From Prorocentrum cordatum (lineage: Eukaryota; Sar; Dinophyceae; Prorocentrales; Prorocentraceae): 64,000 bases of DNA. The notes under the pieces were generated by a model. That model saw only the letters and a program-made list of their open reading frames with translations, was not told the origin of the DNA and did not search any database. The DNA is taken from positions 62,001 through 126,000 of the forward strand of contig CAUYUJ010021135.1 in the NCBI GenBank assembly GCA_963575745.1, written 5' to 3'. The number at the start of each line of letters is the position of its first letter. Within the stretch, counting starts at the first letter, position 1. Of the stretch, positions 1 through 64,000 are shown piece after piece. The position numbers and the translations under genes are program-made.

Positions 1-1218
1 TCCATCGTTAGTCCGCAAACTTACGTGATCACGTACTCGTTGTCTCAAATGCCTGCGTCAAGCAGGACAATACCTTTATACTACAGTCAGTAGGCGATGC
101 CCGCGTTTAGCAGGACAGAACTATAATTCGAGCGTTCTTCGACTTGGTTATGCTTCACCGGATTTTGTTTTCGTTGGTTTCTGCGACAACCGCAGGTGCA
201 GTTTCTCCTCCCGATGCGCTCTGGATTGCGCGCCCGATAGAGGTAGACTCGAGCCCCCGGCTGTGCGCCAGCAGCACATAGCTTTGCTCCCTTTTTGCGC
301 TGGCGCGCCCGGAATCAAAGGCTTGACCTCTTGGCGGCGCGGCAAAAAATAATGCGTAAGAACCGTACCTGCTCGTCATTGACATGTGTTTATCTACCAG
401 GACAGGCCAGACTCCCAGCCCAGACTTCCTCGGGTCCAAACAAAGATTCTAAGTGGGTCTAGCGCAGGTGGTGGGTCTGCGGCGCGAGAAGCAATCGCTC
501 ATTCACTGTATATGAATTCGTGCCATAGTGCGCCACCGCTGCGGGGGGGCGGAGGCGAACTATCGCACGGGCGATGACTATTGCGTGTGACAAAAGCTAT
601 ATAATTGCATCCGCGCGCACTTGCATCACTCAGTTTGCAATTTCTAGAGACAAGCAAAATGGGGTTGGGGGGAGGGGGAGAGCCACCTGGGCGCGGCCCT
701 TCTCTATAGATATAAGGCCGGCGCCTTCTAAGAAGCTGCCTCCTTCTAAGAAGCGCCCTCCCCCCTCCCTCCACCGCCTCGTGCGCGCCGCCAAAAAAGT
801 GCATTCTGCATTGGTTTGCTACAGGGATGGTGGTGGTGGTGGGGGGGGGGGGGGCACGTGTCTCGGTTCGCCCCAGGGAAGGTTTGGGGGAGGGGGTTCC
901 TATTCACGAGGAAGGGCGATCACCCCTCCAGGGAGGGGGTCCCACTTGTCCATGTCAAGAAGGTGGCTATAACTCCTCAAGGGGGTTCGTTACCTCTCAA
1001 AGAGGCCCCGAAGGTGTGGGAAGGTTCTGAACGAGGAAGCGCGCTGGACCACTTCGGCAACCCTCAGGGGCCGGCTGGAACTTGGTGGCCGGGGCTCAGT
1101 GGTATGCTCCCGATGCGCCTGCTCAGCCGGCAGGCGCACCCCGAGGGCTCGGCCGTGCGGGGCCCGATTCGGCCTTGTGCCTTGCTGCCTCGGCCCCCGC
1201 AATGACCTCACACGGGCC
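1..1218. other. Unassigned GC-rich DNA
   Basis: No supportable gene. The only structure seen is two related units with the core AGCAGGACA (near 60 and 108, about 48 bp apart), a short G/GGT-rich tract at 827-855, and C/T-rich stretches. Open frames here are short and show no recognisable domain on either strand. Confidence 0.5.
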
Positions 1219-1226
1219 ACGTAGCC

Positions 1227-1388
1227 CTGAGTGGGGCCTGTCCCTCTGCAGGATGGATATCCAAGAGTTATCAAAACAATCATCCAGGGACGACTTTTCG
1301 ACTATGTTTGACTATTTGGGTTTTTTTTGGTAGCAACTTTTGGTTCTTCGTCCCAAATTCGCCTGCAGGGGGGACATGCCCGACCTAA
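1227..1388. mobile_element. MITE-like element, copy A
   Basis: A 162-bp non-coding element bounded by an 8-bp duplication ACGTAGCC (1219-1226 and 1389-1396). Its ends are imperfect terminal inverted repeats: the left arm reads GGGCCTGTCCCTCTGCAGG and the right arm CCTGCAGGGGGGACATGCCC. The interior is T-rich with ACTATGTTTGACTATT. Five relatives occur in this window (2215, 6131, 7955, 30823, 63561). It has no coding capacity, so it would need a transposase supplied elsewhere. The 8-bp duplication is a size seen in hAT-like transposons, but I cannot assign a superfamily. Confidence 0.8.
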
Positions 1389-1564
1389 ACGTAGCCGTTG
1401 TAGGGGAGGGAGAGAGGGTGTGAAGGGAAACAGGGTTAGGTCACCCACGGGGGCGCTAAGATGTTTGCGCTTCTCGCGTCGCGGTCTTGGGCCAGAGCGG
1501 CTGCCCTTCTCTTATAGACCAGGGGAGTCTTTATAGCACGTCGAAAATTGTTCTGGCCAACAAT

Positions 1565-2145
1565 CTTGCAACTCATGGCGAAATCTCCGGGCCAGCTTGA
1601 CAATCTCCAGCAAAATCTCGAGGGTCTCCGGAATGTGTAAGGATTGGTTCGAATTCGTTGGGATGTGGGATATCCCGGCGGAGATCTCTTTGGAAGTCTG
1701 TTCTGGGAGATTTCTTGGGAGATTTGTTGGGATGCTTCCGAGTTGCAAGATTTTCCTGGAGATTTCCGTAGAGTCTTCCGAAGAGCAAGGTTTTCTTGGG
1801 GGGCGAAGGCTCCAGGGTTTCTGATATGTATTAGCTTTGATTCGAACAAATTTGGATGTAGAACGTCTCAGTGCAAATCTCTTTGGAAAATTGTTCCGGG
1901 AGATTGTCCAGGAGACTTCCGAGGTGCACGATTTTCTTGGACATTTCCACGGGGACTTCCGAGGGGCAAGATTTTCCGGCACACTTCCACGGAAACATTT
2001 CCGAAAAGCAAGTTTTCCCGGGAGATGTCTTGGGAGCTTTCCGAGTGGCAAGATGTTCAGGGAGATTGTGCATCAGAGACTTCCGAGGCGCAAGATTTCC
2101 CAGGAGATTTTCCGGGGTTCTTCTGAGGAGCAAGTTTTGCCTAAC
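1565..2145. repeat. Degenerate ~40-bp tandem repeat
   Basis: About ten diverged units with the core TTCCGAGGGGCAAGATTTTC followed by a GGAGATTTCC-type spacer. Units start near 1733, 1776, 1916, 1956, 1997, 2038 and 2077, at 39-43 bp spacing. Overlapping open frames on both strands are by-products of the repeat. The unit length is close to four helical turns. Confidence 0.75.
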
Positions 2146-2214
2146 ATTTTATTGAGGTCTGTGGGGCGTCTAAGATTTGTTTTGGATTTTTTTGTTCAGA
2201 CGTGGTATTTCGGC

Positions 2215-2386
2215 TCAAATTGGGCATGTCCCTCTACAGGAGGAATATGAAAACATATTCAGAACATAGTTTTGGAAGGTTTTTTGTATATTAACAGAGA
2301 CTATGGTTTAACTATGCTTGAGCAATGCTTGACTATGCTTATTTGTTCGTCCAATATCCGCCTGTAAGGGGACATGTCCGACCGGA
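2215..2386. mobile_element. MITE-like element, copy B
   Basis: A relative of the element at 1227. The left end is GGGCATGTCCCTCTACAGG, the interior is T-rich with repeated ACTATG, and the right end is TTCGTCCAATATCCGCC followed by GGGGACATGTCCGACC. No convincing target duplication is left, so the outer limits are approximate. Confidence 0.65.
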
Positions 2387-2474
2387 GTCCAGGCATTCCC
2401 CCGACCTATGACCCTTCTCCAACGAGGGGCGGCGCGAGGGCGCCGAGATGCAGCGCGCACCGCGGAGCGCCATG

Positions 2475-2790
2475 TGCGCGAACTTACGTGGCTTGCGGGA
2501 GAGAGGAAGATGAACATACGAAGAGGGACAAAAACACGCAGACTCAAGTCATCGGCGATCCCCAGGACAATAGAGGAACATATGGAAAGGGGGGGGGGGA
2601 ACGCGAAAGTCCAGAAGCCATGGAAACATGTTGGGGATCTGGGGAGTTGTGCGTATTTCTTTGTGTGTCCCTGGGCCCCTTCAACACACGAAGAGGGAAG
2701 AACGGCCATGGAATGGAGAGCGACCATGGCGATGTGACGGCGCGAACTCACGTGACTTGGGGGAGAGAGAAAGATACATACGAAGAGTCA
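2475..2790. repeat. Dispersed repeat R1, copy 1, with 50-bp flanking direct repeats
   Basis: A core around 2520-2690 containing CACGCAGACTCAAG and ending in TGTGTGTCCCTGGGCCCC. It is related to 3836-3990, 4362-4540 and 58064-58228. The core lies between two ~50-bp direct repeats (2475-2526 and 2741-2790) sharing GCGCGAACT, ACGTG and GGGAGAGAG. A partial further copy of the 3' flank, containing CCATGGAATGG and GGCGATGTGACGGC, lies near 3045-3085. No coding capacity seen. Confidence 0.55.
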
Positions 2791-3497
2791 TGGCGCCAAC
2801 ATCGCAGAGCGGATTTCGTTCGGAAAACGATAGGATGGGCCCCGAGTGTCCTGGATAATTTCGTGCCAGAATTCGCGGTGAATCTAGTGCTGAGTTGGTT
2901 GGGCCAGGAATGAAGGCCTAAATTAAGCCAAGCGAAAAATTAATGTCTTTCGCTCGCCGCTTCGGGCAAAAATCCACGCAGAAATCCAAGCAGAACTCCG
3001 CTGCAGCATGTCTGCAAGGCCGGTGCAATGAGAAGAGGGAAGACCAGCCATGGAATGGGGAGTGACCGTGGCGATGTGACGGCAAAGGACAGGCGCAGAC
3101 ATTGTGGCGTTCGAGTGAAATCTTGCCGGCGCCAGGATGCTCTCTCCAGGGTCGCCGATTCAGGCCTCCCCGTTGCACGGGGGGCTGTTCGCACTGATCT
3201 ACCGGGTGCGCGGCAGTGAGGCAATGCTAGTCAAGAGCAACCGCCGCGTGATTCAGAGAAGGAGGAGATATTGATACCACTGCTCGTCCTGGAGAGCCCT
3301 CGTCGCCACGGCTAGATTGTCCTAGAAATTCTGGTCAGGACGCGCCACAGGAGAGGTCCATGGAGAAGCTGTATCTGAGTACCCGTCCTGTCCTCCCCAA
3401 AGATGTGCGGATTGGGTGGTGCACACGGCGGCTTCGTAGCTGGAGCTCGCGCAACGATGTTAGCATCAACTTGCAAGACATTGTTCAGGCCGTCTAT

Positions 3498-3699
3498 TAG
3501 GGAAACGAAGAATGGCATAAACATTAAGATTCTGAGGTCCGCGCGAATTTCTCGGATCGGCGCTGCCCCCCCCCCCCGGCGGTGCTTCCGGCGCCGCCCC
3601 TGGCGCGCTCCGCGAGCCAGGGAGGGAGTTCCAGCGTGGATCCGAGAAATCCGCGCGCACCTTCGAGTTGTTATGTTTATGCCATGTTTCGTTCCCCTA
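3498..3699. mobile_element. Foldback element FB, copy 1
   Basis: A ~200-bp inverted-repeat element. The left arm starts TAGGGAAACGAAGAATGGC and continues through GGTCCGCGCGAATTTCTCGG. The right arm mirrors it: CCGAGAAATCCGCGCGCACC, then GCCATGTTTCGTTCCCCTA. The loop is GC-rich (GGCGCCGCCCCTGGCGCGC). The inner part recurs at 9199-9356 and 57808-57995, so this is a dispersed foldback family. No coding sequence. Confidence 0.75.
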
Positions 3700-3835
3700 T
3701 TTAGCCCTATCACAACACAGCGCCGGCCGTCCATCGTTGCTTTGTCATTGCCTCTGGTCGTGCACATCGCACCGTCGCCTGCCTATGTTGTGTGCTCATT
3801 CGCGTCGGCGCCTTTCTCAAGCAATAGTCAGGAGG

Positions 3836-3990
3836 GAAAACGACACACAGACGCAATGCATCGTTGATCCCCCAGAAAATATGGGAGACTAGGGGAAGTG
3901 GGGCGGAAGACAAAGACCCAGAAGATATGGGAAAATATGGGGAGTCCTGATATCTGTGTCTCTTTCTCTGTGTGTGTCCCAGGGCCCCTG
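3836..3990. repeat. Dispersed repeat R1, copy 2
   Basis: Begins GTCAGGAGGGAAAACGACAC and includes GGGAAAATATGGGGA near 3929. It ends TGTGTGTCCCAGGGCCCC. It is very similar to 58064-58228 and more distantly related to 2520-2690 and 4362-4540. Non-coding. Confidence 0.65.
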
Positions 3991-4361
3991 CAGATGTCGG
4001 GTGGTCGGCTCTGGGTCGCTCCCCTGGGTGTTGCTGTGCCCCTCCCCGCCGCTGCCTCGTCTTCCTCGTCGCCGTCTTGCTCGTCGTCCCGCCCGCTGCT
4101 GATCATGCTCGCGTATAGCCAGGGCCCCAGGTACGGGGACCCGGTTAGTAGTGGGCCCCTGGAGCCCCCAACTTGGCCAGAATCACTAAACCAGGTCTGC
4201 CGCAGCTGCTGCTTTTTCGGGTGACGGCGGTTCCGGTGAGTGGCAGGGGGAGGGGGGGGGGCGCGCCCCCCAGTACACATCGCTAAACCAGGTCCCACCA
4301 GTTCCGCCAACGCCCGACATGCTCCTCCTCTCCCCCGCCCATCCATCCTGCATCATCCCTC

Positions 4362-4540
4362 TGTCAGGAGGGAAAGACACAGGCACAGATCATGGCTCCC
4401 AGGGGAACATCTGGAGACAAATTTGGAGTGGAGGGGAAGACGAACATCCAGAGAAGATTTCAAACTATGGACACTCCTTTGGGTCTGTGTCCGGTTATAT
4501 ATGTGTGTGTGGGTGTGTGTGTGTCCCTTGGCCCCTTCAC
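4362..4540. repeat. Dispersed repeat R1, copy 3
   Basis: Begins CTGTCAGGAGGGAAAGACAC and ends with a TG-rich run and GTGTCCCTTGGCCCC, the same borders as the other R1 copies. The interior is diverged. Confidence 0.55.
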
Positions 4541-5194
4541 TCTTACGCTCTCCACCTTCATTCCTCCGCAACCCTTCCATGTATACATATGCTCGCGCCC
4601 GCTCCTCGCTACTAGGCTTACCTCCCGCTGTTCTTTTCACGACGCGGGGCGAGGATGAAACCTCTGGTCAAATTCGACAGGGGAGATGGGACATCCGGTG
4701 CATATTTGGTCGAACACCGACCTGGTCTGCCGTACGCCCGTTTCATGCTATTTGAACCCCACGCTTGATGCCGCTCAGTCGGGCGCAAGCTGGCCTCATC
4801 CGGTTCACAGACATTTTCAGGTGGGTCCGTCGCCGTCGATAATTCTTACGAGCACCTCCCGCTCAAAATCGGCCCTCGATGCCCGGACCTGGCCGTGGAG
4901 ACGAGAAGCCTCGAGAGAACTGACCAGCAAAAGGGCGGCAGCAGCACGCAAGGAGCGGCCGCCGTTGTCTCGACTGCTGTGCTCGAAGGATTGCAATCCT
5001 TCGTTTTTTTGCAATCCTTCGGGTTTTTTTTTTGCAATCCTTCGTCTCGGGGTCCCCGCCGTGCTCCGCGTCCGCCCTCTCCACCCCTCTCGCAGCCTGC
5101 TCCCTGCAGATCTGTCCCGTGTGCGGCACGGTCCACGGCGCCATCCCGGGGGGCCGCGGCCTCCCCCTCCCCCCGAGCGCCGGAAGAGACCAGC
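4541..5194. other. Unassigned region
   Basis: No supportable gene. Near 4988-5045 the phrase TTGCAATCCTTCG is repeated three times with T-runs between. The rest is unremarkable GC-rich DNA. Confidence 0.4.
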
Positions 5195-5727
5195 CCTCCT
5201 CCTCCTCCTCCTCCTCCCCTCCTCCTCCTCCCTCCTCCTCCTCCTCCTCCTCCTCCTCCTCCTCCTCCTCCTCCTCCCCCTCCCCCTCCCCCTCCCCCTC
5301 CTCCTCGTTCTCCTCCTCCTCCTCCTCCTCCTCCTCCGATGGCGCCGACAGTCGCGGTGTGCGCTGCTCGCGAGAGGTCGCGCGTCGGCGCCTTCGTCTC
5401 CACGACTGTGGCGTGCCGCGCCGGCGGCCCGCGCAGAGCGGCGGCGGGAGGCCGCCGTGCCGTCTCGCGCAGGCCCCGTGGCCTTTCGACGCCCACCCCT
5501 CCTCCTCCTCCCCTCCTCCTCCTCCTCCTCCTCCTCCTCCTCCTCCTCTCCTCCTCCTCCGCCTCCTCCTCCTCCTCCTCCTCCTCCTCCTCTCCTCCTC
5601 CTCCTCCTCCCCCCCCCCTCCTCCTCTCCTCCTCCTCCTCCTCCTCTCCCCTCCTCCTCCTCCTCCTCCTCCTCCTCCCCCTCCCCCCTCCTCCTCGTTC
5701 TCCTCCTCCTCCTCCTCCTCCTCCTCC
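5195..5727. repeat. (TCC)n microsatellite blocks
   Basis: Two long TCC/CCCCTC tracts (about 5195-5337 and 5497-5727) joined by a GC-rich spacer. The phrase CTCCGATGGCGCCGACA follows each tract (5335 and 5724), and TTTCGACGCCCACC occurs at about 5482 and 5760, so the block arose by duplication. Long open frames here encode only homopolymer-like serine, proline, leucine, glutamate or arginine and are not genes. Confidence 0.9.
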
Positions 5728-5793
5728 GATGGCGCCGACATTCGCGCAGGACCCGTGCCCTTTCGACGCCCACCTGGCCGTGGCTCGTCAGAG

Positions 5794-6135
5794 CCCCAGA
5801 ATCATCAGGGGTAACTCGGGTCAGGGATAACTCGGGTTCGTGTTTCGGGAATCCAAACCCGAGTTACCCCGGACCCGAGTTACCCCGGATGACTCGGGCG
5901 TCCAGGGCCCCAGAATCATCAGGGGTAACTTGGGTCAGGGCTAACTCGGGTTCGTGTTTCGGGAGTCCAAACCCGAGTTACCCCGGACCCGAGTTACCCC
6001 GGATAACTCGGGCGTCCAGGGCCCCAGAATCATCAGGGGTAACTCGGGTCAGGGCTAACTCGGGTTCGTTTTTCGGGGACCCAAACCCGAGTTATCCCGG
6101 ACCCGAGTTACCCCGGATAACTCGGGCGCCCAAGT
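5794..6135. repeat. 114-bp tandem repeat, three copies
   Basis: Three nearly identical units start at 5794, 5908 and 6022, each beginning CCCCAGAATCATCAGGGG. Every unit contains GGGTAACTCGGG and its reverse complement CCCGAGTTACCC more than once, so each can fold back on itself. A MITE copy abuts the 3' end. Confidence 0.92.
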
Positions 6136-6262
6136 CCCTCTGCAGGAGGAGCATCCCCAACTAGCAAAGAAGTAGTAGGGAGGGGACGAGTTGTTGATTG
6201 ATTCCTGGCCACTTGTTCCCGTTTATGTTTCGTCCAGAATCCGCCTGCAGAGAGCCGTGGCT
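6131..6262. mobile_element. MITE-like element, copy C (diverged)
   Basis: The left part GTCCCTCTGCAGGAGGAGCA and the right part TTTCGTCCAGAATCCGCCTG match the MITE family at 1227. The right terminal repeat is degenerate after CTGCAGAG. No target duplication recognised, so the borders are approximate. Confidence 0.55.
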
Positions 6263-6423
6263 GGGCCCAGACGCCTGTCGGCACCGGCGGCCGCTCGGCC
6301 GCTCCGCCCGCCCGCCCCTCCCGCCTCTGCGTCCCGTCGCCCGGCCAGTGTGGAGCGCAAGCATGCCGCCCAGGGAAGGTGGGCCCGGCCTTCCACGGGG
6401 CCTCTCGTCGGCGGAGCACGACG

Positions 6424-6425
6424 TC

Positions 6426-6509
<84 letters not shown>

Positions 6510-6561
6510 TGGAGGATGTGGAGGAGGAGGAGGATGATGTTGACGATGGAGATGATGTTGC

Positions 6562-6620
<59 letters not shown>

Positions 6621-6714
6621 TGTAGGAGGAGGAGGAGGAGGAGGAGGATGACGATGACGATGCTGATTATGATGATGCTGATGCTGATGCTGATGATGTT
6701 TTATGATGATGATG

Positions 6715-6746
<32 letters not shown>

Positions 6747-6826
6747 GATGATGCTGGTGATGATGATGATGATGCTGCTGATACTGATGATGATGATGAT
6801 GCTGATGATGATGATGATGATGATGC

Positions 6827-6901
<75 letters not shown>

Positions 6902-6933
6902 GGTGGTGGTGGTGGTGGTGGTCGTGGTGGTGG

Positions 6934-6968
<35 letters not shown>

Positions 6969-7022
6969 CTGATGCTGATGGTGATGCTGATGGTGATGCT
7001 GATGCTGATGCTGATGATGCGT
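6424..7022. repeat. (GAT/ATG)n compound microsatellite
   Basis: Almost uninterrupted GAT/ATG repeats with inserted GCT, GGT and GGA blocks. The repeat is open in several frames (poly-Asp, poly-Met, poly-His, poly-Ile, poly-Ser), which gives long spurious reading frames. Confidence 0.95.
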
Positions 7023-7946
7023 TTCCAAGGTGTCTCAGATCCCCCGATTCCCGTCGGTTCCTTTCGGGCTCCAGGCACGAGGGCAGCCAGATGCTCTGGA
7101 ACGAGGGCGAGTCGCGGCAGTGCCGGGGACGCACTTGGGGAGAGGGGGCGTCACGTTCTGGGAGTGGCATAACGCGCCTTATGGCCCAAAGGGTATTGTA
7201 ACAGAAACATCCTCCAGGGCGTCGCGGTGGGAGGGGCATCGCCCACATGCTCATTACGGCGGCGGAGGGGGGGAGGGGCAGACCGGGCATGGGCAGGAGC
7301 AGCGGCAGCATCCTCACGCTGGGCAGTCTGCTTGCCATCCTGCCGCGGCGGCCCAATCGGCCAAGAGCTCCCTGCTCGTCGTATCCTGCCGCCGAGATAC
7401 CCTAGAATTCGTGGAACGTGTCTCGCTTGCCATCCTGTCGCTGCGGCGACATCGCCCAGGGCTGGCAGCAGGAAGCGCACCATCACCACCACCACCACCA
7501 CCTGGGGGGATGAAGGATGAGCCGGCGTGCGGGATGCGGGTGTGCACCAGGTCCCGCGAGAGCGCCCGAAACGATGCACGTCGTCACCAGCCCCGACCAC
7601 CCTCTTCACCAATCCTCCAGGGTGAGGAGGAGGAGGAGGAGCAGGAGCAGGAGCAGGAGCAGGAGGAGGAGGAGGGTGCGCTTGTTTTTTGTTGAAGCTC
7701 CCTGCGCCCGACCCCCGCCCCGATTCCTGGGCCGAGCCTGCCCTGGCGTCGCCCTCGTGCTCTCCCGGGCGCAGCCCCGCGCCGCCGCTCGAGCGCCGCC
7801 GAGCCAGATGGCGCCCAAGGAGCGGCGCGGGGCCCGGGCGCGGGGAGCGGCTGGGCGGCCGCGGCAGACTCGCGACGGGCAGACTGCATCGGCGGCAAAG
7901 CATGGGAGCCTTGAGCGTCCGCTGGCCATCGCGCTTTGTCACTCCT
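7023..7946. other. Unassigned region
   Basis: GC-rich DNA with a short CAC run (7480-7501) and a GGAGGAGCAGGAGCAGG tract (7624-7675). No domain recognised in any frame. Confidence 0.4.
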
Positions 7947-7954
7947 CGGCTGAA

Positions 7955-8104
7955 GTCGGGCCCGAGCACCTCCAGGAGGAGCATTCAAACATAGTATAAC
8001 AGAGTCTGGGGACGATTTCTTTGGATATGTTTGGATTTCTGTTGAATCGTTTTTGGATATCTTTATTGTTCGTCCAAGATTATCGGCCTGTAGAGGGACA
8101 GGCC
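7955..8104. mobile_element. MITE-like element, copy D
   Basis: A 150-bp family member bounded by an 8-bp duplication CGGCTGAA (7947-7954 and 8105-8112). The left end GTCGGGCCCGAGCACCTCCA is diverged. The interior has GGAGGAGCATTCAAACATAG and the right end TTGTTCGTCCAAGATTATCG followed by GGGACAGGCC. Confidence 0.72.
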
Positions 8105-8315
8105 CGGCTGAATCCTGGGCGATATACGTATTGCGGGCGGTATCACGGGAGAGGGGTGGGGAGATCGGGCGCGGTCCGGTAACGTCACGTTTCGCTCCGG
8201 AGCCGCCTGGTGATGTCTAGGTATAAGCAAAGACAGCCCGGATGTCAGCACGCATCGTACGGCCGGGGCCGGTACCGGCCGCTATCGTGAACAGTAAGAA
8301 ACGCTCTCTTGGCGA

Positions 8316-8490
8316 AAAACATATCCGTATTCGCAGCCTCGCGGGCCGCGCCCCTGGGTCGCGGCCCCGCGGGTACAGGGCGCTCTATATCAGCGGAGTC
8401 CCCGCGCTGAACGTATCTGTGCGACCGCGTATCCGCGGGATCGCGCCCGAGAATCCAGACCGCGAGGTCGCGGATACGGATTTGTGCGCC
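8316..8490. repeat. Foldback structure, ~26-bp arms
   Basis: The left arm at 8320-8345 (CATATCCGTATTCGCAGCCT and on) is complementary, with a few mismatches, to the right arm at 8461-8487 (CGCGAGGTCGCGGATACGGA and on). The loop is GC-rich. No relative seen in the window and no coding sequence. Confidence 0.55.
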
Positions 8491-9198
8491 GCTCGTGAGT
8501 ACAGTGGGCAAGCGTGCGATAGCGTCTGGTGCTTGATGATAGCGTTCAGATATAGCTTTGATCCGCGTGGATTCGGCGTCGATTCGCGTCGGCCAGCGTC
8601 GACTCACAAGAGCTCGCGGAATGGCATGCGAGGCCCCCGTGGGTTGCGCAGAGGTCTGCCCGATGCTGCCGCTGCTCCTGCCCCGGGCCCTGTCTGTACC
8701 TCCCCCTCCGCAGCCGCGGTGGGCGTGTGAGCGTTGCCCCTCGCACCGCGACTCCCTGGATGATGCTTCTGGACAGAACCCCCAACAGTGACACGTCGAT
8801 TTGTGAAATATCCGTTTTCGGTTCTCGAGATGGCGCCGTGGCCGTTATTTTCCAGGCTTGCGCCCGCCAGGTTTGGGCCTCAGGTCGTTTTCACTAAGCC
8901 ACGTTTTACTATAGGGGGGTCTGTCCGTCCCCGATTCTGTTACCCTACGGTTCATACCGCGCGCTATGCCCCCCCCAACGACGTAACGACCCCCTCTGTT
9001 CCCAAGTGCGCTCCCAGCAGTGCCACAGCGCGTCCGCCACCGCAGTCTTGCTGGTGCCGGACCCACGCGACAGGGGGTTGAGCCTTTATGCTCTGTCTCT
9101 CCCCCGCCGCTCCCCCCGCCCAGATATAAAGGCCATGATCGCCGAGAATAGACGCCCCCGCGCCCGAGATCGAAGAGCACAAGCTACAGAAGCATAAC
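8491..9198. other. Unassigned region
   Basis: No supportable gene. A ~45-bp stretch at 8860-8905 (CGCCCGCCAGGTTTGGGC, then CAGGTCGTTTTC) is related to 30786-30820, just before MITE copy E, so it is a small dispersed repeat. Confidence 0.4.
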
Positions 9199-9356
9199 TT
9201 TTCGGAGGTCCGCGCGGATTTCTTGCATCGGCGTGGGGTCCACCTGGAGAAACCTCCAGCGCCGCCCCTGGCGTCTGGCGCCGCCCCTGGCGCGCAAAGC
9301 GCGCCAGGAGGGGGGGATTCAGCGCCGATCCAAGAAGTCTGCGCGGACCTCTGAGA
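9199..9356. mobile_element. Foldback element FB, copy 2
   Basis: The left arm GGAGGTCCGCGCGGATTTCT is answered by the right arm AGAAGTCTGCGCGGACCTCT. The loop contains GCGCCGCCCCTGGCGCG. It is related to 3498-3699 and 57808-57995 but keeps only the inner part of the arms. Confidence 0.65.
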
Positions 9357-9480
9357 GACTATGTGTGTATGCCGTTTTTGGCTCCTGTATCCGCGCCCCC
9401 CTTGAAGCCGCCCGCTCCTCGTTCACGGCCTGCCTGTCCACATGTTGAGCGCGGCGCGCTCCTGCGTGGGCATTCCACTC

Positions 9481-9980
9481 CCGCCTCCTCCTCCTCCTCC
9501 TTCTCCTCCTTCTCCTCCTCCTCCTCCTCCTTCTCCTCCTCCTCCTCCTCCTCCTCCTCCTCCTCCTCCTCCTCCTCCTCCCCCGTCTCCACCGCCCCCT
9601 GGCGGCCCTCTGCCGCTTCCCCCCTTGCTGCGCAGTGTCGCATCCCGTGGCGCTGCTGCCCGGCCTCGAGTCCAGCCTCGAGTCCTCGAGCCCAGCCTGG
9701 AGTCCTCGAGTCCTCGAGTCCGGCCCCTGGAGTCCTCGAGTCCTCGAGTCCTTCCTCCTCGCCCCGGCCCTCGCTCCTCGCCACAGAAGTGCCGCGTGCT
9801 GCTCCTCGGAAGTGGCCACGCGCACGGCCGAGGCGGCATCCAGCTGGAGGTGGCAAGAGTGCGGGGCGGTGGCGGCGCGAGGTCAGAGGGAGGTCGAGGG
9901 GCCAGGAGAAGGAGGAGGAGGAGGAGCAGGAGCAGGAGGAGGAGGAGGAGGAGGAGGAGGAGGAGGAGGAGGAGGAGGAG
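9481..9980. repeat. (TCC)n, CTCGAGTCC and (GGA)n repeats
   Basis: A TCC tract (9481-9590), then a CTCGAGTCC/CTGGAGTCC 9-bp repeat (about 9664-9755, with runs of adjacent XhoI-type CTCGAG sites), then a GGA/GCA tract (9908-9980). Long acidic, basic or serine-rich reading frames here are repeat artefacts. Confidence 0.88.
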
Positions 9981-11362
9981 GTTGGTCGATACACGAGCTG
10001 TCCTTTCCCTTGCCGCTCCGCCATGCGCGTGTCTCCCCACGCGCGCACGTTCTAAGCTGCTCGGGAAGGAAACGAGGGCGTGGGACGAGGAGGGGCGTCT
10101 TGTGCTCCTCCAGAGAGGCCTCGTGCTGCCCCGTGCCGGGCGCGGCTCCGCCGAGAGCGACGAGTTCGAGGACCACCGTTGGGCCAACAGGCGCCCATGC
10201 GGCCCCGGTCCCGTGCCGCGGCGCGCCCGAGGGCTCTTGCCTGGTGCGGGGCCTTTCCCTCCTCTCCCCCTAGTCAGCCTCCTTCCTATTCCTGTTCTTC
10301 CGACTCCCCTCCTGTTCGTGCTTCTCCCGAGGCCGCCGCCATGGGGTGCTTCTGACCAGTCCGGATAGCCGCCCCCGCCGCTCCGGATTGTCAGCTTCCA
10401 AGGCCCCCCTCTGGCCTCCAATGCGGCCTGGGGGGCCAGCTGACATTTGCCGTTTCCTTGGGCCGAGTTCCGTGGCCTCTATTGTGGGGGGTCGCTTGGC
10501 CGGCGAAAACATTTGTTCATCAGCGCCGGAAATTGGTTTTTCAATCTTCAACCACCGTTCGTTGGTTCGATGCGGCTGATGTTGACAATGCCACCGCCGA
10601 ATTCGACAATGCAGAACATAGGATTTCGCTCGCGAGCGGTGATAGCAGCCCCATGCCACTTCGTGGTCCACTGAAGGAGCCTTCGCCAAAACGAGAATTT
10701 CCAATTTCAGCGTGTCACATCCATGGCATTGGGGGGCGGCACCGACGCCAAATATTGGTTTGCGGTTGTAGAGAGCGTGGCGGCATTTCTTCCAAAGCTC
10801 AACACTGAACAGTGGCGTCGGCGCCATGTTTTATAGGACGCCGTCAAGATACGGGCGTTGCCGGGTGTTCGCGCACCGGGTGTTGTCTCTTCGTTGCGGG
10901 CCCAGACCGATCACGCTCGACACATGCAGCAAACGGATGGGATTTAGGGCTCAAGTCCCGTTTTTCGTGATGGCGCATGCTTTCCGCAACGTCCGATACC
11001 ACGGGTTAATGAGTTATTCAATTTTCTTCAGTCCAGCTGCGCCTCCCTCCATGCTTCCGCCCCCCCCCCCCATCGAGGCCTCCAAACCGTGACGTGATGG
11101 GCACAAGCGGGCTTCAAACAAGAACGCGCCCGACTCCCACGTCGGTTTCGATGTGTCTCGTGCTCGGGAGGACGAAAGCTGAACAAAAACAATATTGTAG
11201 GCGGCGTGCGAGATTTCAGGACTACGAGTCCGGCGCGGGCTCATTCCTGGCAGGAGCATTACCTTCGTTCCTCCCTCCTCCCTCTCCTCCTCTTCCGTCC
11301 GCTTACCACTTCTTCGTTTCGTCCTCCTCCGACTCTTATTGGAGAAGGTGAGGGGGGCAGAC
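9981..11362. other. Unassigned region
   Basis: GC-rich, non-repetitive DNA with several open frames of 75-185 codons on both strands. None shows a motif I recognise, and none has the compositional bias of a gene. Short C-runs occur at 11059-11070. Confidence 0.4.
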
Positions 11363-11690
11363 ATGAAAAAGGGGAACGAGGCCGCCCAGACGGCCTACGA
11401 GGACGCAAAGGCCGCCGAGGCAGCGGGCGCAGGCGCGGGCGGTCTTTCCGGGCGGTTTCCCAGGCGGCATTGGCGGCATGCCGGGTGGCATTGACGGTAT
11501 GTCCGGCATGGGGGGCGTGTTCATGGGCATGGCTCTGAGCATGCGGCAGGGCCTGCTGAGTGACCCAGAGCTGATGGCGGTCTTTAGCAACCCCGAGATG
11601 GTCGCTGGCATGCACGACATCACGAGCAACCCGGGCAATAATAACCCAGTGAAGCCGTTCAGGATCCCCCCCTGTGCGGTGAAACGATGA
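11363..11690 (+). pseudogene. Hip/STI1-type C-terminal domain fragment
   Basis: The 3' part (frame of 11478-11690, ending TGA) encodes a Gly/Met-rich stretch of the FPGG-IGGMPGG-IDGMSGMGG kind, then LLSDPELMAVFSNPEMVAGM and a SNPGN motif. This matches the layout of the C-terminal GGMP repeats plus DP-rich helical (STI1) domain of Hsc70-interacting protein (Hip/ST13) and related Hsp70 cochaperones. A more N-terminal piece from ATG 11363, rich in Ala and Glu, is in another frame, so a frame change lies near 11440. No complete gene is present: the TPR domain of Hip is absent from the neighbouring sequence. It could be a last exon, a retroposed fragment or a pseudogene. Confidence 0.5.
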
Positions 11691-11737
11691 CGCAGCCAGC
11701 ACCCAAAAACGACATTTGGGCACCCTGAGGGGGAGGA

Positions 11738-12425
11738 GGGGGTGGACGAGGAGGAGGAGGAGGAAAATCATGAGGTGGAGGAGAATGAAGAGAAGGAGGA
11801 GGACAGGGAGGAGGGGGAGGAGGAGGAGGAGGACAGTGACGAGGAGGAGGAGCAGGAGGAGGAGGAGGAAAAGGACTGGGAGGAGGAGGAGGAGGCGGAG
11901 GAGGAGGAAGAAGAGAGGAAGAGACACAGGGAGCGGGAAGACAGGGCAGGGGAGGGGGAGGCAGGGATAGGAGGAGAGGATGAGGAGGAGGGAGGAGAGG
12001 AGGAGGAGGAGGAAATGGAGGAGGAGGAGGGGAGGGAGAGAGTAGGAAGGAGGAAGGGGAGGACGAGAAGGAGGAGGATCAGATGGGAGGGAGAGGAGGA
12101 GGAAACGACGCATGGAGGAGGGGAGGAGAGGAGGAGGAGGAGGAGGAGGAGGAGGAGCCCGGGAAGGAGCCTGGGGAGGACGAGGAGGACGAGGGAGAGG
12201 AGGACGAGGAGGAGGAAGAGGAGGAAGAGGAGGGGGAGGAAGGAGGACAGCGAGGAGGACGACAGGGAGGAGAAGGAAGAGACGGATGAGGAGGAGGAGG
12301 AGGAGGAGGAGGAGGAGGAGGAGGAGGAGGAGGAGGGAGGAGGACATGGAGGAGGAGGACAGGAGGAGCAGGAGGTCAGGGAGGAGGAGCAGGAGGACAG
12401 GGAGGCGGAGGAGGAGGAGGAGGAC
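11738..12425. repeat. (GGA)n microsatellite
   Basis: About 690 bp of GGA with scattered substitutions (GAC, CAG, AGA). It gives long Glu/Arg/Gly open frames on the plus strand and Leu/Ser/Pro frames on the minus strand. It lies directly downstream of the Hip-like fragment. Confidence 0.93.
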
Positions 12426-12640
12426 CAATGTATATTCAAGGCCCATCAATGGTGTTTGAGTACAACCTCCCTCCGAACTACCCCCTGCGTCTTTTTGGCG
12501 TTGAAGACTGATGCGTTCTTACCGTCAGCCCTTGCTAGTTCTAGATGTCGACCGCGGGGTTGGGGAACAGTTTTTGCCTAAAGATCACACGCCGCTAAAT
12601 CCGCTCGCGAGAATTATCTATTCTCGCGCCGGTACTAACA

Positions 12641-12835
12641 ACAACACAGGGATTGCCTAAATGGTTTCACTGGGCTGGCAAGGACCAGATCGATCCAGAG
12701 ATTATGGGGGTCCTCCGCAAGATATGGATGGGCGGTGGCGGTGGCATGCCTGTCTTCGGAGGCGCAGGAGGTGGCAGCGCCAGTCAGGCCGCGTTTACAG
12801 GGCCCACTGTCGATGAAGTGAGTGAGTCAGGAGTC
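12641..12835 (+). pseudogene. Hsp70 C-terminal-tail-like fragment
   Basis: One frame, open from an ACAG (possible splice acceptor) at 12646, reads KDQIDPEIMGVLRKIW, then a Gly-rich linker with GGMP and GGAGGGS, then GPTVDEV. This is the order seen at the end of cytosolic Hsp70 proteins: a last helix ending in K-x-Y/W, a GGMP-type linker, and a terminal GPT[IV]EEVD. Here the tail reads VDEVSE and the frame runs on, so the terminal EEVD is not preserved. The upstream Hsp70 domains are absent from this window. Similarity is limited to about 50 residues, so chance or a different Gly-rich protein is possible. Confidence 0.35.
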
Positions 12836-13833
12836 GATAAAGTGGACATAGCAGTCTTGACCGTTGTTGCACGGCGCCATCGGTTCTTTACCTATGCCCT
12901 ATATGTTGACGACGCGTTGCGCGTATTCCCATGCCAACCCATCGTACAGAACATGTGAAATGCAATCATGGAGGAAGGGCGCAAGCACGGCTAGGAGCTC
13001 AATTGGGAGAAGACTTTGCAGATGCAAAGATCTACAAATCAAGGGATCACGACGCCGATTGGTTGAAATATTGTGGCAGCTCGGGGTGCTGTACATTTTG
13101 GAGGCTACTAACATGCGATGGAAAGGCGTCCGCCGAGCTGTGCAGACGACTCGGGGGAGCAAACAAAAACGTAAAGCAGTTCAGCAAACCTCGGTCGGCG
13201 AAAATGCAGCGACAGTGCCGGTCTCAGACAATTGTCATATCCATTGGGCGATGTTTGGTTATTGAGAACAGATGGATGCCAGTTCGATGGCTTGCGGTGT
13301 AGAAGTTGGCGACGTCTTCTTGGAGCCCCACATTCATTTATGTCGCGGATCAGTAACGCAGGCGTTCTCATCAAGGCAGGGGCGGAGCAGCTCGCTGAAC
13401 GTTTGGCTTGAGACAAGTCAAAAGATACGGCGATAGTTGCTGCGCATGTCTTTGGTGAAGCGAATCGTCCGCAATGATGACGAGGTGCCGACAAATTGGA
13501 CTCGCAATCGCTGGCGTGGGCGACTTAAACAATAGTGCACATATTGCATTGCAGCGTGTGTTGTTTCCTCTCTTCCCTCCTCTTCTTCTTGCTCTTGCCT
13601 CGCAGCCCGTCTTCTGCTTCACAGTCGGGCGTTGTCGCGTCTTCCTCGCAGTCGTGAGGCGCTACGCCTTCCATCCCTCTTTTCGCAAGCGCCGAAAAAA
13701 GGTTGCCAATCGCGCGCCATCCTGCCCACGTGTCCTTTCGGATGTTTGGCTCCGTGATGGTAGCGGACTTGCGCGCTCGCGCTCGGTTCGTAGGCGTTGG
13801 CTCATGTCGCACAGGCACCGGTACGGCTCTTCC
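12836..13833. other. Unassigned region before the assembly gap
   Basis: No recognisable gene. AT content is somewhat higher than in the flanks between 12950 and 13300. Open frames of 80-130 codons on both strands carry no motif I can name. Confidence 0.4.
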
Positions 13834-13933
13834 NNNNNNNNNNNNNNNNNNNNNNNNNNNNNNNNNNNNNNNNNNNNNNNNNNNNNNNNNNNNNNNNNNN
13901 NNNNNNNNNNNNNNNNNNNNNNNNNNNNNNNNN
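13834..13933. other. Assembly gap (100 N)
   Basis: Exactly 100 unknown bases, which usually marks a scaffold join of unknown true length. The sequence to the right resumes inside a TCC repeat. Confidence 0.99.
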
Positions 13934-13962
13934 TCTCCTCCTCCTCCATCTCCTCCTCCTCC

Positions 13963-13984
13963 TCCGTCGCCATTTTGGCTCAAG
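13963..13984 (+). other. Relict dinoflagellate spliced leader
   Basis: The 22 bases ending GCCATTTTGGCTCAAG match the dinoflagellate trans-spliced leader, as I know it, at all but one position (C for A at 13968). In dinoflagellates this leader is joined to mRNA 5' ends by trans-splicing. A genomic copy next to a retroelement therefore indicates reverse transcription of a processed transcript. It sits at the 5' border of the plus-strand LINE, directly after a TCC repeat. Confidence 0.88.
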
Positions 13985-14146
13985 AATGCTGCACCTGAGG
14001 GCTCTGCGCCCTCGTGCCGAACTGGAAGCTGCTAGTCCGCAGCAGTGCCAAGGCCTTGTGCCTGACAGCTTTTGCCAGTACTGCACGGGCCTCTGGCAGC
14101 CCATCTTTCGTGTGCTCCTGACGGAGCTAGTCGTTACGACGCCGCG

Positions 14147-15340
14147 ATGGCCCCTGCCCCGTGGCGTATCCCGGATGATGCGGAAGAAAGTTGGACGAGG
14201 CAGCCCTGGATCCGAGTTCCGCCTGGGGGCGCCAAGGCTGGGCAGAATCGCGGCGCTCGGCTGTACACTGTGTGCTCTTGTGGCCATTGGACTTGGAATG
14301 ATCTCCTGGCCAAGCGGCACAAATTCTGCGTCGGGTGCCAGTCCCAGTGTCACCCTCCCAGCTCCTCTGTCGACGTCGGCGGCCAGATGCTTCAGTACAC
14401 CGGTGCTGGGGAGTCAGGTTGGGGTGACGGAGGCGGCAAGTCCAAGGGTCGCTGGCGCAAGGGTACCCAGGCGCAGCAGCTGCAGCAGGGCCCCTCTGAG
14501 GCCATTCCTCCTCAAGCTCTCGCGGCTGTCAAGGAGGCTGCGTCGCACCTCGCGCCCGACCTGGCCCAGAAACTGCTTGCTCAGTTCGTGCCCAAGCCGC
14601 CGCCCCGGCCCCAGGCGACGCCTCAGGCCGAGTGGCAGCGTGCCTCGCAGGCCAAGAAGGCTTCCCAGGAGAAGCTTGACAAGGCCCTGGCGCGCCGCGC
14701 GGCGCTGGACAAGGAGGTCAGCGACCTCGACAAACATTTTGATGAGCTCATGGCAAGGGACCTAGAGAACGCTGACATACTTGAGCAAGCCACTCGTAAG
14801 CTTGCCGTCGGAGTTCTGAAGCCTGCTGAGCCCACTTCCAGCAAGAACGTCATTTCCCTCGATGCCCTCTTCAAAGACTCCGCTGATGAGATCAAGCTCG
14901 ACTTTGGTGAAGAGCTGAGCGTCTCGGGGCCAGCCTTCTCGGCCGAGGACCGCGAGGGACTTGAAAAGTTCCAGCTCGAGCAGTCACAGCAGGTCAAGAC
15001 CCTCTTGCACGGAGCCCTCACGAGCATTAAATCCCAGTACAAGACGCACCAGGAGGAATACCAGAGGAGGATGGGCGAGTTGCGTAAGAAGCGCAAGACT
15101 ACTGATGGAGCGGTTGCGACAGGGGTGGCGGCTTCTCAAGGTGCGGGCAACCAGGGTGCTGCTTCCTCTCAGGCGCCTGCGGCTGATGTGCCGAAGGCTG
15201 CTGAGCCCATGGTTGCTGAAGCCCCTGCCGAGCCGACCGACAAACAGAAGCGGATTGAGAAGGCGCGCTCTGACACTCTCGCACGAGCCAAGGCGGCCGC
15301 AGCTCGGGCCAAGGTTGAGGCTCGCGAGCCTGGCTCCTAG
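14147..15340 (+). CDS. LINE 1 ORF1 (zinc-binding, coiled-coil protein)
   Basis: Probably the ORF1 nucleic-acid-binding protein of the LINE, which packages the element RNA. The ATG at 14147 is the first in this frame. The frame is open upstream to 14072, but that part is unconserved-looking. Near the N-terminus is CSCGHWTW, then CVGCQSQC, a CxC...CxxC...C arrangement that could bind zinc. The middle is rich in Ala, Gln and Lys with heptad-like runs (QAKKASQEKLDKALARRAAL and LDKEVSDLDKHFDELMARDL), typical of coiled coil. A second helical segment at the C-terminus carries KRIEKARSDTLARAKAAAAR. The frame is intact to its TAG. Function is inferred from position. Confidence 0.7.
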   Translation: MAPAPWRIPDDAEESWTRQPWIRVPPGGAKAGQNRGARLYTVCSCGHWTWNDLLAKRHKFCVGCQSQCHPPSSSVDVGGQMLQYTGAGESGWGDGGGKSKGRWRKGTQAQQLQQGPSEAIPPQALAAVKEAASHLAPDLAQKLLAQFVPKPPPRPQATPQAEWQRASQAKKASQEKLDKALARRAALDKEVSDLDKHFDELMARDLENADILEQATRKLAVGVLKPAEPTSSKNVISLDALFKDSADEIKLDFGEELSVSGPAFSAEDREGLEKFQLEQSQQVKTLLHGALTSIKSQYKTHQEEYQRRMGELRKKRKTTDGAVATGVAASQGAGNQGAASSQAPAADVPKAAEPMVAEAPAEPTDKQKRIEKARSDTLARAKAAAARAKVEAREPGS

Positions 15341-16158
15341 CTCTGATGATGGTGGTCAAGAGTGTGATAGCTGTTCTACCTGCAGCTCATCTGTCTGTGC
15401 GCTCTCAAGATCGGCCTCTTCATGTTCGCTTTCCTCGATGCGGTCCACTTCGACGGCAGGCGGCACCTCTTCTTCTTTCCTGCTTGTGGCGACCTCCTCT
15501 GGTGCATCTTCGTCTCCTTTGACCTCGTACGATGGGCGATCACTCACCGCGCCTGCGAAGGCAATGACCCCGCGGACGGCACCTGCTGCAGGTTGGCTCG
15601 GCCAAGACCTCAGCACGGGATCCCGCGGCGCGCGTCTTGCTGAAGGCTCGGCAGACGACGCCACATGTCTGTTCTGTACGGCCACTTCTTCGGTGGCGGC
15701 ATCTATTGTTTCGGATTCTGCGTCGACCTCGGCCTCGTGCTCCTCGGCTTCAAGGGCAGGCAGGCTGTCTCGCTGGCCCCAGAAGGCGCGTGATGTGGGA
15801 GGCGCCGCTGGAGAGGGGACGGCCCCTCACTCCCAAGGGTGCGCGGTCCTGCGGGGGCCCGCTGCAGGGCGCACCGCGAACTCTGTCCTCACTCGTAAGG
15901 ATCAGGATCCTGGACGGCGTGCTGCCATTCTTCAGCGACTTAGTCTTGAGCGCCGGCTTCGGTCTTACACAAACTTCTGGCTCCAGGATCCGAGTCTGTT
16001 GGATCAGCCTGGCAGCCAAGCTCACTGGCTGCGCTTATGTGTCACTTACGTTTTGACATGCTAGCCCAGGACGTCTTCCTGGTCCTCGTTATGGAGCAGT
16101 CGTCTCGGACTGGCATCGAGAATTTGGCTATCGTGAGGCGTGACAAGGCTCAGGACAT
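15341..16158 (+). other. LINE 1 inter-ORF spacer
   Basis: About 820 bp between ORF1 and the endonuclease. One frame stays open from ORF1's end to 16064 with a Ser/Cys/Ala-rich composition and no known domain. It may be the start of ORF2 in a shifted frame, since the endonuclease has no convincing start codon of its own. Confidence 0.4.
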
Positions 16159-17859
16159 TTGTCTCTCGGCCTGGAGGTCCAGGAGGAGTGCGAGGGCTCG
16201 CTACCATGCCAACATGATTCGGCTTTCGCAAACAGGTCCTGGCGAATGGGAAGAGCAACGTCTACGCAACGTGAGTTTGACTCTCCTCCCAACCGTCGCG
16301 CTTCAGACCCTGAGGCTATCGTCGCTGCTGCTGGATCTCCTGTCTGTGCTGCTGGAAACCCTGGTTCGCCAGGTTCGCTCGTCGCAGGGGCGTCGACCCC
16401 CTCCCTGCGGCCCACGGGGTTGGAGCAATCGCCCTGCGGTGACCCTCGTGGATCAGGCGGCGAGCCCGTTTTGCTAGATTCGCAGGACGATGAGAGTCAG
16501 GGGCCTGGGCCTGACCCTGACAGCGACTCCGCCTCTCAGCGCTCTTTGTCCATTGTCCACGTCAACATCAGTGTGTGGGGCCCCGCTGCTTGCAGGTGGG
16601 TTGCAGGATGTTCGGCTGATATCATCTTTTTTGTCGAGCACAGGATGCGCGGCTCCAAGTACCAGGCGATGGCCAATAAGCTACACAAGCTGGGCTGGAA
16701 AGTTGTAGCGCAGGCCGCTGAGCCCACGCTTGCGGATGATGCATCGTCAGGTGTTCTTGTTGCTGCGCGTTCTCATCTTGGGCTCTCGCAATTGACATGC
16801 GAGGCGGGTGAATGGACTACTGCTGGCACGGATCGGTGGCTGTTGTGCACTCTGAGGCTGCGGAAGGTGCCCCTGGCCATCGCCCCAGTCTACCTAGTCA
16901 CGGGGGGCGAGCTCAGCGCTCAGAACCTCGAGCTGCTGGCGGACCTCGGCGCCCATCTGAGCGCGGCAGGTGTTCCCGCCTTTGTGGTGGGCGACTGGCA
17001 GGTTGACCAGAGTGTTCTCGAGGAGTCAGGTTGGCTGGGGCCTCTTGGTCTTGTCCCTGTTCCTATGCCTGGTGTTTCGGTTGCGTGTTCAGGGGCCTCC
17101 ACCAGTCGGATCGATTACGCGTTGGTCTCTGCTAGCTTCTCTAGCGCCGTCCAGTTTAGGTCGCTTGTTCCAGTGCCTTAGGGCACCCACGCCGCTTTGG
17201 AGTTTCAGGTCTCGGCTTCTCCCAGGGCCATCATGGTTTGGAAGGCCATGCGACCTTGGCCCCTTCCTGTCAAAGGCGTCGCTGCCCCTGTTGAAGCCTG
17301 GCCGCACTTCTTGGTGCAGGCTCAGCTGCTGCAACGTGAGCGGCCAGGCTTCTTCAAGGCCAACTATGCCGCTGCCGGTCTCCTCAAGCTCGAGCATGAC
17401 AACATCCAGGTCTCCCTCGACTTAGGGGCCCAGCTGTCTACCTGGATTGTTGCTCTCGAGCTTGAGGCCTTCTCGAAGCTCGGCTTGGCCCAGGACCAGG
17501 TGTTCCAGTATATTGGTCGTTGCCAGGCGCCCAGGCTGCGTTTGGCGCCCCTCGCGGCCGCCCAGGTGGAGGGGCCTTGCCGGGCTGATCGCGACGCCCG
17601 ATTCAGGCAAGCTGCTTTTGTCAAGCTCAAGCTGCTGCTCAAGCTTGTCCCACTGGACTCCATAGAGGATATCCCGCCGCAGCCTGACCGCAAGCGTGCA
17701 GCTCAGTTTCGTGCCTCTGTGGCTTGGCTTTCTCAGCAGGTGCCCCCCTCCCCGTCTGACCCTTCCGATGCTGGTCAGTGTGGCGCCTTTAACTTGTGGA
17801 AGACTCGTTTTCAACATTTCAGATACGCCTTTCGACGGGCTGCGCGACTTGCTAGCTGA
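16159..17859 (+). pseudogene. LINE 1 ORF2 N-terminal part: AP-like endonuclease
   Basis: An endonuclease/exonuclease/phosphatase-family domain that would nick target DNA to prime reverse transcription. Motifs in order: VHVNISVWG (Asn motif), FFVEHRM (catalytic Glu), VVGDWQVD (Asp motif, with Gln where Asn is usual), SRIDYALVS (Asp-Tyr), and after a stop GTHAALEF (the terminal His motif). The TAG at 17179-17181 is in frame and splits the domain just before the His motif. The same frame then continues to 17859 as a helical linker ending KTRFQHFRYAFRRAARLAS. A single base change could have created the stop. Confidence 0.82.
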
Positions 17860-19812
17860 GCTCCAGCAGGTGTCTGACAAATCCCACCGCGACGCTCTTC
17901 AGGCTCAGAAGGCCTCGTGGAAGGCCGGGCTCCAGGGTGCGCTTTCCAGGTCTGCGGGGCCGGCTCATCGGTTGTTAAAGCCACCCCTGGACCCTCTGGC
18001 GGCCGAAAAGATCGGCGAGGAAGGACCCCAGCCTTTAGATTTTGAAGCGGCCGCTTGGACGGCCATCCGGCAACGGCGCGATAAGGACGAGGCGCGAGCT
18101 GCGTTAGCTGCCCAGCGTAAGAGTGCTCGGCCGTCCCCGCGTCTGCCACCCATCGACCTGGACACCCTTAATCGCGCGCTCAAGTCGATGCCTGACTCCA
18201 GGGGTCAGGGTTTGGATTTTATCGAGCCGCGCTTACTTAAGGAGGCTAGTGATGAGGCCAAGATCCACCTTATAAAGCTTCTCGAGTCCATTGAGGGGCA
18301 GTGCACTTTGCCCTTCCAGCAGCTCTTTGCCTTGATTGCCCTCATTCCGAAGCCTGACGGGGAAAAAGGCCCATAGCGCTGCTTGGCTTTGTTTACACGC
18401 TTCTCTTGCGCATCAGGAAGTCTTTCATCGCGGCTTGGGACCGTTTGGCGCATGGGCCCTGGGGCCAGACCGTCGGGGGCTCGGCTGATGTTGCCGGTTG
18501 GCTTGACGAGCTTGAAACGGAACTTGCCCTCCGCAGCGGTTTCCAGGTCGGGGGCCTTTTGCTTGATGTGAAGAAATATTATGACCAAGTCTGTCTTCAG
18601 CACCTGGTGGAAGCTGCTTGCGAATTAGATTACCCGCTCCGTCTGTTGGCCCTGGCCATCGATATCTATATGGGGGTTCGGCATTTGTCGTTGGAGGGGG
18701 CTGTCCATCCTGGGATCCTGGCTCATGGGGCCAGGCTACCTCCCTTGCGCGCGCTCATTTGCACCAACCCCTTGCAGGAGCCAATGGATCGGTCGGTGGC
18801 CTTCGGCTGCGGGAGTGGGTTGATGATATCTCAGCTCGTCTTTTCGGCATGCATTCTTCCATCGCTGCTACCTTTCCCATTCTGCCTGCTCCGAGCCCTC
18901 CTCGCTGGCCTCAGGAGGCGTCGCTGTGAGTTGTCCTTGGATAAGTCCCATCTGCTTGCGTCCACGCCAGGCCTTCGGGCTGAGCTTTCCAGGATTGCCG
19001 TCCGTGAGGGCTGCGAGTTCTCGGTGGCCTTGGCTGCCGGGGACTTGGGGCACGACGCCGCTCTGGGCGCCAGGGGGGCTGCGGCCGTCAGGAAGACCCG
19101 CTTTTCCAAGGGGCGGGATGCCACTAGTAAGATGTTTGTGTTTGGGCGCACGTGCAAGCAAGCCGGTGCATTGTTCTATCTCAGTGCTTATGCGAAGGCC
19201 ATGTGGGCTCCCTCCATGCTCAAAGGCCTTCGCAGCATGGCGCGTGCTGCCAGCAAGACCCTTCAGCGAGGTGCGTGTGCCACTACCGCTATCCGTCTCA
19301 CCTACGGCTATGGCCAGGACCCCCTCCAGGTGTACGTCCGTCGCGTCGTCAAGTCGTGGTTTGCTCGTCTGGCGGGACGCCCAGATCTCCTCCGTCGCCT
19401 GGCCCGACACTGGGCGGCCTCTTTGGCCAGGGTCCGAAAAGGGTGGACCTGGGTCCGTGGCCCGATGGCGGCTTTTCAAGCCACGATTTTGGCGGTCGGA
19501 TGGCAGTGCCCCTCACCTTTCACTCTCGTCGCGCCTTGCGGTGACGAGTGGCAGATGATGGAGGACGGGCACGGCCCTCTGGGCCCTCTTCTTGAGGCTT
19601 TTGACGAATCGATTGGCACGCTTCAGTGGCGCCAGGCTTCTGAGCACTTGGATGGCGCTGGAATTCAGGGGCCTGTCTCTCTTCATCACGTCTGGGACCT
19701 TGTTGCCTCCCTCGAGAAGGACGGGCGTCGGGACCTCGCGGCTATGATTCGGCTCTTGGTCTCTGGTGGCTACTGGACAGGAGAGCAGGCACGAGGCCCA
19801 GTTGGCCCCTGA
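17820..19812 (+). pseudogene. LINE 1 ORF2 reverse transcriptase
   Basis: A reverse transcriptase broken across three frames. The first piece (to 18376) ends with QQLFALIALIPKPDGEKGP, the usual start of the LINE RT core. The frame then shifts to 18377-19812, which reads LLGFVYTL, then LLLDVKKYYDQV (motif A with its catalytic Asp). The catalytic double-Asp motif is in a third frame at about 18805-18830 (REWVDDISARLFG). A thumb-like region with LSLDKSHLL follows in the second frame. At least two indels separate the motifs, so no active enzyme can be made from this copy. Confidence 0.82.
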
Positions 19813-19835
19813 TCCTATTTGTCGGCGTTGCCAGC

Positions 19836-21146
19836 GTGACCCCGAGACCTCCTGCCACAGACTTCGGGATGCGAGGACTTATTCCCCTTTCTTGGTTCAA
19901 CCTCCCTCCTGTTCCTGGTCCTAGGGACCTCCAGGGGCGGCGTTGTCCTGGGGCCTTGTCTCCAGGCTGTTTGCCAGGAGGCCTCTACGCCACTGACGGC
20001 ACGGGTGGCCAGTTTGCCAAGTTTCCTGTCCTCCGACGAGTTGCCTTTGCCTTTGTGCGGCTCCGTCCTAGCGATGATTTTGACTGGGATTGTGGAGTCA
20101 CAGGTGTACTCGACTCGGTTCGACAGACGGTCCCACGCGCAGAGCTTGCGGCCATAGTTGAGTGCCTTCGTTGCGTTGACCCTGCCCAAGATCTGCGCGT
20201 GGTCACCGACCATGCCAATATTGTCAAAGGTTTCCTGGCTGGCCGAGCAGCCTCTGCGGGGCTGGCTACTTTTGATCTCTGGTGGGAATTCTGGCAGCTC
20301 CTCTCGGAGCGATCTGGGGACTTCCAGGTGCTTCATGTTCCCAGCCACCTGCTGGAGGATGCCCAAAAGCTCGCCCGTTTTGGCGACTCTGTAGATTGGG
20401 ACCATGTTGTGCTCAACTCTGTCGCTGGTGAGCTCGCTGACCTGCGTGCTCTTGAATGCAAGGTTCCTAATGGAGTTGCTCAGACTTTTAATGCGCTCGT
20501 CGCCAATGCCTGTGCTACCCTCAAGCGTAATGCCTCTACCATTCTCGAGTGTGCTGCCCTCAAGACCGAGCCTGGTCGCGGGCTGCGCAAGCAGCCCATT
20601 GATCTTGTGCTCCGCAGGCGTCGGTGGATCGAAGCCGATGTGAGGGGTTCGTCGCACGTTTGGGAGTTCGGTTCTGGCGTTTGGACTTGTGGGATGTGCA
20701 AGGCTTCGGTGTCCGATGTTGCCCCCTCGCTCCGCGCGAGGCTCCGCTCTGCTTGCTCTGCTGATGGAGGAGGTGGAGTTGGGAGTTCGGTTTCGGTGGA
20801 GGCGGAGGAGGTCACTGTCAAAAAGTGGGTGAGGCCAGGTCGGGCCTTGGCCGCCAGGGACGACTCCCTCTGGCGTCGCCTGAGGCTTGACCCGCCCCCT
20901 GAGCGAGCTGCGCCTTGGGTCGCGGGCAAGGCGGTCCACCCTTCACACGTTTTGTGGCAGAAAGGTGCGTTCACCTTTTGCGGCGAATGCGGCTCTTGGG
21001 CAATAGCTCGCCCTGACTCCCTGCGGGGGCCTTGTCCTGTGGCCGCGCATGGACCGCGTGCCATTACTAAGCACCAGCTCGAGGTTTCACAGAGGGTTTG
21101 CAAGGGCCCCCCGCCGTCCAAGACCGCCAAGAGCTGGGTGCCGTAA
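19836..21146 (+). pseudogene. LINE 1 RNase H domain and C-terminal tail
   Basis: A C-terminal RNase H that would remove RNA from the RNA-DNA hybrid. The active-site pattern is visible: YATDGTGG (Asp), TVPRAELAAIV (Glu), LRVVTDHANIVKG (Asp), then HVPSHL and VVLNSVAGELADL (His and Asn/Asp region). The tail has CGECGSWAIA, a possible zinc-binding pair, and ends with TAA at 21146. The frame differs from that of the RT, so translation would require frame correction near 19820. Confidence 0.8.
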
Positions 21147-21210
21147 TTCCTTTTCCCTGCCAGGCGACCCCTGCATCTCTTGCACTCTGGAGTTTGGTTG
21201 GCAGCGGCGC

Positions 21211-21520
21211 ACTGGAAAAAATCTCCCCCTCCTCCTCCGCCTCCTCCTCCCTCCTCCTTCTCCTCCTCCTCCTTCTCCATCTCCGCCTCCTCCTCCTGCT
21301 CATGTCTTTCCTTCTCCTATTCCTCCTCCTCCTCCTTCTCTTTCTCCTCCTCTCTCCTCTCATTCTCTCCTTCCGCCTTCTCATGATCGTTATCCTTCTC
21401 CTCCTCCTCCTTCTCTTTCTCCTCCTCCTCTCTCCGTCCTCCTCCCCGTTATCCTCTCCTTTCTTCTCTTCGGTTTTTCCTCTTCCCCCTCCTCCTCCTC
21501 CTCCTACTTCTTCTCACGCC
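21211..21520. repeat. (CTC)n pyrimidine tract between two LINEs
   Basis: CTCCTC/CTTCTC repeat with T interruptions. It lies between the 3' ends of two LINEs pointing towards each other. Confidence 0.9.
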
Positions 21521-21618
21521 CTGAGGGGCCAGCGTCTGAGGTGCCCACGCATGCATACGTCAGCGGCGAGATAGGCGGCAAGTATAGCGGGGGGCGAGGA
21601 GAGCAGCAATGGCTAACA

Positions 21619-23367
21619 TCAGCCCGGCTCGCAATACAAATCGAGCGGGGCATATAGATGGGCAACTGACGCCTCTAGCCATGCATCCCCAGGAGGCGTG
21701 GGGGCACAGCGTTGTGAGGCTGCCTGCGTGATAACAGCAGCTACGTAGAATTCCACCTGGCTGCTGTCAGGAGGGGCCAGGATCGGCACGGCATTCCTGC
21801 ACAGGCACTGACGGTCCCCAATGGGCACACATCTCGACGCGGTGGTCGGAGACGTTGCTTGCAGGGAGCGCGGGAACCTGACCTCGGGGACCTTCCATAT
21901 GCAGGGCAGGTTGGCTTGCGGAGCCGGTGGGTTTAAAATGAGCAGAGCCGCCAGGCCCGAGGACGCCGCGCACAGCGCCAGCGTCAGCGCCGCCCGCAGG
22001 CACGCACTGTCGAGCTCCAGCTGCTTCCATTCCGAGGGCGACCTGGCTGAAATCCCCAATGGCTCATCGCAGTTCCTAAAAGGCCTGCATTCACCACCCT
22101 TGGCTTTGCAGCGGGGGGCGGGGCCCCACGAGGAAAAGAGAAAATCCGTCACGAGACCAATAACGCGCCCAGCTAGAATAATATCAGCAATGAACAGTAG
22201 CTCCTTATGAAATCCCTCAATCGAGTTCTGGAAGAGCTCGATAATATTAAAAGACAAATCCAAAACACTCATGCCCGCTATGGCACTGGACTTCTCCGCT
22301 CTGTCCTGGATGTCGCCTTGACTCCTGGGGGCTGCGCGGAGGATCATAATGTACTTAGTACCAGGGGCCGCGGGCAGGTGGACCTCCGCCTGAGTGGGCA
22401 TCTCTTCCTGGATACACACTGGTTGGCAAGATATTCTCGGCATGCAAGTGGGGGGGCCCTTGGAGGCAGCCGCTCCCCTCAGCCTAGGTCCAGTCGTGAG
22501 GGCAGGCGGGAGCTGCGCTGACTCCGCGTAGTGGCCTTTCTCTCGGAGCGCGCGTGCTAGCTCCGCGTCCTCCGCCTTAGCCGCCATCACCTGTTCGGGG
22601 CTCAGCGGTGGGGCGACGGCCATGAGGTCCGCCAAGCACTTCGATGAGCCATGCCGAACGTGTTTGAGCAATTTTAGGCGCGTGTGGAGGTTGAGACCGC
22701 ATGCCATGCACACTGCGCCTGAAACGTAGCTGGGGGCGGGGTCAAGGTGGGGGTGGCACTTCGAGCGATGGGAGGCCCATGCGCCCTTGGTGGCCAATGC
22801 CGCCCCACAATCCAAGCAAGGGTACAAGGCAAGGGCCGACGGCGGACGCAAAAACGACGGGAGCGCAAGACCCTTGGCGATGCAACACTTTCGCCGCCCG
22901 TCCTTGAATTCTTCATGACGCTGATCGTCGAAAATTTTGGCCCTGGCAGCCGATTCTGCTTGCTTGCAGATTCGCTCCCCAAACTTGTTGCTGCCTGACC
23001 TCAGGAGCCGCAACCACCACGCAGGTGGCCCTGACGGTAAGAACTCCCTGGCTAGATTCACATGTCTGCTGAGCCACAACAGGTTATCGCAACACAATGC
23101 GGACCATGATTCTGGCACTGAAGCTAGCTCGTCCAGGATCGCCAGCAGACAAGCAGGCGCCGATTTGAGAAGCCTGGGAATAAATCGCAGCCGCCTGAGC
23201 CTCAACACCAGCTCGACGGGCATGATCCCACACATGACAACAACTCTTATGGTCTGCGGCAGCCTTACCAGAACTAGAATCGCACCCGAGACCGGCCGCC
23301 AATCTAAACGGGCTCGAGTAGTTGTGCGCCAGGGTCGCCATCTGTTTGACGTTTTATCTTGTGCCAA
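21619..23367 (-). pseudogene. LINE 2 ORF2 C-terminal region with C2H2 zinc fingers
   Basis: The C-terminal part of the LINE protein, downstream of the RT core. Two zinc-finger-like motifs are visible: YPCLDCGAALATKGAWASHR, followed by KCH, and AVCMACGLNLHTRLKLLKHV, followed by RH. Such fingers are common at LINE C-termini and may hold target DNA or element RNA. The N-terminal third (LRRLRFIPRLLKSAPACLLA and on) resembles the helical RT-distal region. The last third is hydrophobic with no known domain. The frame is open to 21619 but is separated from the RT by two stops between 23566 and 23370. Confidence 0.65.
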
Positions 23368-23565
23368 GTGAGGGCATTAAACAGAAGGTGCGACGTGCGC
23401 AAAGAAGTAACAGAAATGAGCTTGGCTCTTAAATTGACTTGATTCCTGGGGAAAACCGCGCGCCTCAGTGCCCCTAGAGGACGTCGCTGCTGATGACAGC
23501 GGTGGGCCAGCTCGGGCCCCAGATAAATTTGATGGTCCTGGTAACTTCCGAAGTGTTTGTAGGTT

Positions 23566-24690
23566 CTAGTGAGGCACAGGGAGACGCCTGAGGAAAGGGG
23601 CGAGAAGACCAGTGGCAGCCAAGGCCGCACACTCCCCTCGTGGCTTCCTGGAACCTGTGCCGCTGAAGAAGGCCATGAGCTCCGTCTTGCCCGCCTTCCA
23701 GTTCATGGTGAACCCCGTAGACTTGGTTTCTTCGTGCATGATCGTGACGGGGGCGATGGCCGCCTCCTTCCAGAGCCTAGAGTCTAACAGCTCGACGCCG
23801 TTGACGAGGTCATGCATGAAGGCAGGATCCCATACATCTTCCTCTACATGCTGGTGCTGGCGACCTCTGAAAATCCTCTGAGACGGGACCGCATCCTTAG
23901 TCTTCTGAAAGTACCCCAGGGATCCTAATCTACTGTTGACCGCGATGATGATTGGGTCGAAGGCTATGATGAACAGGAGGTCTGCTAGTGGCATGCCTGG
24001 CCTCGTACCTCGGCGGGGGGAGACAACCCTGGTGCCCCCCCGTACTTGGAACCAGTTGCATTCCATCACGTCAACCACTGCTTCCAGGAGGTGCTTATTT
24101 GCAAGTCCGTCCAGAGCGCCAGGCTTGGCGACTAGGGCATGGCATAGAGGCTCCAGACAACTTGGTACCTCCAAGTCCGCCAGCGTGTTTTGGATGTCCT
24201 CGCTGTTCTGGGCCATTCTGGCAACGAACCGTGGGATGACCGAATAGAATGCCGCCTTTAGATCAGTCTACAACGACAGGTATGTGCGCTTCCTAGCCTT
24301 GGCAGCCGTCATGGCCGACCGAAGATGCAAGGATGCAGCGTCAGTGCCACGTTGAGGGAGAGCTCCCTGCTGGACCACCGACAGCATGTTCAGCGATGTC
24401 TCTAACAATTTACTTCTGAGGAAGGCATGGTGCAACTTCGCCGTGTGACATCCCAGTAGGATGCCTCTGTAGTGTTCCAGGGGTTCGGGGGGCCCAGATT
24501 TGCGCAGATCACATTGCCAGCCTCCTTTGAACAGCAGGGGCTCCATGGACGCCACGTCAACTTTCACGAACAACGGCAATAGGATATGCGTGCATTCTTG
24601 CGGAGCGACCTGGAACATATCATTGCTGAGACCGTCAGGCCCAGCCCCTCTCCTCTTGGCTGCCTTCGTGGTGTCGTGCGAGCCTGCGGA
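23566..24690 (-). pseudogene. LINE 2 reverse transcriptase core
   Basis: In one frame from about 24690 down: KAAKRRGAGPDGLSND (the K-x-x-G-x-D-G entry motif), LLFKGGWQCDLRK with HYRGILLGCHTAKLHH (fingers), then LSL-TAG-TDLKAAFYSV (motif A, with the stop just before it at 24266-24268), RRGTRPGMPLADLLFIIAF (motif B) and FTMNWKAGKTELM (motif D). The expected double-Asp of motif C is replaced by FMHDLVNG, so the active site is degraded. The frame joins the upstream ORF through one shift near 24680. Confidence 0.82.
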
Positions 24691-25540
24691 AGGGGGTGAT
24701 CATGTCCAACTCCCTGGGATATACATTACCCCGCTCGGGGAGGGCGTTGTATATTTCAGCCAGTTCTTCCCAGCTGAGTGTCTGCCCATTCTCAACTACA
24801 GCGAAATAATCAGCGAGGGCCTCCGAGAGATCTCCAGATGTGGCCAAAACCTCGCCCTGAGGACCTCGTCGGATTCTAAGCCCCTCGACCTGAAACTTGG
24901 AGCGCTTTCCCCCAAACCTTTGCAGCTGGTAAAGCGCTCTCCACTCCACTCGACTCTCGTTTGAGGACCTAGCGTTGCTCAACTGCTGCGCGAGGTCGTC
25001 TTACAGCTTGTTGCGTGAGTGTTTCAAGGCCCTTCTCAGGGCCGGCTTCGACTTGACCAGAAATTCAAGCATGTGCGCCGCTAACACACTTGCCGTCAAC
25101 ATCTGATTATCCCAATAAGCGAAAGCCAGGAAAAGCTCCGAGACCAGGAGGTCCAGCTCAAGATCGATGATGTTCCGGGGGGCCCTCGCCTCAAGCGCCG
25201 CGGCGACCAGCCTCCTGACACCGCCAGAGTCATGCTTACCCCAGAGACGCCACGCCTGCCGTACTTGCCTTCTGAAGATGATTACTCCTAGAAGATCCTC
25301 CGATACATGCGGCTTGATCGGGGCACGTGCGGGTTTAGGGAAGCATGTTTGTGCGCCCACGTACATGTATTGAATGATGTCGTGCAAGTGCTGACTCATG
25401 TCGACCTGGTGGGGCACCGTGGGAAACGCTGCCAGGTGCATCCTGAAGGCTGCTGCCTTATCAGGATCCTGGGTGCCCGTAGCGTCGTAGCCGCTCTGCT
25501 GTTCCGCTGCTTTTGTGGAGCCCTGGGACTCGAAGCGCAT
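24635..25540 (-). pseudogene. LINE 2 endonuclease-RT linker
   Basis: A helical, Arg/Leu-rich segment in the same frame as the upstream endonuclease, interrupted by TAA at 25001-25003. It contains IIFRRQVRQAWRLWG and LSEALADYFAVVENGQTLSW, which look like the conserved spacer preceding the RT of LINE proteins. No separate function is suggested. Confidence 0.6.
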
Positions 25541-26323
25541 GAAGACAGGATAGTGATCCTTGCCAGTGCAAAAGGAATCAATAGCATATCGAACTTGATG
25601 TTAGTCCAATGCGGGAATCATACTCTGCTCAACCGCAATGTAGTCTATTAGGTGTGGTGTTTCAGACTTAGACGAGGCGAACGTGTACGAGTCCTGGCTG
25701 AGAGAGGGGGCTAGCGTGTTGGCCGCGGCCAAGCCCGTCTCCAAGAGCATGTCGTGGGAAAGTCCGCCCGATTCGTCCTCGTCCTGCCTGAATCCTTCAT
25801 TCCCCACTGCTTCAGACACAATGCTGCCGAGTCTGGCATTCGCGTCCAGGAAGGCCAGCTGGACTTTCCATTTACGGCAGATCCCTATGAGGTCCCGCCA
25901 CCACTGTTTCCTCTGTTGCGAAGTATACTCGTCTCCGCTGTGCAACGCATGGGCAACCAGGATGACCTTCCTAAAGAGTGGGGCGCAACATCCAACCACA
26001 AGGTGCCTCTGGGCAGCGTGCAACGGCCTAAAATGTTTCTGTTCAAAGTATAACTCTTCGCCCCCACGTCGCCCGTAGGGTAGGTGCAAGGAGACCCAGA
26101 GTTCAACGCCCAAGTTCTTGCCACCGTCGGATCCCGAAGCAAGCACAAAGTATCCAGCATAACATCTTTCTCCCGACGGATTTCGCGCCTCCTGCACCCC
26201 AACGATGTGGCACTGCTCCTGAGCAAACTGCAATCTGAGAACCTCTCCCGACGTTTTGGCGCGTCTTGCCGCCGTGGCCTCCGCGTCCCTGCCTGTCTTG
26301 GCGTTGAAGGTGGCAAGTCTCAA
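25530..26323 (-). pseudogene. LINE 2 AP-like endonuclease
   Basis: An endonuclease/exonuclease/phosphatase-family domain. Motifs in order on the minus strand: LRLATFNAKTG (Asn), IVGVQEAR (Glu), LAFLDANARLG (Asp-x-Asn), LIDYIAV (Asp), then after an in-frame TAA (25603-25601) GKDHYPVFM (the final Asp-His). All catalytic positions are present, so only the stop breaks the domain. It is in the same frame as the RNase H domain before it. Confidence 0.85.
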
Positions 26324-26559
26324 GCTGATGCTGAACTGGCAGGACTTGGGGGCCGTCTTCTGCGAGGGTTGGGATCCCACAGTATCCCTTAGCGTCTCCA
26401 CCGACGCTTGAGGGCGCCCAGGGTACCGAAAGGTGTTGTCGGGGCCTATTGGGTACGCTTCTCTTGTGGCCATAGGTGCCTCCTGAAGCCACCGCCACTC
26501 GAGGTCGCTCGTGCATCTGAGTGCCTCGCGCAAGGCCGGCGGGGGTGAGCACCCAGCCG

Positions 26560-28147
26560 CTCGGTCCGACCGTGCTAAACTGTCTGCCAACTCATTCCAT
26601 GGATGCCCAGAGTGACCACATACATGCAAAAGCAAAGTGCCGTGCCTCCTGCGCGCACACTGCTATACATGGTATGTAAGCCAGGCCAGGTGCTGGTTCT
26701 CCGACGGGACCTCCAAACCCGAGGATATGTTGACAGCAGATTGGTTATAGCAAAAAATGACCAGAGCTGGGGGGGAGTGCACCGTGCTCGGCCCAAAGAA
26801 ACCCAAGATCCAGAGCGAACTCCATAATGTCCCCATGAGCTCGATAGTCGTGCTAGTGACGTCGTCCCTTTCGAACTGCATTGCCGTGGATTCCCATGCG
26901 TTCATTTTTTGCCACCCGAGGAAGCTCACCGCGTCATCAGGCGAGATCGCGGCAGCAGCGAAGGCCCAGGCTGAGTCCCGGAGTATCTTTCTGTACGAGG
27001 CGTCGACATAGATATGTATTGATCGTGCTTTATGTGCCCCGCGCGCAGAGATATCCAGAGCAAACTTGGCAGTGTGATGTAAGGGAATAACTCCAACATC
27101 GTCATTGCAAAGCTCAAACCAGGTGACGTTCTGGAGTAAAACCTGATATATCCTGTCCGCCTCCTGAAAACCACAGTGCCCACCGCCATTGCTCTCAGGA
27201 TTCTGGAAAAGTAAAGGGAACAGACGCAGGGAAGTAGTATACCCACCATCCTCCCTCAAGGCCAGCACACTCCCCCCTGCAACTGCTTCGAGCTGCTCCT
27301 TGGATGGGGCGGGGTGCGACGGCGGTGGAGGGGGGGCGGGCACAACCGCAACTGTAATTGACGTTTGATTGGCCTCGCGTCCTCGCTCCTCATGCGCAGC
27401 ATGCTGTAATTCGCGAGGACGAGGCAAGAACACATGTTCCTTCGAGGTCTTGCCCCGCAAGCGATACCTCGTTCGGCCGTTGGACCGAGTGGAAACTGAC
27501 GATGAGTCCTCAGTGGCATCACCTGAAGTGGCTGCCGAGGAAGTATTGCCTGACTCCGAATTCCCAAGACCACAACCCTTGGACGAGATATCCGAGACAG
27601 GGGCCGACCTAAGAATCGGCCTAGTGAAACAGGTCCGAGAAAGCGTGTCCCTGGCTTGTCGGACGATCATCGGTGCATGCGCCTCAAAGCGATTAACTTC
27701 GACTGGGCCCCACGAGACCCTGCTAGGCCTTACAAGTTGGACCCGTCGTCCAGCTCGTAACCCTGGCACTGCATCTTCTTGGGGGGGGGACCTGTTGGGC
27801 GAGTCTCCTATGTCCTTCTCTTTGTCCTCCTCCTCTAGCGGTCGGGTCCTCGAAGCCGCAGGAGGTGCATCCGCTGCTGCTGCCGCAGGCGCTGCCGTCG
27901 GTCCCGATGAGGCCGCTGCCTGCGTGTGAGATGCCGACGATGCTGCCGTTGAAGATGTTGCAGCCGCCGATGCTGCTGCTGCCCAAGCAGGGGGGAACAG
28001 CGCCACGGGCGCTGGCTGCGGAGGGTCCACCTTCGATCCAGGCGACCTCTGCGCCGGCGGTGGTGTGGGGGAGCGCTGCGTCTGACTGGTCAAGTCGATG
28101 GAGGCCCCCTGGATGCGCTGCAAGATGTGCACTGGCCCTGGTATCAT
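26560..28147 (-). pseudogene. LINE 2 ORF2 start: low-complexity region and RNase H
   Basis: ORF2 starts with ATG at 28147-28145, overlapping the ORF1 TGA as ATGA. The first 300 residues are rich in Ala, Pro and Ser. From about 27020 an RNase H domain follows: SIHIYVDASYRK (Asp), TSTTIELMGTLW (Glu), ALVIFCYNQSAV (Asn where the third Asp is usual), then after an in-frame TAG (26665-26663) HVCGHSGHPWNELADSLARS, the typical C-terminal His/Asn-Glu/Asp end of RNase H. The whole domain is in one frame apart from the stop. Confidence 0.8.
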
Positions 28148-29712
28148 TTCCTCCGTCCATTGGCTGCGTCGCGATCAGTAGCTCTGGATCTATCGGCAAG
28201 ACCTCCTCCTTGGGCTCGCTCCTCTGCAGCTCTGCTGTCACCCTGGACACGCCTTTCACCCTCGGTGTGTCTGGAACTGCCTTCTCCTCGGTCTGGGCCC
28301 TTGTCTCGGCTGAGACGCCAATGCTGGGGGCCCTGGCTGGCTTCGGCGATGCCGACTGTCTCTTCGGTGGCGGTGTCTTTGCCATGGGGGGGCTCTAGCG
28401 AGCTCGCTCTGCGCTGCGTAGGCGCCCTCGGCCCCGTGGCTGGCGCTGCACCAGGGGGGGCTGCGCCAAAATCTGGCGCTGTCGGGGCGGCGTCCCTTTG
28501 TGTGCGCTCTGGCGCCAATCCCTGAAGATCAGGGGGGCTCGCACTGGGGATCGAAAGTCCCGAGATCACCGCCCGCTGTGCCTTCAGAATCGTCTGCGCG
28601 TCCATGAGCACATCACCTGCCGTTGCACCGATGCCAACTCCCAATACCCTGGCCAGGGCGAAGGCGTGGAAGTTCTGGCCCGTCTGCATCCTCGAGAGGT
28701 GTTCCTGGATGGCCTGCTGCTGGGCCTGCACGGCTTTCATCTGCTCCGTCATCGCAGTGATGGCCGCCGCCGTTGGGCCCTCTTGCCCCTCAGTCCGCGG
28801 GCCTCTGTGCCAGGCGGTGCGCGGGCCAGCGGGCTCTGTAGCCGTCGGCGCCGTTGCTGCTGTGGCTGGCTGGCTGCGCGGCGCCCCTGAAGCTGCCCTG
28901 GGGGCTGCCTTCTGGGGTGGCTGATATGCCTGCAGCTGTGCCATGGGCTGATTGGGCGTTGGTGGCGGCGGCGGCGGCACTCTGCTGGCAATTGCCTCCG
29001 CCGCGGCCTTGGCTGACTGAGCTTTTGCCTCCGCCTGTGCTGCCGCCCTCTCAGCTGCCGCTTGCACCCACGGCCTCTGGGCACTGCTGGCTGCCCTGAG
29101 ACCATGCTCACTTCCTCCTGGCGGGGCCATCAACCAGTCCTCATCATGATCTGGTGCGTCCTCCGCTTCTCGGAGCTGCTGGATGGAGTTCTGTAGCTTC
29201 TGCACCATCAGGCAGAGCGTCGCCTCCTCGTCTAACAGCTCCTCAACCTTCGCTCGTATCTTGCCGAGCCTCTCTTTGGCGCTGATGAGCTGGGCCTTCA
29301 ACTCATGCAGATGCTTCTCTGAGCCCTTGCAGGCGCTCATCATGTACTTGAGCACCCCTATGTCGAACTCCAGGGCGGGATCCTCCTTCCCTGCGTCTCG
29401 GACCGCGACGAGGGGGTTGGCGAACTTCTGGAGTTTCGACTGGGCCTTTGTCTTGTAGATCTTCAGCTCGTCCGCCTCTGGTGGCGGCGGCTCCCACACC
29501 GTGATGTTGGCAATCGCTTCATCAGGTGCTGCAACAGGAATCTGTGCGATCAACTCTCTTATGCTGGCGGACTTCTTCTGGTCCCTCTTTCTGCTGGCCG
29601 AACGTCTGGTGGGATCGGGGCGAGGAGCCCACACGTTGCCACACGAGCATGTCCACTGAGAGTTCGGATTTCTTGACTCGCACTGCCTGCATGTCCAAGT
29701 ACCTCCACCCAT
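28144..29712 (-). CDS. LINE 2 ORF1 (zinc finger and coiled coil)
   Basis: Probably the RNA-binding ORF1 protein. The first in-frame ATG is at 29712. Right after it is TWTCRQCESRNPNSQWTCSC, a W-x-C-x2-C-x3-N-x6-C-x-C pattern close to the RanBP2-type zinc finger. A long coiled coil follows (KYMMSACKGSEKHLHELKAQ through QKLQNSIQQLREAED). The rest is Ala/Gln/Pro-rich, with a second helical stretch near AQQQAIQEHLSRMQTGQNFH. The frame is intact and ends TGA inside the ATG of ORF2. Most other open frames seen over it on the plus strand are shadows. Confidence 0.75.
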   Translation of the reverse strand: MGGGTWTCRQCESRNPNSQWTCSCGNVWAPRPDPTRRSASRKRDQKKSASIRELIAQIPVAAPDEAIANITVWEPPPPEADELKIYKTKAQSKLQKFANPLVAVRDAGKEDPALEFDIGVLKYMMSACKGSEKHLHELKAQLISAKERLGKIRAKVEELLDEEATLCLMVQKLQNSIQQLREAEDAPDHDEDWLMAPPGGSEHGLRAASSAQRPWVQAAAERAAAQAEAKAQSAKAAAEAIASRVPPPPPPTPNQPMAQLQAYQPPQKAAPRAASGAPRSQPATAATAPTATEPAGPRTAWHRGPRTEGQEGPTAAAITAMTEQMKAVQAQQQAIQEHLSRMQTGQNFHAFALARVLGVGIGATAGDVLMDAQTILKAQRAVISGLSIPSASPPDLQGLAPERTQRDAAPTAPDFGAAPPGAAPATGPRAPTQRRASSLEPPHGKDTATEETVGIAEASQGPQHWRLSRDKGPDRGEGSSRHTEGERRVQGDSRAAEERAQGGGLADRSRATDRDAANGRRK

Positions 29713-29947
29713 CGTGCTATGATGCGACTCGAGGAGGCGCTCGGCCTGGAACACGCTGAGTAGAAGGCGAGCTCGCCCTCGCTGCGCCCGCTGCCTCTTG
29801 TGCCAGGCTGGCTCGGGGGAGCCCCTGCGGCGCCCCGAGCGCGCCGTGGGTCGCGCGCGCCCTCTGGTGCTCAGCCGCCGGCCTGGCCGCGGGAGCGTTC
29901 ACGAGCAGATATCGTGAGGGGGGCGCGGCGCCTGAGCCCTGTGCTCC

Positions 29948-29958
29948 GCCAAAATGGC
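29948..29958 (-). other. Possible spliced-leader core at the LINE 2 5' end
   Basis: The minus strand reads GCCATTTTGGC, the central 11 bases of the dinoflagellate spliced leader, about 240 bp upstream of ORF1 and beside a GGA (minus-strand) repeat. LINE 1 has the same arrangement, with its leader relict beside TCC. The flanks do not match the leader, so this could be chance. Confidence 0.3.
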
Positions 29959-29969
29959 CTGAGCCCCAG

Positions 29970-30208
29970 TGGCTTTCCTCCTCCTCCTCCTCCTCCTCCT
30001 CCTCCTCCTCCACCCAGTCCTCCCCCTCCTACTCCTACCTCCTCGTCCTCCTCTTCCTCCTTCTCCTCCTCGTGTTCCTCCTCCCCCCCCCTCCTCCTCC
30101 TCCTCCTCCTCCTCCTCCTCCTCCTCCTCCTCCTCCTCCGCCTCCTCCGCCTCCTCCTTCCCTTCCTCCTCCTCCTTCCCTTCCTCCTCCTCTTCCTCCT
30201 CGTCCTCC

Positions 30209-30240
<32 letters not shown>

Positions 30241-30245
30241 CTCTT
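29970..30245. repeat. (CTC)n microsatellite
   Basis: CTC repeat with CTT and CCC interruptions. Its long Leu/Ser/Pro and Glu/Arg reading frames are artefacts. Confidence 0.93.
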
Positions 30246-30401
30246 CACCGTGCTTGGGGGCAAGGGTCCTCCTCACCAGGCTTGGGGGGGGAGCGGGCAA
30301 GGGGAATGACCAGCAATCGGGATCAGCGAGAGCGAAGAGCGTATTAGACGGGCAGGTGGCAAGGTCGCCAGGTATGCAGGGTCCTCTACGATCCAGAATC
30401 G

Positions 30402-30580
30402 ATGTGGACGGTGGCCAGCCCAATCCCATACGATGTCGATGTTCGGGCGGTCCGATGCGGCCCGATGTTTGCATGGTGTTGGTGTGCATCCTGGCGCGGC
30501 CGATCCGATTCGATTCCAGCTTCGTGCCGATGGGGCCCGCTCATGCGCGAATTCCGGCACGATTTCCCGATTCGATGCCG
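30402..30580. repeat. Dispersed GATCCGATTCGAT-type repeat, copy 1
   Basis: GC-rich DNA with GATGCGGCCCGATG, GTGTGCATCCTGGCGCGGC and GATCCGATTCGATTCC in the same order as at 61787-62010. It is a diverged dispersed repeat of about 180 bp with no coding sense. Confidence 0.65.
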
Positions 30581-30822
30581 ATTGACCACGGGAAGAGGAC
30601 GGGATCAGGAGGTGGGTGTGCCCGCATCGGCTGGATTGTATGGGCGACGTGGCCGGAGCCCATTTTTACAGGCACGTTATTCGCCCGGAGGTTTGACCGA
30701 ACCCCCCAATTTGCCAAGTTGCTTGGCGAATTAAGGCGGGTGGAGTCGAGAGGGCTGCACCATCGATGTTTTTGTGCGGGCCTTCGCCCGCCAGGTCTGG
30801 TCCTGGGTCGTTTTCGCTACGG

Positions 30823-30983
30823 TGGAGTCGGGCGTGTCCCTCTACAGGAGGAATGTTCAAAACTAGCCCCCCAAAAAATTAAGGTGACGATTTTTCGATG
30901 GTGTTTTTTAACTATGTTTGGGCACTTCTGGGCTATTCATTTGTTCTCCAAAATCCGCCACTAGGAGGACATGCCCAGCCTGA
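30823..30983. mobile_element. MITE-like element, copy E
   Basis: A 161-bp family member. The flanking 8-mers CGCTACGG (30815-30822) and CCCTACGG (30984-30991) match at 7 of 8 positions. The left end is GTCGGGCGTGTCCCTCTACA and the right end GGAGGACATGCCCAGCCTGA. The interior AGGAGGAATGTTCAAAA is shared with copy F at 63561. Confidence 0.78.
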
Positions 30984-31375
30984 CCCTACGGGGTGTTTTG
31001 CAAAGCTCAGGGGGGTTGAAAGAAGATCCCCTCAGAGAAAGGCACAACGCGAGTAAACTCTAGCGCGCAGAGAACCAATCGCTGCCGCGGCTCTCAGAGG
31101 GGTCGTGCCCACCCCCGAGGGTCAGGGGGGGCCGAGGGGGCCTTGGCATCGCTCGGACGTGTGCATTTTTTCTCGGCGAGAACCATCGAGGACCATCCTG
31201 GACCATCGAGAAAAAAAAAACACGCGCGAAACCGACACGGAAAATGGACGTCCGAGCGACGGCAAGGGGCAGAGGAGGCCACGCGGGCGATCGCTAACCT
31301 CCCAGAGCATTGCGCGGGTGCCGCAGCTGCCCGCTCGGATGGGGAGCCCTCCTCGTGCGCCTCCGTCTCCCCGTC

Positions 31376-31560
31376 TTCCTCCTCCTCCTCCTCCTCCTCC
31401 TCCTCCTCCTCCTCTTCTTCCTCCCCCGTCCCCCTCCTCCTCCTACGCCTCCTCCCCCTCCTCCTCCCCCTTCCCCTCCTCCTCCTCCTCCTCCTCCTCC
31501 TCCTCCTCCTCCTCCTCCTTCCTCTCCTTCTCCTCCTCCTCCTCCTCCTCCTCCTCCTGC
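31376..31560. repeat. (CTC)n microsatellite
   Basis: CTC repeat with CTT, CCC and ACG interruptions. It encodes only low-complexity spurious frames. Confidence 0.92.
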
Positions 31561-31679
31561 GCCGATACCTTTCTGACATAATTGGAAGGCCAGGATGGTC
31601 AGACAGGCAGGACTGTCGCGAGTTTATCGCCTGCCGGTTGCCGCAGAGATAATATTCCTCATGGCATTCATTATACAGC

Positions 31680-31899
31680 CGTGTGAGTATGTATTTATGT
31701 GTGCATACATGCAAGTATGTACGCATACATGCATACATCAGTGCATGCATGCATGTATGTATGCACGTATGCATGTATGTATGTATGTGTACGTATGTAT
31801 AAATGTTTATATATTATACATTATATATATATGTATATAGATATGTATATATATACACATATATATATATATATATAAGTATGTATGTATGTATGTATG

Positions 31900-31930
<31 letters not shown>
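31680..31930. repeat. (TATG)n and (TA)n microsatellite
   Basis: TATG/CATG repeats passing into TATATA. It abuts the 10-11 bp GC-rich repeat on its right, the mirror of the arrangement at 52396. Confidence 0.92.
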
Positions 31931-31934
<4 letters not shown>

Positions 31935-33217
31935 GGGGGCGAGGCCGGGGGGCCCAGGACAGGTGCCCCCACCCCCCATGGCGGGACGGGGGCTCATTTT
32001 CCTTGTGTTGTTACAGGGTTTCCGCGTCCTGGGCCTCGGAGGCCGCCGCCTCCAACCCCCCATGGGAGGACGGGGCGGCCGGGGAGGTCTAAAATATTTC
32101 AGGAGGGCCTCCAGAGGCTCCCAAGACGGCCCAAGCGGGCCCCGAGTCGCCGAAAGACCGCTCCAGGACGCCCAAGATTGGCTCAAGACGGCCCGAGAGG
32201 CCCCCCAAGGCACTCCACGACGCTTCAAGACGCCTCTCCAACGCGCTTCAAGAGGCCGAAATCGTTTATTTTACGAAGGTTTTGGACACATTTTGCTTTT
32301 CCCGCCTTCTCAGCTTTCCGACGCTCCACGACGGCTCAAAGGCCCCCCGCGGACGCCCCAAGAGAGCCCAAGAGGCTTCCAAGAGGGGCTCAAGACGGCT
32401 CTGGAGGGCCCCAAGACGGCCCAAAACGCGCTCAAGACGGGCGAAGAGAGCCCAAAGACGGCCCCAAGAGGGCTCCAAGAGGGGAACTGCGAACCGGAAA
32501 TTCGAGCCTCCCGCCTCCACAGGGCCCCGGGAGGCCCCAAAGGGGCCCCGAGAGGCCCCAGGAGACCCCCAAGAAGCACCCAGGAGGCCCAAATGAGGCT
32601 TCAAGAGGCTCCCAAACAGCCCAGAAGAACCCCCCGTGGGAGGACGGGGCGGTCGGGGAGGTCTAAAATAGTCCAGGGCGGCCTCCAGAGGCTTTCAAGA
32701 CGGCCCAAGCGGGCCCCGAGTCGCCGAAAGACCGCTCCAGGATGCCCAATATAGGCCCAAGACGGCCCGAGAGGCCCCCAAAGGCACTCCACGACGCTTC
32801 AAGGCGCCTCTCCACAGCGCTTCAAGAGGCCGAAATCGTCAATTTCACGGAGGTTTTCGAACGATGTTGGCCTTCCAGCCTTTTCGGCTGTCCGACGTTC
32901 CAAGACGGCTCAATAGGCCCCCAAGAGCGCCCCAAGACGGCCCAAGAGGGCCCCAAGACGGCCCTAGAGTCGCCCAAGACAGCCCAACAGAGCCATCTTC
33001 AGGCCCTCTTGGAGGCCTCTTGGGCTGTCTTGGGGCGTCCGCGGGGGGCCTGTGAGCCGTCGTGGAGCGTCGCAAAGCTGAAAAGGCGGGAAAGGCAAAA
33101 TGTGCCCAACACCTTAGTAACATTAGCGATGTTGGCCTCTTGGGGCCCTCTCGGGGGGCCTCTTGGAGGCCTCTTGGAGCGTCTTGGGGGCCTCTTTGGC
33201 CGTCTTGGGCTTATCTT
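31931..33217. repeat. 10-11 bp periodic AGGCCCCAAG-type repeat, left part
   Basis: A long degenerate array of GGCCCCAAGA/GGCCCAAGAC/AGGCTTCAAG-like words recurring every 10-11 bp. Segments at 32013-32275 and 32640-32880 resemble each other and 50582-50900. The array continues after the copia element at 49243, which therefore inserted into it. Open frames on both strands (Gly/Leu/Trp/Pro-rich or Arg/Pro/Lys-rich) follow from the period and are not genes. Confidence 0.85.
33213..33217. repeat. Target site duplication, left
   Basis: ATCTT, repeated at 49243-49247 directly after the 3' LTR. Five bases is the normal target duplication of Ty1/copia integrases. Confidence 0.8.
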
Positions 33218-33481
33218 ACTTTAAGGGTAGCTCTTTGGGAGATGTTATAGTATCGGGAGCATAGCTCGCGCGCCGTTGCCTTTGGCTCAAGGCACGCGCG
33301 CCCTATTTGCCCGGACACCGCGAGTGTTCGCTATGTGCTGGAAAGACCGATACATCGATCCTATCCTATCTTATCCGTCCATTCCTCTTACTGAACCACG
33401 TCAGTACGATACCGGACGCTATTTGCCATCCGATGTCTACGGAATCGGATGCTATTTGAGTTACCAGGCTCACTTTCGACT
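33218..33481 (+). repeat. 5' LTR of the copia element
   Basis: A direct repeat of 48979-49242, 264 bp, no gaps. It starts ACTTTAAGGG and ends TTTCGACT, so it lacks the usual TG...CA ends. Placement rests on the ATCTT target duplication outside both LTRs and on the primer-binding-like sequence starting at 33482. The region 33273-33291 resembles the spliced leader (separate entry). Confidence 0.9.
33273..33291 (+). promoter_or_regulatory. Spliced-leader-like sequence within the LTR
   Basis: CCGTTGCCTTTGGCTCAAG differs from the dinoflagellate leader by one substitution and a two-base deletion. The 3' LTR copy (49034-49052) has one more change (TTTAGCTCAAG). The sequence lies in the loop and upper stem of a GC-rich hairpin (TGCC...GGCA). 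It may be a captured leader or a leader mimic. Confidence 0.45.
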
Positions 33482-33493
33482 TGGTAGCGGAGC
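33482..33493 (+). other. Primer-binding site
   Basis: TGGTAGCGGAGC begins right after the 5' LTR. It is complementary to a tRNA 3' end reading GCTCCGCTACCA, close to the end of initiator tRNA-Met, the usual primer of copia elements. Confidence 0.72.
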
Positions 33494-35300
33494 TGGCCGC
33501 CCTCTCGTGTGGTCAGCTCTTGCTCTTCTTAGCCTCATACTCTTCGACACGATCTTCGTGACCACCTACCACCCTGCGCTATCACTCCCAGTACGTTTAC
33601 GAGGATCTATCCAAGAGCAAGAAGCGACACGAGAGGTACGACGTCTAGACAACGATATCGGTACTATATACGCTTCATCATTGCGCTATTACCAACCGCT
33701 CGGCAACGAGCCAAAAACGCAATACCTGAAGCATGGGCGGAGAGATCCGCCAGATAGAGCGCCTCGAAGACTCGACAAGGCGCTACCCCAGCGCGGCAAC
33801 GCGCCTAATAACCGCCCTTATCTACACAGCCTTGGGCTGGTTATCTTCGCTATCATATGGTTCGCGCTGGGGGCAGCAATCGGACACATGCGTCGTGGAG
33901 ACAACAGCACCGATGGGCAAACACATGGCCCATATTGGGACCCTCAAGGCAACGTACCTTTCCGCGAGTACGTTTATGAGGTCAACGCATGGCTCAACGT
34001 CACAAGCGGACGCATGACGCCACAGGCCCAAGCGGCCGCCATACAACGCGGCCTAGGTGGCCTAGCGAGGACACTCGCCATGAGGGTACCGCCTGACATC
34101 ATAAATTATGGCGCTGACATCGATGGGGTCCACACCGACCCAGTGACCTACATCATGTTCCTCTTAAGCGTGAAGTTCGAGTTCCTAGAAGATGAGCGCC
34201 AGCTCACTTCCGGCACGCAACTCATCGACTTCCACGTGCCTCACGGGGAACGAATCGACGTCACCCTTACCCGATTCGAAATGGCCCGACTTGAGGCACA
34301 GTCGGTGGAATTTGACTTTCCCCTAACCACGATCTTGTTCCGCGCCTTAGGCGTCGGCAACGAGCGAGCCATGCAACTCTTACAGCCACTCAATCACCAA
34401 ATGCTTCGAACACAACAACTGTATGATGAGTTGCTGGAGAGGACGCGTTCGATAGGCCACCTATCTGAACGGTCTCCTGGTAATATAGGATCTGTGTTTG
34501 GAAGGGGAAGGGGATCTTGTAGTGGAAATTTCTACACTACCTTGACTACTGAAGCCCAGCCTGGGAACGGGCCCTCAAGCATATGGGCCGATGATCCTGG
34601 ATAATCCACTGCTCTACTAGCAGGAGATCGATCACAACCAAGCTGGGCAACCAGCCCTCCTTCTAGAGAACCGCAACCACACCGTTCCTTATGGGGTGAA
34701 TCAAATCCCCTAACCGACGGTGCATCCACCTACTTGGGAGACGAGGATTTCGACTCCGGCACCGACACAGATACTATATCATCAGACGGTGTTGAAGCTT
34801 TAGATTGGTCGGATCTTATGAATATGGATAATGACAATCAGCGTGCTGAACATTTGTTCTGGTTATTACAACAGGCCAAACGGAGGTGGAGGAGGTTCAC
34901 ACGAAAACCAGTGCGTCGTGTTAGGAGGAGGATACGGAGGAGTTTTAAGGGAAAAGGTAAAGGTAAACGAAGTCGTCGGAGGTTGAACGGACGAGGCATC
35001 GCGGCATTTCTCCAGAGGCTCTCAGATGAACAACATGATGAGATATTCTTTGGGGGAAAGGGCCGCGGCAAGGGCCGTAGAGAGACCTCAGGAATAGGCA
35101 AGGGTAGGCGGGGAAACCCGCGAGGTAGAGACGGCCAGGTTCTCAAATGCCATGAATGCGACAGTACCGACCATCTCGTGCGAGATTGTCCAGCGAAGGG
35201 AAATGCAAAGGGCAGATCGACCGATGTCCATTTTGGCTCAAGTGAACCATTCATCGAATATCTGAGCCTCCAGGATTTTGAGGCCTGGGTCACAGATATT
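33486..35300 (+). pseudogene. Copia gag (capsid and CCHC nucleocapsid)
   Basis: The structural protein that packages element RNA. The frame is open from the 5' LTR, so the start is undetermined; the first ATG in frame after the primer site is 33888. The capsid-like part contains YVYEVNAWLNVTSGRMTPQA and ARTLAMRVPPDIINYG. TAA at 34602-34604 interrupts it, and the same frame resumes. A strongly basic stretch follows (RRVRRRIRRSFKGKGKGKR), then a zinc knuckle CHECDSTDHLVRDC (CX2CX4HX4C) at 35148-35189. The frame changes around 35270-35310. At 35228-35242 is a 15-base exact match to the spliced leader. Confidence 0.78.
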
Positions 35301-37243
35301 TTACACTTGGGTCAGCTGTATGGACAACGTCGACGAACTCGAGGCGTATGGTCATGGATTGTACGCGTACTACCTCGAGTACGTCCGCCGGTTCGTTATT
35401 GGCAACAACGAGCTCACTCCCGTGGATCACGGTGCGCTGGGAAACCAGCCTCTTTCTTTCTTCGACTGGATGTTCGGGAACCCAGGCGACATCATGGCCT
35501 ACGAAAGCAGTGACGAGAACACCACTTTCGCCTTCCGAGGTTGAACGCAACCTCCAACCTCCACCTGAACTCCCGCCTGGAAACAGGCCTACCTTGATGG
35601 GAGACTATCCCCAAACTGATGAAGACCTAATAGATATGGAGTCTCAGGCGTTCGTTCAAGCTTTCATTGCAGGTGAACCAGAGATCCCATTTGTACCCCC
35701 TGGTTCGCTTGCTCCAGGCGAATACGGACCACGTACTCTCCTGCAAACCTTCATGAGGATGCATGAGATACTTATCATCGCTTATCCCGAGAGTCAGGAT
35801 AACATCGAAGCTGACATCATGATGCTGCAGGATACCGACGCCTGCGGTAGCTCGGAGTTGCTGTTGGCAGCTCTGACTCTCATTGACAGCGTGCATCCTG
35901 AGGACGTGCAGAGACACCTGATATACTCCCGCGGTGGATGGCGCAATGCTCTGGAAATGGCTATCGCCATGCGCGGTCATGATCTTCCTCCGCCAGGATG
36001 GGGTCTCCAGGCTGTGGGACTGTGGCCAAACCATACGGCCATGCGCAACATTGCTGGGCAGCCTGTGCTCGGCAACGAGCCTGAACCGACAGCCGTGCCG
36101 CCTACCCCGGGACAGCCGAGCGACGCACAGATGCCGGCTATGCAGGGAAACCTGCCTGTCCCGGCTGCGCCAATGGCCATCATCATTGGTAGTTCTACAT
36201 CAGAAGAAGATGACGGCGATGGTTGCGGGCTAGATGAGGATGAAGTTACAGTCCTCATGATGGAACTCAATGGTGAGGAAGAGGTTGACTTTGATCCTGA
36301 CGAGCCTGAAGCACCATCACCATCGGCACAAGCGCCATTTGAGCCGAGCTCCAGCCAGCAGGGAAACCTGCCTCTATTGGCCGATCCACCTGGGATCGCA
36401 CAGGAGCCTCCGTAGGCGCCTCCGCCGGCTACCACTCAGGCTGCTTCGGCGGCCTCTTCTGATGGGAACGCTGGTAGGTCCCGTTCCCATACGCGCGTCA
36501 GAGGCGAGCCACACCCACAGGCTCGGCTTCCTCGTGAGTGGAGGCAAGCTGGCCCGGAAGAACACGCTCTCAGGCGAGGAGGCCAGCTGCTTCCGCATAA
36601 TGACCCAAGACGCCGAAAAGGGGAACACTCGGCCTTCGGCAAGGGCAACCCTGCCTATAGGGACGCTGAGGGTAAAGCCATCCGCGGAGGCTATCAGCTT
36701 GCAACAAACGTCCGCCGCCCTGAAATTGAAGAAGTACGGACCCAGCTGCGAAACATCATCGCGGCTCGCAAGCAGTATAGGCCTCAAGCAGCTTGCGGAC
36801 CTTGTTCCGAGCCGTTCCAGAACCACAGGCCGGGATGCCCCGTTGGCAACAATGAAGGTCTGAGCCCAAACAGGGGCAAAACCCTTCATAAAGAGGGACA
36901 TCCGCCACTTATCCCGATGACACAGGACGAGATCGCAGAAGTGAATCGTCGTCTCGGGATCCTGGGCCACTTGGATCCGAAACAGGAAGAGGAGAAGTCT
37001 ACCCCGGTTCCAAGGGGGGGACTGGTGCCCATGACCCAGGAAGAGAAAGACGCGCTCTTTAGTCTTCCTGGCATGCGAGGAAACTCGCCCGGCGTTTCTA
37101 GTCAGTCCCAACAACCAGAACTGACATCCAAGGATGAACAGAAGGCCCAACGTGTGGCGGAGGACGAGGAACGTATGCGGATAGCAGACGAACGCGCACG
37201 CGAGGCAACTCGCAAGATGTTGGAGGATTCCAACAAGATTTAA
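35278..37243 (+). pseudogene. Copia spacer ORFs of unknown function
   Basis: Two frames cover this interval: 35278-35544, then 35537-37243. The second is interrupted by TAG at 36413-36415 but stays open to the TAA at 37241. I recognise no domain. The first part is acidic (YPQTDEDLIDMESQAFVQAF, later EEDDGDGCGLDEDEVTVLMM). The last part is charged and helical (KDEQKAQRVAEDEERMRIAD). Six perfect GNAA hairpins lie here, each read as an x-G-N-x-P pentapeptide. It could be a gag extension or an accessory protein. Confidence 0.5.
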
Positions 37244-40200
37244 ATGAAGGGGGCTAGGAACCCCCCGCTCCCACTACTTTCGAAGGCTAAGAGTGAAACC
37301 CCGGCGCCGAAGTCGTCTTCGGAGGTGACTCCGAAGGCGCGCTCTCAGGATCCTGGGCCAGATGTGCAGATGGAGGCGCCTCGCTCTGCAACTCCGAGAC
37401 CGCCGATTGGCGCAACTCCTGCACGAGCGTCTGAGCCCAAGCAGCAACCTCAGGACCCTGTGGAGGAACGGAGACGCCCGCCTAGTCGCAGCAGCTCCAT
37501 TGCTAAAAGGGCGGCAGCTTTCGAGCGCACCGGGTATGCCCCTGCGCCAGCTTCGCCTGTGGCGGCCCGTTCCAAAAGGTCCGACGAAGGTGCTATGTCT
37601 AGGGGCACCTGGGTGCCGACGATTAGGGGCAGCGCCAGTCGCGGATCACCGCGGGAAAACCCGCCAGGCGCTGCCGCTGCAGCTTCCTCCTCTTCAGGAG
37701 CCGCAGCCTCTTCAGCGACAGAGGCTCCTATGCGGGGAAACCCGCCCGTGCATCAGCTGCACCACCCAGGGGACACGTCCTTCACCAGTGGGACTCCGAG
37801 TGTGATCAGGGATAGACTTGCTCTGCGGAAGCTCCCACCGATACGCTCGGTGGATGAGGCATTCATGAAGAAATGCAGGCAATCTAACATCCTTGCTACA
37901 TCCAATCACACTCTCAAACAGCTGAGTAAAGCTCTCAGCAGGATATGCAGACATGCGCCAGACAAACTACACAATCCTGTGTGGGACCTGGCTTCCTTCG
38001 ATGATCATGATGGCTGGGTTAACCTCGTGGAACTCGTGAATGATTATCCGTGGAACACAGGAAAATCGAGACACGATGGGTATAACCCAAGATATGACGA
38101 GGCCAAAGTCATCAATGCGAACCTATATGCTCGCACGGTTGACCAACTGGCAGCCATCATGATGGAAGTGGTTCATGTCCGTGAACCAGACGGAGAAGAA
38201 AAACAGCGCCTTCAGTTCAAGGTGTTAATGCGGGACTCTGGTGAGCCCGAGATCTTCATCCGCGCCTCTCAGGGGCATTCATGGACATTGACAGCTCCAT
38301 GGTCGCTGTACAACTATATTGTACTGTGCGACCAACCTGCCGGGAGACCGGCTCCGTACCCCGAAGTCGCCATGCATGGCACTCGGTGGCATGCCTTCGA
38401 AGGCATTATGTGGCACGGCCTGTCCTGTAGACCTGAGCACAACACGAAGAAACAGGGGACAGGCCGGTCGCACATTCACTTCGTGCCGACGGTCCGCCGT
38501 CGTGCCGTGAACAGTGGGTGGGACCCAGACTCAGACATCATCATTTTCGTAGATTGGCACAAGGCCATGCAAGATGGTATGAAGTTCTGTTGGTCTGATA
38601 ACGGAGTCCTTTTGTCCGAGGGAGACAACGGTATCATTGAACCGTACTACATTTCTCATATAGAGGACCTTGCCACGGGAAAGCACTGGCGTAATCCAGA
38701 GTATCTGGGGAATCGCCGGGCGCGAGTCCCCATTTCCGTGATGTCTGCCCCTGACAGGTGGGCTGACGTTGGCAGTGCCAGCGTCAAATACCAATGGTCC
38801 CGAGACCAAGAGGGAGTCGACCCTCCCATGGTCTACCTCCACAGGGAGGTTGGGGACCACTACAGTCCCGCCAAGCTGGGAAACCAGCCTGAGGTCCACC
38901 AGATCTTCATGATCACCGAGAGCGAGGCCGGGAGCGCGGCTCCAAACCGCGCCCCAAGCCAAGGGCCTAGTGCCGTGTCTTGGCAGGCCATCAGCATTTC
39001 GGACTTAGACCAGATAGCGGCCGCTCTGAACCCTGAACAGGTGGAGCAACTGGCGGATAGCTTATATCAGCAGGACCCCTGGGCTGCAGGCCAGGGAGCA
39101 ATGTCCGCCATGGCGACGCGAAATCGTCAGGCCATGCAGGGGAACCTGCCTATAAACGGACTCAGAGCTGAGATGCCTGAGCCGCGGGGAGACCCGCAGA
39201 CGTTCGGCCGCATCTTTGGAGAGCCTGCTCGATTTGAGCAGATGCATGGAAGCCCCTCGCGGAGCATGCACACACCGAGGGGCATGACTCCAATAGCTAC
39301 ACCACCTGCACAGTCACCGTTCGGGACTCCTGGCCGCCCTGCCACGAACGGCACCCTCATGGAGAGGATCGCTGCGGCTAGGGCTGAGCATGGTACAGCT
39401 CTCCTGAACATGATGCCGCCCGGCACTCCAACGAGTCAGCAGGGAAACCTGCCCGGCACCCCAAGCCATCATCGGCCGTCTGCTGGACGAACCACAGTAG
39501 CTGGTGTGCCTGATGACTACCGTGCAAGAGTGGCGGCCGCTGTGCAGCAGGTGCAGAGCCATAATCTGCCTCACCCAAGTGGTCAGAGGTGGAGGCCGGC
39601 CTGGTCCTGGGAGCCTGAGGGTCCCAACCCAAGGGATCCTGCTCGGCAACGAGCCTTCATCCCAGCGTTCAATGCTCACCCGAGCATGGCCCAGGGCCAG
39701 AGGCCACCGCCAGCGCACATGAATCCGCCATTGTACCCTGATGGGTCCAGAGTTCCGAACAAGTTTGTTCGCGAATTGGCGGATCAGCTCCACAGCCTCA
39801 CTAACGTGCGCTGCAGTGACCAATCTATGTATCCTCACATGGCCTTCATGCCTTCACCGACGACGCCAGATGTGGCTGTCCAGCCCACTGCCCATTCGAT
39901 ATCGTCTGGCAGTAGGGGCGTGCCTGATTATATCAGGCAGACATACCACACTCACCAGGCATGCTTCAGGCGAAGACAGGCCGTGCAGAGCGTACGAGAT
40001 CATTCACGTGCAGCTGCACTTGAGTTTGTGAGAAACAGAGGCTCACCTTTGCGAGGAAACTCGCCCGCTGTGACCCCTACCACCTCCGTGCCAAATGCCG
40101 GAGTGCCGGAGGTGCTGGATCCAACAGGGACTCCCCCAGTTGCCTTCATGCCCTCCGAGACGGTATTGGAGAGACAGCGACGGGTATATCCCAGAGCAGC

Positions 40201-40456
40201 AGATGTAGAGGTTTTCACGGGGATGGAAGATACCTGTGCGGTATGCCTCGAAGAATTTCAGCCCAGGGAAAGTGTTTACCGTTTGAGGTGTAATCACTTG
40301 TTCCATGAAGGGTGCTGGAATTCAAATGTGGTGGGTCATGTCACAAATCAGCGTGAGGGAGATCCTCAGCAGCCACCATGTGCTATCTGCCGAGCACCTG
40401 GCATCATAGCGTCATCATTTCCTTGGAGCAAGCAGCGAGGGAGCTGCTGGAGTTGA
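37244..40456 (+). CDS. Tpt1/KptA-like RNA 2'-phosphotransferase plus RING-H2 protein in a copia element
   Basis: An intact 1070-codon frame. Residues ~225-480 match Tpt1/KptA, which moves the 2'-phosphate of spliced tRNA to NAD+. Seen: LSKALSRICRH (Arg236-His237), IRASQGHS (Arg340), HGTRW (His378), GRSHIHF (Arg408), KAMQDGMKFCWSDNGVLL and IEPYYI. The Arg-His-Arg-Arg catalytic set known for Tpt1 is kept, so activity is plausible. Residues 1-220 and 480-990 are Pro/Ser/Gln-rich and disordered-looking. Residues 998-1050 form a RING-H2 finger (CAVC, x14, CNHLFHEGC, then CAIC), typical of E3 ubiquitin ligases. It is in frame with the preceding spacer ORF after TAA 37241, so it may be part of one polyprotein. 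The last 79 nt overlap the protease ORF. Confidence 0.82.
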   Translation: MKGARNPPLPLLSKAKSETPAPKSSSEVTPKARSQDPGPDVQMEAPRSATPRPPIGATPARASEPKQQPQDPVEERRRPPSRSSSIAKRAAAFERTGYAPAPASPVAARSKRSDEGAMSRGTWVPTIRGSASRGSPRENPPGAAAAASSSSGAAASSATEAPMRGNPPVHQLHHPGDTSFTSGTPSVIRDRLALRKLPPIRSVDEAFMKKCRQSNILATSNHTLKQLSKALSRICRHAPDKLHNPVWDLASFDDHDGWVNLVELVNDYPWNTGKSRHDGYNPRYDEAKVINANLYARTVDQLAAIMMEVVHVREPDGEEKQRLQFKVLMRDSGEPEIFIRASQGHSWTLTAPWSLYNYIVLCDQPAGRPAPYPEVAMHGTRWHAFEGIMWHGLSCRPEHNTKKQGTGRSHIHFVPTVRRRAVNSGWDPDSDIIIFVDWHKAMQDGMKFCWSDNGVLLSEGDNGIIEPYYISHIEDLATGKHWRNPEYLGNRRARVPISVMSAPDRWADVGSASVKYQWSRDQEGVDPPMVYLHREVGDHYSPAKLGNQPEVHQIFMITESEAGSAAPNRAPSQGPSAVSWQAISISDLDQIAAALNPEQVEQLADSLYQQDPWAAGQGAMSAMATRNRQAMQGNLPINGLRAEMPEPRGDPQTFGRIFGEPARFEQMHGSPSRSMHTPRGMTPIATPPAQSPFGTPGRPATNGTLMERIAAARAEHGTALLNMMPPGTPTSQQGNLPGTPSHHRPSAGRTTVAGVPDDYRARVAAAVQQVQSHNLPHPSGQRWRPAWSWEPEGPNPRDPARQRAFIPAFNAHPSMAQGQRPPPAHMNPPLYPDGSRVPNKFVRELADQLHSLTNVRCSDQSMYPHMAFMPSPTTPDVAVQPTAHSISSGSRGVPDYIRQTYHTHQACFRRRQAVQSVRDHSRAAALEFVRNRGSPLRGNSPAVTPTTSVPNAGVPEVLDPTGTPPVAFMPSETVLERQRRVYPRAADVEVFTGMEDTCAVCLEEFQPRESVYRLRCNHLFHEGCWNSNVVGHVTNQREGDPQQPPCAICRAPGIIASSFPWSKQRGSCWS

Positions 40457-42117
40457 GGAGCATGGTGGAGGAGATGACGGCCAGGATGCTAGAAAGGCAG
40501 ACAGCTCAGCCCCAACAGCAGGGAAACCTGCCAGAGGAGGTAAGGCCGCCGATGGGGACGGGATACTTCGATCAGCTTATCCCGATGACGGCGCCTCAGC
40601 AGGGAAACCTGCCTAATACTCCTCAGGTGTCTCCCCAGAGTGGGGGTGGGGCTGAGATGGCACTGGACCCTGGCCAGCTGCGTGAGTTGCGTGTTCGGCA
40701 CTTCCAGAATCAGATGGATACTGCGCACACAACATTTATGCTGGATGCCGACAATCCTGAGACTGAGAGTGCGTCGTTTGACCTCTCAGATTCCTCAGTG
40801 GCAACAGCAGCCACAGCAGCTAGGGCCGTCGACATCACAACGACGAACGAGGAATTCGAGGAGTGGTTGCAATACAGGGATCACATCACGAATGAGGGGT
40901 TGCAGGACATTGCCCTTCACTCGTACCTGACGCTGACGAGACGCACGACCCGCGAGCAGTATAAGAGCATACGCGATGAGTATGCCAACTGGCGGGAGGA
41001 GCGTGGCGATCATGCCCAGCACGTGTCGTACTTCCAGTGCATCGACCTGGCGCGCATGGCCGAAAGCAGGTCGCATGCCAGCGCCACGCGGGGTAACCCG
41101 CCAGGGAGTGCGACTGAGCTGCGGGGAAACCCGCCTAACAGCACAGCCGACACTTCAGAAACGGTGAACATCAAGCAGCCGAGTAAGACGTTCTTGGATG
41201 ATGGTGGAAATTCCATCCTCATCGATGTCGGCTCGAAGATCAACATCACGGGCGAAAACACGAGCCGCAAGTTCGTCCAGGCTGCTGAGGCACATGGCCG
41301 TACTTGTACGTTCGAGCCCCGCTCTCGTTTGAATATCAACGGAGTGGGAGAAGGGTCGGCCCCAGCGGATACCGTAGGCACATTCAGTATTGCCTGCGAG
41401 TACCAGGGGTCGACCCAGCTCGATTCATATAAGACGAACATTGTTTCAGGCTGCGGCAAAGACCTGCCAGCCATCCTAGGCCTCGATAGTATGCAGGACA
41501 AACGCACGATCATCGTGCTTGAACGAGGCCAGGAGAAACTGATATTCCCTGGTAAGGGGCAGGTCAAAATGGAGCTCCCCGAGGGCTCCAAGACCATGCC
41601 GACGACGAAGTTGCCGTCAGGGCATCTGTCGATCAGGTGTGATCGCTTTGGAGCTGCGGGGCAACCCGCCTCGAGTTCAAGCAGCACGTCATTCCAGACG
41701 GTGCCGACGGGCGAGCCGACCCTGGCGCAGGAGCGCGAGCAATTGCAGGGAAACCTGCCTCAGGGGTTGATGGAGACGCTCGCCAAGGCCACTATGCGAG
41801 GCGACAACATCGACGATCTTGAATCGTTCGATTGCTTCGTTGCCAGGACACTGGCCCAGCATGGTGGAAGTGTACCCATGGACGCTGTACGGTCCCGCTG
41901 GAAGATAGTAATGGGGTACACTAACCGTGAGTTGCAGACGGTCAGTGACGCTAGGTCCAAAGGCGTGCTGAAACAGCTGATGGATAATCCATCCATGTTG
42001 ACAGCATTTGCGGAGCAATCCGCCTCTGAGGCCACGGCGCGCTGCAGCGCTGAGCTCCAGCATCTGAGGGAAGCCCAGATGCTGGCAGACATTGCAGGCA
42101 CATCTTCTTTATCTTGA
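40378..42117 (+). CDS. Copia aspartic protease region
   Basis: A 579-codon frame, -1 relative to the preceding ORF and overlapping its end by 79 nt. The N-terminus is a coiled coil (AARELLELRSMVEEMTARML). The protease-like domain is at residues ~265-440: NSILIDVGSKINITG (Asp283-Val-Gly-Ser as the D-[ST]-G-[AS] active site, with Val where Ser/Thr is usual) and later LPAILGLDSMQDKRTIIVLE, the hydrophobic-G-x-D motif of retropepsins. It would process the polyprotein. The Val at position 2 of the active site is unusual. It holds six GNAA hairpins; the one at 41656 is out of frame with the protein. Confidence 0.72.
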   Translation: MCYLPSTWHHSVIISLEQAARELLELRSMVEEMTARMLERQTAQPQQQGNLPEEVRPPMGTGYFDQLIPMTAPQQGNLPNTPQVSPQSGGGAEMALDPGQLRELRVRHFQNQMDTAHTTFMLDADNPETESASFDLSDSSVATAATAARAVDITTTNEEFEEWLQYRDHITNEGLQDIALHSYLTLTRRTTREQYKSIRDEYANWREERGDHAQHVSYFQCIDLARMAESRSHASATRGNPPGSATELRGNPPNSTADTSETVNIKQPSKTFLDDGGNSILIDVGSKINITGENTSRKFVQAAEAHGRTCTFEPRSRLNINGVGEGSAPADTVGTFSIACEYQGSTQLDSYKTNIVSGCGKDLPAILGLDSMQDKRTIIVLERGQEKLIFPGKGQVKMELPEGSKTMPTTKLPSGHLSIRCDRFGAAGQPASSSSSTSFQTVPTGEPTLAQEREQLQGNLPQGLMETLAKATMRGDNIDDLESFDCFVARTLAQHGGSVPMDAVRSRWKIVMGYTNRELQTVSDARSKGVLKQLMDNPSMLTAFAEQSASEATARCSAELQHLREAQMLADIAGTSSLS

Positions 42118-42217
42118 AGATGGCAGGGCGACGTCGCCCCCTCGTCGTCTTGCCTGTTGGCCGAAAAGCCGGGGGGTAACAAGGACAGCGGGGTAACCTG
42201 CCTTAGTAAGAGGGCTC
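42118..42217. other. Gap between protease and methyltransferase-like ORFs
   Basis: Includes a perfect 14-bp palindrome GGGCGACGTCGCCC (42125-42138) and a GNAA hairpin with one G.T pair at 42188-42202. The neighbouring ORFs are in different frames. Confidence 0.5.
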
Positions 42218-44065
42218 TTGTCATTGAAGATACGAGAGGCTTGTGCCGACCTCCGCGCCCGAGGTTATATATGTGATCGTATTTCCCACAATGAGCTTAT
42301 GACAAGCGTGGGCACAGATTACCTGGGTGCGGTGATCAGTGGAGATTACACTCTCATATGGATTAGTACCCCGGGTGACTGGTATGTACGAACTCCAGGA
42401 AAGAGAATGGCCCCACATTGGTCACGCATCCAGAACCTGTTGATAAAAGCCAAGAAACTCCGTATGAAGATCATTATATTTGGTCCCCCAGGGTATGTTT
42501 GGAAGTTATCTCCAGTACGTGATGCTCTGGAAGGTCTTAAATTGTCAGTAATACGGATGCGTCTGTGTGATTTCGGTATTCGGTTCAATATGCAAGACAG
42601 TACACCGAGTGGTACTTATTTGCAGGTAGCGCCATCAATACTCATTAGCTCGAAGCTGTGGGCATGTACATGCAAACAGGCAATGCCACAACATGTGTTG
42701 GATTGGTACGGACATTCAGTGCGGCATGCTGAATGGCGAGCCCAGACACGTACTACACTCATCCGTCACCTTAACGACAACATCCTGGGAAGCACCACTA
42801 CGCACGGAAACGTGCCTGTATATTTAAACACATATACACGTACGGACCATAACATCCATCACTACGTGACGACCAACAAGGGAGGACCGAAATGGTCTGA
42901 TGTTATCCGACGTGTTACGATTAACCTGGATACCAATGCGGTTATTCAGGATATCTCAGTTACCGATCAACCAACAGGGTATGATTGGCATGCACCACTA
43001 CCTGCAGGGGTTGCCAACATCAGCACTCGGTTGTATTGGCAACCCGAGGAACCGGTCTTGCTCGGAAACGAGCCTACTCAATCACCACAGAATCTTCGAC
43101 GCGTCATCATAGATGACTGTTCTCTCCCCCTCCCGACTCTGGCGATTGACGCATGTACCCACTCAACCACGACAATGGGCACACAGACCGGCGGACAAGA
43201 TGAGCAAGTTTTACCCACAGAATCGCGTATCAAGCAGAAGGAAAGGCTCAAAGCCGAAAAGGAAGCAGGCATCAAGCTTCGCCGCATTAAAAAGCACGTT
43301 GAAGACGGAAACGATGATTGTGGCGACGACTTGTCAGGATTCGGACAGGATCTTATGGCAACCTGGAGTACTGACGTCCCTATTGAGCTGATAAGCTCCG
43401 ATGAGGACGATGACCTGTTCCTTACCCTCCCCGCATCTATGCCCGACACACACGCTAACATATACAGCATAGTTGCTACACTATGCTATGGTCATAACAA
43501 CTGCGTGGATATGTTGGAGCTTTGTGGTGGTGAAGGTGGTATCTCAGAGCTTGCCTTCTCAAGGGGGCTCTCCTCAGGAGGCAACCTATACAAGACTACA
43601 TATGGCGACCTGGGAGACCCCTCGGTGCAGCGGGTTATAGACCATTGCTTCGCTATATGCTACGTACGAGTTGCCATACTACAACCCAGTTGCCGCACCA
43701 CAGGACCACCATCCTACTACAACTACAAAGTCAATTACAACACTTGGGAACAGCACCACAAATAATATTTACCACGCACAACTTATTGTGGTAAAATTGC
43801 TGTAACCCAAGATGACGCTCTGAGGTGGTTTATACGCGAACAACCTACAGGAACATGGGTGGATGATATCTCCCCATGGAAGAAACTTGCCAACCGACTA
43901 CACATTACAACCGTACGCATTGATCAATGTGCTACGGGACTCAAAGATACGGCTGGTGACTATATTAAGAAGCCGACAAATATCACCAGCAACGACGAGA
44001 CAATTCTTAAACCCTTTGAGCGACTCAAATGCAACGGTCAGCATGTGCACGCAGCCGTGCAATAA
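42218..44065 (+). pseudogene. Methyltransferase-like module before the integrase
   Basis: One frame broken by TAA at 43763-43765. The C-terminal part has MLELCGGEGGISELAFSRGL, which fits the E/D-L-x-x-G-x-G-G SAM-binding motif of C5 cytosine methyltransferases. It then has VAILQPSCRTTGPPSYYN, a Pro-Ser-Cys in the place of the catalytic Pro-Cys loop. After the stop come REQPTGTWVDDISPW and DQCATGLKDTAGDYIKKPTN, which continue the same module. The first 300 residues (DLRARGYICDRISHNELMTS, IIIFGPPGYVWKL) have alpha/beta character. DNA methyltransferases captured by retrotransposons are known from dinoflagellates. This one is degenerate at the catalytic loop, so enzymatic activity is uncertain. 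Confidence 0.55.
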
Positions 44066-46466
44066 AGAGCTTTCACTGGCACAAAAATACACTCGACGAC
44101 TGCAGTCTGCCTTCGTGGAAGCCGTCTATCTGGCGAAAGCCATTGATACTACGCGCGGAAACGCGCCTATAAGTACCGCACATGCTTACCCTGCAGACCT
44201 TCCCGATCAAGCTGAACCAGGCGAAGGTATGAGACGCATCGGTGATCGTATCATCCCAAAGGTGGCCACTTGCCCGGCATGCATCGACAACGTCCGAAAG
44301 GACAGTCCTAGCCATAACAGAGACCCTACGCAGTGTAAATATCATGATTCCATCTCTGTATATTGGCCATGTCCCGCATGCCAGAGGGATCTTACGAGAA
44401 GCAAGGGTGTTAAGAACCACCTCGATACCGAACCTGGTAAATGTCGTTTTGCTGAACCATTGAAACTTCCAGACGATGACGACCCCGAAGGCAAAACCGT
44501 GCCAGCTTGGTGGAAACCCTTACCTAAACCTGGTGAGGGCCAAGCTTCAGCTTCAGGTGGCCGCCAAGGCGCACGCGCCAGGCCACCGCGACCACGATCC
44601 TTCGGTAACGTCGATCCGACATCTGGTGCCAGCAGTTACGACATGCTACGAGACGCCCCCGAGCGTGGAAACACGCCTTCCGCGTCCTCTAGCGAAGCGC
44701 CACAGGTAGCGGCCCGTCGCGGCCGCCTACAAGGCGTACCACCACCTCCAGATGCAGTCAATGCAGGGGACCAAATACGGAGAGCTACCAGGAACCCTCT
44801 TGCCTCCACCGGCTCTGGGGCTCCACGACTACCCGACTGGGCGAGACTCGACATCCAACACAGTCTACAAAGTCTCCGTAGTCACGAACCTCATGTCGTG
44901 GAAAAGGAACTCCGAAAACTGCATCTGCGATGGCATCATGCGAAGGAACCTAAGATGAGGCTAATCCTCGACAAAGTGGGGCTGGATAGCGTTCGACTGA
45001 ACATGATCAAGGAAGTTTGCGACACCTGTCGGGAATGCAGAGCATGGGAACGTCCAGGAAACTCAACATTACCCTCGGTGAGCCTTCCCGGTAAGTGGCT
45101 CGACGGAGGCGAAATGGACCTCATGTTCTACAAGAAACGGATCATATTCCACAGTATGGATCGTTGTATTCGCCCGGCAGCAGGCCTAGAAATTTCCGAC
45201 AGAGAACGTGACGCTATCCTTGACGCCTACCACTACTGCTGGATTGCCGATCGCGGACCCTTCAAAGTCTTATACTCAGACGGAGAAGGCGCCCTGAACA
45301 ATGATGCCGCTAAAGCCATGATAGCCAATAAGGGCACGGAACTTCGTATCCGAGCACCTGGCCAACACGCGACTTCAATTGAGTCACGAAACGGCATTCT
45401 CAGAGGCGTCCTCCACATGATTGAGGAAGAACTGAATAGACACAACATCCCTGTTGTATTCACTAGAGTATTGGCGGAAGGCATCTTCGTTACTAATGCT
45501 TTTACATTTTATAACGGAGTATCGCCATACCAAGCACACACAGGACGTCAGCCCTCCTTTCTCCCTGATCTCGACACCCTTGACTTTCCCAAGGGACCCG
45601 AGACTTCAGGACACGAACGAGAACGTCGTGTGAGGGAAGTCAGCCTAGAAGCCATAACTCAGGCCACTGTTGTGGCCAAGACAAATCGGGCTCTTAGGGC
45701 TAAAACGACTCCTGATGGTGCTCGCCTTCACTCTGCAGGGGATTTGGTCGATTACCACCGACCCACTGCCACTAAGGACGATCATGGAGGCTGGAATGGC
45801 CCATCCCCGGTGATCCGCAATGTGCCTGAAAGAGGACATATTGTTGTCAAGGCTGGATCTCGTGAGGTAGTTGTGATGTATCCTGATGCTCGTCACACAC
45901 TATACATTGAATGCCTCCTCACACGAGAACTTGGCATGGATAATATGGCCATGCAAGCCGTCCTTACATATGTGGCACACCTCGGTGCAGGGAAACCTGC
46001 CAAAGTTTTCGGCTATATCCCCGATTACAAGCGAAACCTCAATCTTTCAGACGACAGCAAGCTTCACCCGCGCGTACATTTAGCACTACAGTATCTCGTG
46101 CGGAACTACTTCCGTGTAGAACATGTAGTAGCAGTTAGATTGGCCAAAAGTGTGTCAAGCCTTCCTGCAGTAAAGTACGCCACCGGGTCTACGCTGATCC
46201 ACTATGACAACGGTATCAGCCCGGCTTTCCACTACTACGAGTGTGTGGGCACCGGCCTAAACATTTCTCAGATCACTGGTAGCACTCATTCCAGACTTAT
46301 TCAATGCTTGATTTCACGTGTCCCTTCCCTAGGATTTCACGACGACTTGGCAAAATATCAGCACTCAAGCAATACGTCTGGAGAACACGATTCGCCTGGA
46401 AACAGACCTCTTCCAGACACCCCAGGTGCTTCATCGCCGAGTGAAGGCCGTCTGTCGACAATCTAA
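44043..46466 (+). CDS. Copia integrase
   Basis: Inserts the cDNA into the genome. The frame is open from 43863, but the part before ~44043 overlaps the methyltransferase-like frame. A cysteine/histidine cluster (CPACIDNV, then CKYHDS and CPACQRDL, ending KNHLDTEPGKC) lies first. The integrase zinc domain is HLRWHHAKEPKM with CDTCREC. The catalytic core shows GGEMDLMFY (Asp at 45117), VLYSDGEGALN (Asp at 45279) and ATSIESRNGILRG (Glu at 45381), the D,D,E triad. AFTFYNGVSPYQAHTGRQPS is the typical copia core end. The frame is intact to TAA 46466. The hairpin at 45987 is out of frame. Confidence 0.88.
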   Translation: MCTQPCNKELSLAQKYTRRLQSAFVEAVYLAKAIDTTRGNAPISTAHAYPADLPDQAEPGEGMRRIGDRIIPKVATCPACIDNVRKDSPSHNRDPTQCKYHDSISVYWPCPACQRDLTRSKGVKNHLDTEPGKCRFAEPLKLPDDDDPEGKTVPAWWKPLPKPGEGQASASGGRQGARARPPRPRSFGNVDPTSGASSYDMLRDAPERGNTPSASSSEAPQVAARRGRLQGVPPPPDAVNAGDQIRRATRNPLASTGSGAPRLPDWARLDIQHSLQSLRSHEPHVVEKELRKLHLRWHHAKEPKMRLILDKVGLDSVRLNMIKEVCDTCRECRAWERPGNSTLPSVSLPGKWLDGGEMDLMFYKKRIIFHSMDRCIRPAAGLEISDRERDAILDAYHYCWIADRGPFKVLYSDGEGALNNDAAKAMIANKGTELRIRAPGQHATSIESRNGILRGVLHMIEEELNRHNIPVVFTRVLAEGIFVTNAFTFYNGVSPYQAHTGRQPSFLPDLDTLDFPKGPETSGHERERRVREVSLEAITQATVVAKTNRALRAKTTPDGARLHSAGDLVDYHRPTATKDDHGGWNGPSPVIRNVPERGHIVVKAGSREVVVMYPDARHTLYIECLLTRELGMDNMAMQAVLTYVAHLGAGKPAKVFGYIPDYKRNLNLSDDSKLHPRVHLALQYLVRNYFRVEHVVAVRLAKSVSSLPAVKYATGSTLIHYDNGISPAFHYYECVGTGLNISQITGSTHSRLIQCLISRVPSLGFHDDLAKYQHSSNTSGEHDSPGNRPLPDTPGASSPSEGRLSTI

Positions 46467-46773
46467 TGAGGAACATAATATCGAAGCTATGATGCTGGAA
46501 GAGTGGTACGACGAGCTACGTATGGACCTTCATCCTACGACGACTACCGACGATTATCTCTACTGCGTCCCAACAACCATGCTGCCCGACCAATGCGTTT
46601 TGGTTTCAGCATCTGTGGACGAAGAAGATATCGTATCATCGGACACGCTCGAAGACGAGCCTGAACCTGAGTCTCTCTCTGCTCAACCACACCTGACGAG
46701 AGCTACTCTCTTGACAGTGATGAACATGGTCCTTACGTTGAGTTATGTTTTACATCAGAAATGTCAAAAGTAG
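46426..46773 (+). pseudogene. Copia integrase-RT linker
   Basis: A 115-codon frame, +1 relative to integrase, giving a plausible continuation (LHRRVKAVCRQSNEEHNIEA, then an acidic DEEDIVSSDTLEDEPEPE). It ends at TAG 46773 while the RT frame begins just before, at 46761, in another frame. In an intact element this would join integrase to RT. Confidence 0.5.
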
Positions 46774-47963
46774 TGTTGGATCAGACCCAACTTGTACAGC
46801 TCGACACCGATATGGTCGCAACGATGAGAGTTTATGTTTCCTCTGCTGCTAAACGTGCTGTGGTCGTTAAAGAAGATGATCTACTGACCAAAGCCGACAT
46901 AGCAGCACATCCAAAGGAGGTTAGTGAAGCTTTGTGTACTGAGCTCAAAATCTGGATTGATAACCGATGCTTTGAGATGTACGATTTATACAAAGCTTCC
47001 AACATCATGACATCCAGGTATGTATACAAGTGGAAGTTTGTAAAGGTGGGTACCGAGAACGTTAAAACCATTCGTCTCAGACTTGTTCTTCGCGGATTTA
47101 TGGATACTGAGGCTTTTGATGTGGGAACATTCTCGGGAACCGCCCGAAGGCAATCCCAACGACTCCTGGCAAGTGAAGCGGCATGCCATCCAGAGTGGAT
47201 TTTAGCATCCATGGATATCGACAAGGCGTTCCTCAAGGGTTTGACCTATGAGGAACTTGCCCATGCCACCGGCGAGGAAACTCGCATGGTCTGCTTCACT
47301 CTTCCACCGGGAAGCGCCCAGGTACTTCGTACACTACCCGGCTTTTCATCTTATGACGAAAGCCGACATTGCCTCAGATGCCTCAAACCAGGAACGGGTA
47401 CAAAGGACGCTCCAAGAGCGTTCTCTCTCAAACTTCGTACGACCACACGAGCTATAGGCCTTGCACCGACCAGCTATGATCCTGAATTTGAATTCAGCCA
47501 AGATCTGCTAACGGCAAAACATGTCGATGACATTAACATGACAGGCCTGGAGAAACATATAGGCGACTATGCACAGCGCGTCGAAAAGGTGTTTGGTAAA
47601 TGCAAGCTCAACAAACACACGCATGCGAACTGCGCCGTTCGCTACACTAAGAATGATCAAGGGGATGTGATCATGGATCAGGACGAGTATATCAAACAAC
47701 TACGTTCTATCACACGCCCAGAACTTACAGGAGCGGCGGCCGATGCCAAAGCCACGAAACTCATTACCGACATGTTCGTCAGCTTGCGAGGAGCCCTCGC
47801 CTATGCCCTTCTTACAAAAAAATTGGCTCATGGTATACGTGGTCTCTCTCCAGACAATTCAAGAGCCCACCATTCTGCAAGTCAGACGTCTGAATGCTGT
47901 GACGCGAAAGCTGATCAGCAGCCCGAAACGCATCACCTTCCCTCGGATGAAGCCGACGAATGA
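46761..47963 (+). CDS. Copia reverse transcriptase (RVT_2 type)
   Basis: An RNA-directed DNA polymerase. Visible motifs: TSRYVYKWKFVKVG (the fingers motif of copia RTs), LASMDIDKAFLKG (motif A), LKPGTGTKDAPRAFSLKL (motif B) and LTAKHVDDINMTG (motif C, catalytic Asp-Asp at 47526-47531, with His for the usual Tyr). The reading is true RT to about 47822. Past an A7 run (47816-47822) the homologous sequence lies in the next frame, so residues after that point are spurious. Confidence 0.88.
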   Translation: MSKVVLDQTQLVQLDTDMVATMRVYVSSAAKRAVVVKEDDLLTKADIAAHPKEVSEALCTELKIWIDNRCFEMYDLYKASNIMTSRYVYKWKFVKVGTENVKTIRLRLVLRGFMDTEAFDVGTFSGTARRQSQRLLASEAACHPEWILASMDIDKAFLKGLTYEELAHATGEETRMVCFTLPPGSAQVLRTLPGFSSYDESRHCLRCLKPGTGTKDAPRAFSLKLRTTTRAIGLAPTSYDPEFEFSQDLLTAKHVDDINMTGLEKHIGDYAQRVEKVFGKCKLNKHTHANCAVRYTKNDQGDVIMDQDEYIKQLRSITRPELTGAAADAKATKLITDMFVSLRGALAYALLTKKLAHGIRGLSPDNSRAHHSASQTSECCDAKADQQPETHHLPSDEADE

Positions 47964-48597
47964 AGTTGACATCCACAGCGATTCGGGGTATCGGAAGCTT
48001 ACCGGGGAGGAGGATGATGAGACCAAGGGCTACGGCATACGCGGGGCTAATGTACCACGGCGAGGAAACTCGCTTCAAGGCAAGTCCGTCGTTCACCTCT
48101 GTGACGGACTATGCAAATCACACCGACTGCAGGTGAGGTCCAGCTATGCTGCGGAGGCACTCGCAGCTGCGCATATCCTCGATGAGTGTTACCCTACGCT
48201 CATCACTCTCCACGAGCTTAAGGCAGGAGCTCTGACTCCACGACAACTACGAGATATGCGTGAAGTTGGAGGCCTAGCTATCAAAGTCTCTCTTACCATA
48301 GACGCCGAGTCCGTTTATAAATCATTATCAAGCAGGGATCTTAAGATACCGACAGAACGGACTCTGCTTGGACATAGCAGTTGGATACGTGAGCTCATGG
48401 ATATAGGTATAGTACATAACGTGCAGTGGTGTGATACTAGGGATATGACCGCAGACGGGCGTACAAAGGGAAGCATCGATCGGGAGCTGCTTCTGGAAGT
48501 GATGTCAGGCACTCAGTCATTCAAGTATGACGTGAAGCAGTTTGTTCCGTTTCGGGGTCCCGAGGACAGAAACAAACCCAAATCTAATCAATTTTAG
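47812..48597 (+). CDS. Copia RNase H domain
   Basis: Degrades RNA of the replication hybrid. The frame is +1 relative to RT. It begins with WLMVYVVSLQTIQEPTILQV (connection), then EVDIHSDSGYRK (Asp), VRSSYAAEALAAAHI (Glu), LTIDAESVYKSL (Asp) and TRDMTADGRTKG (Asp), the full copia RNase H set. It ends VPFRGPEDRN and TAG at 48597. Loss of one A from the upstream A7 run would join it to RT. Confidence 0.86.
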   Translation, partial: LQKNWLMVYVVSLQTIQEPTILQVRRLNAVTRKLISSPKRITFPRMKPTNEVDIHSDSGYRKLTGEEDDETKGYGIRGANVPRRGNSLQGKSVVHLCDGLCKSHRLQVRSSYAAEALAAAHILDECYPTLITLHELKAGALTPRQLRDMREVGGLAIKVSLTIDAESVYKSLSSRDLKIPTERTLLGHSSWIRELMDIGIVHNVQWCDTRDMTADGRTKGSIDRELLLEVMSGTQSFKYDVKQFVPFRGPEDRNKPKSNQF

Positions 48598-48978
48598 TCT
48601 GTCCTTGTTGCCCCCCGCGGTCCAATTTGCCAGCATGGGCGCCTACTACAGAGGCGCCCTTCTAGTTGTTCGGAAACGAGCCTTACATTTCACGCCTGGC
48701 AACGAGCCGGCCTTATATGACTCAGGCTCTTTGCCTTAATACATATTTGCTCGGTGAGGTATGGCCCGTTTGGCTTACCTCTAACTGAGCCGATAGCCCT
48801 TCATCACTCGAAGGGGCGATCTTGTATTTGCGTGAAATGCTTTGCGAGGAAACTCGCCTTACAGTCTGGTGTTAGGCCAGACTGTACACATTGTTTTCTT
48901 TCTTGCAAACAGTTGTGCGCGCGGCCTTTGTAGAGCCTAACGGCTGCGCGGCTATGCTCTCCGTCTCCTCCCCTCCCG
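48598..48978 (+). other. Copia 3' noncoding region
   Basis: Holds one perfect GNAA hairpin (48844-48858), two imperfect ones (48668 and 48694) and a separate perfect 9-bp hairpin, ACAGTCTGG/CCAGACTGT (48861-48869 and 48877-48885). Just before the 3' LTR is a pyrimidine run (CTCTCCGTCTCCTCCCCTCC) where a purine tract would be expected. Confidence 0.7.
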
Positions 48979-49242
48979 ATTTTAAGGGTAGCTCTTTGGG
49001 AGATGTTATAGTATCGGGAGCATAGCTCGCGCGCCGTTGCCTTTAGCTCAAGGCACGCGCGCCCTATTTGCCCGGACACCGCGAGTGTTCGCTATGTGCT
49101 GGAAAGACCGATGCATCGATCTTATCCTATCTTATCCGTCCATTCCTCTTACTGAACCACGTCAGTACGATACCGGACGCTATTTGCCATCCGATGTCTA
49201 CGGAATCGGATGCTATTTGAGTTACCAGGCTCACTTTCGACT
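48979..49242 (+). repeat. 3' LTR of the copia element
   Basis: Same length as the 5' LTR and differing at four positions by eye (second base, one in the spliced-leader-like part, two in the ATACATCGATCC segment). Followed at 49243-49247 by the ATCTT target duplication. Confidence 0.9.
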
Positions 49243-52200
49243 ATCTTGGGCATCTCGGGGCCCTCTTGGCGCCCTCTTGGGCCTCTTGGAGCCTGCTGGG
49301 CCTGTCGTGGAGCGCTCTTGGGGCACTCTTGGGCCGCCTGGGCTGCTCCCGGGAGGCTCCAGGCCCCCCCGTTCTGCCATGGGGGGTCGAGGCGCCTGTC
49401 CTGGGGCCTCCGGCCTCGCCCCTCCCGCTTGAAGAGTGCCCCAGGAGGCCCCAAGGAGCCCCCAAGAGGCCCCAGGAGGCCCCCAAGAGGCACCCAGGAG
49501 CCCCAAACGAGGCCTAAAGAGGCCACAAAACAGCCCCGAGGAGGCCCCACAACGGTCCCAAAACGGCGACCGAGAAGCTGCGAAACTGCCTTCACGACGT
49601 GCCCGACAGGCCAAGCACGAGATCCAAACCAACACCCATGAGGCCTCTGACCCACCACCCAGGGCACTGTGGCGGGAGCAGTGACAGCACTTGTGCACAG
49701 CATGTTCCGGCGGGAGCCTTCCGGAACACGCTGCAGGGGGAGGAGGAAGATCAGGAGGAGAGAGAGCTGGAGTGGGAGGAGGAGGAGGGGGACGAGGAGG
49801 AGGAAGAGGCCTCCAAGACAGCTCCAAGATAGCCGAAGAGGCTTCCAAGAGGGCCCTGGGCGGCCCACGAGGGCCCCAAGGCGGTGCCTGAGGCGCCCAA
49901 GAAGGCCCGAGAGGGCCCCAAGACAGCCCCAAGAGAGGCCCAAGAAGGGAAACACGAACTGAGAATCCGAGCTTTCTACCCCGAGAGGTTCTCGGGAAGT
50001 CCCAAGAGGCCCCCCAAGAAGCTCCCAAGAGGGCCGACGAGGTTCCAAGAGATCTCCCAAGGTGGCCCCAAGAGGCACAACTCATTGTTTTACGATTGGG
50101 CTTTGACGGGTTTTAATTTTTTCTGCCTTTTGGCATCCCGATGCTCCAAGACGGCCCAAGAGGCTTCCAATACCGCTCCAATATAGAGGAAGAGGCCTCC
50201 AAGAGGGCCCCAAGACGGCCCGCGAGGGCCCCGAGACGGTGCTTGAGGTGCCCAAGACGGCCCGAGAGGGCCCCAAGAGCCCCAAGAGAGGCCCAAGAAG
50301 GGGAACGCGACCCAACAGCAGAGCGTTCCCCCCAAAAGGCCCACATGAGGCCGCAAGAGGACCCCAAAAGCTTCCCGAGGGCCCAAAAGGCCCCCAGGAG
50401 ACGTCCAAGAGGTTCCAAAATAGCCCAAGAGTGCCCTCGATGCGTCAAAACTGCTTCCAGGAGGCCCCCGGGAGGCTTCCGGATTGCCTCAATCTGGCCG
50501 CAGACGTGCACGACGCCCGGGCGCCCAGAGCGGCTGCCACGAGGGGGCATGGGAGTACTGGGGCTCATTTTCAATGTGTTTTTAGAGGGTTTCCGCGTCC
50601 TGGGCCTCGGAGGCCGCCGCCTCCGACCCCCCGTGGGAGGACGGGGCGGCCGGGGAGGTCCAAAATAGTTCAGGAGGGCCTCCAGAGGCTCCCAAGACGG
50701 CCCAAGCGGGCCCCGAGTCGCCGAAAGACCGCTCCAGGACGCCCAAGATAGGCCCAAGACGGCCCGAGAGGCCCCCCAAGGCACTCCACGACGCTTCAAG
50801 ACGCCTCTCCACAGCGCTTCAAGAGGCTGAAATCGTCAATTTCACTGAGTTTTCCAACGATTTTGGCCTTCCAGCCTTTTCGGCTGTCCGACGTTCCAAG
50901 ACGGCTCAAGAGGCCCAAGAGCGCCCCAAGACGGCCCAAGAGGGCCCCAAGACGGCCCCAGAGTCGCCCAAGACAGCCCAACAGAGTCCCAAGACAGCCC
51001 CAAGATGCGCCCAAGAGGGGGACCACGACTCCAAAATTTGACCCTCCCGCTTGAAGAATGCCCCAGGATGCCCCAAGGAGCCCCCAAGAGGCCCCAGGAG
51101 GCCCCCAAGAGGCACCCAGGAGCCCCAAACGAGGCCTAAAGAGGCCACAAAACAGCCCCGAGGAGGCCCCACAACGGTCCCAAAACGGCGACCGAGAAGC
51201 TGCGAAACTGCCTTCACGACGTCCCCGACACGAGCCAAACCACGAGATCCAACAGCACACAGCATGTTCCGGCATGAGGCCTCTGACTGGGAGGTGGCGG
51301 GAGCAGTGACAGCACTTGTGCACAGCATGTTCCGGCGGGAGCCTTCCGGAACACGCTGCAGGGGGAGGAGGAAGATCAGGAGGAGAGAGAGCTGGAGTGG
51401 GAGGAGGAGGAGGGGGACGAGGAGGAGGAAGAGGCCTCCAAGACAGCTCCAAGATAGCCGAAGAGGCTTCCAAGAGGGCCCTGGGCGGCCCACGAGGGCC
51501 CCAAGGCGGTGCCTGAGGCGCCCAAGAAGGCCCGAGAGGGCCCCAAGACGGCCCCAAGAGAGGCCCAAGAAGGGAAACACGAACTGAGAATCCGAGCCTT
51601 CTACCCCGAGAGGTTCTCGGGAAGTCCCAAGAGGCCCCCCAAGAAGCTCCCACGAGGGCCGACGAGGTTCCAGGAGATCTCCCAAGGTGGCCCCAAGAGG
51701 CACAACTCATTGTTTTACGATGGGGTTTTGACGGGTTTGAATTTTTTCGGCCTTTTGGCATCCCGATGCTCCAAGACGGCCCATGAGGCTTCCAATACCG
51801 CTCCAACATAGAGGAAGAGGCCTCCAAGAGGGCCCCAAGACGGCCCGCGAGGGCCCCAAGACGGTGCTTGAGGCGCCCAAGACGGCCCTTGAGGGCCCCA
51901 AGAGCCCCAAGAGAGGCCCAAGAAGGGGAACGCGACCCAACAGCAGAGCGTTCCCCCCGAAAGGCCCACATGAGGCCGCAAGAGGACCCCAAAAGCTTCC
52001 CGCGGGCCCAAAAGGCCCCTAGGAGACGTCCAAGAGGTTTCAAAGTAGCCCAGGAGTGCCCTCGATGCGTCAAAACTGCTTCCAGGAGGCCCCCGGGAGG
52101 CTTCCGGATTGCCTCAATCTGGCTGCAGGTGGCCTCAAGTCGGGCCTCCACGCAGCAAGGACGGCCAATGACGGCTCCAGATTACAGAACCGATGCCCCC

Positions 52201-52350
52201 AAGGGACCCGCAGACGCCCCCCCAAGAGGCACTCAAGAGGTGCCTCCAACAGCCAGTTGACAAAGCATGCGGAACACCCCAGAAGCTCCTCAGATGCCGT
52301 TGCGCGCCTGTGCTTGATAGCGTTGTCCAAGATCGTCCAGTGCCCCCCCG
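49243..52350. repeat. 10-11 bp periodic repeat, right part, with a 1.07-kb duplication
   Basis: Continuation of the array at 31931. Units 49431-50503 and 51050-52125 are near-identical direct copies, each starting around GAGTGCCCCAGGAGGCCCC or its variant and ending CGGATTGCCTCAATCTGGC. Both contain a GGAGGAGG patch near 49738 and 51361. Segments at 50582-50900 match 32013-32275 and 32690-32880. Gly/Leu/Trp-rich and Arg/Pro-rich frames are artefacts of the period. A short inverted repeat, CTAGAACC/GGTTCTAG (52358-52365 and 52391-52398), marks the right edge. Confidence 0.88.
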
Positions 52351-52395
52351 GCCTGGGCTAGAACCTGAGCGCGCGCGAAGCGCACGCGATGGTTC

Positions 52396-53375
<980 letters not shown>

Positions 53376-53562
53376 TTCCCCTTGTCCCCCTCCCGAGGAG
53401 CCCTTCGAAGGCGTGGCGTCGACGGTGTTCTCCACGCTCATGGTCCTTATTATTTTTGCATCCGTACTGCGCGCCTGGGAGCACCAAGCCCTTCGGCAGC
53501 ATAATCCAGACAGGAGAAGGAGGAAGAGAAGTTAGAGTGAATAGGGATACTTTTAGATACAG

Positions 53563-53735
53563 AGAATGAGAGAGAGAGAGAGGGAATGAGAGAGAGAGAG
53601 AGTGAGATAACAAACAACACAACACAGAGAGGGCGAAAGAGAGAGACGGAGAGAAAGAGAACAATCTATAGAGAGAGAGAGAGAAATTCAAAGCATATAC
53701 AACAATAATTTTGAGAGAGAGAGAGAGGTAGAGGC
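53563..53735. repeat. (GA)n purine tract
   Basis: GAGAGA runs separated by short A-rich spacers. No gene. Confidence 0.88.
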
Positions 53736-56015
53736 GTGGAGGACGAGGAGGAGGATGAGAAGCGTGTGTGGGGCAGGCAGAAGCAGGACGGAAGCGAAGG
53801 ACGGAGGACGATAGGAGATGGGGAGGGCGGGGGGGGGGGAGGATGGGGGCGGGGACGAAGAGGAGGAAAAACGTAAACTCTGATTTGACCACCCCAGCTG
53901 TACGGGCCAAGCATCCAGCCTGGGCTTCGCAACCAGAGAGAAAACATTCGACTTGGCCACTGCCGGTGCCGTTCAAGCCGCCGTGCCAGGGACCTGGATC
54001 AAAGGGTCACAGCAGAGGGAGGTCGCGTTCGCCGAGCAGATTCGCGGGGCCGCTCGCGGCTATTCGGAGGGAATGGCCCTGCCACCCAGCCCAGGGAGGG
54101 CCAGCCGAGGACGAGGAGGAGGAGGAGGGGGAGGACTCAGAGTACGGTAGGTTCACGTGGCGCTGCAAGGGAGGTGGAACCACCCCGACCCCGATAATTG
54201 GCGTTTACGGAACCGCACTGGGCATTTACAATACAGCCCCGGCCTGTTCGATCCCTTCCCTGGGTGCGTTTGCTGAACGGCTCGCTTGTCGGGGTGCGCG
54301 CCCGCGATGCCGTCGAAGGCGTTCAAGGTTGAATTCTGCGACGCGGAAGATCCGATGGACACGGCAACGCCACTGGACCCGACTGAATTCATTCTTGAAA
54401 CGTCGGAGCCGCGGTCGATTCAAGGTTGAACGATCGACGCGGTGTCAAACATTTTTGCGCCGCCGAAGCCGCACGAATCTACCATGACACCTCTCATTGG
54501 CCAGTACAGGAGAGTGAGTTCGTTGCAGTTGGTGCTCTAAGCAGACGCGAAAGCATCGATCCGCCCGTTGCTTGCGCCAAGCATGCCAGTGTCAAGGCCT
54601 GGCGGTGCTGGCTACCCCACTAGGGCGGGTCGGCCGCAGGGGCGCTGGTCAGTTTCAGGCGCCAGCGCCGCCGGTCATGGCCAGATGGAGGTGCCAGTAG
54701 TTGACAGGAGGATTGAGCATCCACGCCTGACCACCAACCCTACCTGGCCCGTTGTCGGGGCGCGAGTCCGAGGTGACAGCAGCATGTCGGCCCCCAACCA
54801 ACAAGTCCGGGTACGGGCCACAATCGGCATCCCCCCAACATACTTATACTATGTGTTCGTCGCCCCCCCAGGGGCGACGCGCGCACCGAGAAATCTTGTA
54901 GTATATGCGTCGTGGCGGGCGCTTTCTGGCCACACCGCTCGAGAAACGATATACTACAAGATGGGTATACTATATGTTCGGGTCGGACGCGCGCCTCCAA
55001 GGCGGACATATAGTATTAGTATGTCTCTGTGCGTCCCACACAAGAACACTCATCACCGAGACGCAGGACTGCCACACCCAAGCCTCCAACAGTGGCCCCG
55101 CGGGAGCTCGTGCGACCCGGTGGCTCCCGGAGTTTCCCTGGTGCATGCGGATTGGGGCCGCAGGCCGCAGCCGCTCGTGGGGGAGGGGAGGACGACCAGA
55201 GGAGCCCAAACATCCGGGATGCACCGATTGCGAAGCGTCCTGGCTTGCGTATAGGTCCACCAAAGAATGTTCTGGGAACCTTTTGTGGCTTGCACGAGAT
55301 ATTCTTAGAGCATTATCTGGCTGAGACTGTCTTGTTTCAGTGCATCGGGCCTACGTTCTCAGAGCTGTGTTCTTGTTCTCAGAACGCCTTTGGGCTCTGA
55401 GAATACGTCGTGGTGGGCCTGCAGGAATGCCGGGACGGTTTGCCCCCGCTCAAGTCTCAAGCCCCTTTCCGCGCTTGTCCTCGCAGGGACTCTCTTCCTT
55501 GCGTTCGACGCCACCTTTCAGAGCAGCGAGCACCCCGGGGGCTCGCGCGGTTCGGGCGGGCGCTCCGCGTCAGAAGTGAGAAAAATACCTCTGTCCTTGG
55601 AGGCGTGGGGGACGCGACCAGTTGGGTTCGGATGCAATTCCTGGGAGGTCAAATTCTGAGTTTGCCCTGGTCCGAAATCCAGCTTCATCTGGCTTCATCC
55701 AGCTCAATCTCGCTCAATCCCGTTGAATCCGGCTTAATCCCGGCTTAATCTGAAGCCCACTTTGGCGTTACAGCCCCGCAATGGGGGTTATTCCTTTTTA
55801 ATCTTTCCGACGACGGCCTCCCAGCAGTTGCTTCCTAAGGTGGGGCCATCAAGCCAACACAATATCAGTGTGAAACGTACCCCTACTCAGGCGATCGCAA
55901 ACACGGATTGAAGGGGGCGTGGATTAGTGACGGCTCCCGCTTCCATAGGAAATCGCGGGTCTCCGCCGCCGAGCGAGGCGGCACCCGCCGCATTTTGGGG
56001 GAGGGCACCTCCCCC
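53736..56015. other. Unassigned region
   Basis: No supportable gene on either strand. A perfect 13-bp inverted repeat, TCTTGTAGTATAT/ATATACTACAAGA (54894-54906 and 54949-54961), lies among related words TATACTATRTGTTCG (54846, 54966) and CATATAGTATTAG (55008). Around 55680-55750 a GGCTTCATCC/GCTCAATC/GGCTTAATC 10-bp degenerate repeat is visible. Confidence 0.45.
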
Positions 56016-56055
56016 GATCCATGGATTTGGCGATCGCGCGCCAAATCCATGGATC
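56016..56055. repeat. Perfect 17-bp inverted repeat
   Basis: GATCCATGGATTTGGCG (56016-56032) and its exact complement (56039-56055), with a 6-base loop ATCGCG. Each arm itself contains the palindrome ATCCATGGAT. No gene nearby. Confidence 0.9.
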
Positions 56056-56339
56056 GCTAATCCATGTTTGCGCGCCCCCGACCCTACCCCCGTGGTTAAA
56101 TGAAACATGCCTCCGTCCTTGGAGCTATAGGGGGCATGACAAGGCGGTGCCACATAGCCCAAACACTACCAGTCTGAAACATATCCCTGTCCCTAGGTTT
56201 GGTATCACCTTACCTCGGTGCCGATCTTGAGGGCACATCCCTGAGATTACCATCGCTTTTGGCTTGCCGATCGTAGGGATCGAGAGAGGTTCGAGTCTGG
56301 TTAAAACAAGTGTCGCGTGACAGCTACGTTTTGACACGT

Positions 56340-56765
56340 AGCCGCCCTCCATCAGTGTCCTGCTGCGCAATGGGAGACTTCTGGCCCAGTCTTGCGCGAG
56401 CCCCATTTCGGGAAGGAACCGCACGTCACCCGTGCAACTGCCGCACAAGCTTGCGCTTGCGGTAAAACATGCTGACGGAGTCTCAGTCGAGAACCAAGCC
56501 TCACTCAACGACCCTCCCTCCATCCGTGTACTTATTGGAGTTGGTCAAGACGTGTGCGCTGGGCACCAAGGCGAGAGTCCACTGTTTCAAGGAACCGCCC
56601 TTCGTCCGTGTAGCTGCTGCAGTTGATATGAAGCCGAGCGTGCGCGGCGCCGAGGCGCAAGTCCCATTTTGCAGACGACCCTCGCTCCATCCGTGTAAAT
56701 CATTGCATTGTTTCAGACGGGGGTGCGCGGTGCCAAGGCGAGAGACTCCCAGTTTGGGAATGCTC
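56340..56765. repeat. ~84-bp degenerate tandem repeat
   Basis: About five units with ACCCTCCCTCCATCCGTGTA-like starts (56345, 56415, 56511, 56594, 56678). The last three are spaced 83-84 bp and also share a CGCTGGGCACCAAGGCGAGA-like middle. The start motif reappears in the array at 60456-60990. Confidence 0.7.
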
Positions 56766-56884
56766 CCCCCTCCGCCAGCTCCGCTGGCCAGATCGTCAAG
56801 CTTCGGTATCGAATGACGGCGGGTGAGTCCGAGGCGGAAGTGGCCGGCCCGCCCGAACGGTGCGCCTGGGTCTGCGACAGTTGT

Positions 56885-57040
56885 GGATGGAGGAGGAGGA
56901 GGAGGAAAAGGAGAAAAGGAGAGAAAAGGAGCGTGAGGAGGAAAAGGAGGAGGAGGAGGAAAAGGTGGAGGAGGAGGAGGAGGAGGAGAAGGAGAAAAGG
57001 AGCGTGAGGAGGAAAAGGAGGGGTGCGAGGAGGAGGAGGG
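56885..57040. repeat. (GGA)n purine tract
   Basis: GGAGGAGGAAAAGGAG repeat, including the duplicated phrase AAAGGAGCGTGAGGAGGAAA (56924 and 56996). Confidence 0.88.
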
Positions 57041-57807
57041 AAGTAATCTGGGAGGCTGAAGGGGGCCGAGGAAGCCGACGAGGGGAGACGGCGAGGATTT
57101 GCACCATGCGTTTGAGGTGGACAGGGAGATGAAGGTGCGCAAGGAGGATGTATGTGGCCACGTCACCACCACCTCCACACCCCAGTTTGGCGAAACGCGC
57201 GCCCCTCAGGTACAGTGTTTTCACCGCCACTTACTCCGCCGGCGGGGAGTTTGAAGCGGATAGTTCTTCGGCGACGTTCTCTCTTTCTCTCTTTGTTTTG
57301 ACGCCTTTTGGCAACAGCGTCTGCCTTCAAGCAGGAATTGCCCCTTATCTTGTCGACGCTCCCCTCCCCCTCCGCTTCAAATTTCCCCCTTCCGTTTCCG
57401 TTCCTCCTATTTTTGGTAATTTTCCTCAGCCTCTTTGCCTCCTCGTCCGCGTCGCCTTTTTGTGCAGAGTAATCGCAGCGAACGGCCTCTTGCTCCGCCT
57501 GGCCACCCAATCCCCCTCGTCATATCCGCCTCGCGCATGGTATTCCTGCATCTTTCGAAGTATAAGAAAGGCATGCTGCGACATACACATAAATGTTTGT
57601 TTTCCTCCGGGAATGAGACGATGTTTGCCTCTTGGGGGCTTTCCTGAAGGCCTCTTGGGGCGTCTTTGGGGCCTCTTGGGCCATCTTGGGGGCCTTGTGG
57701 GCCGTCTGGAGGCCGTCTTGCGCTGTCGTGGGGATCTCCTGGGGAACTTGGGCACCGTTGGGGACCTCCCATGACCTTGGGGCGCCTTTGGGGGGGCTCG
57801 TGAGCTT
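57041..57807. other. Unassigned region
   Basis: No gene recognised. Around 57625-57725 is a short piece of the 10-11 bp periodic repeat (CCTCTTGGGG/GTCTTTGGGG words), the same family as at 31931 and 49243. Confidence 0.45.
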
Positions 57808-57995
57808 TTCGGAAGTCCGCACGGATCTCTCGGATCGGCGTTGGGCCCCCCCATGGCGGCGCCTCCGGCGCCGGCCCTGGCGCGCTCCGCGCACCGGGGA
57901 GGGGGTTTCCAGCGCGGGGCGCGCCCGGAGCGCCGCCGGAGGCGCAGCCGGGGGGGCCCGGTGCCGATCCGAGGAGCCCGCGGTGTCCTCGGGGA
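57808..57995. mobile_element. Foldback element FB, copy 3
   Basis: The left arm GGAAGTCCGCACGGATCTCT with CGGATCGGCG is answered by the right arm GTGCCGATCCGAGGAGCCCG. The loop has the family's GGCGCC...CTGGCGCGCTCCGCGC block. It resembles 3498-3699. Confidence 0.65.
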
Positions 57996-58030
57996 GTTCG
58001 GGGTTCGTGCAGTTGTTGCCCATATGCAAG

Positions 58031-58275
58031 ATGACCAGAGGGGGGCAGGGTACCCAGACCTCTACTCTCAGGAGAGAAAAAACACACAGACACAATTAAG
58101 CTTCGATTCCTCAGAAAATATTGGAATATATGGGAAGTGGGGGGGAAGACAGAAACCCGGAAAATATGGGAAAATATGGGGAATCTGTTTATTTGTGTGT
58201 GTATTTATTTGTGTGTCCCAGGGCCCCTTCCAAGATTACCAGAGGGAGACAGGGTACCCAGACCTCTACTCTGTC
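58031..58275. repeat. Dispersed repeat R1, copy 4, with 38-bp flanking direct repeats
   Basis: The core 58064-58228 matches 3836-3990 closely, including GGGAAAATATGGGGA and TGTGTCCCAGGGCCCC. It lies between two direct repeats, ACCAGAGGG...CAGGGTACCCAGACC (58033-58070 and 58240-58275). The same core-between-direct-repeats arrangement is seen at 2475-2790. Confidence 0.65.
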
Positions 58276-58398
58276 TCCGCCCTCCCCTCTCTGGGCCTCC
58301 CGGGCCGCCCTCGTCGCCGGCGCCGGCTGCGCCTCGAAGTCCTGGTCAGAGCACCCCAGGAGAGGCCCGGGAGCTAGCTGGTGGCTTCCCCAGATGAT

Positions 58399-58470
58399 TC
58401 GTGCGTCCTCCGCCTCCTCCTCCTCCTCCTCCTCCTCCTCCTCCTCCTCCCTCCTCCTCCTCCCTCTTCG
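58399..58470. repeat. (CTC)n microsatellite
   Basis: A short CTC run following GCGTCCTCCG, in otherwise unassigned DNA. Confidence 0.85.
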
Positions 58471-58609
58471 CGCCTCCGGCGCCGCCTCCCTCGCGGGCGG
58501 GGAAGAGCCTAACTACGGGGCCCCGAGGCCGCGTCAGCCCTCATGGGTGCCGGGGCCTGCTTGGCGCCGTGTGCGCCCACGCTGCGGAGCACATCGGTGC
58601 GATCGCGTG

Positions 58610-58974
58610 CTCCAGATTTCGTAATAGGTTGCTGTACACCATAAGAAAGGCCACTGAATGACAAAAAAGATGAGCTATAGATTTTGCAGACATCTTGATT
58701 ATGCATGAAGTTATAAGGAAAAACTTGTTTTTGAACTACACAAGTGGAACACAAACATAATTAACATTTGCATAGATTGCTTTTTTCTACCACAAGGATT
58801 AATACTTTTTAAAGGGAGGGGGGTCTCATTTCGGGGGGGGTCTCTTCCGGGCTATCTTGGAGGGCCTGGGGGGGGTCTGGGGACGATGTTTTGGGGGGTT
58901 CTCCCACGGGGGAGGTCTGAAGTGGCTTGTCTTGGAGGGTCCAGACCCTCTCCCTTCTATTACGAAATCTGGAG
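58610..58974. mobile_element. 365-bp element with 18-bp perfect terminal inverted repeats
   Basis: CTCCAGATTTCGTAATAG (58610-58627) is exactly complementary to 58957-58974. The left half of the interior is markedly AT-rich (58640-58810), unlike the surroundings. The right half is G-rich. There is no coding capacity. I saw no clear target duplication, so it may be a MITE or a rearrangement product. Confidence 0.6.
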
Positions 58975-59890
58975 TATCCACGGGATCGCGCCCTGGCACG
59001 CCTCACTGTCTCCCCGACCCCCTCTGGAGTGGCAGAGCAGAGCATACCGTAAGACAGCATCACAGAACAGGGCATAGCATAGTCAGCGTAACAGAGCATG
59101 CTACGACAGAGCGGATCAGACGCAACATATTCTAACATCACACAGTGTAACAGGTCATAGCAGACATACCACAATATTACATGACATAGCCTCGGGTACA
59201 TGCCGGAACCTCCTGCACAACACCCCAACAGTGACTGCCCTGAGGGGTCCTTACTAGCGCTCCATGATTGGATGGGTCGGCCGAGCACGTTCCGCGCTGT
59301 TGCCCGGTGACGACTCGTCAGCGCTCGTGGGCGGCGCCCCGTGCGGCGCGTGCGCCCGCCAGGCGTGCGCCACGTTGCCGCCCGTGCCGCCGCGCGGGGC
59401 GCTCCTGGGCGCCGGGTTTGGTCCGCCGCGGTTGCGCCGCGCTGCCGCCAGAGCCGCCTCGTGGGCGCTCGTGGGAGCCCCGTGCGCCGGGCGGGTCCGC
59501 GCTGTGCCGCCTCGTGGGTGCTCGTGGGCGCCCCATGCGCTGGGCGGGTCCGCCGAGGTCGCGCCACGCTGCCGCCAGTGCCGCGACGATGGGCGATCAT
59601 GTGCGCCCCGTGCGCTGAGCGCACGTACGCCACACGGCCCACGAAACATGACGAACACCGCACGGCTTACACGACACATGCCGCCCCGCATAATTTGCGC
59701 CGCATGGCTTCCACCTCTAGCGCACACCACCTCTAGAACGCGGTATAGCTTACACCGGTATTGGTGCACCGCGTAGCTTTCACCTCCAATGCTAACAACG
59801 CATAGCTTATACGGCATATCTTGCACGACACAGCTTGCACCACAGAGCTCCTGCCTCCACACATCAAGAACTCACTGTTTGGGGTTCACG
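58975..59890. repeat. Degenerate tandem repeats (ACAGAGCATA, CGTGGGCGCC and TAGCTTACACC types)
   Basis: Three blocks. 59030-59130 has ACAGAGCATA-like words. 59280-59640 has GC-rich units with GCTCGTGGGCGCCCCRTGCG and GGGCGGGTCCGC. 59640-59880 has ~33-bp units with CGCRTAGCTTACACC. Frames of 100-280 codons here (Arg/Ala/Pro-rich) are repeat-driven and have no known domain. Confidence 0.6.
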
Positions 59891-60184
59891 ATGGTGATCA
59901 TATTCCCAGGCCTACACGGGCATACGCCATATGTAAGCGAGCAATGCAATCCCAACTATCCATCCCACGGCCCTCTCCCCCTTCTGCCACCTCCTCCTCC
60001 CTCCTCGACCTCGGCCTCCTCCATCCGATTCCAAATCTCTCTGCTCCTCCCAAGTCTGCCGCTCCTGCAAATGATGCTGCTCCCCCTCCTTCCCATTTCT
60101 TCTCCTCCCCCCCCCCCTCCTCCTGGTAATCTCCGCCCCGATGCTCGCACCTCTCACCACCAAACAACCGCACCCGTCACACTC

Positions 60185-60297
60185 CGCCTTCCCCCCCTCC
60201 TCCCCCCTCCTCCTCCTTCTCCTCCTCCTCCTCCTCCTCCTCCTCCTCCTCCTCTTCCTCCTCCTCCTCCTCCTCATCATCATCCTCCTCCCTCGTC
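60185..60297. repeat. (CTC)n microsatellite
   Basis: CTC repeat with CTT and CAT interruptions. Confidence 0.9.
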
Positions 60298-60455
60298 CAG
60301 ATTTGGCATGCACTCCTCCTCATCCAGATGCTCATATGCTCCATATCGTTTTCCTCCCTTTGACCGTATCCGACTCTCTTCCTCTTCCCTCCTGGAGGTT
60401 TGACGGAGGTCAGAAACTAACTTCACGAACTATCAAACACCACTCCGAGATTTGA

Positions 60456-60990
60456 AATGACCTGCCCTCCACCCGTGTGACTATTCCCGACGGGCAAGAG
60501 CAAGGTGGTGTACAAGAAGAAATCTAAACCGAGAACGCCAATTTGAACATGGCCGGCCCTCGACCCGCGTAGTTCAACGTTTTGCAAGTCTTCACCTTCT
60601 AATTCATACACGATACAGGGCGAACGCCTGAACTGGTTCTTCTTGTCCAGGAAAAAAAGACGCGCTCCATCCACTGAACTGCCGCATGCTTTCAAGTTTC
60701 GGATTGTTGAAGAGGAGTAGGTGTCCGGCAAGAAACTCCGCCGGTAAAAAAAAAATGTATCCCCGGATCCTCCCGTATAACTGGTTGCAAGCGACCGCCA
60801 GTGCGAGAACAGCTACTTGAACACGCCATTGCTTCGACCCGTGGGTCAGCTGGATAATTTCACTGACGCAGCGACCATCCCTCCACCCCAGTAGCTCTGA
60901 CAGACTTGGACCCCAATTGACCGCGGAACCATTTCAGCGACAACAACGTGTTGAAAACGATTCGCCCTCCATCCTTGCAATTGTTGAAGA
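60456..60990. repeat. Degenerate repeat with CCCTCCACCCGTGT motif
   Basis: Six diverged units starting near 60459, 60552, 60660, 60832, 60877 and 60962 (for example TGCCCTCCACCCGTGTGAC, GGCCCTCGACCCGCGTAG, CGCCCTCCATCCTTGCAA). They share their start motif with the 84-bp array at 56340. Spacing is irregular. Confidence 0.5.
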
Positions 60991-61786
60991 CTTGAACTGC
61001 CCAAACATGTCTTGCAAAAAGAGCTCGTGCAAAACACCCGGCACGCCGTACTAAAGCGTCTGGTAGTGCGATTGCGAAGATTTATTAACAAGAAGGACGG
61101 AGCTGTTCAACGTCCAAGGGAGACTGCGAACATTCGTTAAGAAGGAGAGCGGAGCTATTCAGTAGTGTCGCAGGGTGGAAGGTCCGAGGGATCAATGTAA
61201 GAGTGAACAGAGGGATGCTTATCGGTGGTTGTTGGTAGTGCTGTTGTCGTTCTTGTTGAAGAGAAACGCTTGAGACTGTGGCATTGACCTTCCACGTCTG
61301 TTTCGGAAGTGACACTGTTTGATCACACTGGCCTACGTACTGCGCGTATGTTCTCGCGTGTGTGATATCTTTCACTTTGTCGGATACTTTGGTCTTGTGT
61401 TGGATGGTGATCTAACCCCATACGGACAGACTACGTGTTACCCTTCAGTCTGGCAAGGTTGGCAAACTGTTTCAATATCGAACGGGGTTCTCAACGATCT
61501 ACGGTCGTTGGGGACTTCTGATTATGGGAAGCGTTAGCCTAGTATGACGAGGGAAAGTGCAGTGAGGCGGACAAGGATAACAGTCCATGGTAGAGAGAAG
61601 GTTGAAAGAGTGAGGCGGCAGGAGGAACGCGATTCGAGGGCGGGGACTGGAGAGGATGGGGACGAGTTGCGTTGCGACGAAGGAAGAACAGGCAGGTGAG
61701 GAGCGCGGGTGTTCGGGGGATAGGCGAGGAGGTGAGAGGGAGACGGAGTAGGGTGGCTTTAGTTTTGTCCAAGGCTTGTTGGCCGC
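60991..61786. other. Unassigned region
   Basis: No gene recognised. GCGGAGCTATTCAGTAGTG and GACGGAGCTGTTCAACGTC (around 61095 and 61151) form one short direct repeat. Confidence 0.4.
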
Positions 61787-62010
61787 CCAGGGCCACTTTC
61801 GATCCGATCGATCCGATTCGACATCGACATCGATCTCGGCGGGCCCGATCCGATCCGATCCGAATCCGATGCTCCGACGATATGATGCGGCCCATGCTTG
61901 CACGGCGTTCACGTGCATCCTGGCGCGGCGGATCCGATGCTGCTTCGACTCCGTGCCCGTTCGGCCCGGTCGTGCGCACGTTCCGATTCGATCCGATGCA
62001 GGGCGTCGGT
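61787..62010. repeat. Dispersed GATCCGATTCGAT-type repeat, copy 2
   Basis: Order of words as at 30402: GATCCGATTCGACATCGA, GATGCGGCCCATGCTTGCA, GTGCATCCTGGCGCGGCGG and GTTCCGATTCGATCCGATG. Non-coding. Confidence 0.65.
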
Positions 62011-62599
62011 TGTTGACTGCTTCTTCCTGAGAGTCGTTCGAGGCCTGCCAGTGCACTGGGCTCAGGTAGACGGGATGGCGGGTGGGTGCCCTTCTCTGGG
62101 TCACGCGGTCGTTCAGATGTCGGTCCGGTCAAGTTGTGATCGTTTTTTGTTGTCTTGTCTTCAGGTTGTTGCTTGTCCTCATTGTCGTAATTGTCCTGGG
62201 TGGCCTCTTCTTTATATGTTCGGTGTTGCGTAATTCAGCTGCGATTGGTCGCGTGCTTGTCCCCCTCTCATCCCCCCCGCACAAGGCGAACAATGTCTTC
62301 AACATCATTTTCGTGGTAGACGTCCTGATCCGCTTCATCGTCTTCCCGGCTCATCGTAGCTTTCTGTGGCAGGCCAGTCTCCCAAACCGGGACGGGCTCT
62401 CAGGGAGGCGGTGGGTGTGGTGGAAGCAGGGGCTGACCTTCTTTACGGCATTCGCTGCGGGGGGAGGCCAAGGGGGAGCCTTAGCGGATCTGTCCTGCGC
62501 ATTCACACACATATATATATATATACACACACCTATACGACCACCCTTCGGGTGATAGGGAGGTTGTGTGGGGGGGGGGAGGGGGGGAACCAACATCTG
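62011..62599. other. Unassigned region with one hydrophobic open frame
   Basis: A plus-strand frame (62082-62555) has hydrophobic runs LLLVLIVVIVLGGLFFICSV and NNVFNIIFVVDVLIRFIVFP. These resemble transmembrane segments, the second vaguely like a voltage-gated channel S3. There is no further support (no S4, no conserved start), and T-rich DNA gives such runs by chance. A (TA)/(CA) run lies at 62508-62530. Confidence 0.2.
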
Positions 62600-63180
62600 A
62601 CCCAATCGATCTCATTATCGATCTCACTCAACGGGACACCACGGGACAACACAGGACACTTGTCGATCTCACTATCGATCTCACTCAACGGAAAACTACG
62701 GGACACCACGGGACACCGCGGGACACCTCTCGATCTCACTATCGGTCTCACTCTCGATCTCACTCTCGATTTCACTCAACGGGACACCATAGGACATCAC
62801 GGGACACCACGGGACATCTCGGACACATCGGGACAGCACATCGATCTCATTATCGATCACATTTTCGATTTCATAATCGATCTCACTCAACGGGACACCT
62901 GTCGATCTCACTATCGATCTCACTATCGATTTTTTTGGGGGGGACACCACAGGACACCTTGGGGCACCACATCGATCTCACTATCGATCTCACTATAGAT
63001 CTCACTCAACGGGACACCACGGAACACCACGGGACACCTGTCGATCTCACTATCGATCTCAGTATCGATCTCACTCAACGGGACACCACGGGACACCTTG
63101 GGGCACCACGTCGATCTCACTATCGATCTCACGATCTCACTATCGATCTCACTATCGATTCCTCAACGGGACACCACTGG
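62600..63180. repeat. Nested 12-bp and 10-bp tandem repeats
   Basis: Blocks of two to five ATCGATCTCACT-type 12-mers alternate with CAACGGGACACC and one to four GGGACACCAC/GC-type 10-mers, giving a higher-order unit of about 60-110 bp repeated some eight times. Ser/His/Arg/Asp frames follow from it. Confidence 0.88.
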
Positions 63181-63470
63181 ACACAGCGGGACACCGCGAG
63201 CCACCGCCGGACGGACGGACGGACGGACGGGCGGGCGGGGGATAATCATTTGTCTTGACTTCGCTCTAGCAACGGCGGACACCACGGGACACCGCGGGAC
63301 ACCGCGAGCCACCGCTGGACGGGCTTGAGGGGGAGAATCATTTGTTTTTATTTCGCCCTAGCAACGGCGGACACCACGGGACACCACGGGACACCGCGGG
63401 ACACCGCGGGCCACCGCCAGACGGGCGGGAGGGGGAGAATCATTCGGCTTGACTTCGCCCTAGCATCGAC
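63181..63470. repeat. ~95-bp tandem repeat with GGACACCGCGGG
   Basis: Three units, each with CGGGACACCGCG, CCACCG, a GGACGG-type run, GAATCATT or AATCATTTG, and TTCGCYCTAGCAACGGCGG (around 63258, 63350, 63454). It grows out of the 10-mer of the preceding array. Confidence 0.8.
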
Positions 63471-63560
63471 GGGTTCCTTCCTCTCGCGCGCCCACGCAGC
63501 TTCGCCTCGCCCGCACGCACGCGTCTCCTGAATGGCTCGGGCTGCTGGAACGTTTATCAT

Positions 63561-63720
63561 TAAGTCAGGCGTGTCCCTCTACAGGAGGAATGTTCAAAAA
63601 TAGTCAAAGCATAGTCAGGTCACAATTTCTGGAGCACTTTTTGACTATTTTGGAGTATTTATTGGGTGTTGCCAACTTTTCCCCCAAAATCCCCCTGCAG
63701 GGGGACAGGCCCGACCTAAG
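63561..63720. mobile_element. MITE-like element, copy F
   Basis: A 160-bp family member. The flanking 8-mers TTTATCAT (63553-63560) and CTTATCAT (63721-63728) match at 7 of 8. The left end is TAAGTCAGGCGTGTCCCTCT and the right end CCTGCAGGGGGACAGGCCCG, followed by ACCTAAG. The interior AGGAGGAATGTTCAAAA matches copy E. Confidence 0.8.
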
Positions 63721-63728
63721 CTTATCAT

Positions 63729-64000
63729 AAGGATTCTCTCCCGGCCACAGTTTCCACTGCCTCCTGGGGCCCTGGGATCGCCAAGCCTGGGCGCGGAGGA
63801 CGTGCATCACACCAGCGCCACTGCGCCGCGGACCAGCGGTACCGAGTGGAGACAGGCAAGTCGTTGATCGTCGGTGATTCGTGTCCCTGTCTCGATCTGC
63901 TCCTGGGAGGCTGAGTTCAGCACCGGCGCTGGTACGTCCGTGGCCGAAAAGCCGCCTGATCCGCTGTAACCCTGGCAATTCCAAGTTCATCATGCGTAAT
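63729..64000. other. Unassigned window end
   Basis: No gene or repeat recognised. Confidence 0.4.

Follow-up and report, generated by a model that had tools for sequence, protein, structure and literature searches.

A copia-type LTR retrotransposon of 16 kb from a dinoflagellate-type genome harbours several dozen short hairpins, all on its sense strand, and these hairpins are a conserved RNA-level element, more than a peptide motif. This conclusion is based on their conservation in related copies of the element, their restriction to the sense strand, the genome-wide counts of paired and mispaired versions, and the paired substitutions found among the copies. The structure is conserved above the coding need. 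By analogy with some single-stranded RNA viruses, we see about an even chance that the hairpins represent packaging signals dispersed along the RNA and bound by Gag. All coordinates refer to the window, i.e. the whole 64-kb stretch of DNA analysed.

The retrotransposon

The element occupies positions 33220-49242 of the + strand. Its LTRs (33220-33481 and 48981-49242) align over 262 nt with 3 mismatches and are flanked by the 5-bp repeat ATCTT (33213-33217, two bases before the 5' LTR, and 49243-49247). A primer binding site, TGGTAGCGGAGCTGGC, was located by direct reading at 33482-33497; we take it to resemble the 3' end of initiator tRNA-Met. All coding parts also lie on the + strand. A Gag-like ORF piece (34734-35513) encodes an Arg-rich stretch followed by a CCHC zinc knuckle, the Pfam match to zf-CCHC being under the curated cut-off (E=0.0028). 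The ORF at 37244-40456 contains a Tpt1/KptA RNA 2'-phosphotransferase domain (E=1e-24) and a RING finger (E=1.6e-8). By its placement the ORF at 43863-46466 is the integrase-position part of Pol; it has no Pfam integrase match, and a remote relative (P0011) has PF00665 and PF07727. A reverse transcriptase (RVT_2, Pfam E=4.1e-9, over the curated cut-off) is encoded at 46761-47963. The paired LTRs with target-site repeat and the copia-type RVT_2 are features of Ty1/copia elements.

The hairpin family

The pattern GCNNGGNAACNNGC matches 34 times on the + strand and not once on the - strand of the window, and all matches fall within 33698-48857, i.e. inside this single retrotransposon. A preliminary description had reported 30 perfect, sense-strand-only copies with nine middle-stem values, the last ending at 48859. 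The strand and the nine values agree with our search, the number of copies is exceeded (31 of 34 stems are fully complementary), and the end has to be corrected to 48857. With looser rules and the related copies the set grows to 44 sites, the ten additional ones having other loops, other closing or outer pairs, or lesions.

Every site lies on the + strand. Among the pattern matches, GCAGG-GAAA-CCTGC is found at 36142-36155, 36358-36371 (where 7 of 11 copies have a GAGA loop), 39439-39452, 40518-40531, 40599-40612, 41745-41758 and, in another frame of conserved Pol coding sequence, 45987-46000. GCGAG-GAAA-CTCGC occurs at 37075-37088, 40051-40064, 47272-47285 (other frame, RT ORF), 48060-48073 and 48844-48857 (3' noncoding), GCGGG-GAAA-CCCGC at 35108-35121, 37732-37745 and 41121-41134, GCTCG-GCAA-CGAGC at 33698-33711, 36067-36080 and 39641-39654 (the last in another frame), and GCTGG-GAAA-CCAGC at 35436-35449 and 38875-38888. 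The following forms are present once each: GCGCG-GCAA-CGCGC (33791-33804), GCTGG-GCAA-CCAGC (34642-34655), GCCTG-GAAA-CAGGC (35575-35588), GCGAG-GCAA-CTCGC (37200-37213), GCAGG-GGAA-CCTGC (39136-39149), GCGGG-GTAA-CCCGC (41088-41101), GCGGG-GCAA-CCCGC (41656-41669, other frame), GCACG-GAAA-CGTGC (42802-42815), GCTCG-GAAA-CGAGC (43060-43073), GCGCG-GAAA-CGCGC (44153-44166) and GCGTG-GAAA-CACGC (44663-44676). GCCTG-GGAA-CGGGC (34559-34572) has one T.G pair and GCGGG-GTAA-CCTGC (42188-42201) one G.T pair, and GCCTG-GCAA-CGAGC (48694-48707, 3' noncoding) is imperfect in the window and in the copies.

Four of the additional sites are damaged in the window only, namely in the loop (GCGGG-AAAA-CCCGC, 37651-37664; GCTCG-AAGA-CGAGC, 46647-46660) or in the stem (GCCTG-GAAA-CAGAC, 46394-46407; GTTCG-GAAA-CGAGC, 48668-48681, 3' noncoding). 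Three lie in other frames: GCGAG-GACA-CTCGC (34065-34078), GCCGG-GAGA-CCGGC (38339-38352, within the Tpt1 domain) and GCCAG-GACA-CTGGC (41842-41855). GCGGA-GAGA-TCCGC (33737-33750) has a closing A-T pair, which is exchanged for G-C in other copies, and the variant CGTTG-GCAA-CAATG (36841-36854), with outer pairs C-G and G.T, is a perfect CGTTG/CAACG in six copies. The weakest additional site is GCGGG-GAGA-CCCGC (39184-39197), with at least one broken pair in four of four aligned copies. The 3' noncoding end thus bears three sites (48668, 48694, 48844) instead of the one described before; in the window, 48844 is the single perfect one among them.

The hairpins occur in three reading frames as well as in the 3' noncoding end. 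One frame, reading x-G-N-x-P, is shared by 23 of the 28 in-ORF matches, which leaves the five copies outside the main frame that had been described. A C follows directly on the hairpin in 21 of the 23 in-frame copies and, among those that are noncoding, unassigned or in another frame, in 10 of 12. The hairpins begin just past the primer binding site and continue into the 3' noncoding end at about one per 350-460 nt; the density is uneven, with 30 of 42 sites before 42200 and nine in the Pol coding sequence of 6.4 kb, although a KS test does not reject an even spread (p=0.25).

In 200 dinucleotide shuffles of the element only 16 motifs appeared altogether, one of them paired, i.e. 0.005 per shuffle, near the chance expectation of about 0.004 copies given originally. 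When the right halves were redealt among the 34 matches, a mean of 5.2 and a maximum of 15 were paired in 100,000 trials, against 31 observed. The covariation score of the hairpins is 0.544 versus 0.095 for shuffled ones, and none of 500 shuffles scored as high. Synonymous-codon shuffling of the ORF segments, a control proposed in the preliminary description, falls short as well: 300 shuffles gave 3.6 motifs (max. 9) versus 28 observed, and 1.8 paired motifs (max. 6) versus 27. No Rfam family matched the window at the gathering score.

Conservation in related copies

For comparison, 12 related copies of the element were taken from the same genome of 4.1 Gb, and divergence was counted at 42 sites. 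Most stems are kept while the surrounding sequence drifts: stems differ from the window at 87 of 4721 positions (1.8%), flanks at 4048 of 33728 (12.0%). At frame-2 third codon positions the difference is 18/1058 (1.7%) for stems versus 1433/6829 (21.0%) for flanks, and stems in alternative frames are equally conserved (13 of 1022 positions diverged). The loop obeys a positional rule: position 1 is G (456 of 467 rows), position 2 varies freely (47/472 or 10.0% differ), position 3 is mostly A or G, and position 4 is A (454 of 467 rows). Each copy harbours 17-36 sense hairpins and no antisense one.

Both-sided Watson-Crick changes were seen seven times, at 35436 (GCTCG/CGAGC in 3 of 11 copies), 37075 (GCGGG/CCCGC in 2 of 11) and 40518 (GCGGG/CCCGC in 2 of 12), compared to 25 one-sided breaking and 16 G.U changes; because the copies are related, these changes are not independent. 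Genome-wide, one paired 14-mer occurs 5,935 times versus 91 times for its reversed control, and a mispaired version of it 30 times versus 17 for its own control. The central claim of the preliminary description, a covarying sense-strand family at the RNA level which protein selection does not explain, has therefore survived both the codon shuffles and the comparison of copies.

Further sequences were compared as well. P0019 has stem-compatible residues at seven of seven xGDxP sites, e.g. R-GD-T for the window's R-GN-A at 44153 and H-GD-V for R-GN-T at 44663, and D in place of N implies a GNGA loop. P0019 has S instead of N or D in two places, at the 48060 site and next to the 42802 site, and next to the latter it also contains five additional residues. 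In P0020, palindromic peptides recur, e.g. D-P-G-N-R-I. In L001, compared by eye, a longer stretch with a hairpin is found where the window has none.

Possible functions of the hairpins

Multiple stem-loops with a shared motif are spread across the genomic RNA, as is the case for dispersed packaging signals; their recognition is suggested by analogy. One structured cis-element recurs about 40 times in the genomic RNA, each time as a stem of 5 bp (G-C and C-G as outer pairs, two free complementary middle pairs, closing G-C) with a GNRA-like tetraloop. One RNA-binding protein could dock on all these hairpins, most probably the Gag of the element itself with its Arg-rich stretch and CCHC knuckle. 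Recognition would rely on the fixed bases and the loop, while the free middle pairs would allow each copy to suit its coding context, and many weak sites per RNA may select and condense the 16-kb RNA into a particle, as proposed for MS2-like viruses.

The CCHC knuckle, the spread over frames, the conservation of stems and loop ends, the sense-only orientation, the genome-wide 14-mer counts, the stem-compatible residues at the xGDxP sites of P0019 and the paired changes count in favour of packaging. Several observations count against it. Selection on RNA only does not predict the x-G-N-x-P bias of 23 out of 28 copies, one-sided and G.U changes outnumber both-sided ones, and S in P0019 would give no GNRA loop. 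The density is uneven, real flanks do not favour hairpin folding over shuffled ones (0.81 vs 0.81), and 5 of 31 hairpins fold with a probability below 0.5 in a 164-nt context.

A host protein, or another one encoded by the element, might instead dock on the hairpins and control RNA export, stability, translation or silencing. That the loop and the ends are fixed while the middle pairs are free is explained by any trans-acting binder, the shift from GNAA to GNGA at the xGDxP sites of P0019 hints at co-evolution with a binder, and the element also encodes the Tpt1 domain; nevertheless, some 40 sites in coding and noncoding regions alike is a large number for a regulator, and we consider such control rather unlikely. 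Compaction without protein, by tetraloops docking into receptors in the same RNA, is quite improbable. GNRA loops are classic docking loops and an even spread along the RNA is not rejected by a KS test (p=0.25), but the search for the 11-nt receptor gave 18 and 1 exact halves, neither its halves nor IC3-like ones were paired within 80 nt, and loops such as GACA, which are unusual for receptor docking, are kept (26 of 401 perfect-stem rows).

It is very improbable that a tiny mobile palindrome, or duplication of the hairpin in 15-nt steps during reverse transcription, spread the hairpins inside elements. The frame bias, the extra residues of P0019 and the longer stretch of L001 would fit, and at a few sites a hairpin may have been gained by 15-base insertion. 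However, the coding sequence around 45987 and 47272 is conserved and its length is unchanged in relatives missing the hairpin residues, inspection by eye of 7 of the 44 sites showed no clean empty site, and insertion leaves the later stem conservation and the paired changes unexplained; this alternative, raised in the preliminary description, is therefore disfavoured. Still less probable is a function as DNA, in single-stranded cDNA or integration: sense orientation also fixes the cDNA strand, but the loop rule is that of the RNA GNRA fold and nothing else points to DNA. Selection on the peptide x-G-N-x-P, e.g. as a polyprotein cleavage site, would explain the common frame, but as sole cause it is refuted by the codon shuffles and the equal conservation of other-frame copies, which are also mostly followed by C, and is hardly credible; a peptide role may exist alongside the RNA role.

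Returning to packaging, we tentatively propose, at a little less than an even chance, a clade of LTR retrotransposons in which dozens of nearly identical GNRA hairpins along the entire RNA form a code of distributed packaging or recognition signals, with lineage-specific versions and co-evolution of hairpin and binder. In the present element the version would be a GNAA loop with G-C/C-G ends and in P0019 a GNGA loop; elsewhere, 7-bp stems are predicted from palindromic peptides like those of P0020. Co-evolution would mark self versus non-self RNA among competing elements.

Comparison with known systems and significance

The lambda boxB, bound by an Arg-rich peptide, shares the 5-bp stem and GNRA-type fold, but has a pentaloop, is present once per nut site and acts in antitermination. 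Retroviral psi hairpins with GNRA-like loops (MLV GACG, HIV-1 GAGA) likewise combine a short stem with a G-rich tetraloop in a packaging region; they are few and near the 5' end, versus dozens along the element RNA. Ty1 is, like our element, an LTR retrotransposon of the copia type. The TIPIRT domain of Ty1 RNA has hairpins for dimerisation and packaging; its signals, which involve a pseudoknot as well as kissing loops, are located in the 5' terminal part, whereas the hairpins here run the whole length. The terms GNRA and tetraloop are absent from the main text on this domain (PMC5454406). In MS2-type ssRNA viruses, many genome-wide stem-loops with a common loop motif are recognized by coat protein (PMC6281560). 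The element resembles them in this spread and shared motif. Those signals, however, share only aspects of the motif and were discovered via a known coat protein, while here about 40 near-identical hairpins per RNA occur in an LTR retrotransposon with a putative binder. Gene-capturing retrotransposons of dinoflagellates also carry host-type enzymes, but they belong to the LINE and DIRS types and their enzymes are DNA methyltransferases; the terms hairpin and Tpt1 are absent from the main text describing them (PMC5890265).

Dispersed packaging signals of RNA viruses were argued from hairpins sharing parts of a motif with a known coat-protein site. Here, in an LTR retrotransposon, the hairpins are evident from sequence alone, with codon-level and covariation support, whereas the mapped signals of Ty1 are found at the 5' end. 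With dozens of almost identical sites on each RNA, multi-site assembly would become directly testable, and so would the way in which a selfish RNA distinguishes itself from others. In addition, a huge protist genome rich in retrotransposons would possess, in the hairpins, a functional RNA element with a very high copy number.

Selection on a dispersed hairpin

GNRA-like hairpins scattered through the 16-kb copia-type LTR retrotransposon at 33220-49242 (+) are a repeated RNA-level feature under selection. The pattern GCNNGGNAACNNGC, a 5-bp stem with two free middle pairs closed by a tetraloop, has 34 matches on the + strand of the window and none on the - strand, all within the element, in line with the sense-strand restriction claimed in the preliminary description. 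That description counted 30 perfect complementary copies with nine middle-stem values; we find 31 perfect stems among the 34, again with nine values. The pairs that vary are two of the five, each changed on both sides. Chance and base composition are ruled out by three controls: 200 dinucleotide shuffles gave 16 motifs altogether, one of them paired; permuted halves gave 5.2 paired (maximum 15 of 100,000) against 31 real; and synonymous-codon shuffles of the ORF segments, a control already proposed, gave 1.8 paired (no more than 6 in any of 300), where the real segments have 27. In the pair-count analysis 98.9% of cells were paired and covariation was 0.544, compared with 0.095 after shuffling.

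The excess centres on loops of 4 nt, with 67 stems where 16 are expected. At 3 and 5-8 nt there are 21-30 stems versus 14-17 (excess about twofold at 6 and 8), and none of the four commonest loop sequences at these sizes occurs more than twice. The local folding probability of the hairpins is 0.81 on average and above 0.5 in 26/31; real flanks favour folding no more than shuffled ones. Rfam gave no match at gathering score.

Ten sites (33737, 34065, 36841, 37651, 38339, 39184, 41842, 46394, 46647 and 48668) were added through relaxed searches and related copies, for a total of 44. The least certain is 39184, broken in 4/4 aligned copies. Relaxed matches at 35948, 36053, 40389, 45172 and 48151 were excluded as weak and that at 45042 as a conserved coding site; 42010 (GCGGA-GCAA-TCCGC), for which only the window sequence was considered, is outside the list. 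Four sites (37651, 46394, 46647, 48668) have lesions private to the window, and their stems are intact in the aligned copies, bar one copy at 46394. Such lesions are what decay following a recent insertion would be expected to produce.

Conservation among related copies

Twelve related copies from the same genome were fetched piecewise (73-95% identity by piece). Comparison with related elements had been suggested as a check, and it bears the proposal out: stems at 42 sites differ from the window at 87/4721 positions (1.8%), near flanks at 4048/33728 (12.0%), and the remaining internal region at 10.8%. At third codon positions of the common frame, stems differ at 18/1058 (1.7%) versus 1433/6829 (21.0%) in flanks; the second base of the loop falls on a third codon position too and is changed in 37/265 (14.0%). 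Stems in alternative frames differ at 13/1022, and 3' noncoding stems at 15/335 (4.5%, including a window lesion) versus 407/3485 (11.7%) in their surroundings. Stem divergence is at most 0.02 at 34/44 sites (77%, one lacking data), compared with 9.4% of 14,158 control positions of the same shape.

Over 467 aligned rows, loop position 1 is G in 456, position 2 is free, position 3 is A in 395, G in 40, C in 29 and T in 3, and position 4 is A in 454; the loops are therefore GNRA-like with some GNNA. Each copy carries 17-36 sense hairpins and no antisense ones, the lowest count coming from a copy covered only in part; the copies were picked from the first listed matches of one hairpin and are thus hairpin-bearing by construction.

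Watson-Crick changes on both sides of the stem occur within the same genome at 35436 (3 copies), 37075 (2) and 40518 (2); one-sided stem changes led 16 times to G.U and 25 times to a broken pair. At 33737, the window and three copies close the stem with A-T, the other eight aligned copies with G-C. The hairpin at 33791 is damaged in five copies, in all of which that at 33737, 54 nt away, is perfect; these few data suggest a turnover that preserves local hairpin number. A 21-nt run (33912-33932), unchanged in aligned copies, has the inverted repeat TGGGC...GCCCA and is possibly a second structured RNA signal.

Relatives of the element

For P0019, a protein relative 68-85% identical to the window by piece, stems were inferred from residues. 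At the same sites R-GN-A of the window becomes R-GD-T and R-GN-T becomes H-GD-V, exchanges which imply paired codon changes. Where D replaces N, the L-GN-E and P-GN-R stems are kept, and 7/7 xGDxP sites are stem-compatible. Against this stands the S that P0019 carries at the 48060 site and next to 42802, positions at which a GNRA loop would be lost.

Among 33 proteins, 57/96 instances are stem-compatible, where permutation gave 24.4 on average and at most 42 (20,000 permutations), after 34/130 instances had been removed using a hand-made list of conserved-domain motifs. Applied less selectively to 21 aligned rows, the comparison yielded 49/138 versus 26.1 (maximum 43 of 5000); of the 124 instances at conserved sites, which were kept out of this count, 34 were compatible. 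When all sites are counted without such exclusions, the compatible share around G-T matches that around G-D, which we put down to conserved domain sites. Stem-compatible peptides are few or absent in P0001, P0005, P0006 and P0009. Palindromic peptides in more distant proteins hint at other hairpin versions; examples are D-P-G-N/D-R-I, with 6 copies plus two near-copies in P0020, and V/M-H-G-N-V-H in P0015.

An assembly-wide pattern search, likewise proposed earlier, found the paired 14-mer GCAGGGAAACCTGC 5,935 times (reversed control 91) versus 30 times for the mispaired GCAGGGAAACTCGC (control 17); the assembly has 21,875 contigs and 4,128,499,153 bases. Of the first eight loci, L001 matches the element by protein and the other seven by DNA. 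Seven of eight lone matches inspected (L001 with L033, L034-L040) resemble the family's proteins; L039 resembles no sequence in the comparison set. Most of these eight come from distant relatives with fewer GNNA hairpins, placed elsewhere, and L037 has one on the opposite strand too. GNNA hairpins with different stems were also seen: GCAAG-GGCA/GGTA-CTTGC is shared near one place by L035-L038, and CCTTG-GNAA-CAAGG stands at another in L001, L036 and L038. Searches of viral_contigs and genome_contigs gave no confirmed relatives.

Organization of the element

The LTR pair has 3 mismatches in a 262-nt alignment; a 5-bp repeat, ATCTT, lies outside both LTRs, and the primer binding site TGGTAGCGGAGC immediately 3' of the 5' LTR. 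Before the 3' LTR, 48958-48977 is mostly polypyrimidine, not polypurine. The coding part is split among several ORF pieces, one of which combines an Arg-rich stretch with a weakly matching CCHC knuckle and another of which has an RVT_2 reverse transcriptase. A single ORF (37244-40456) combines a Tpt1/KptA RNA 2'-phosphotransferase (E=1e-24) and a RING finger; its protein had no relative at E 0.001 among 8000 candidates, and the literature matches listed held nothing relevant on Tpt1 together with a retrotransposon. The region ELCGG...GDLGDP...LQPxCRTxG, conserved in the window (43500-43765), P0002 and P0012-P0021, presumably resembles a methyltransferase core; Pfam gave no methyltransferase match for it.

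Origin and possible function

A tiny mobile palindrome had been offered as an alternative origin. Gain by insertion would fit five extra residues of P0019 near 42802 and the greater length of L001 at one site in a by-eye comparison, and it may account for some sites. As a general origin it is disfavoured, because the hairpins at 47272 and 45987 are present without length change. At 47272 the window has ATGEETR, P0019 ATGEATR and 13/13 other matching relatives GE-x-ER at equal length; at 45987 AGKPA of the window and P0019 corresponds to A/S-GKTP in 7/12 other relatives and to AGK with other pairs in the rest, again with equal length throughout.

Codon bias or a peptide motif as sole cause is ruled out by the codon shuffles, the other-frame and noncoding copies and the stem conservation, so that the earlier claim that protein selection is insufficient holds. 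Copies do occur in other frames, as described, with three frames represented in all, and the 3' noncoding stretch has three copies (48668, 48694, 48844), not one. Linkers that tolerate the peptide, or gain of hairpins in steps of 15 nt, may lie behind the excess of the x-GN-x-P frame (23/28). The base 3' of the hairpin is C in 21/23 in-frame and 10/12 other copies, and drifts among copies at 9.7%, nearly the flank rate.

No description of such hairpins was recognised among the literature matches listed, a coverage with subscription journals mostly outside it, and no tetraloop receptors were seen in the element. In Ty1, unlike the dispersed hairpins here, packaging has been mapped to a 5' domain (PMC5454406). 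By analogy, the hairpins may be repeated docking sites for one protein, most likely Gag, and docking at many of them would give multi-site packaging of the element RNA, of a kind reviewed in PMC6281560.
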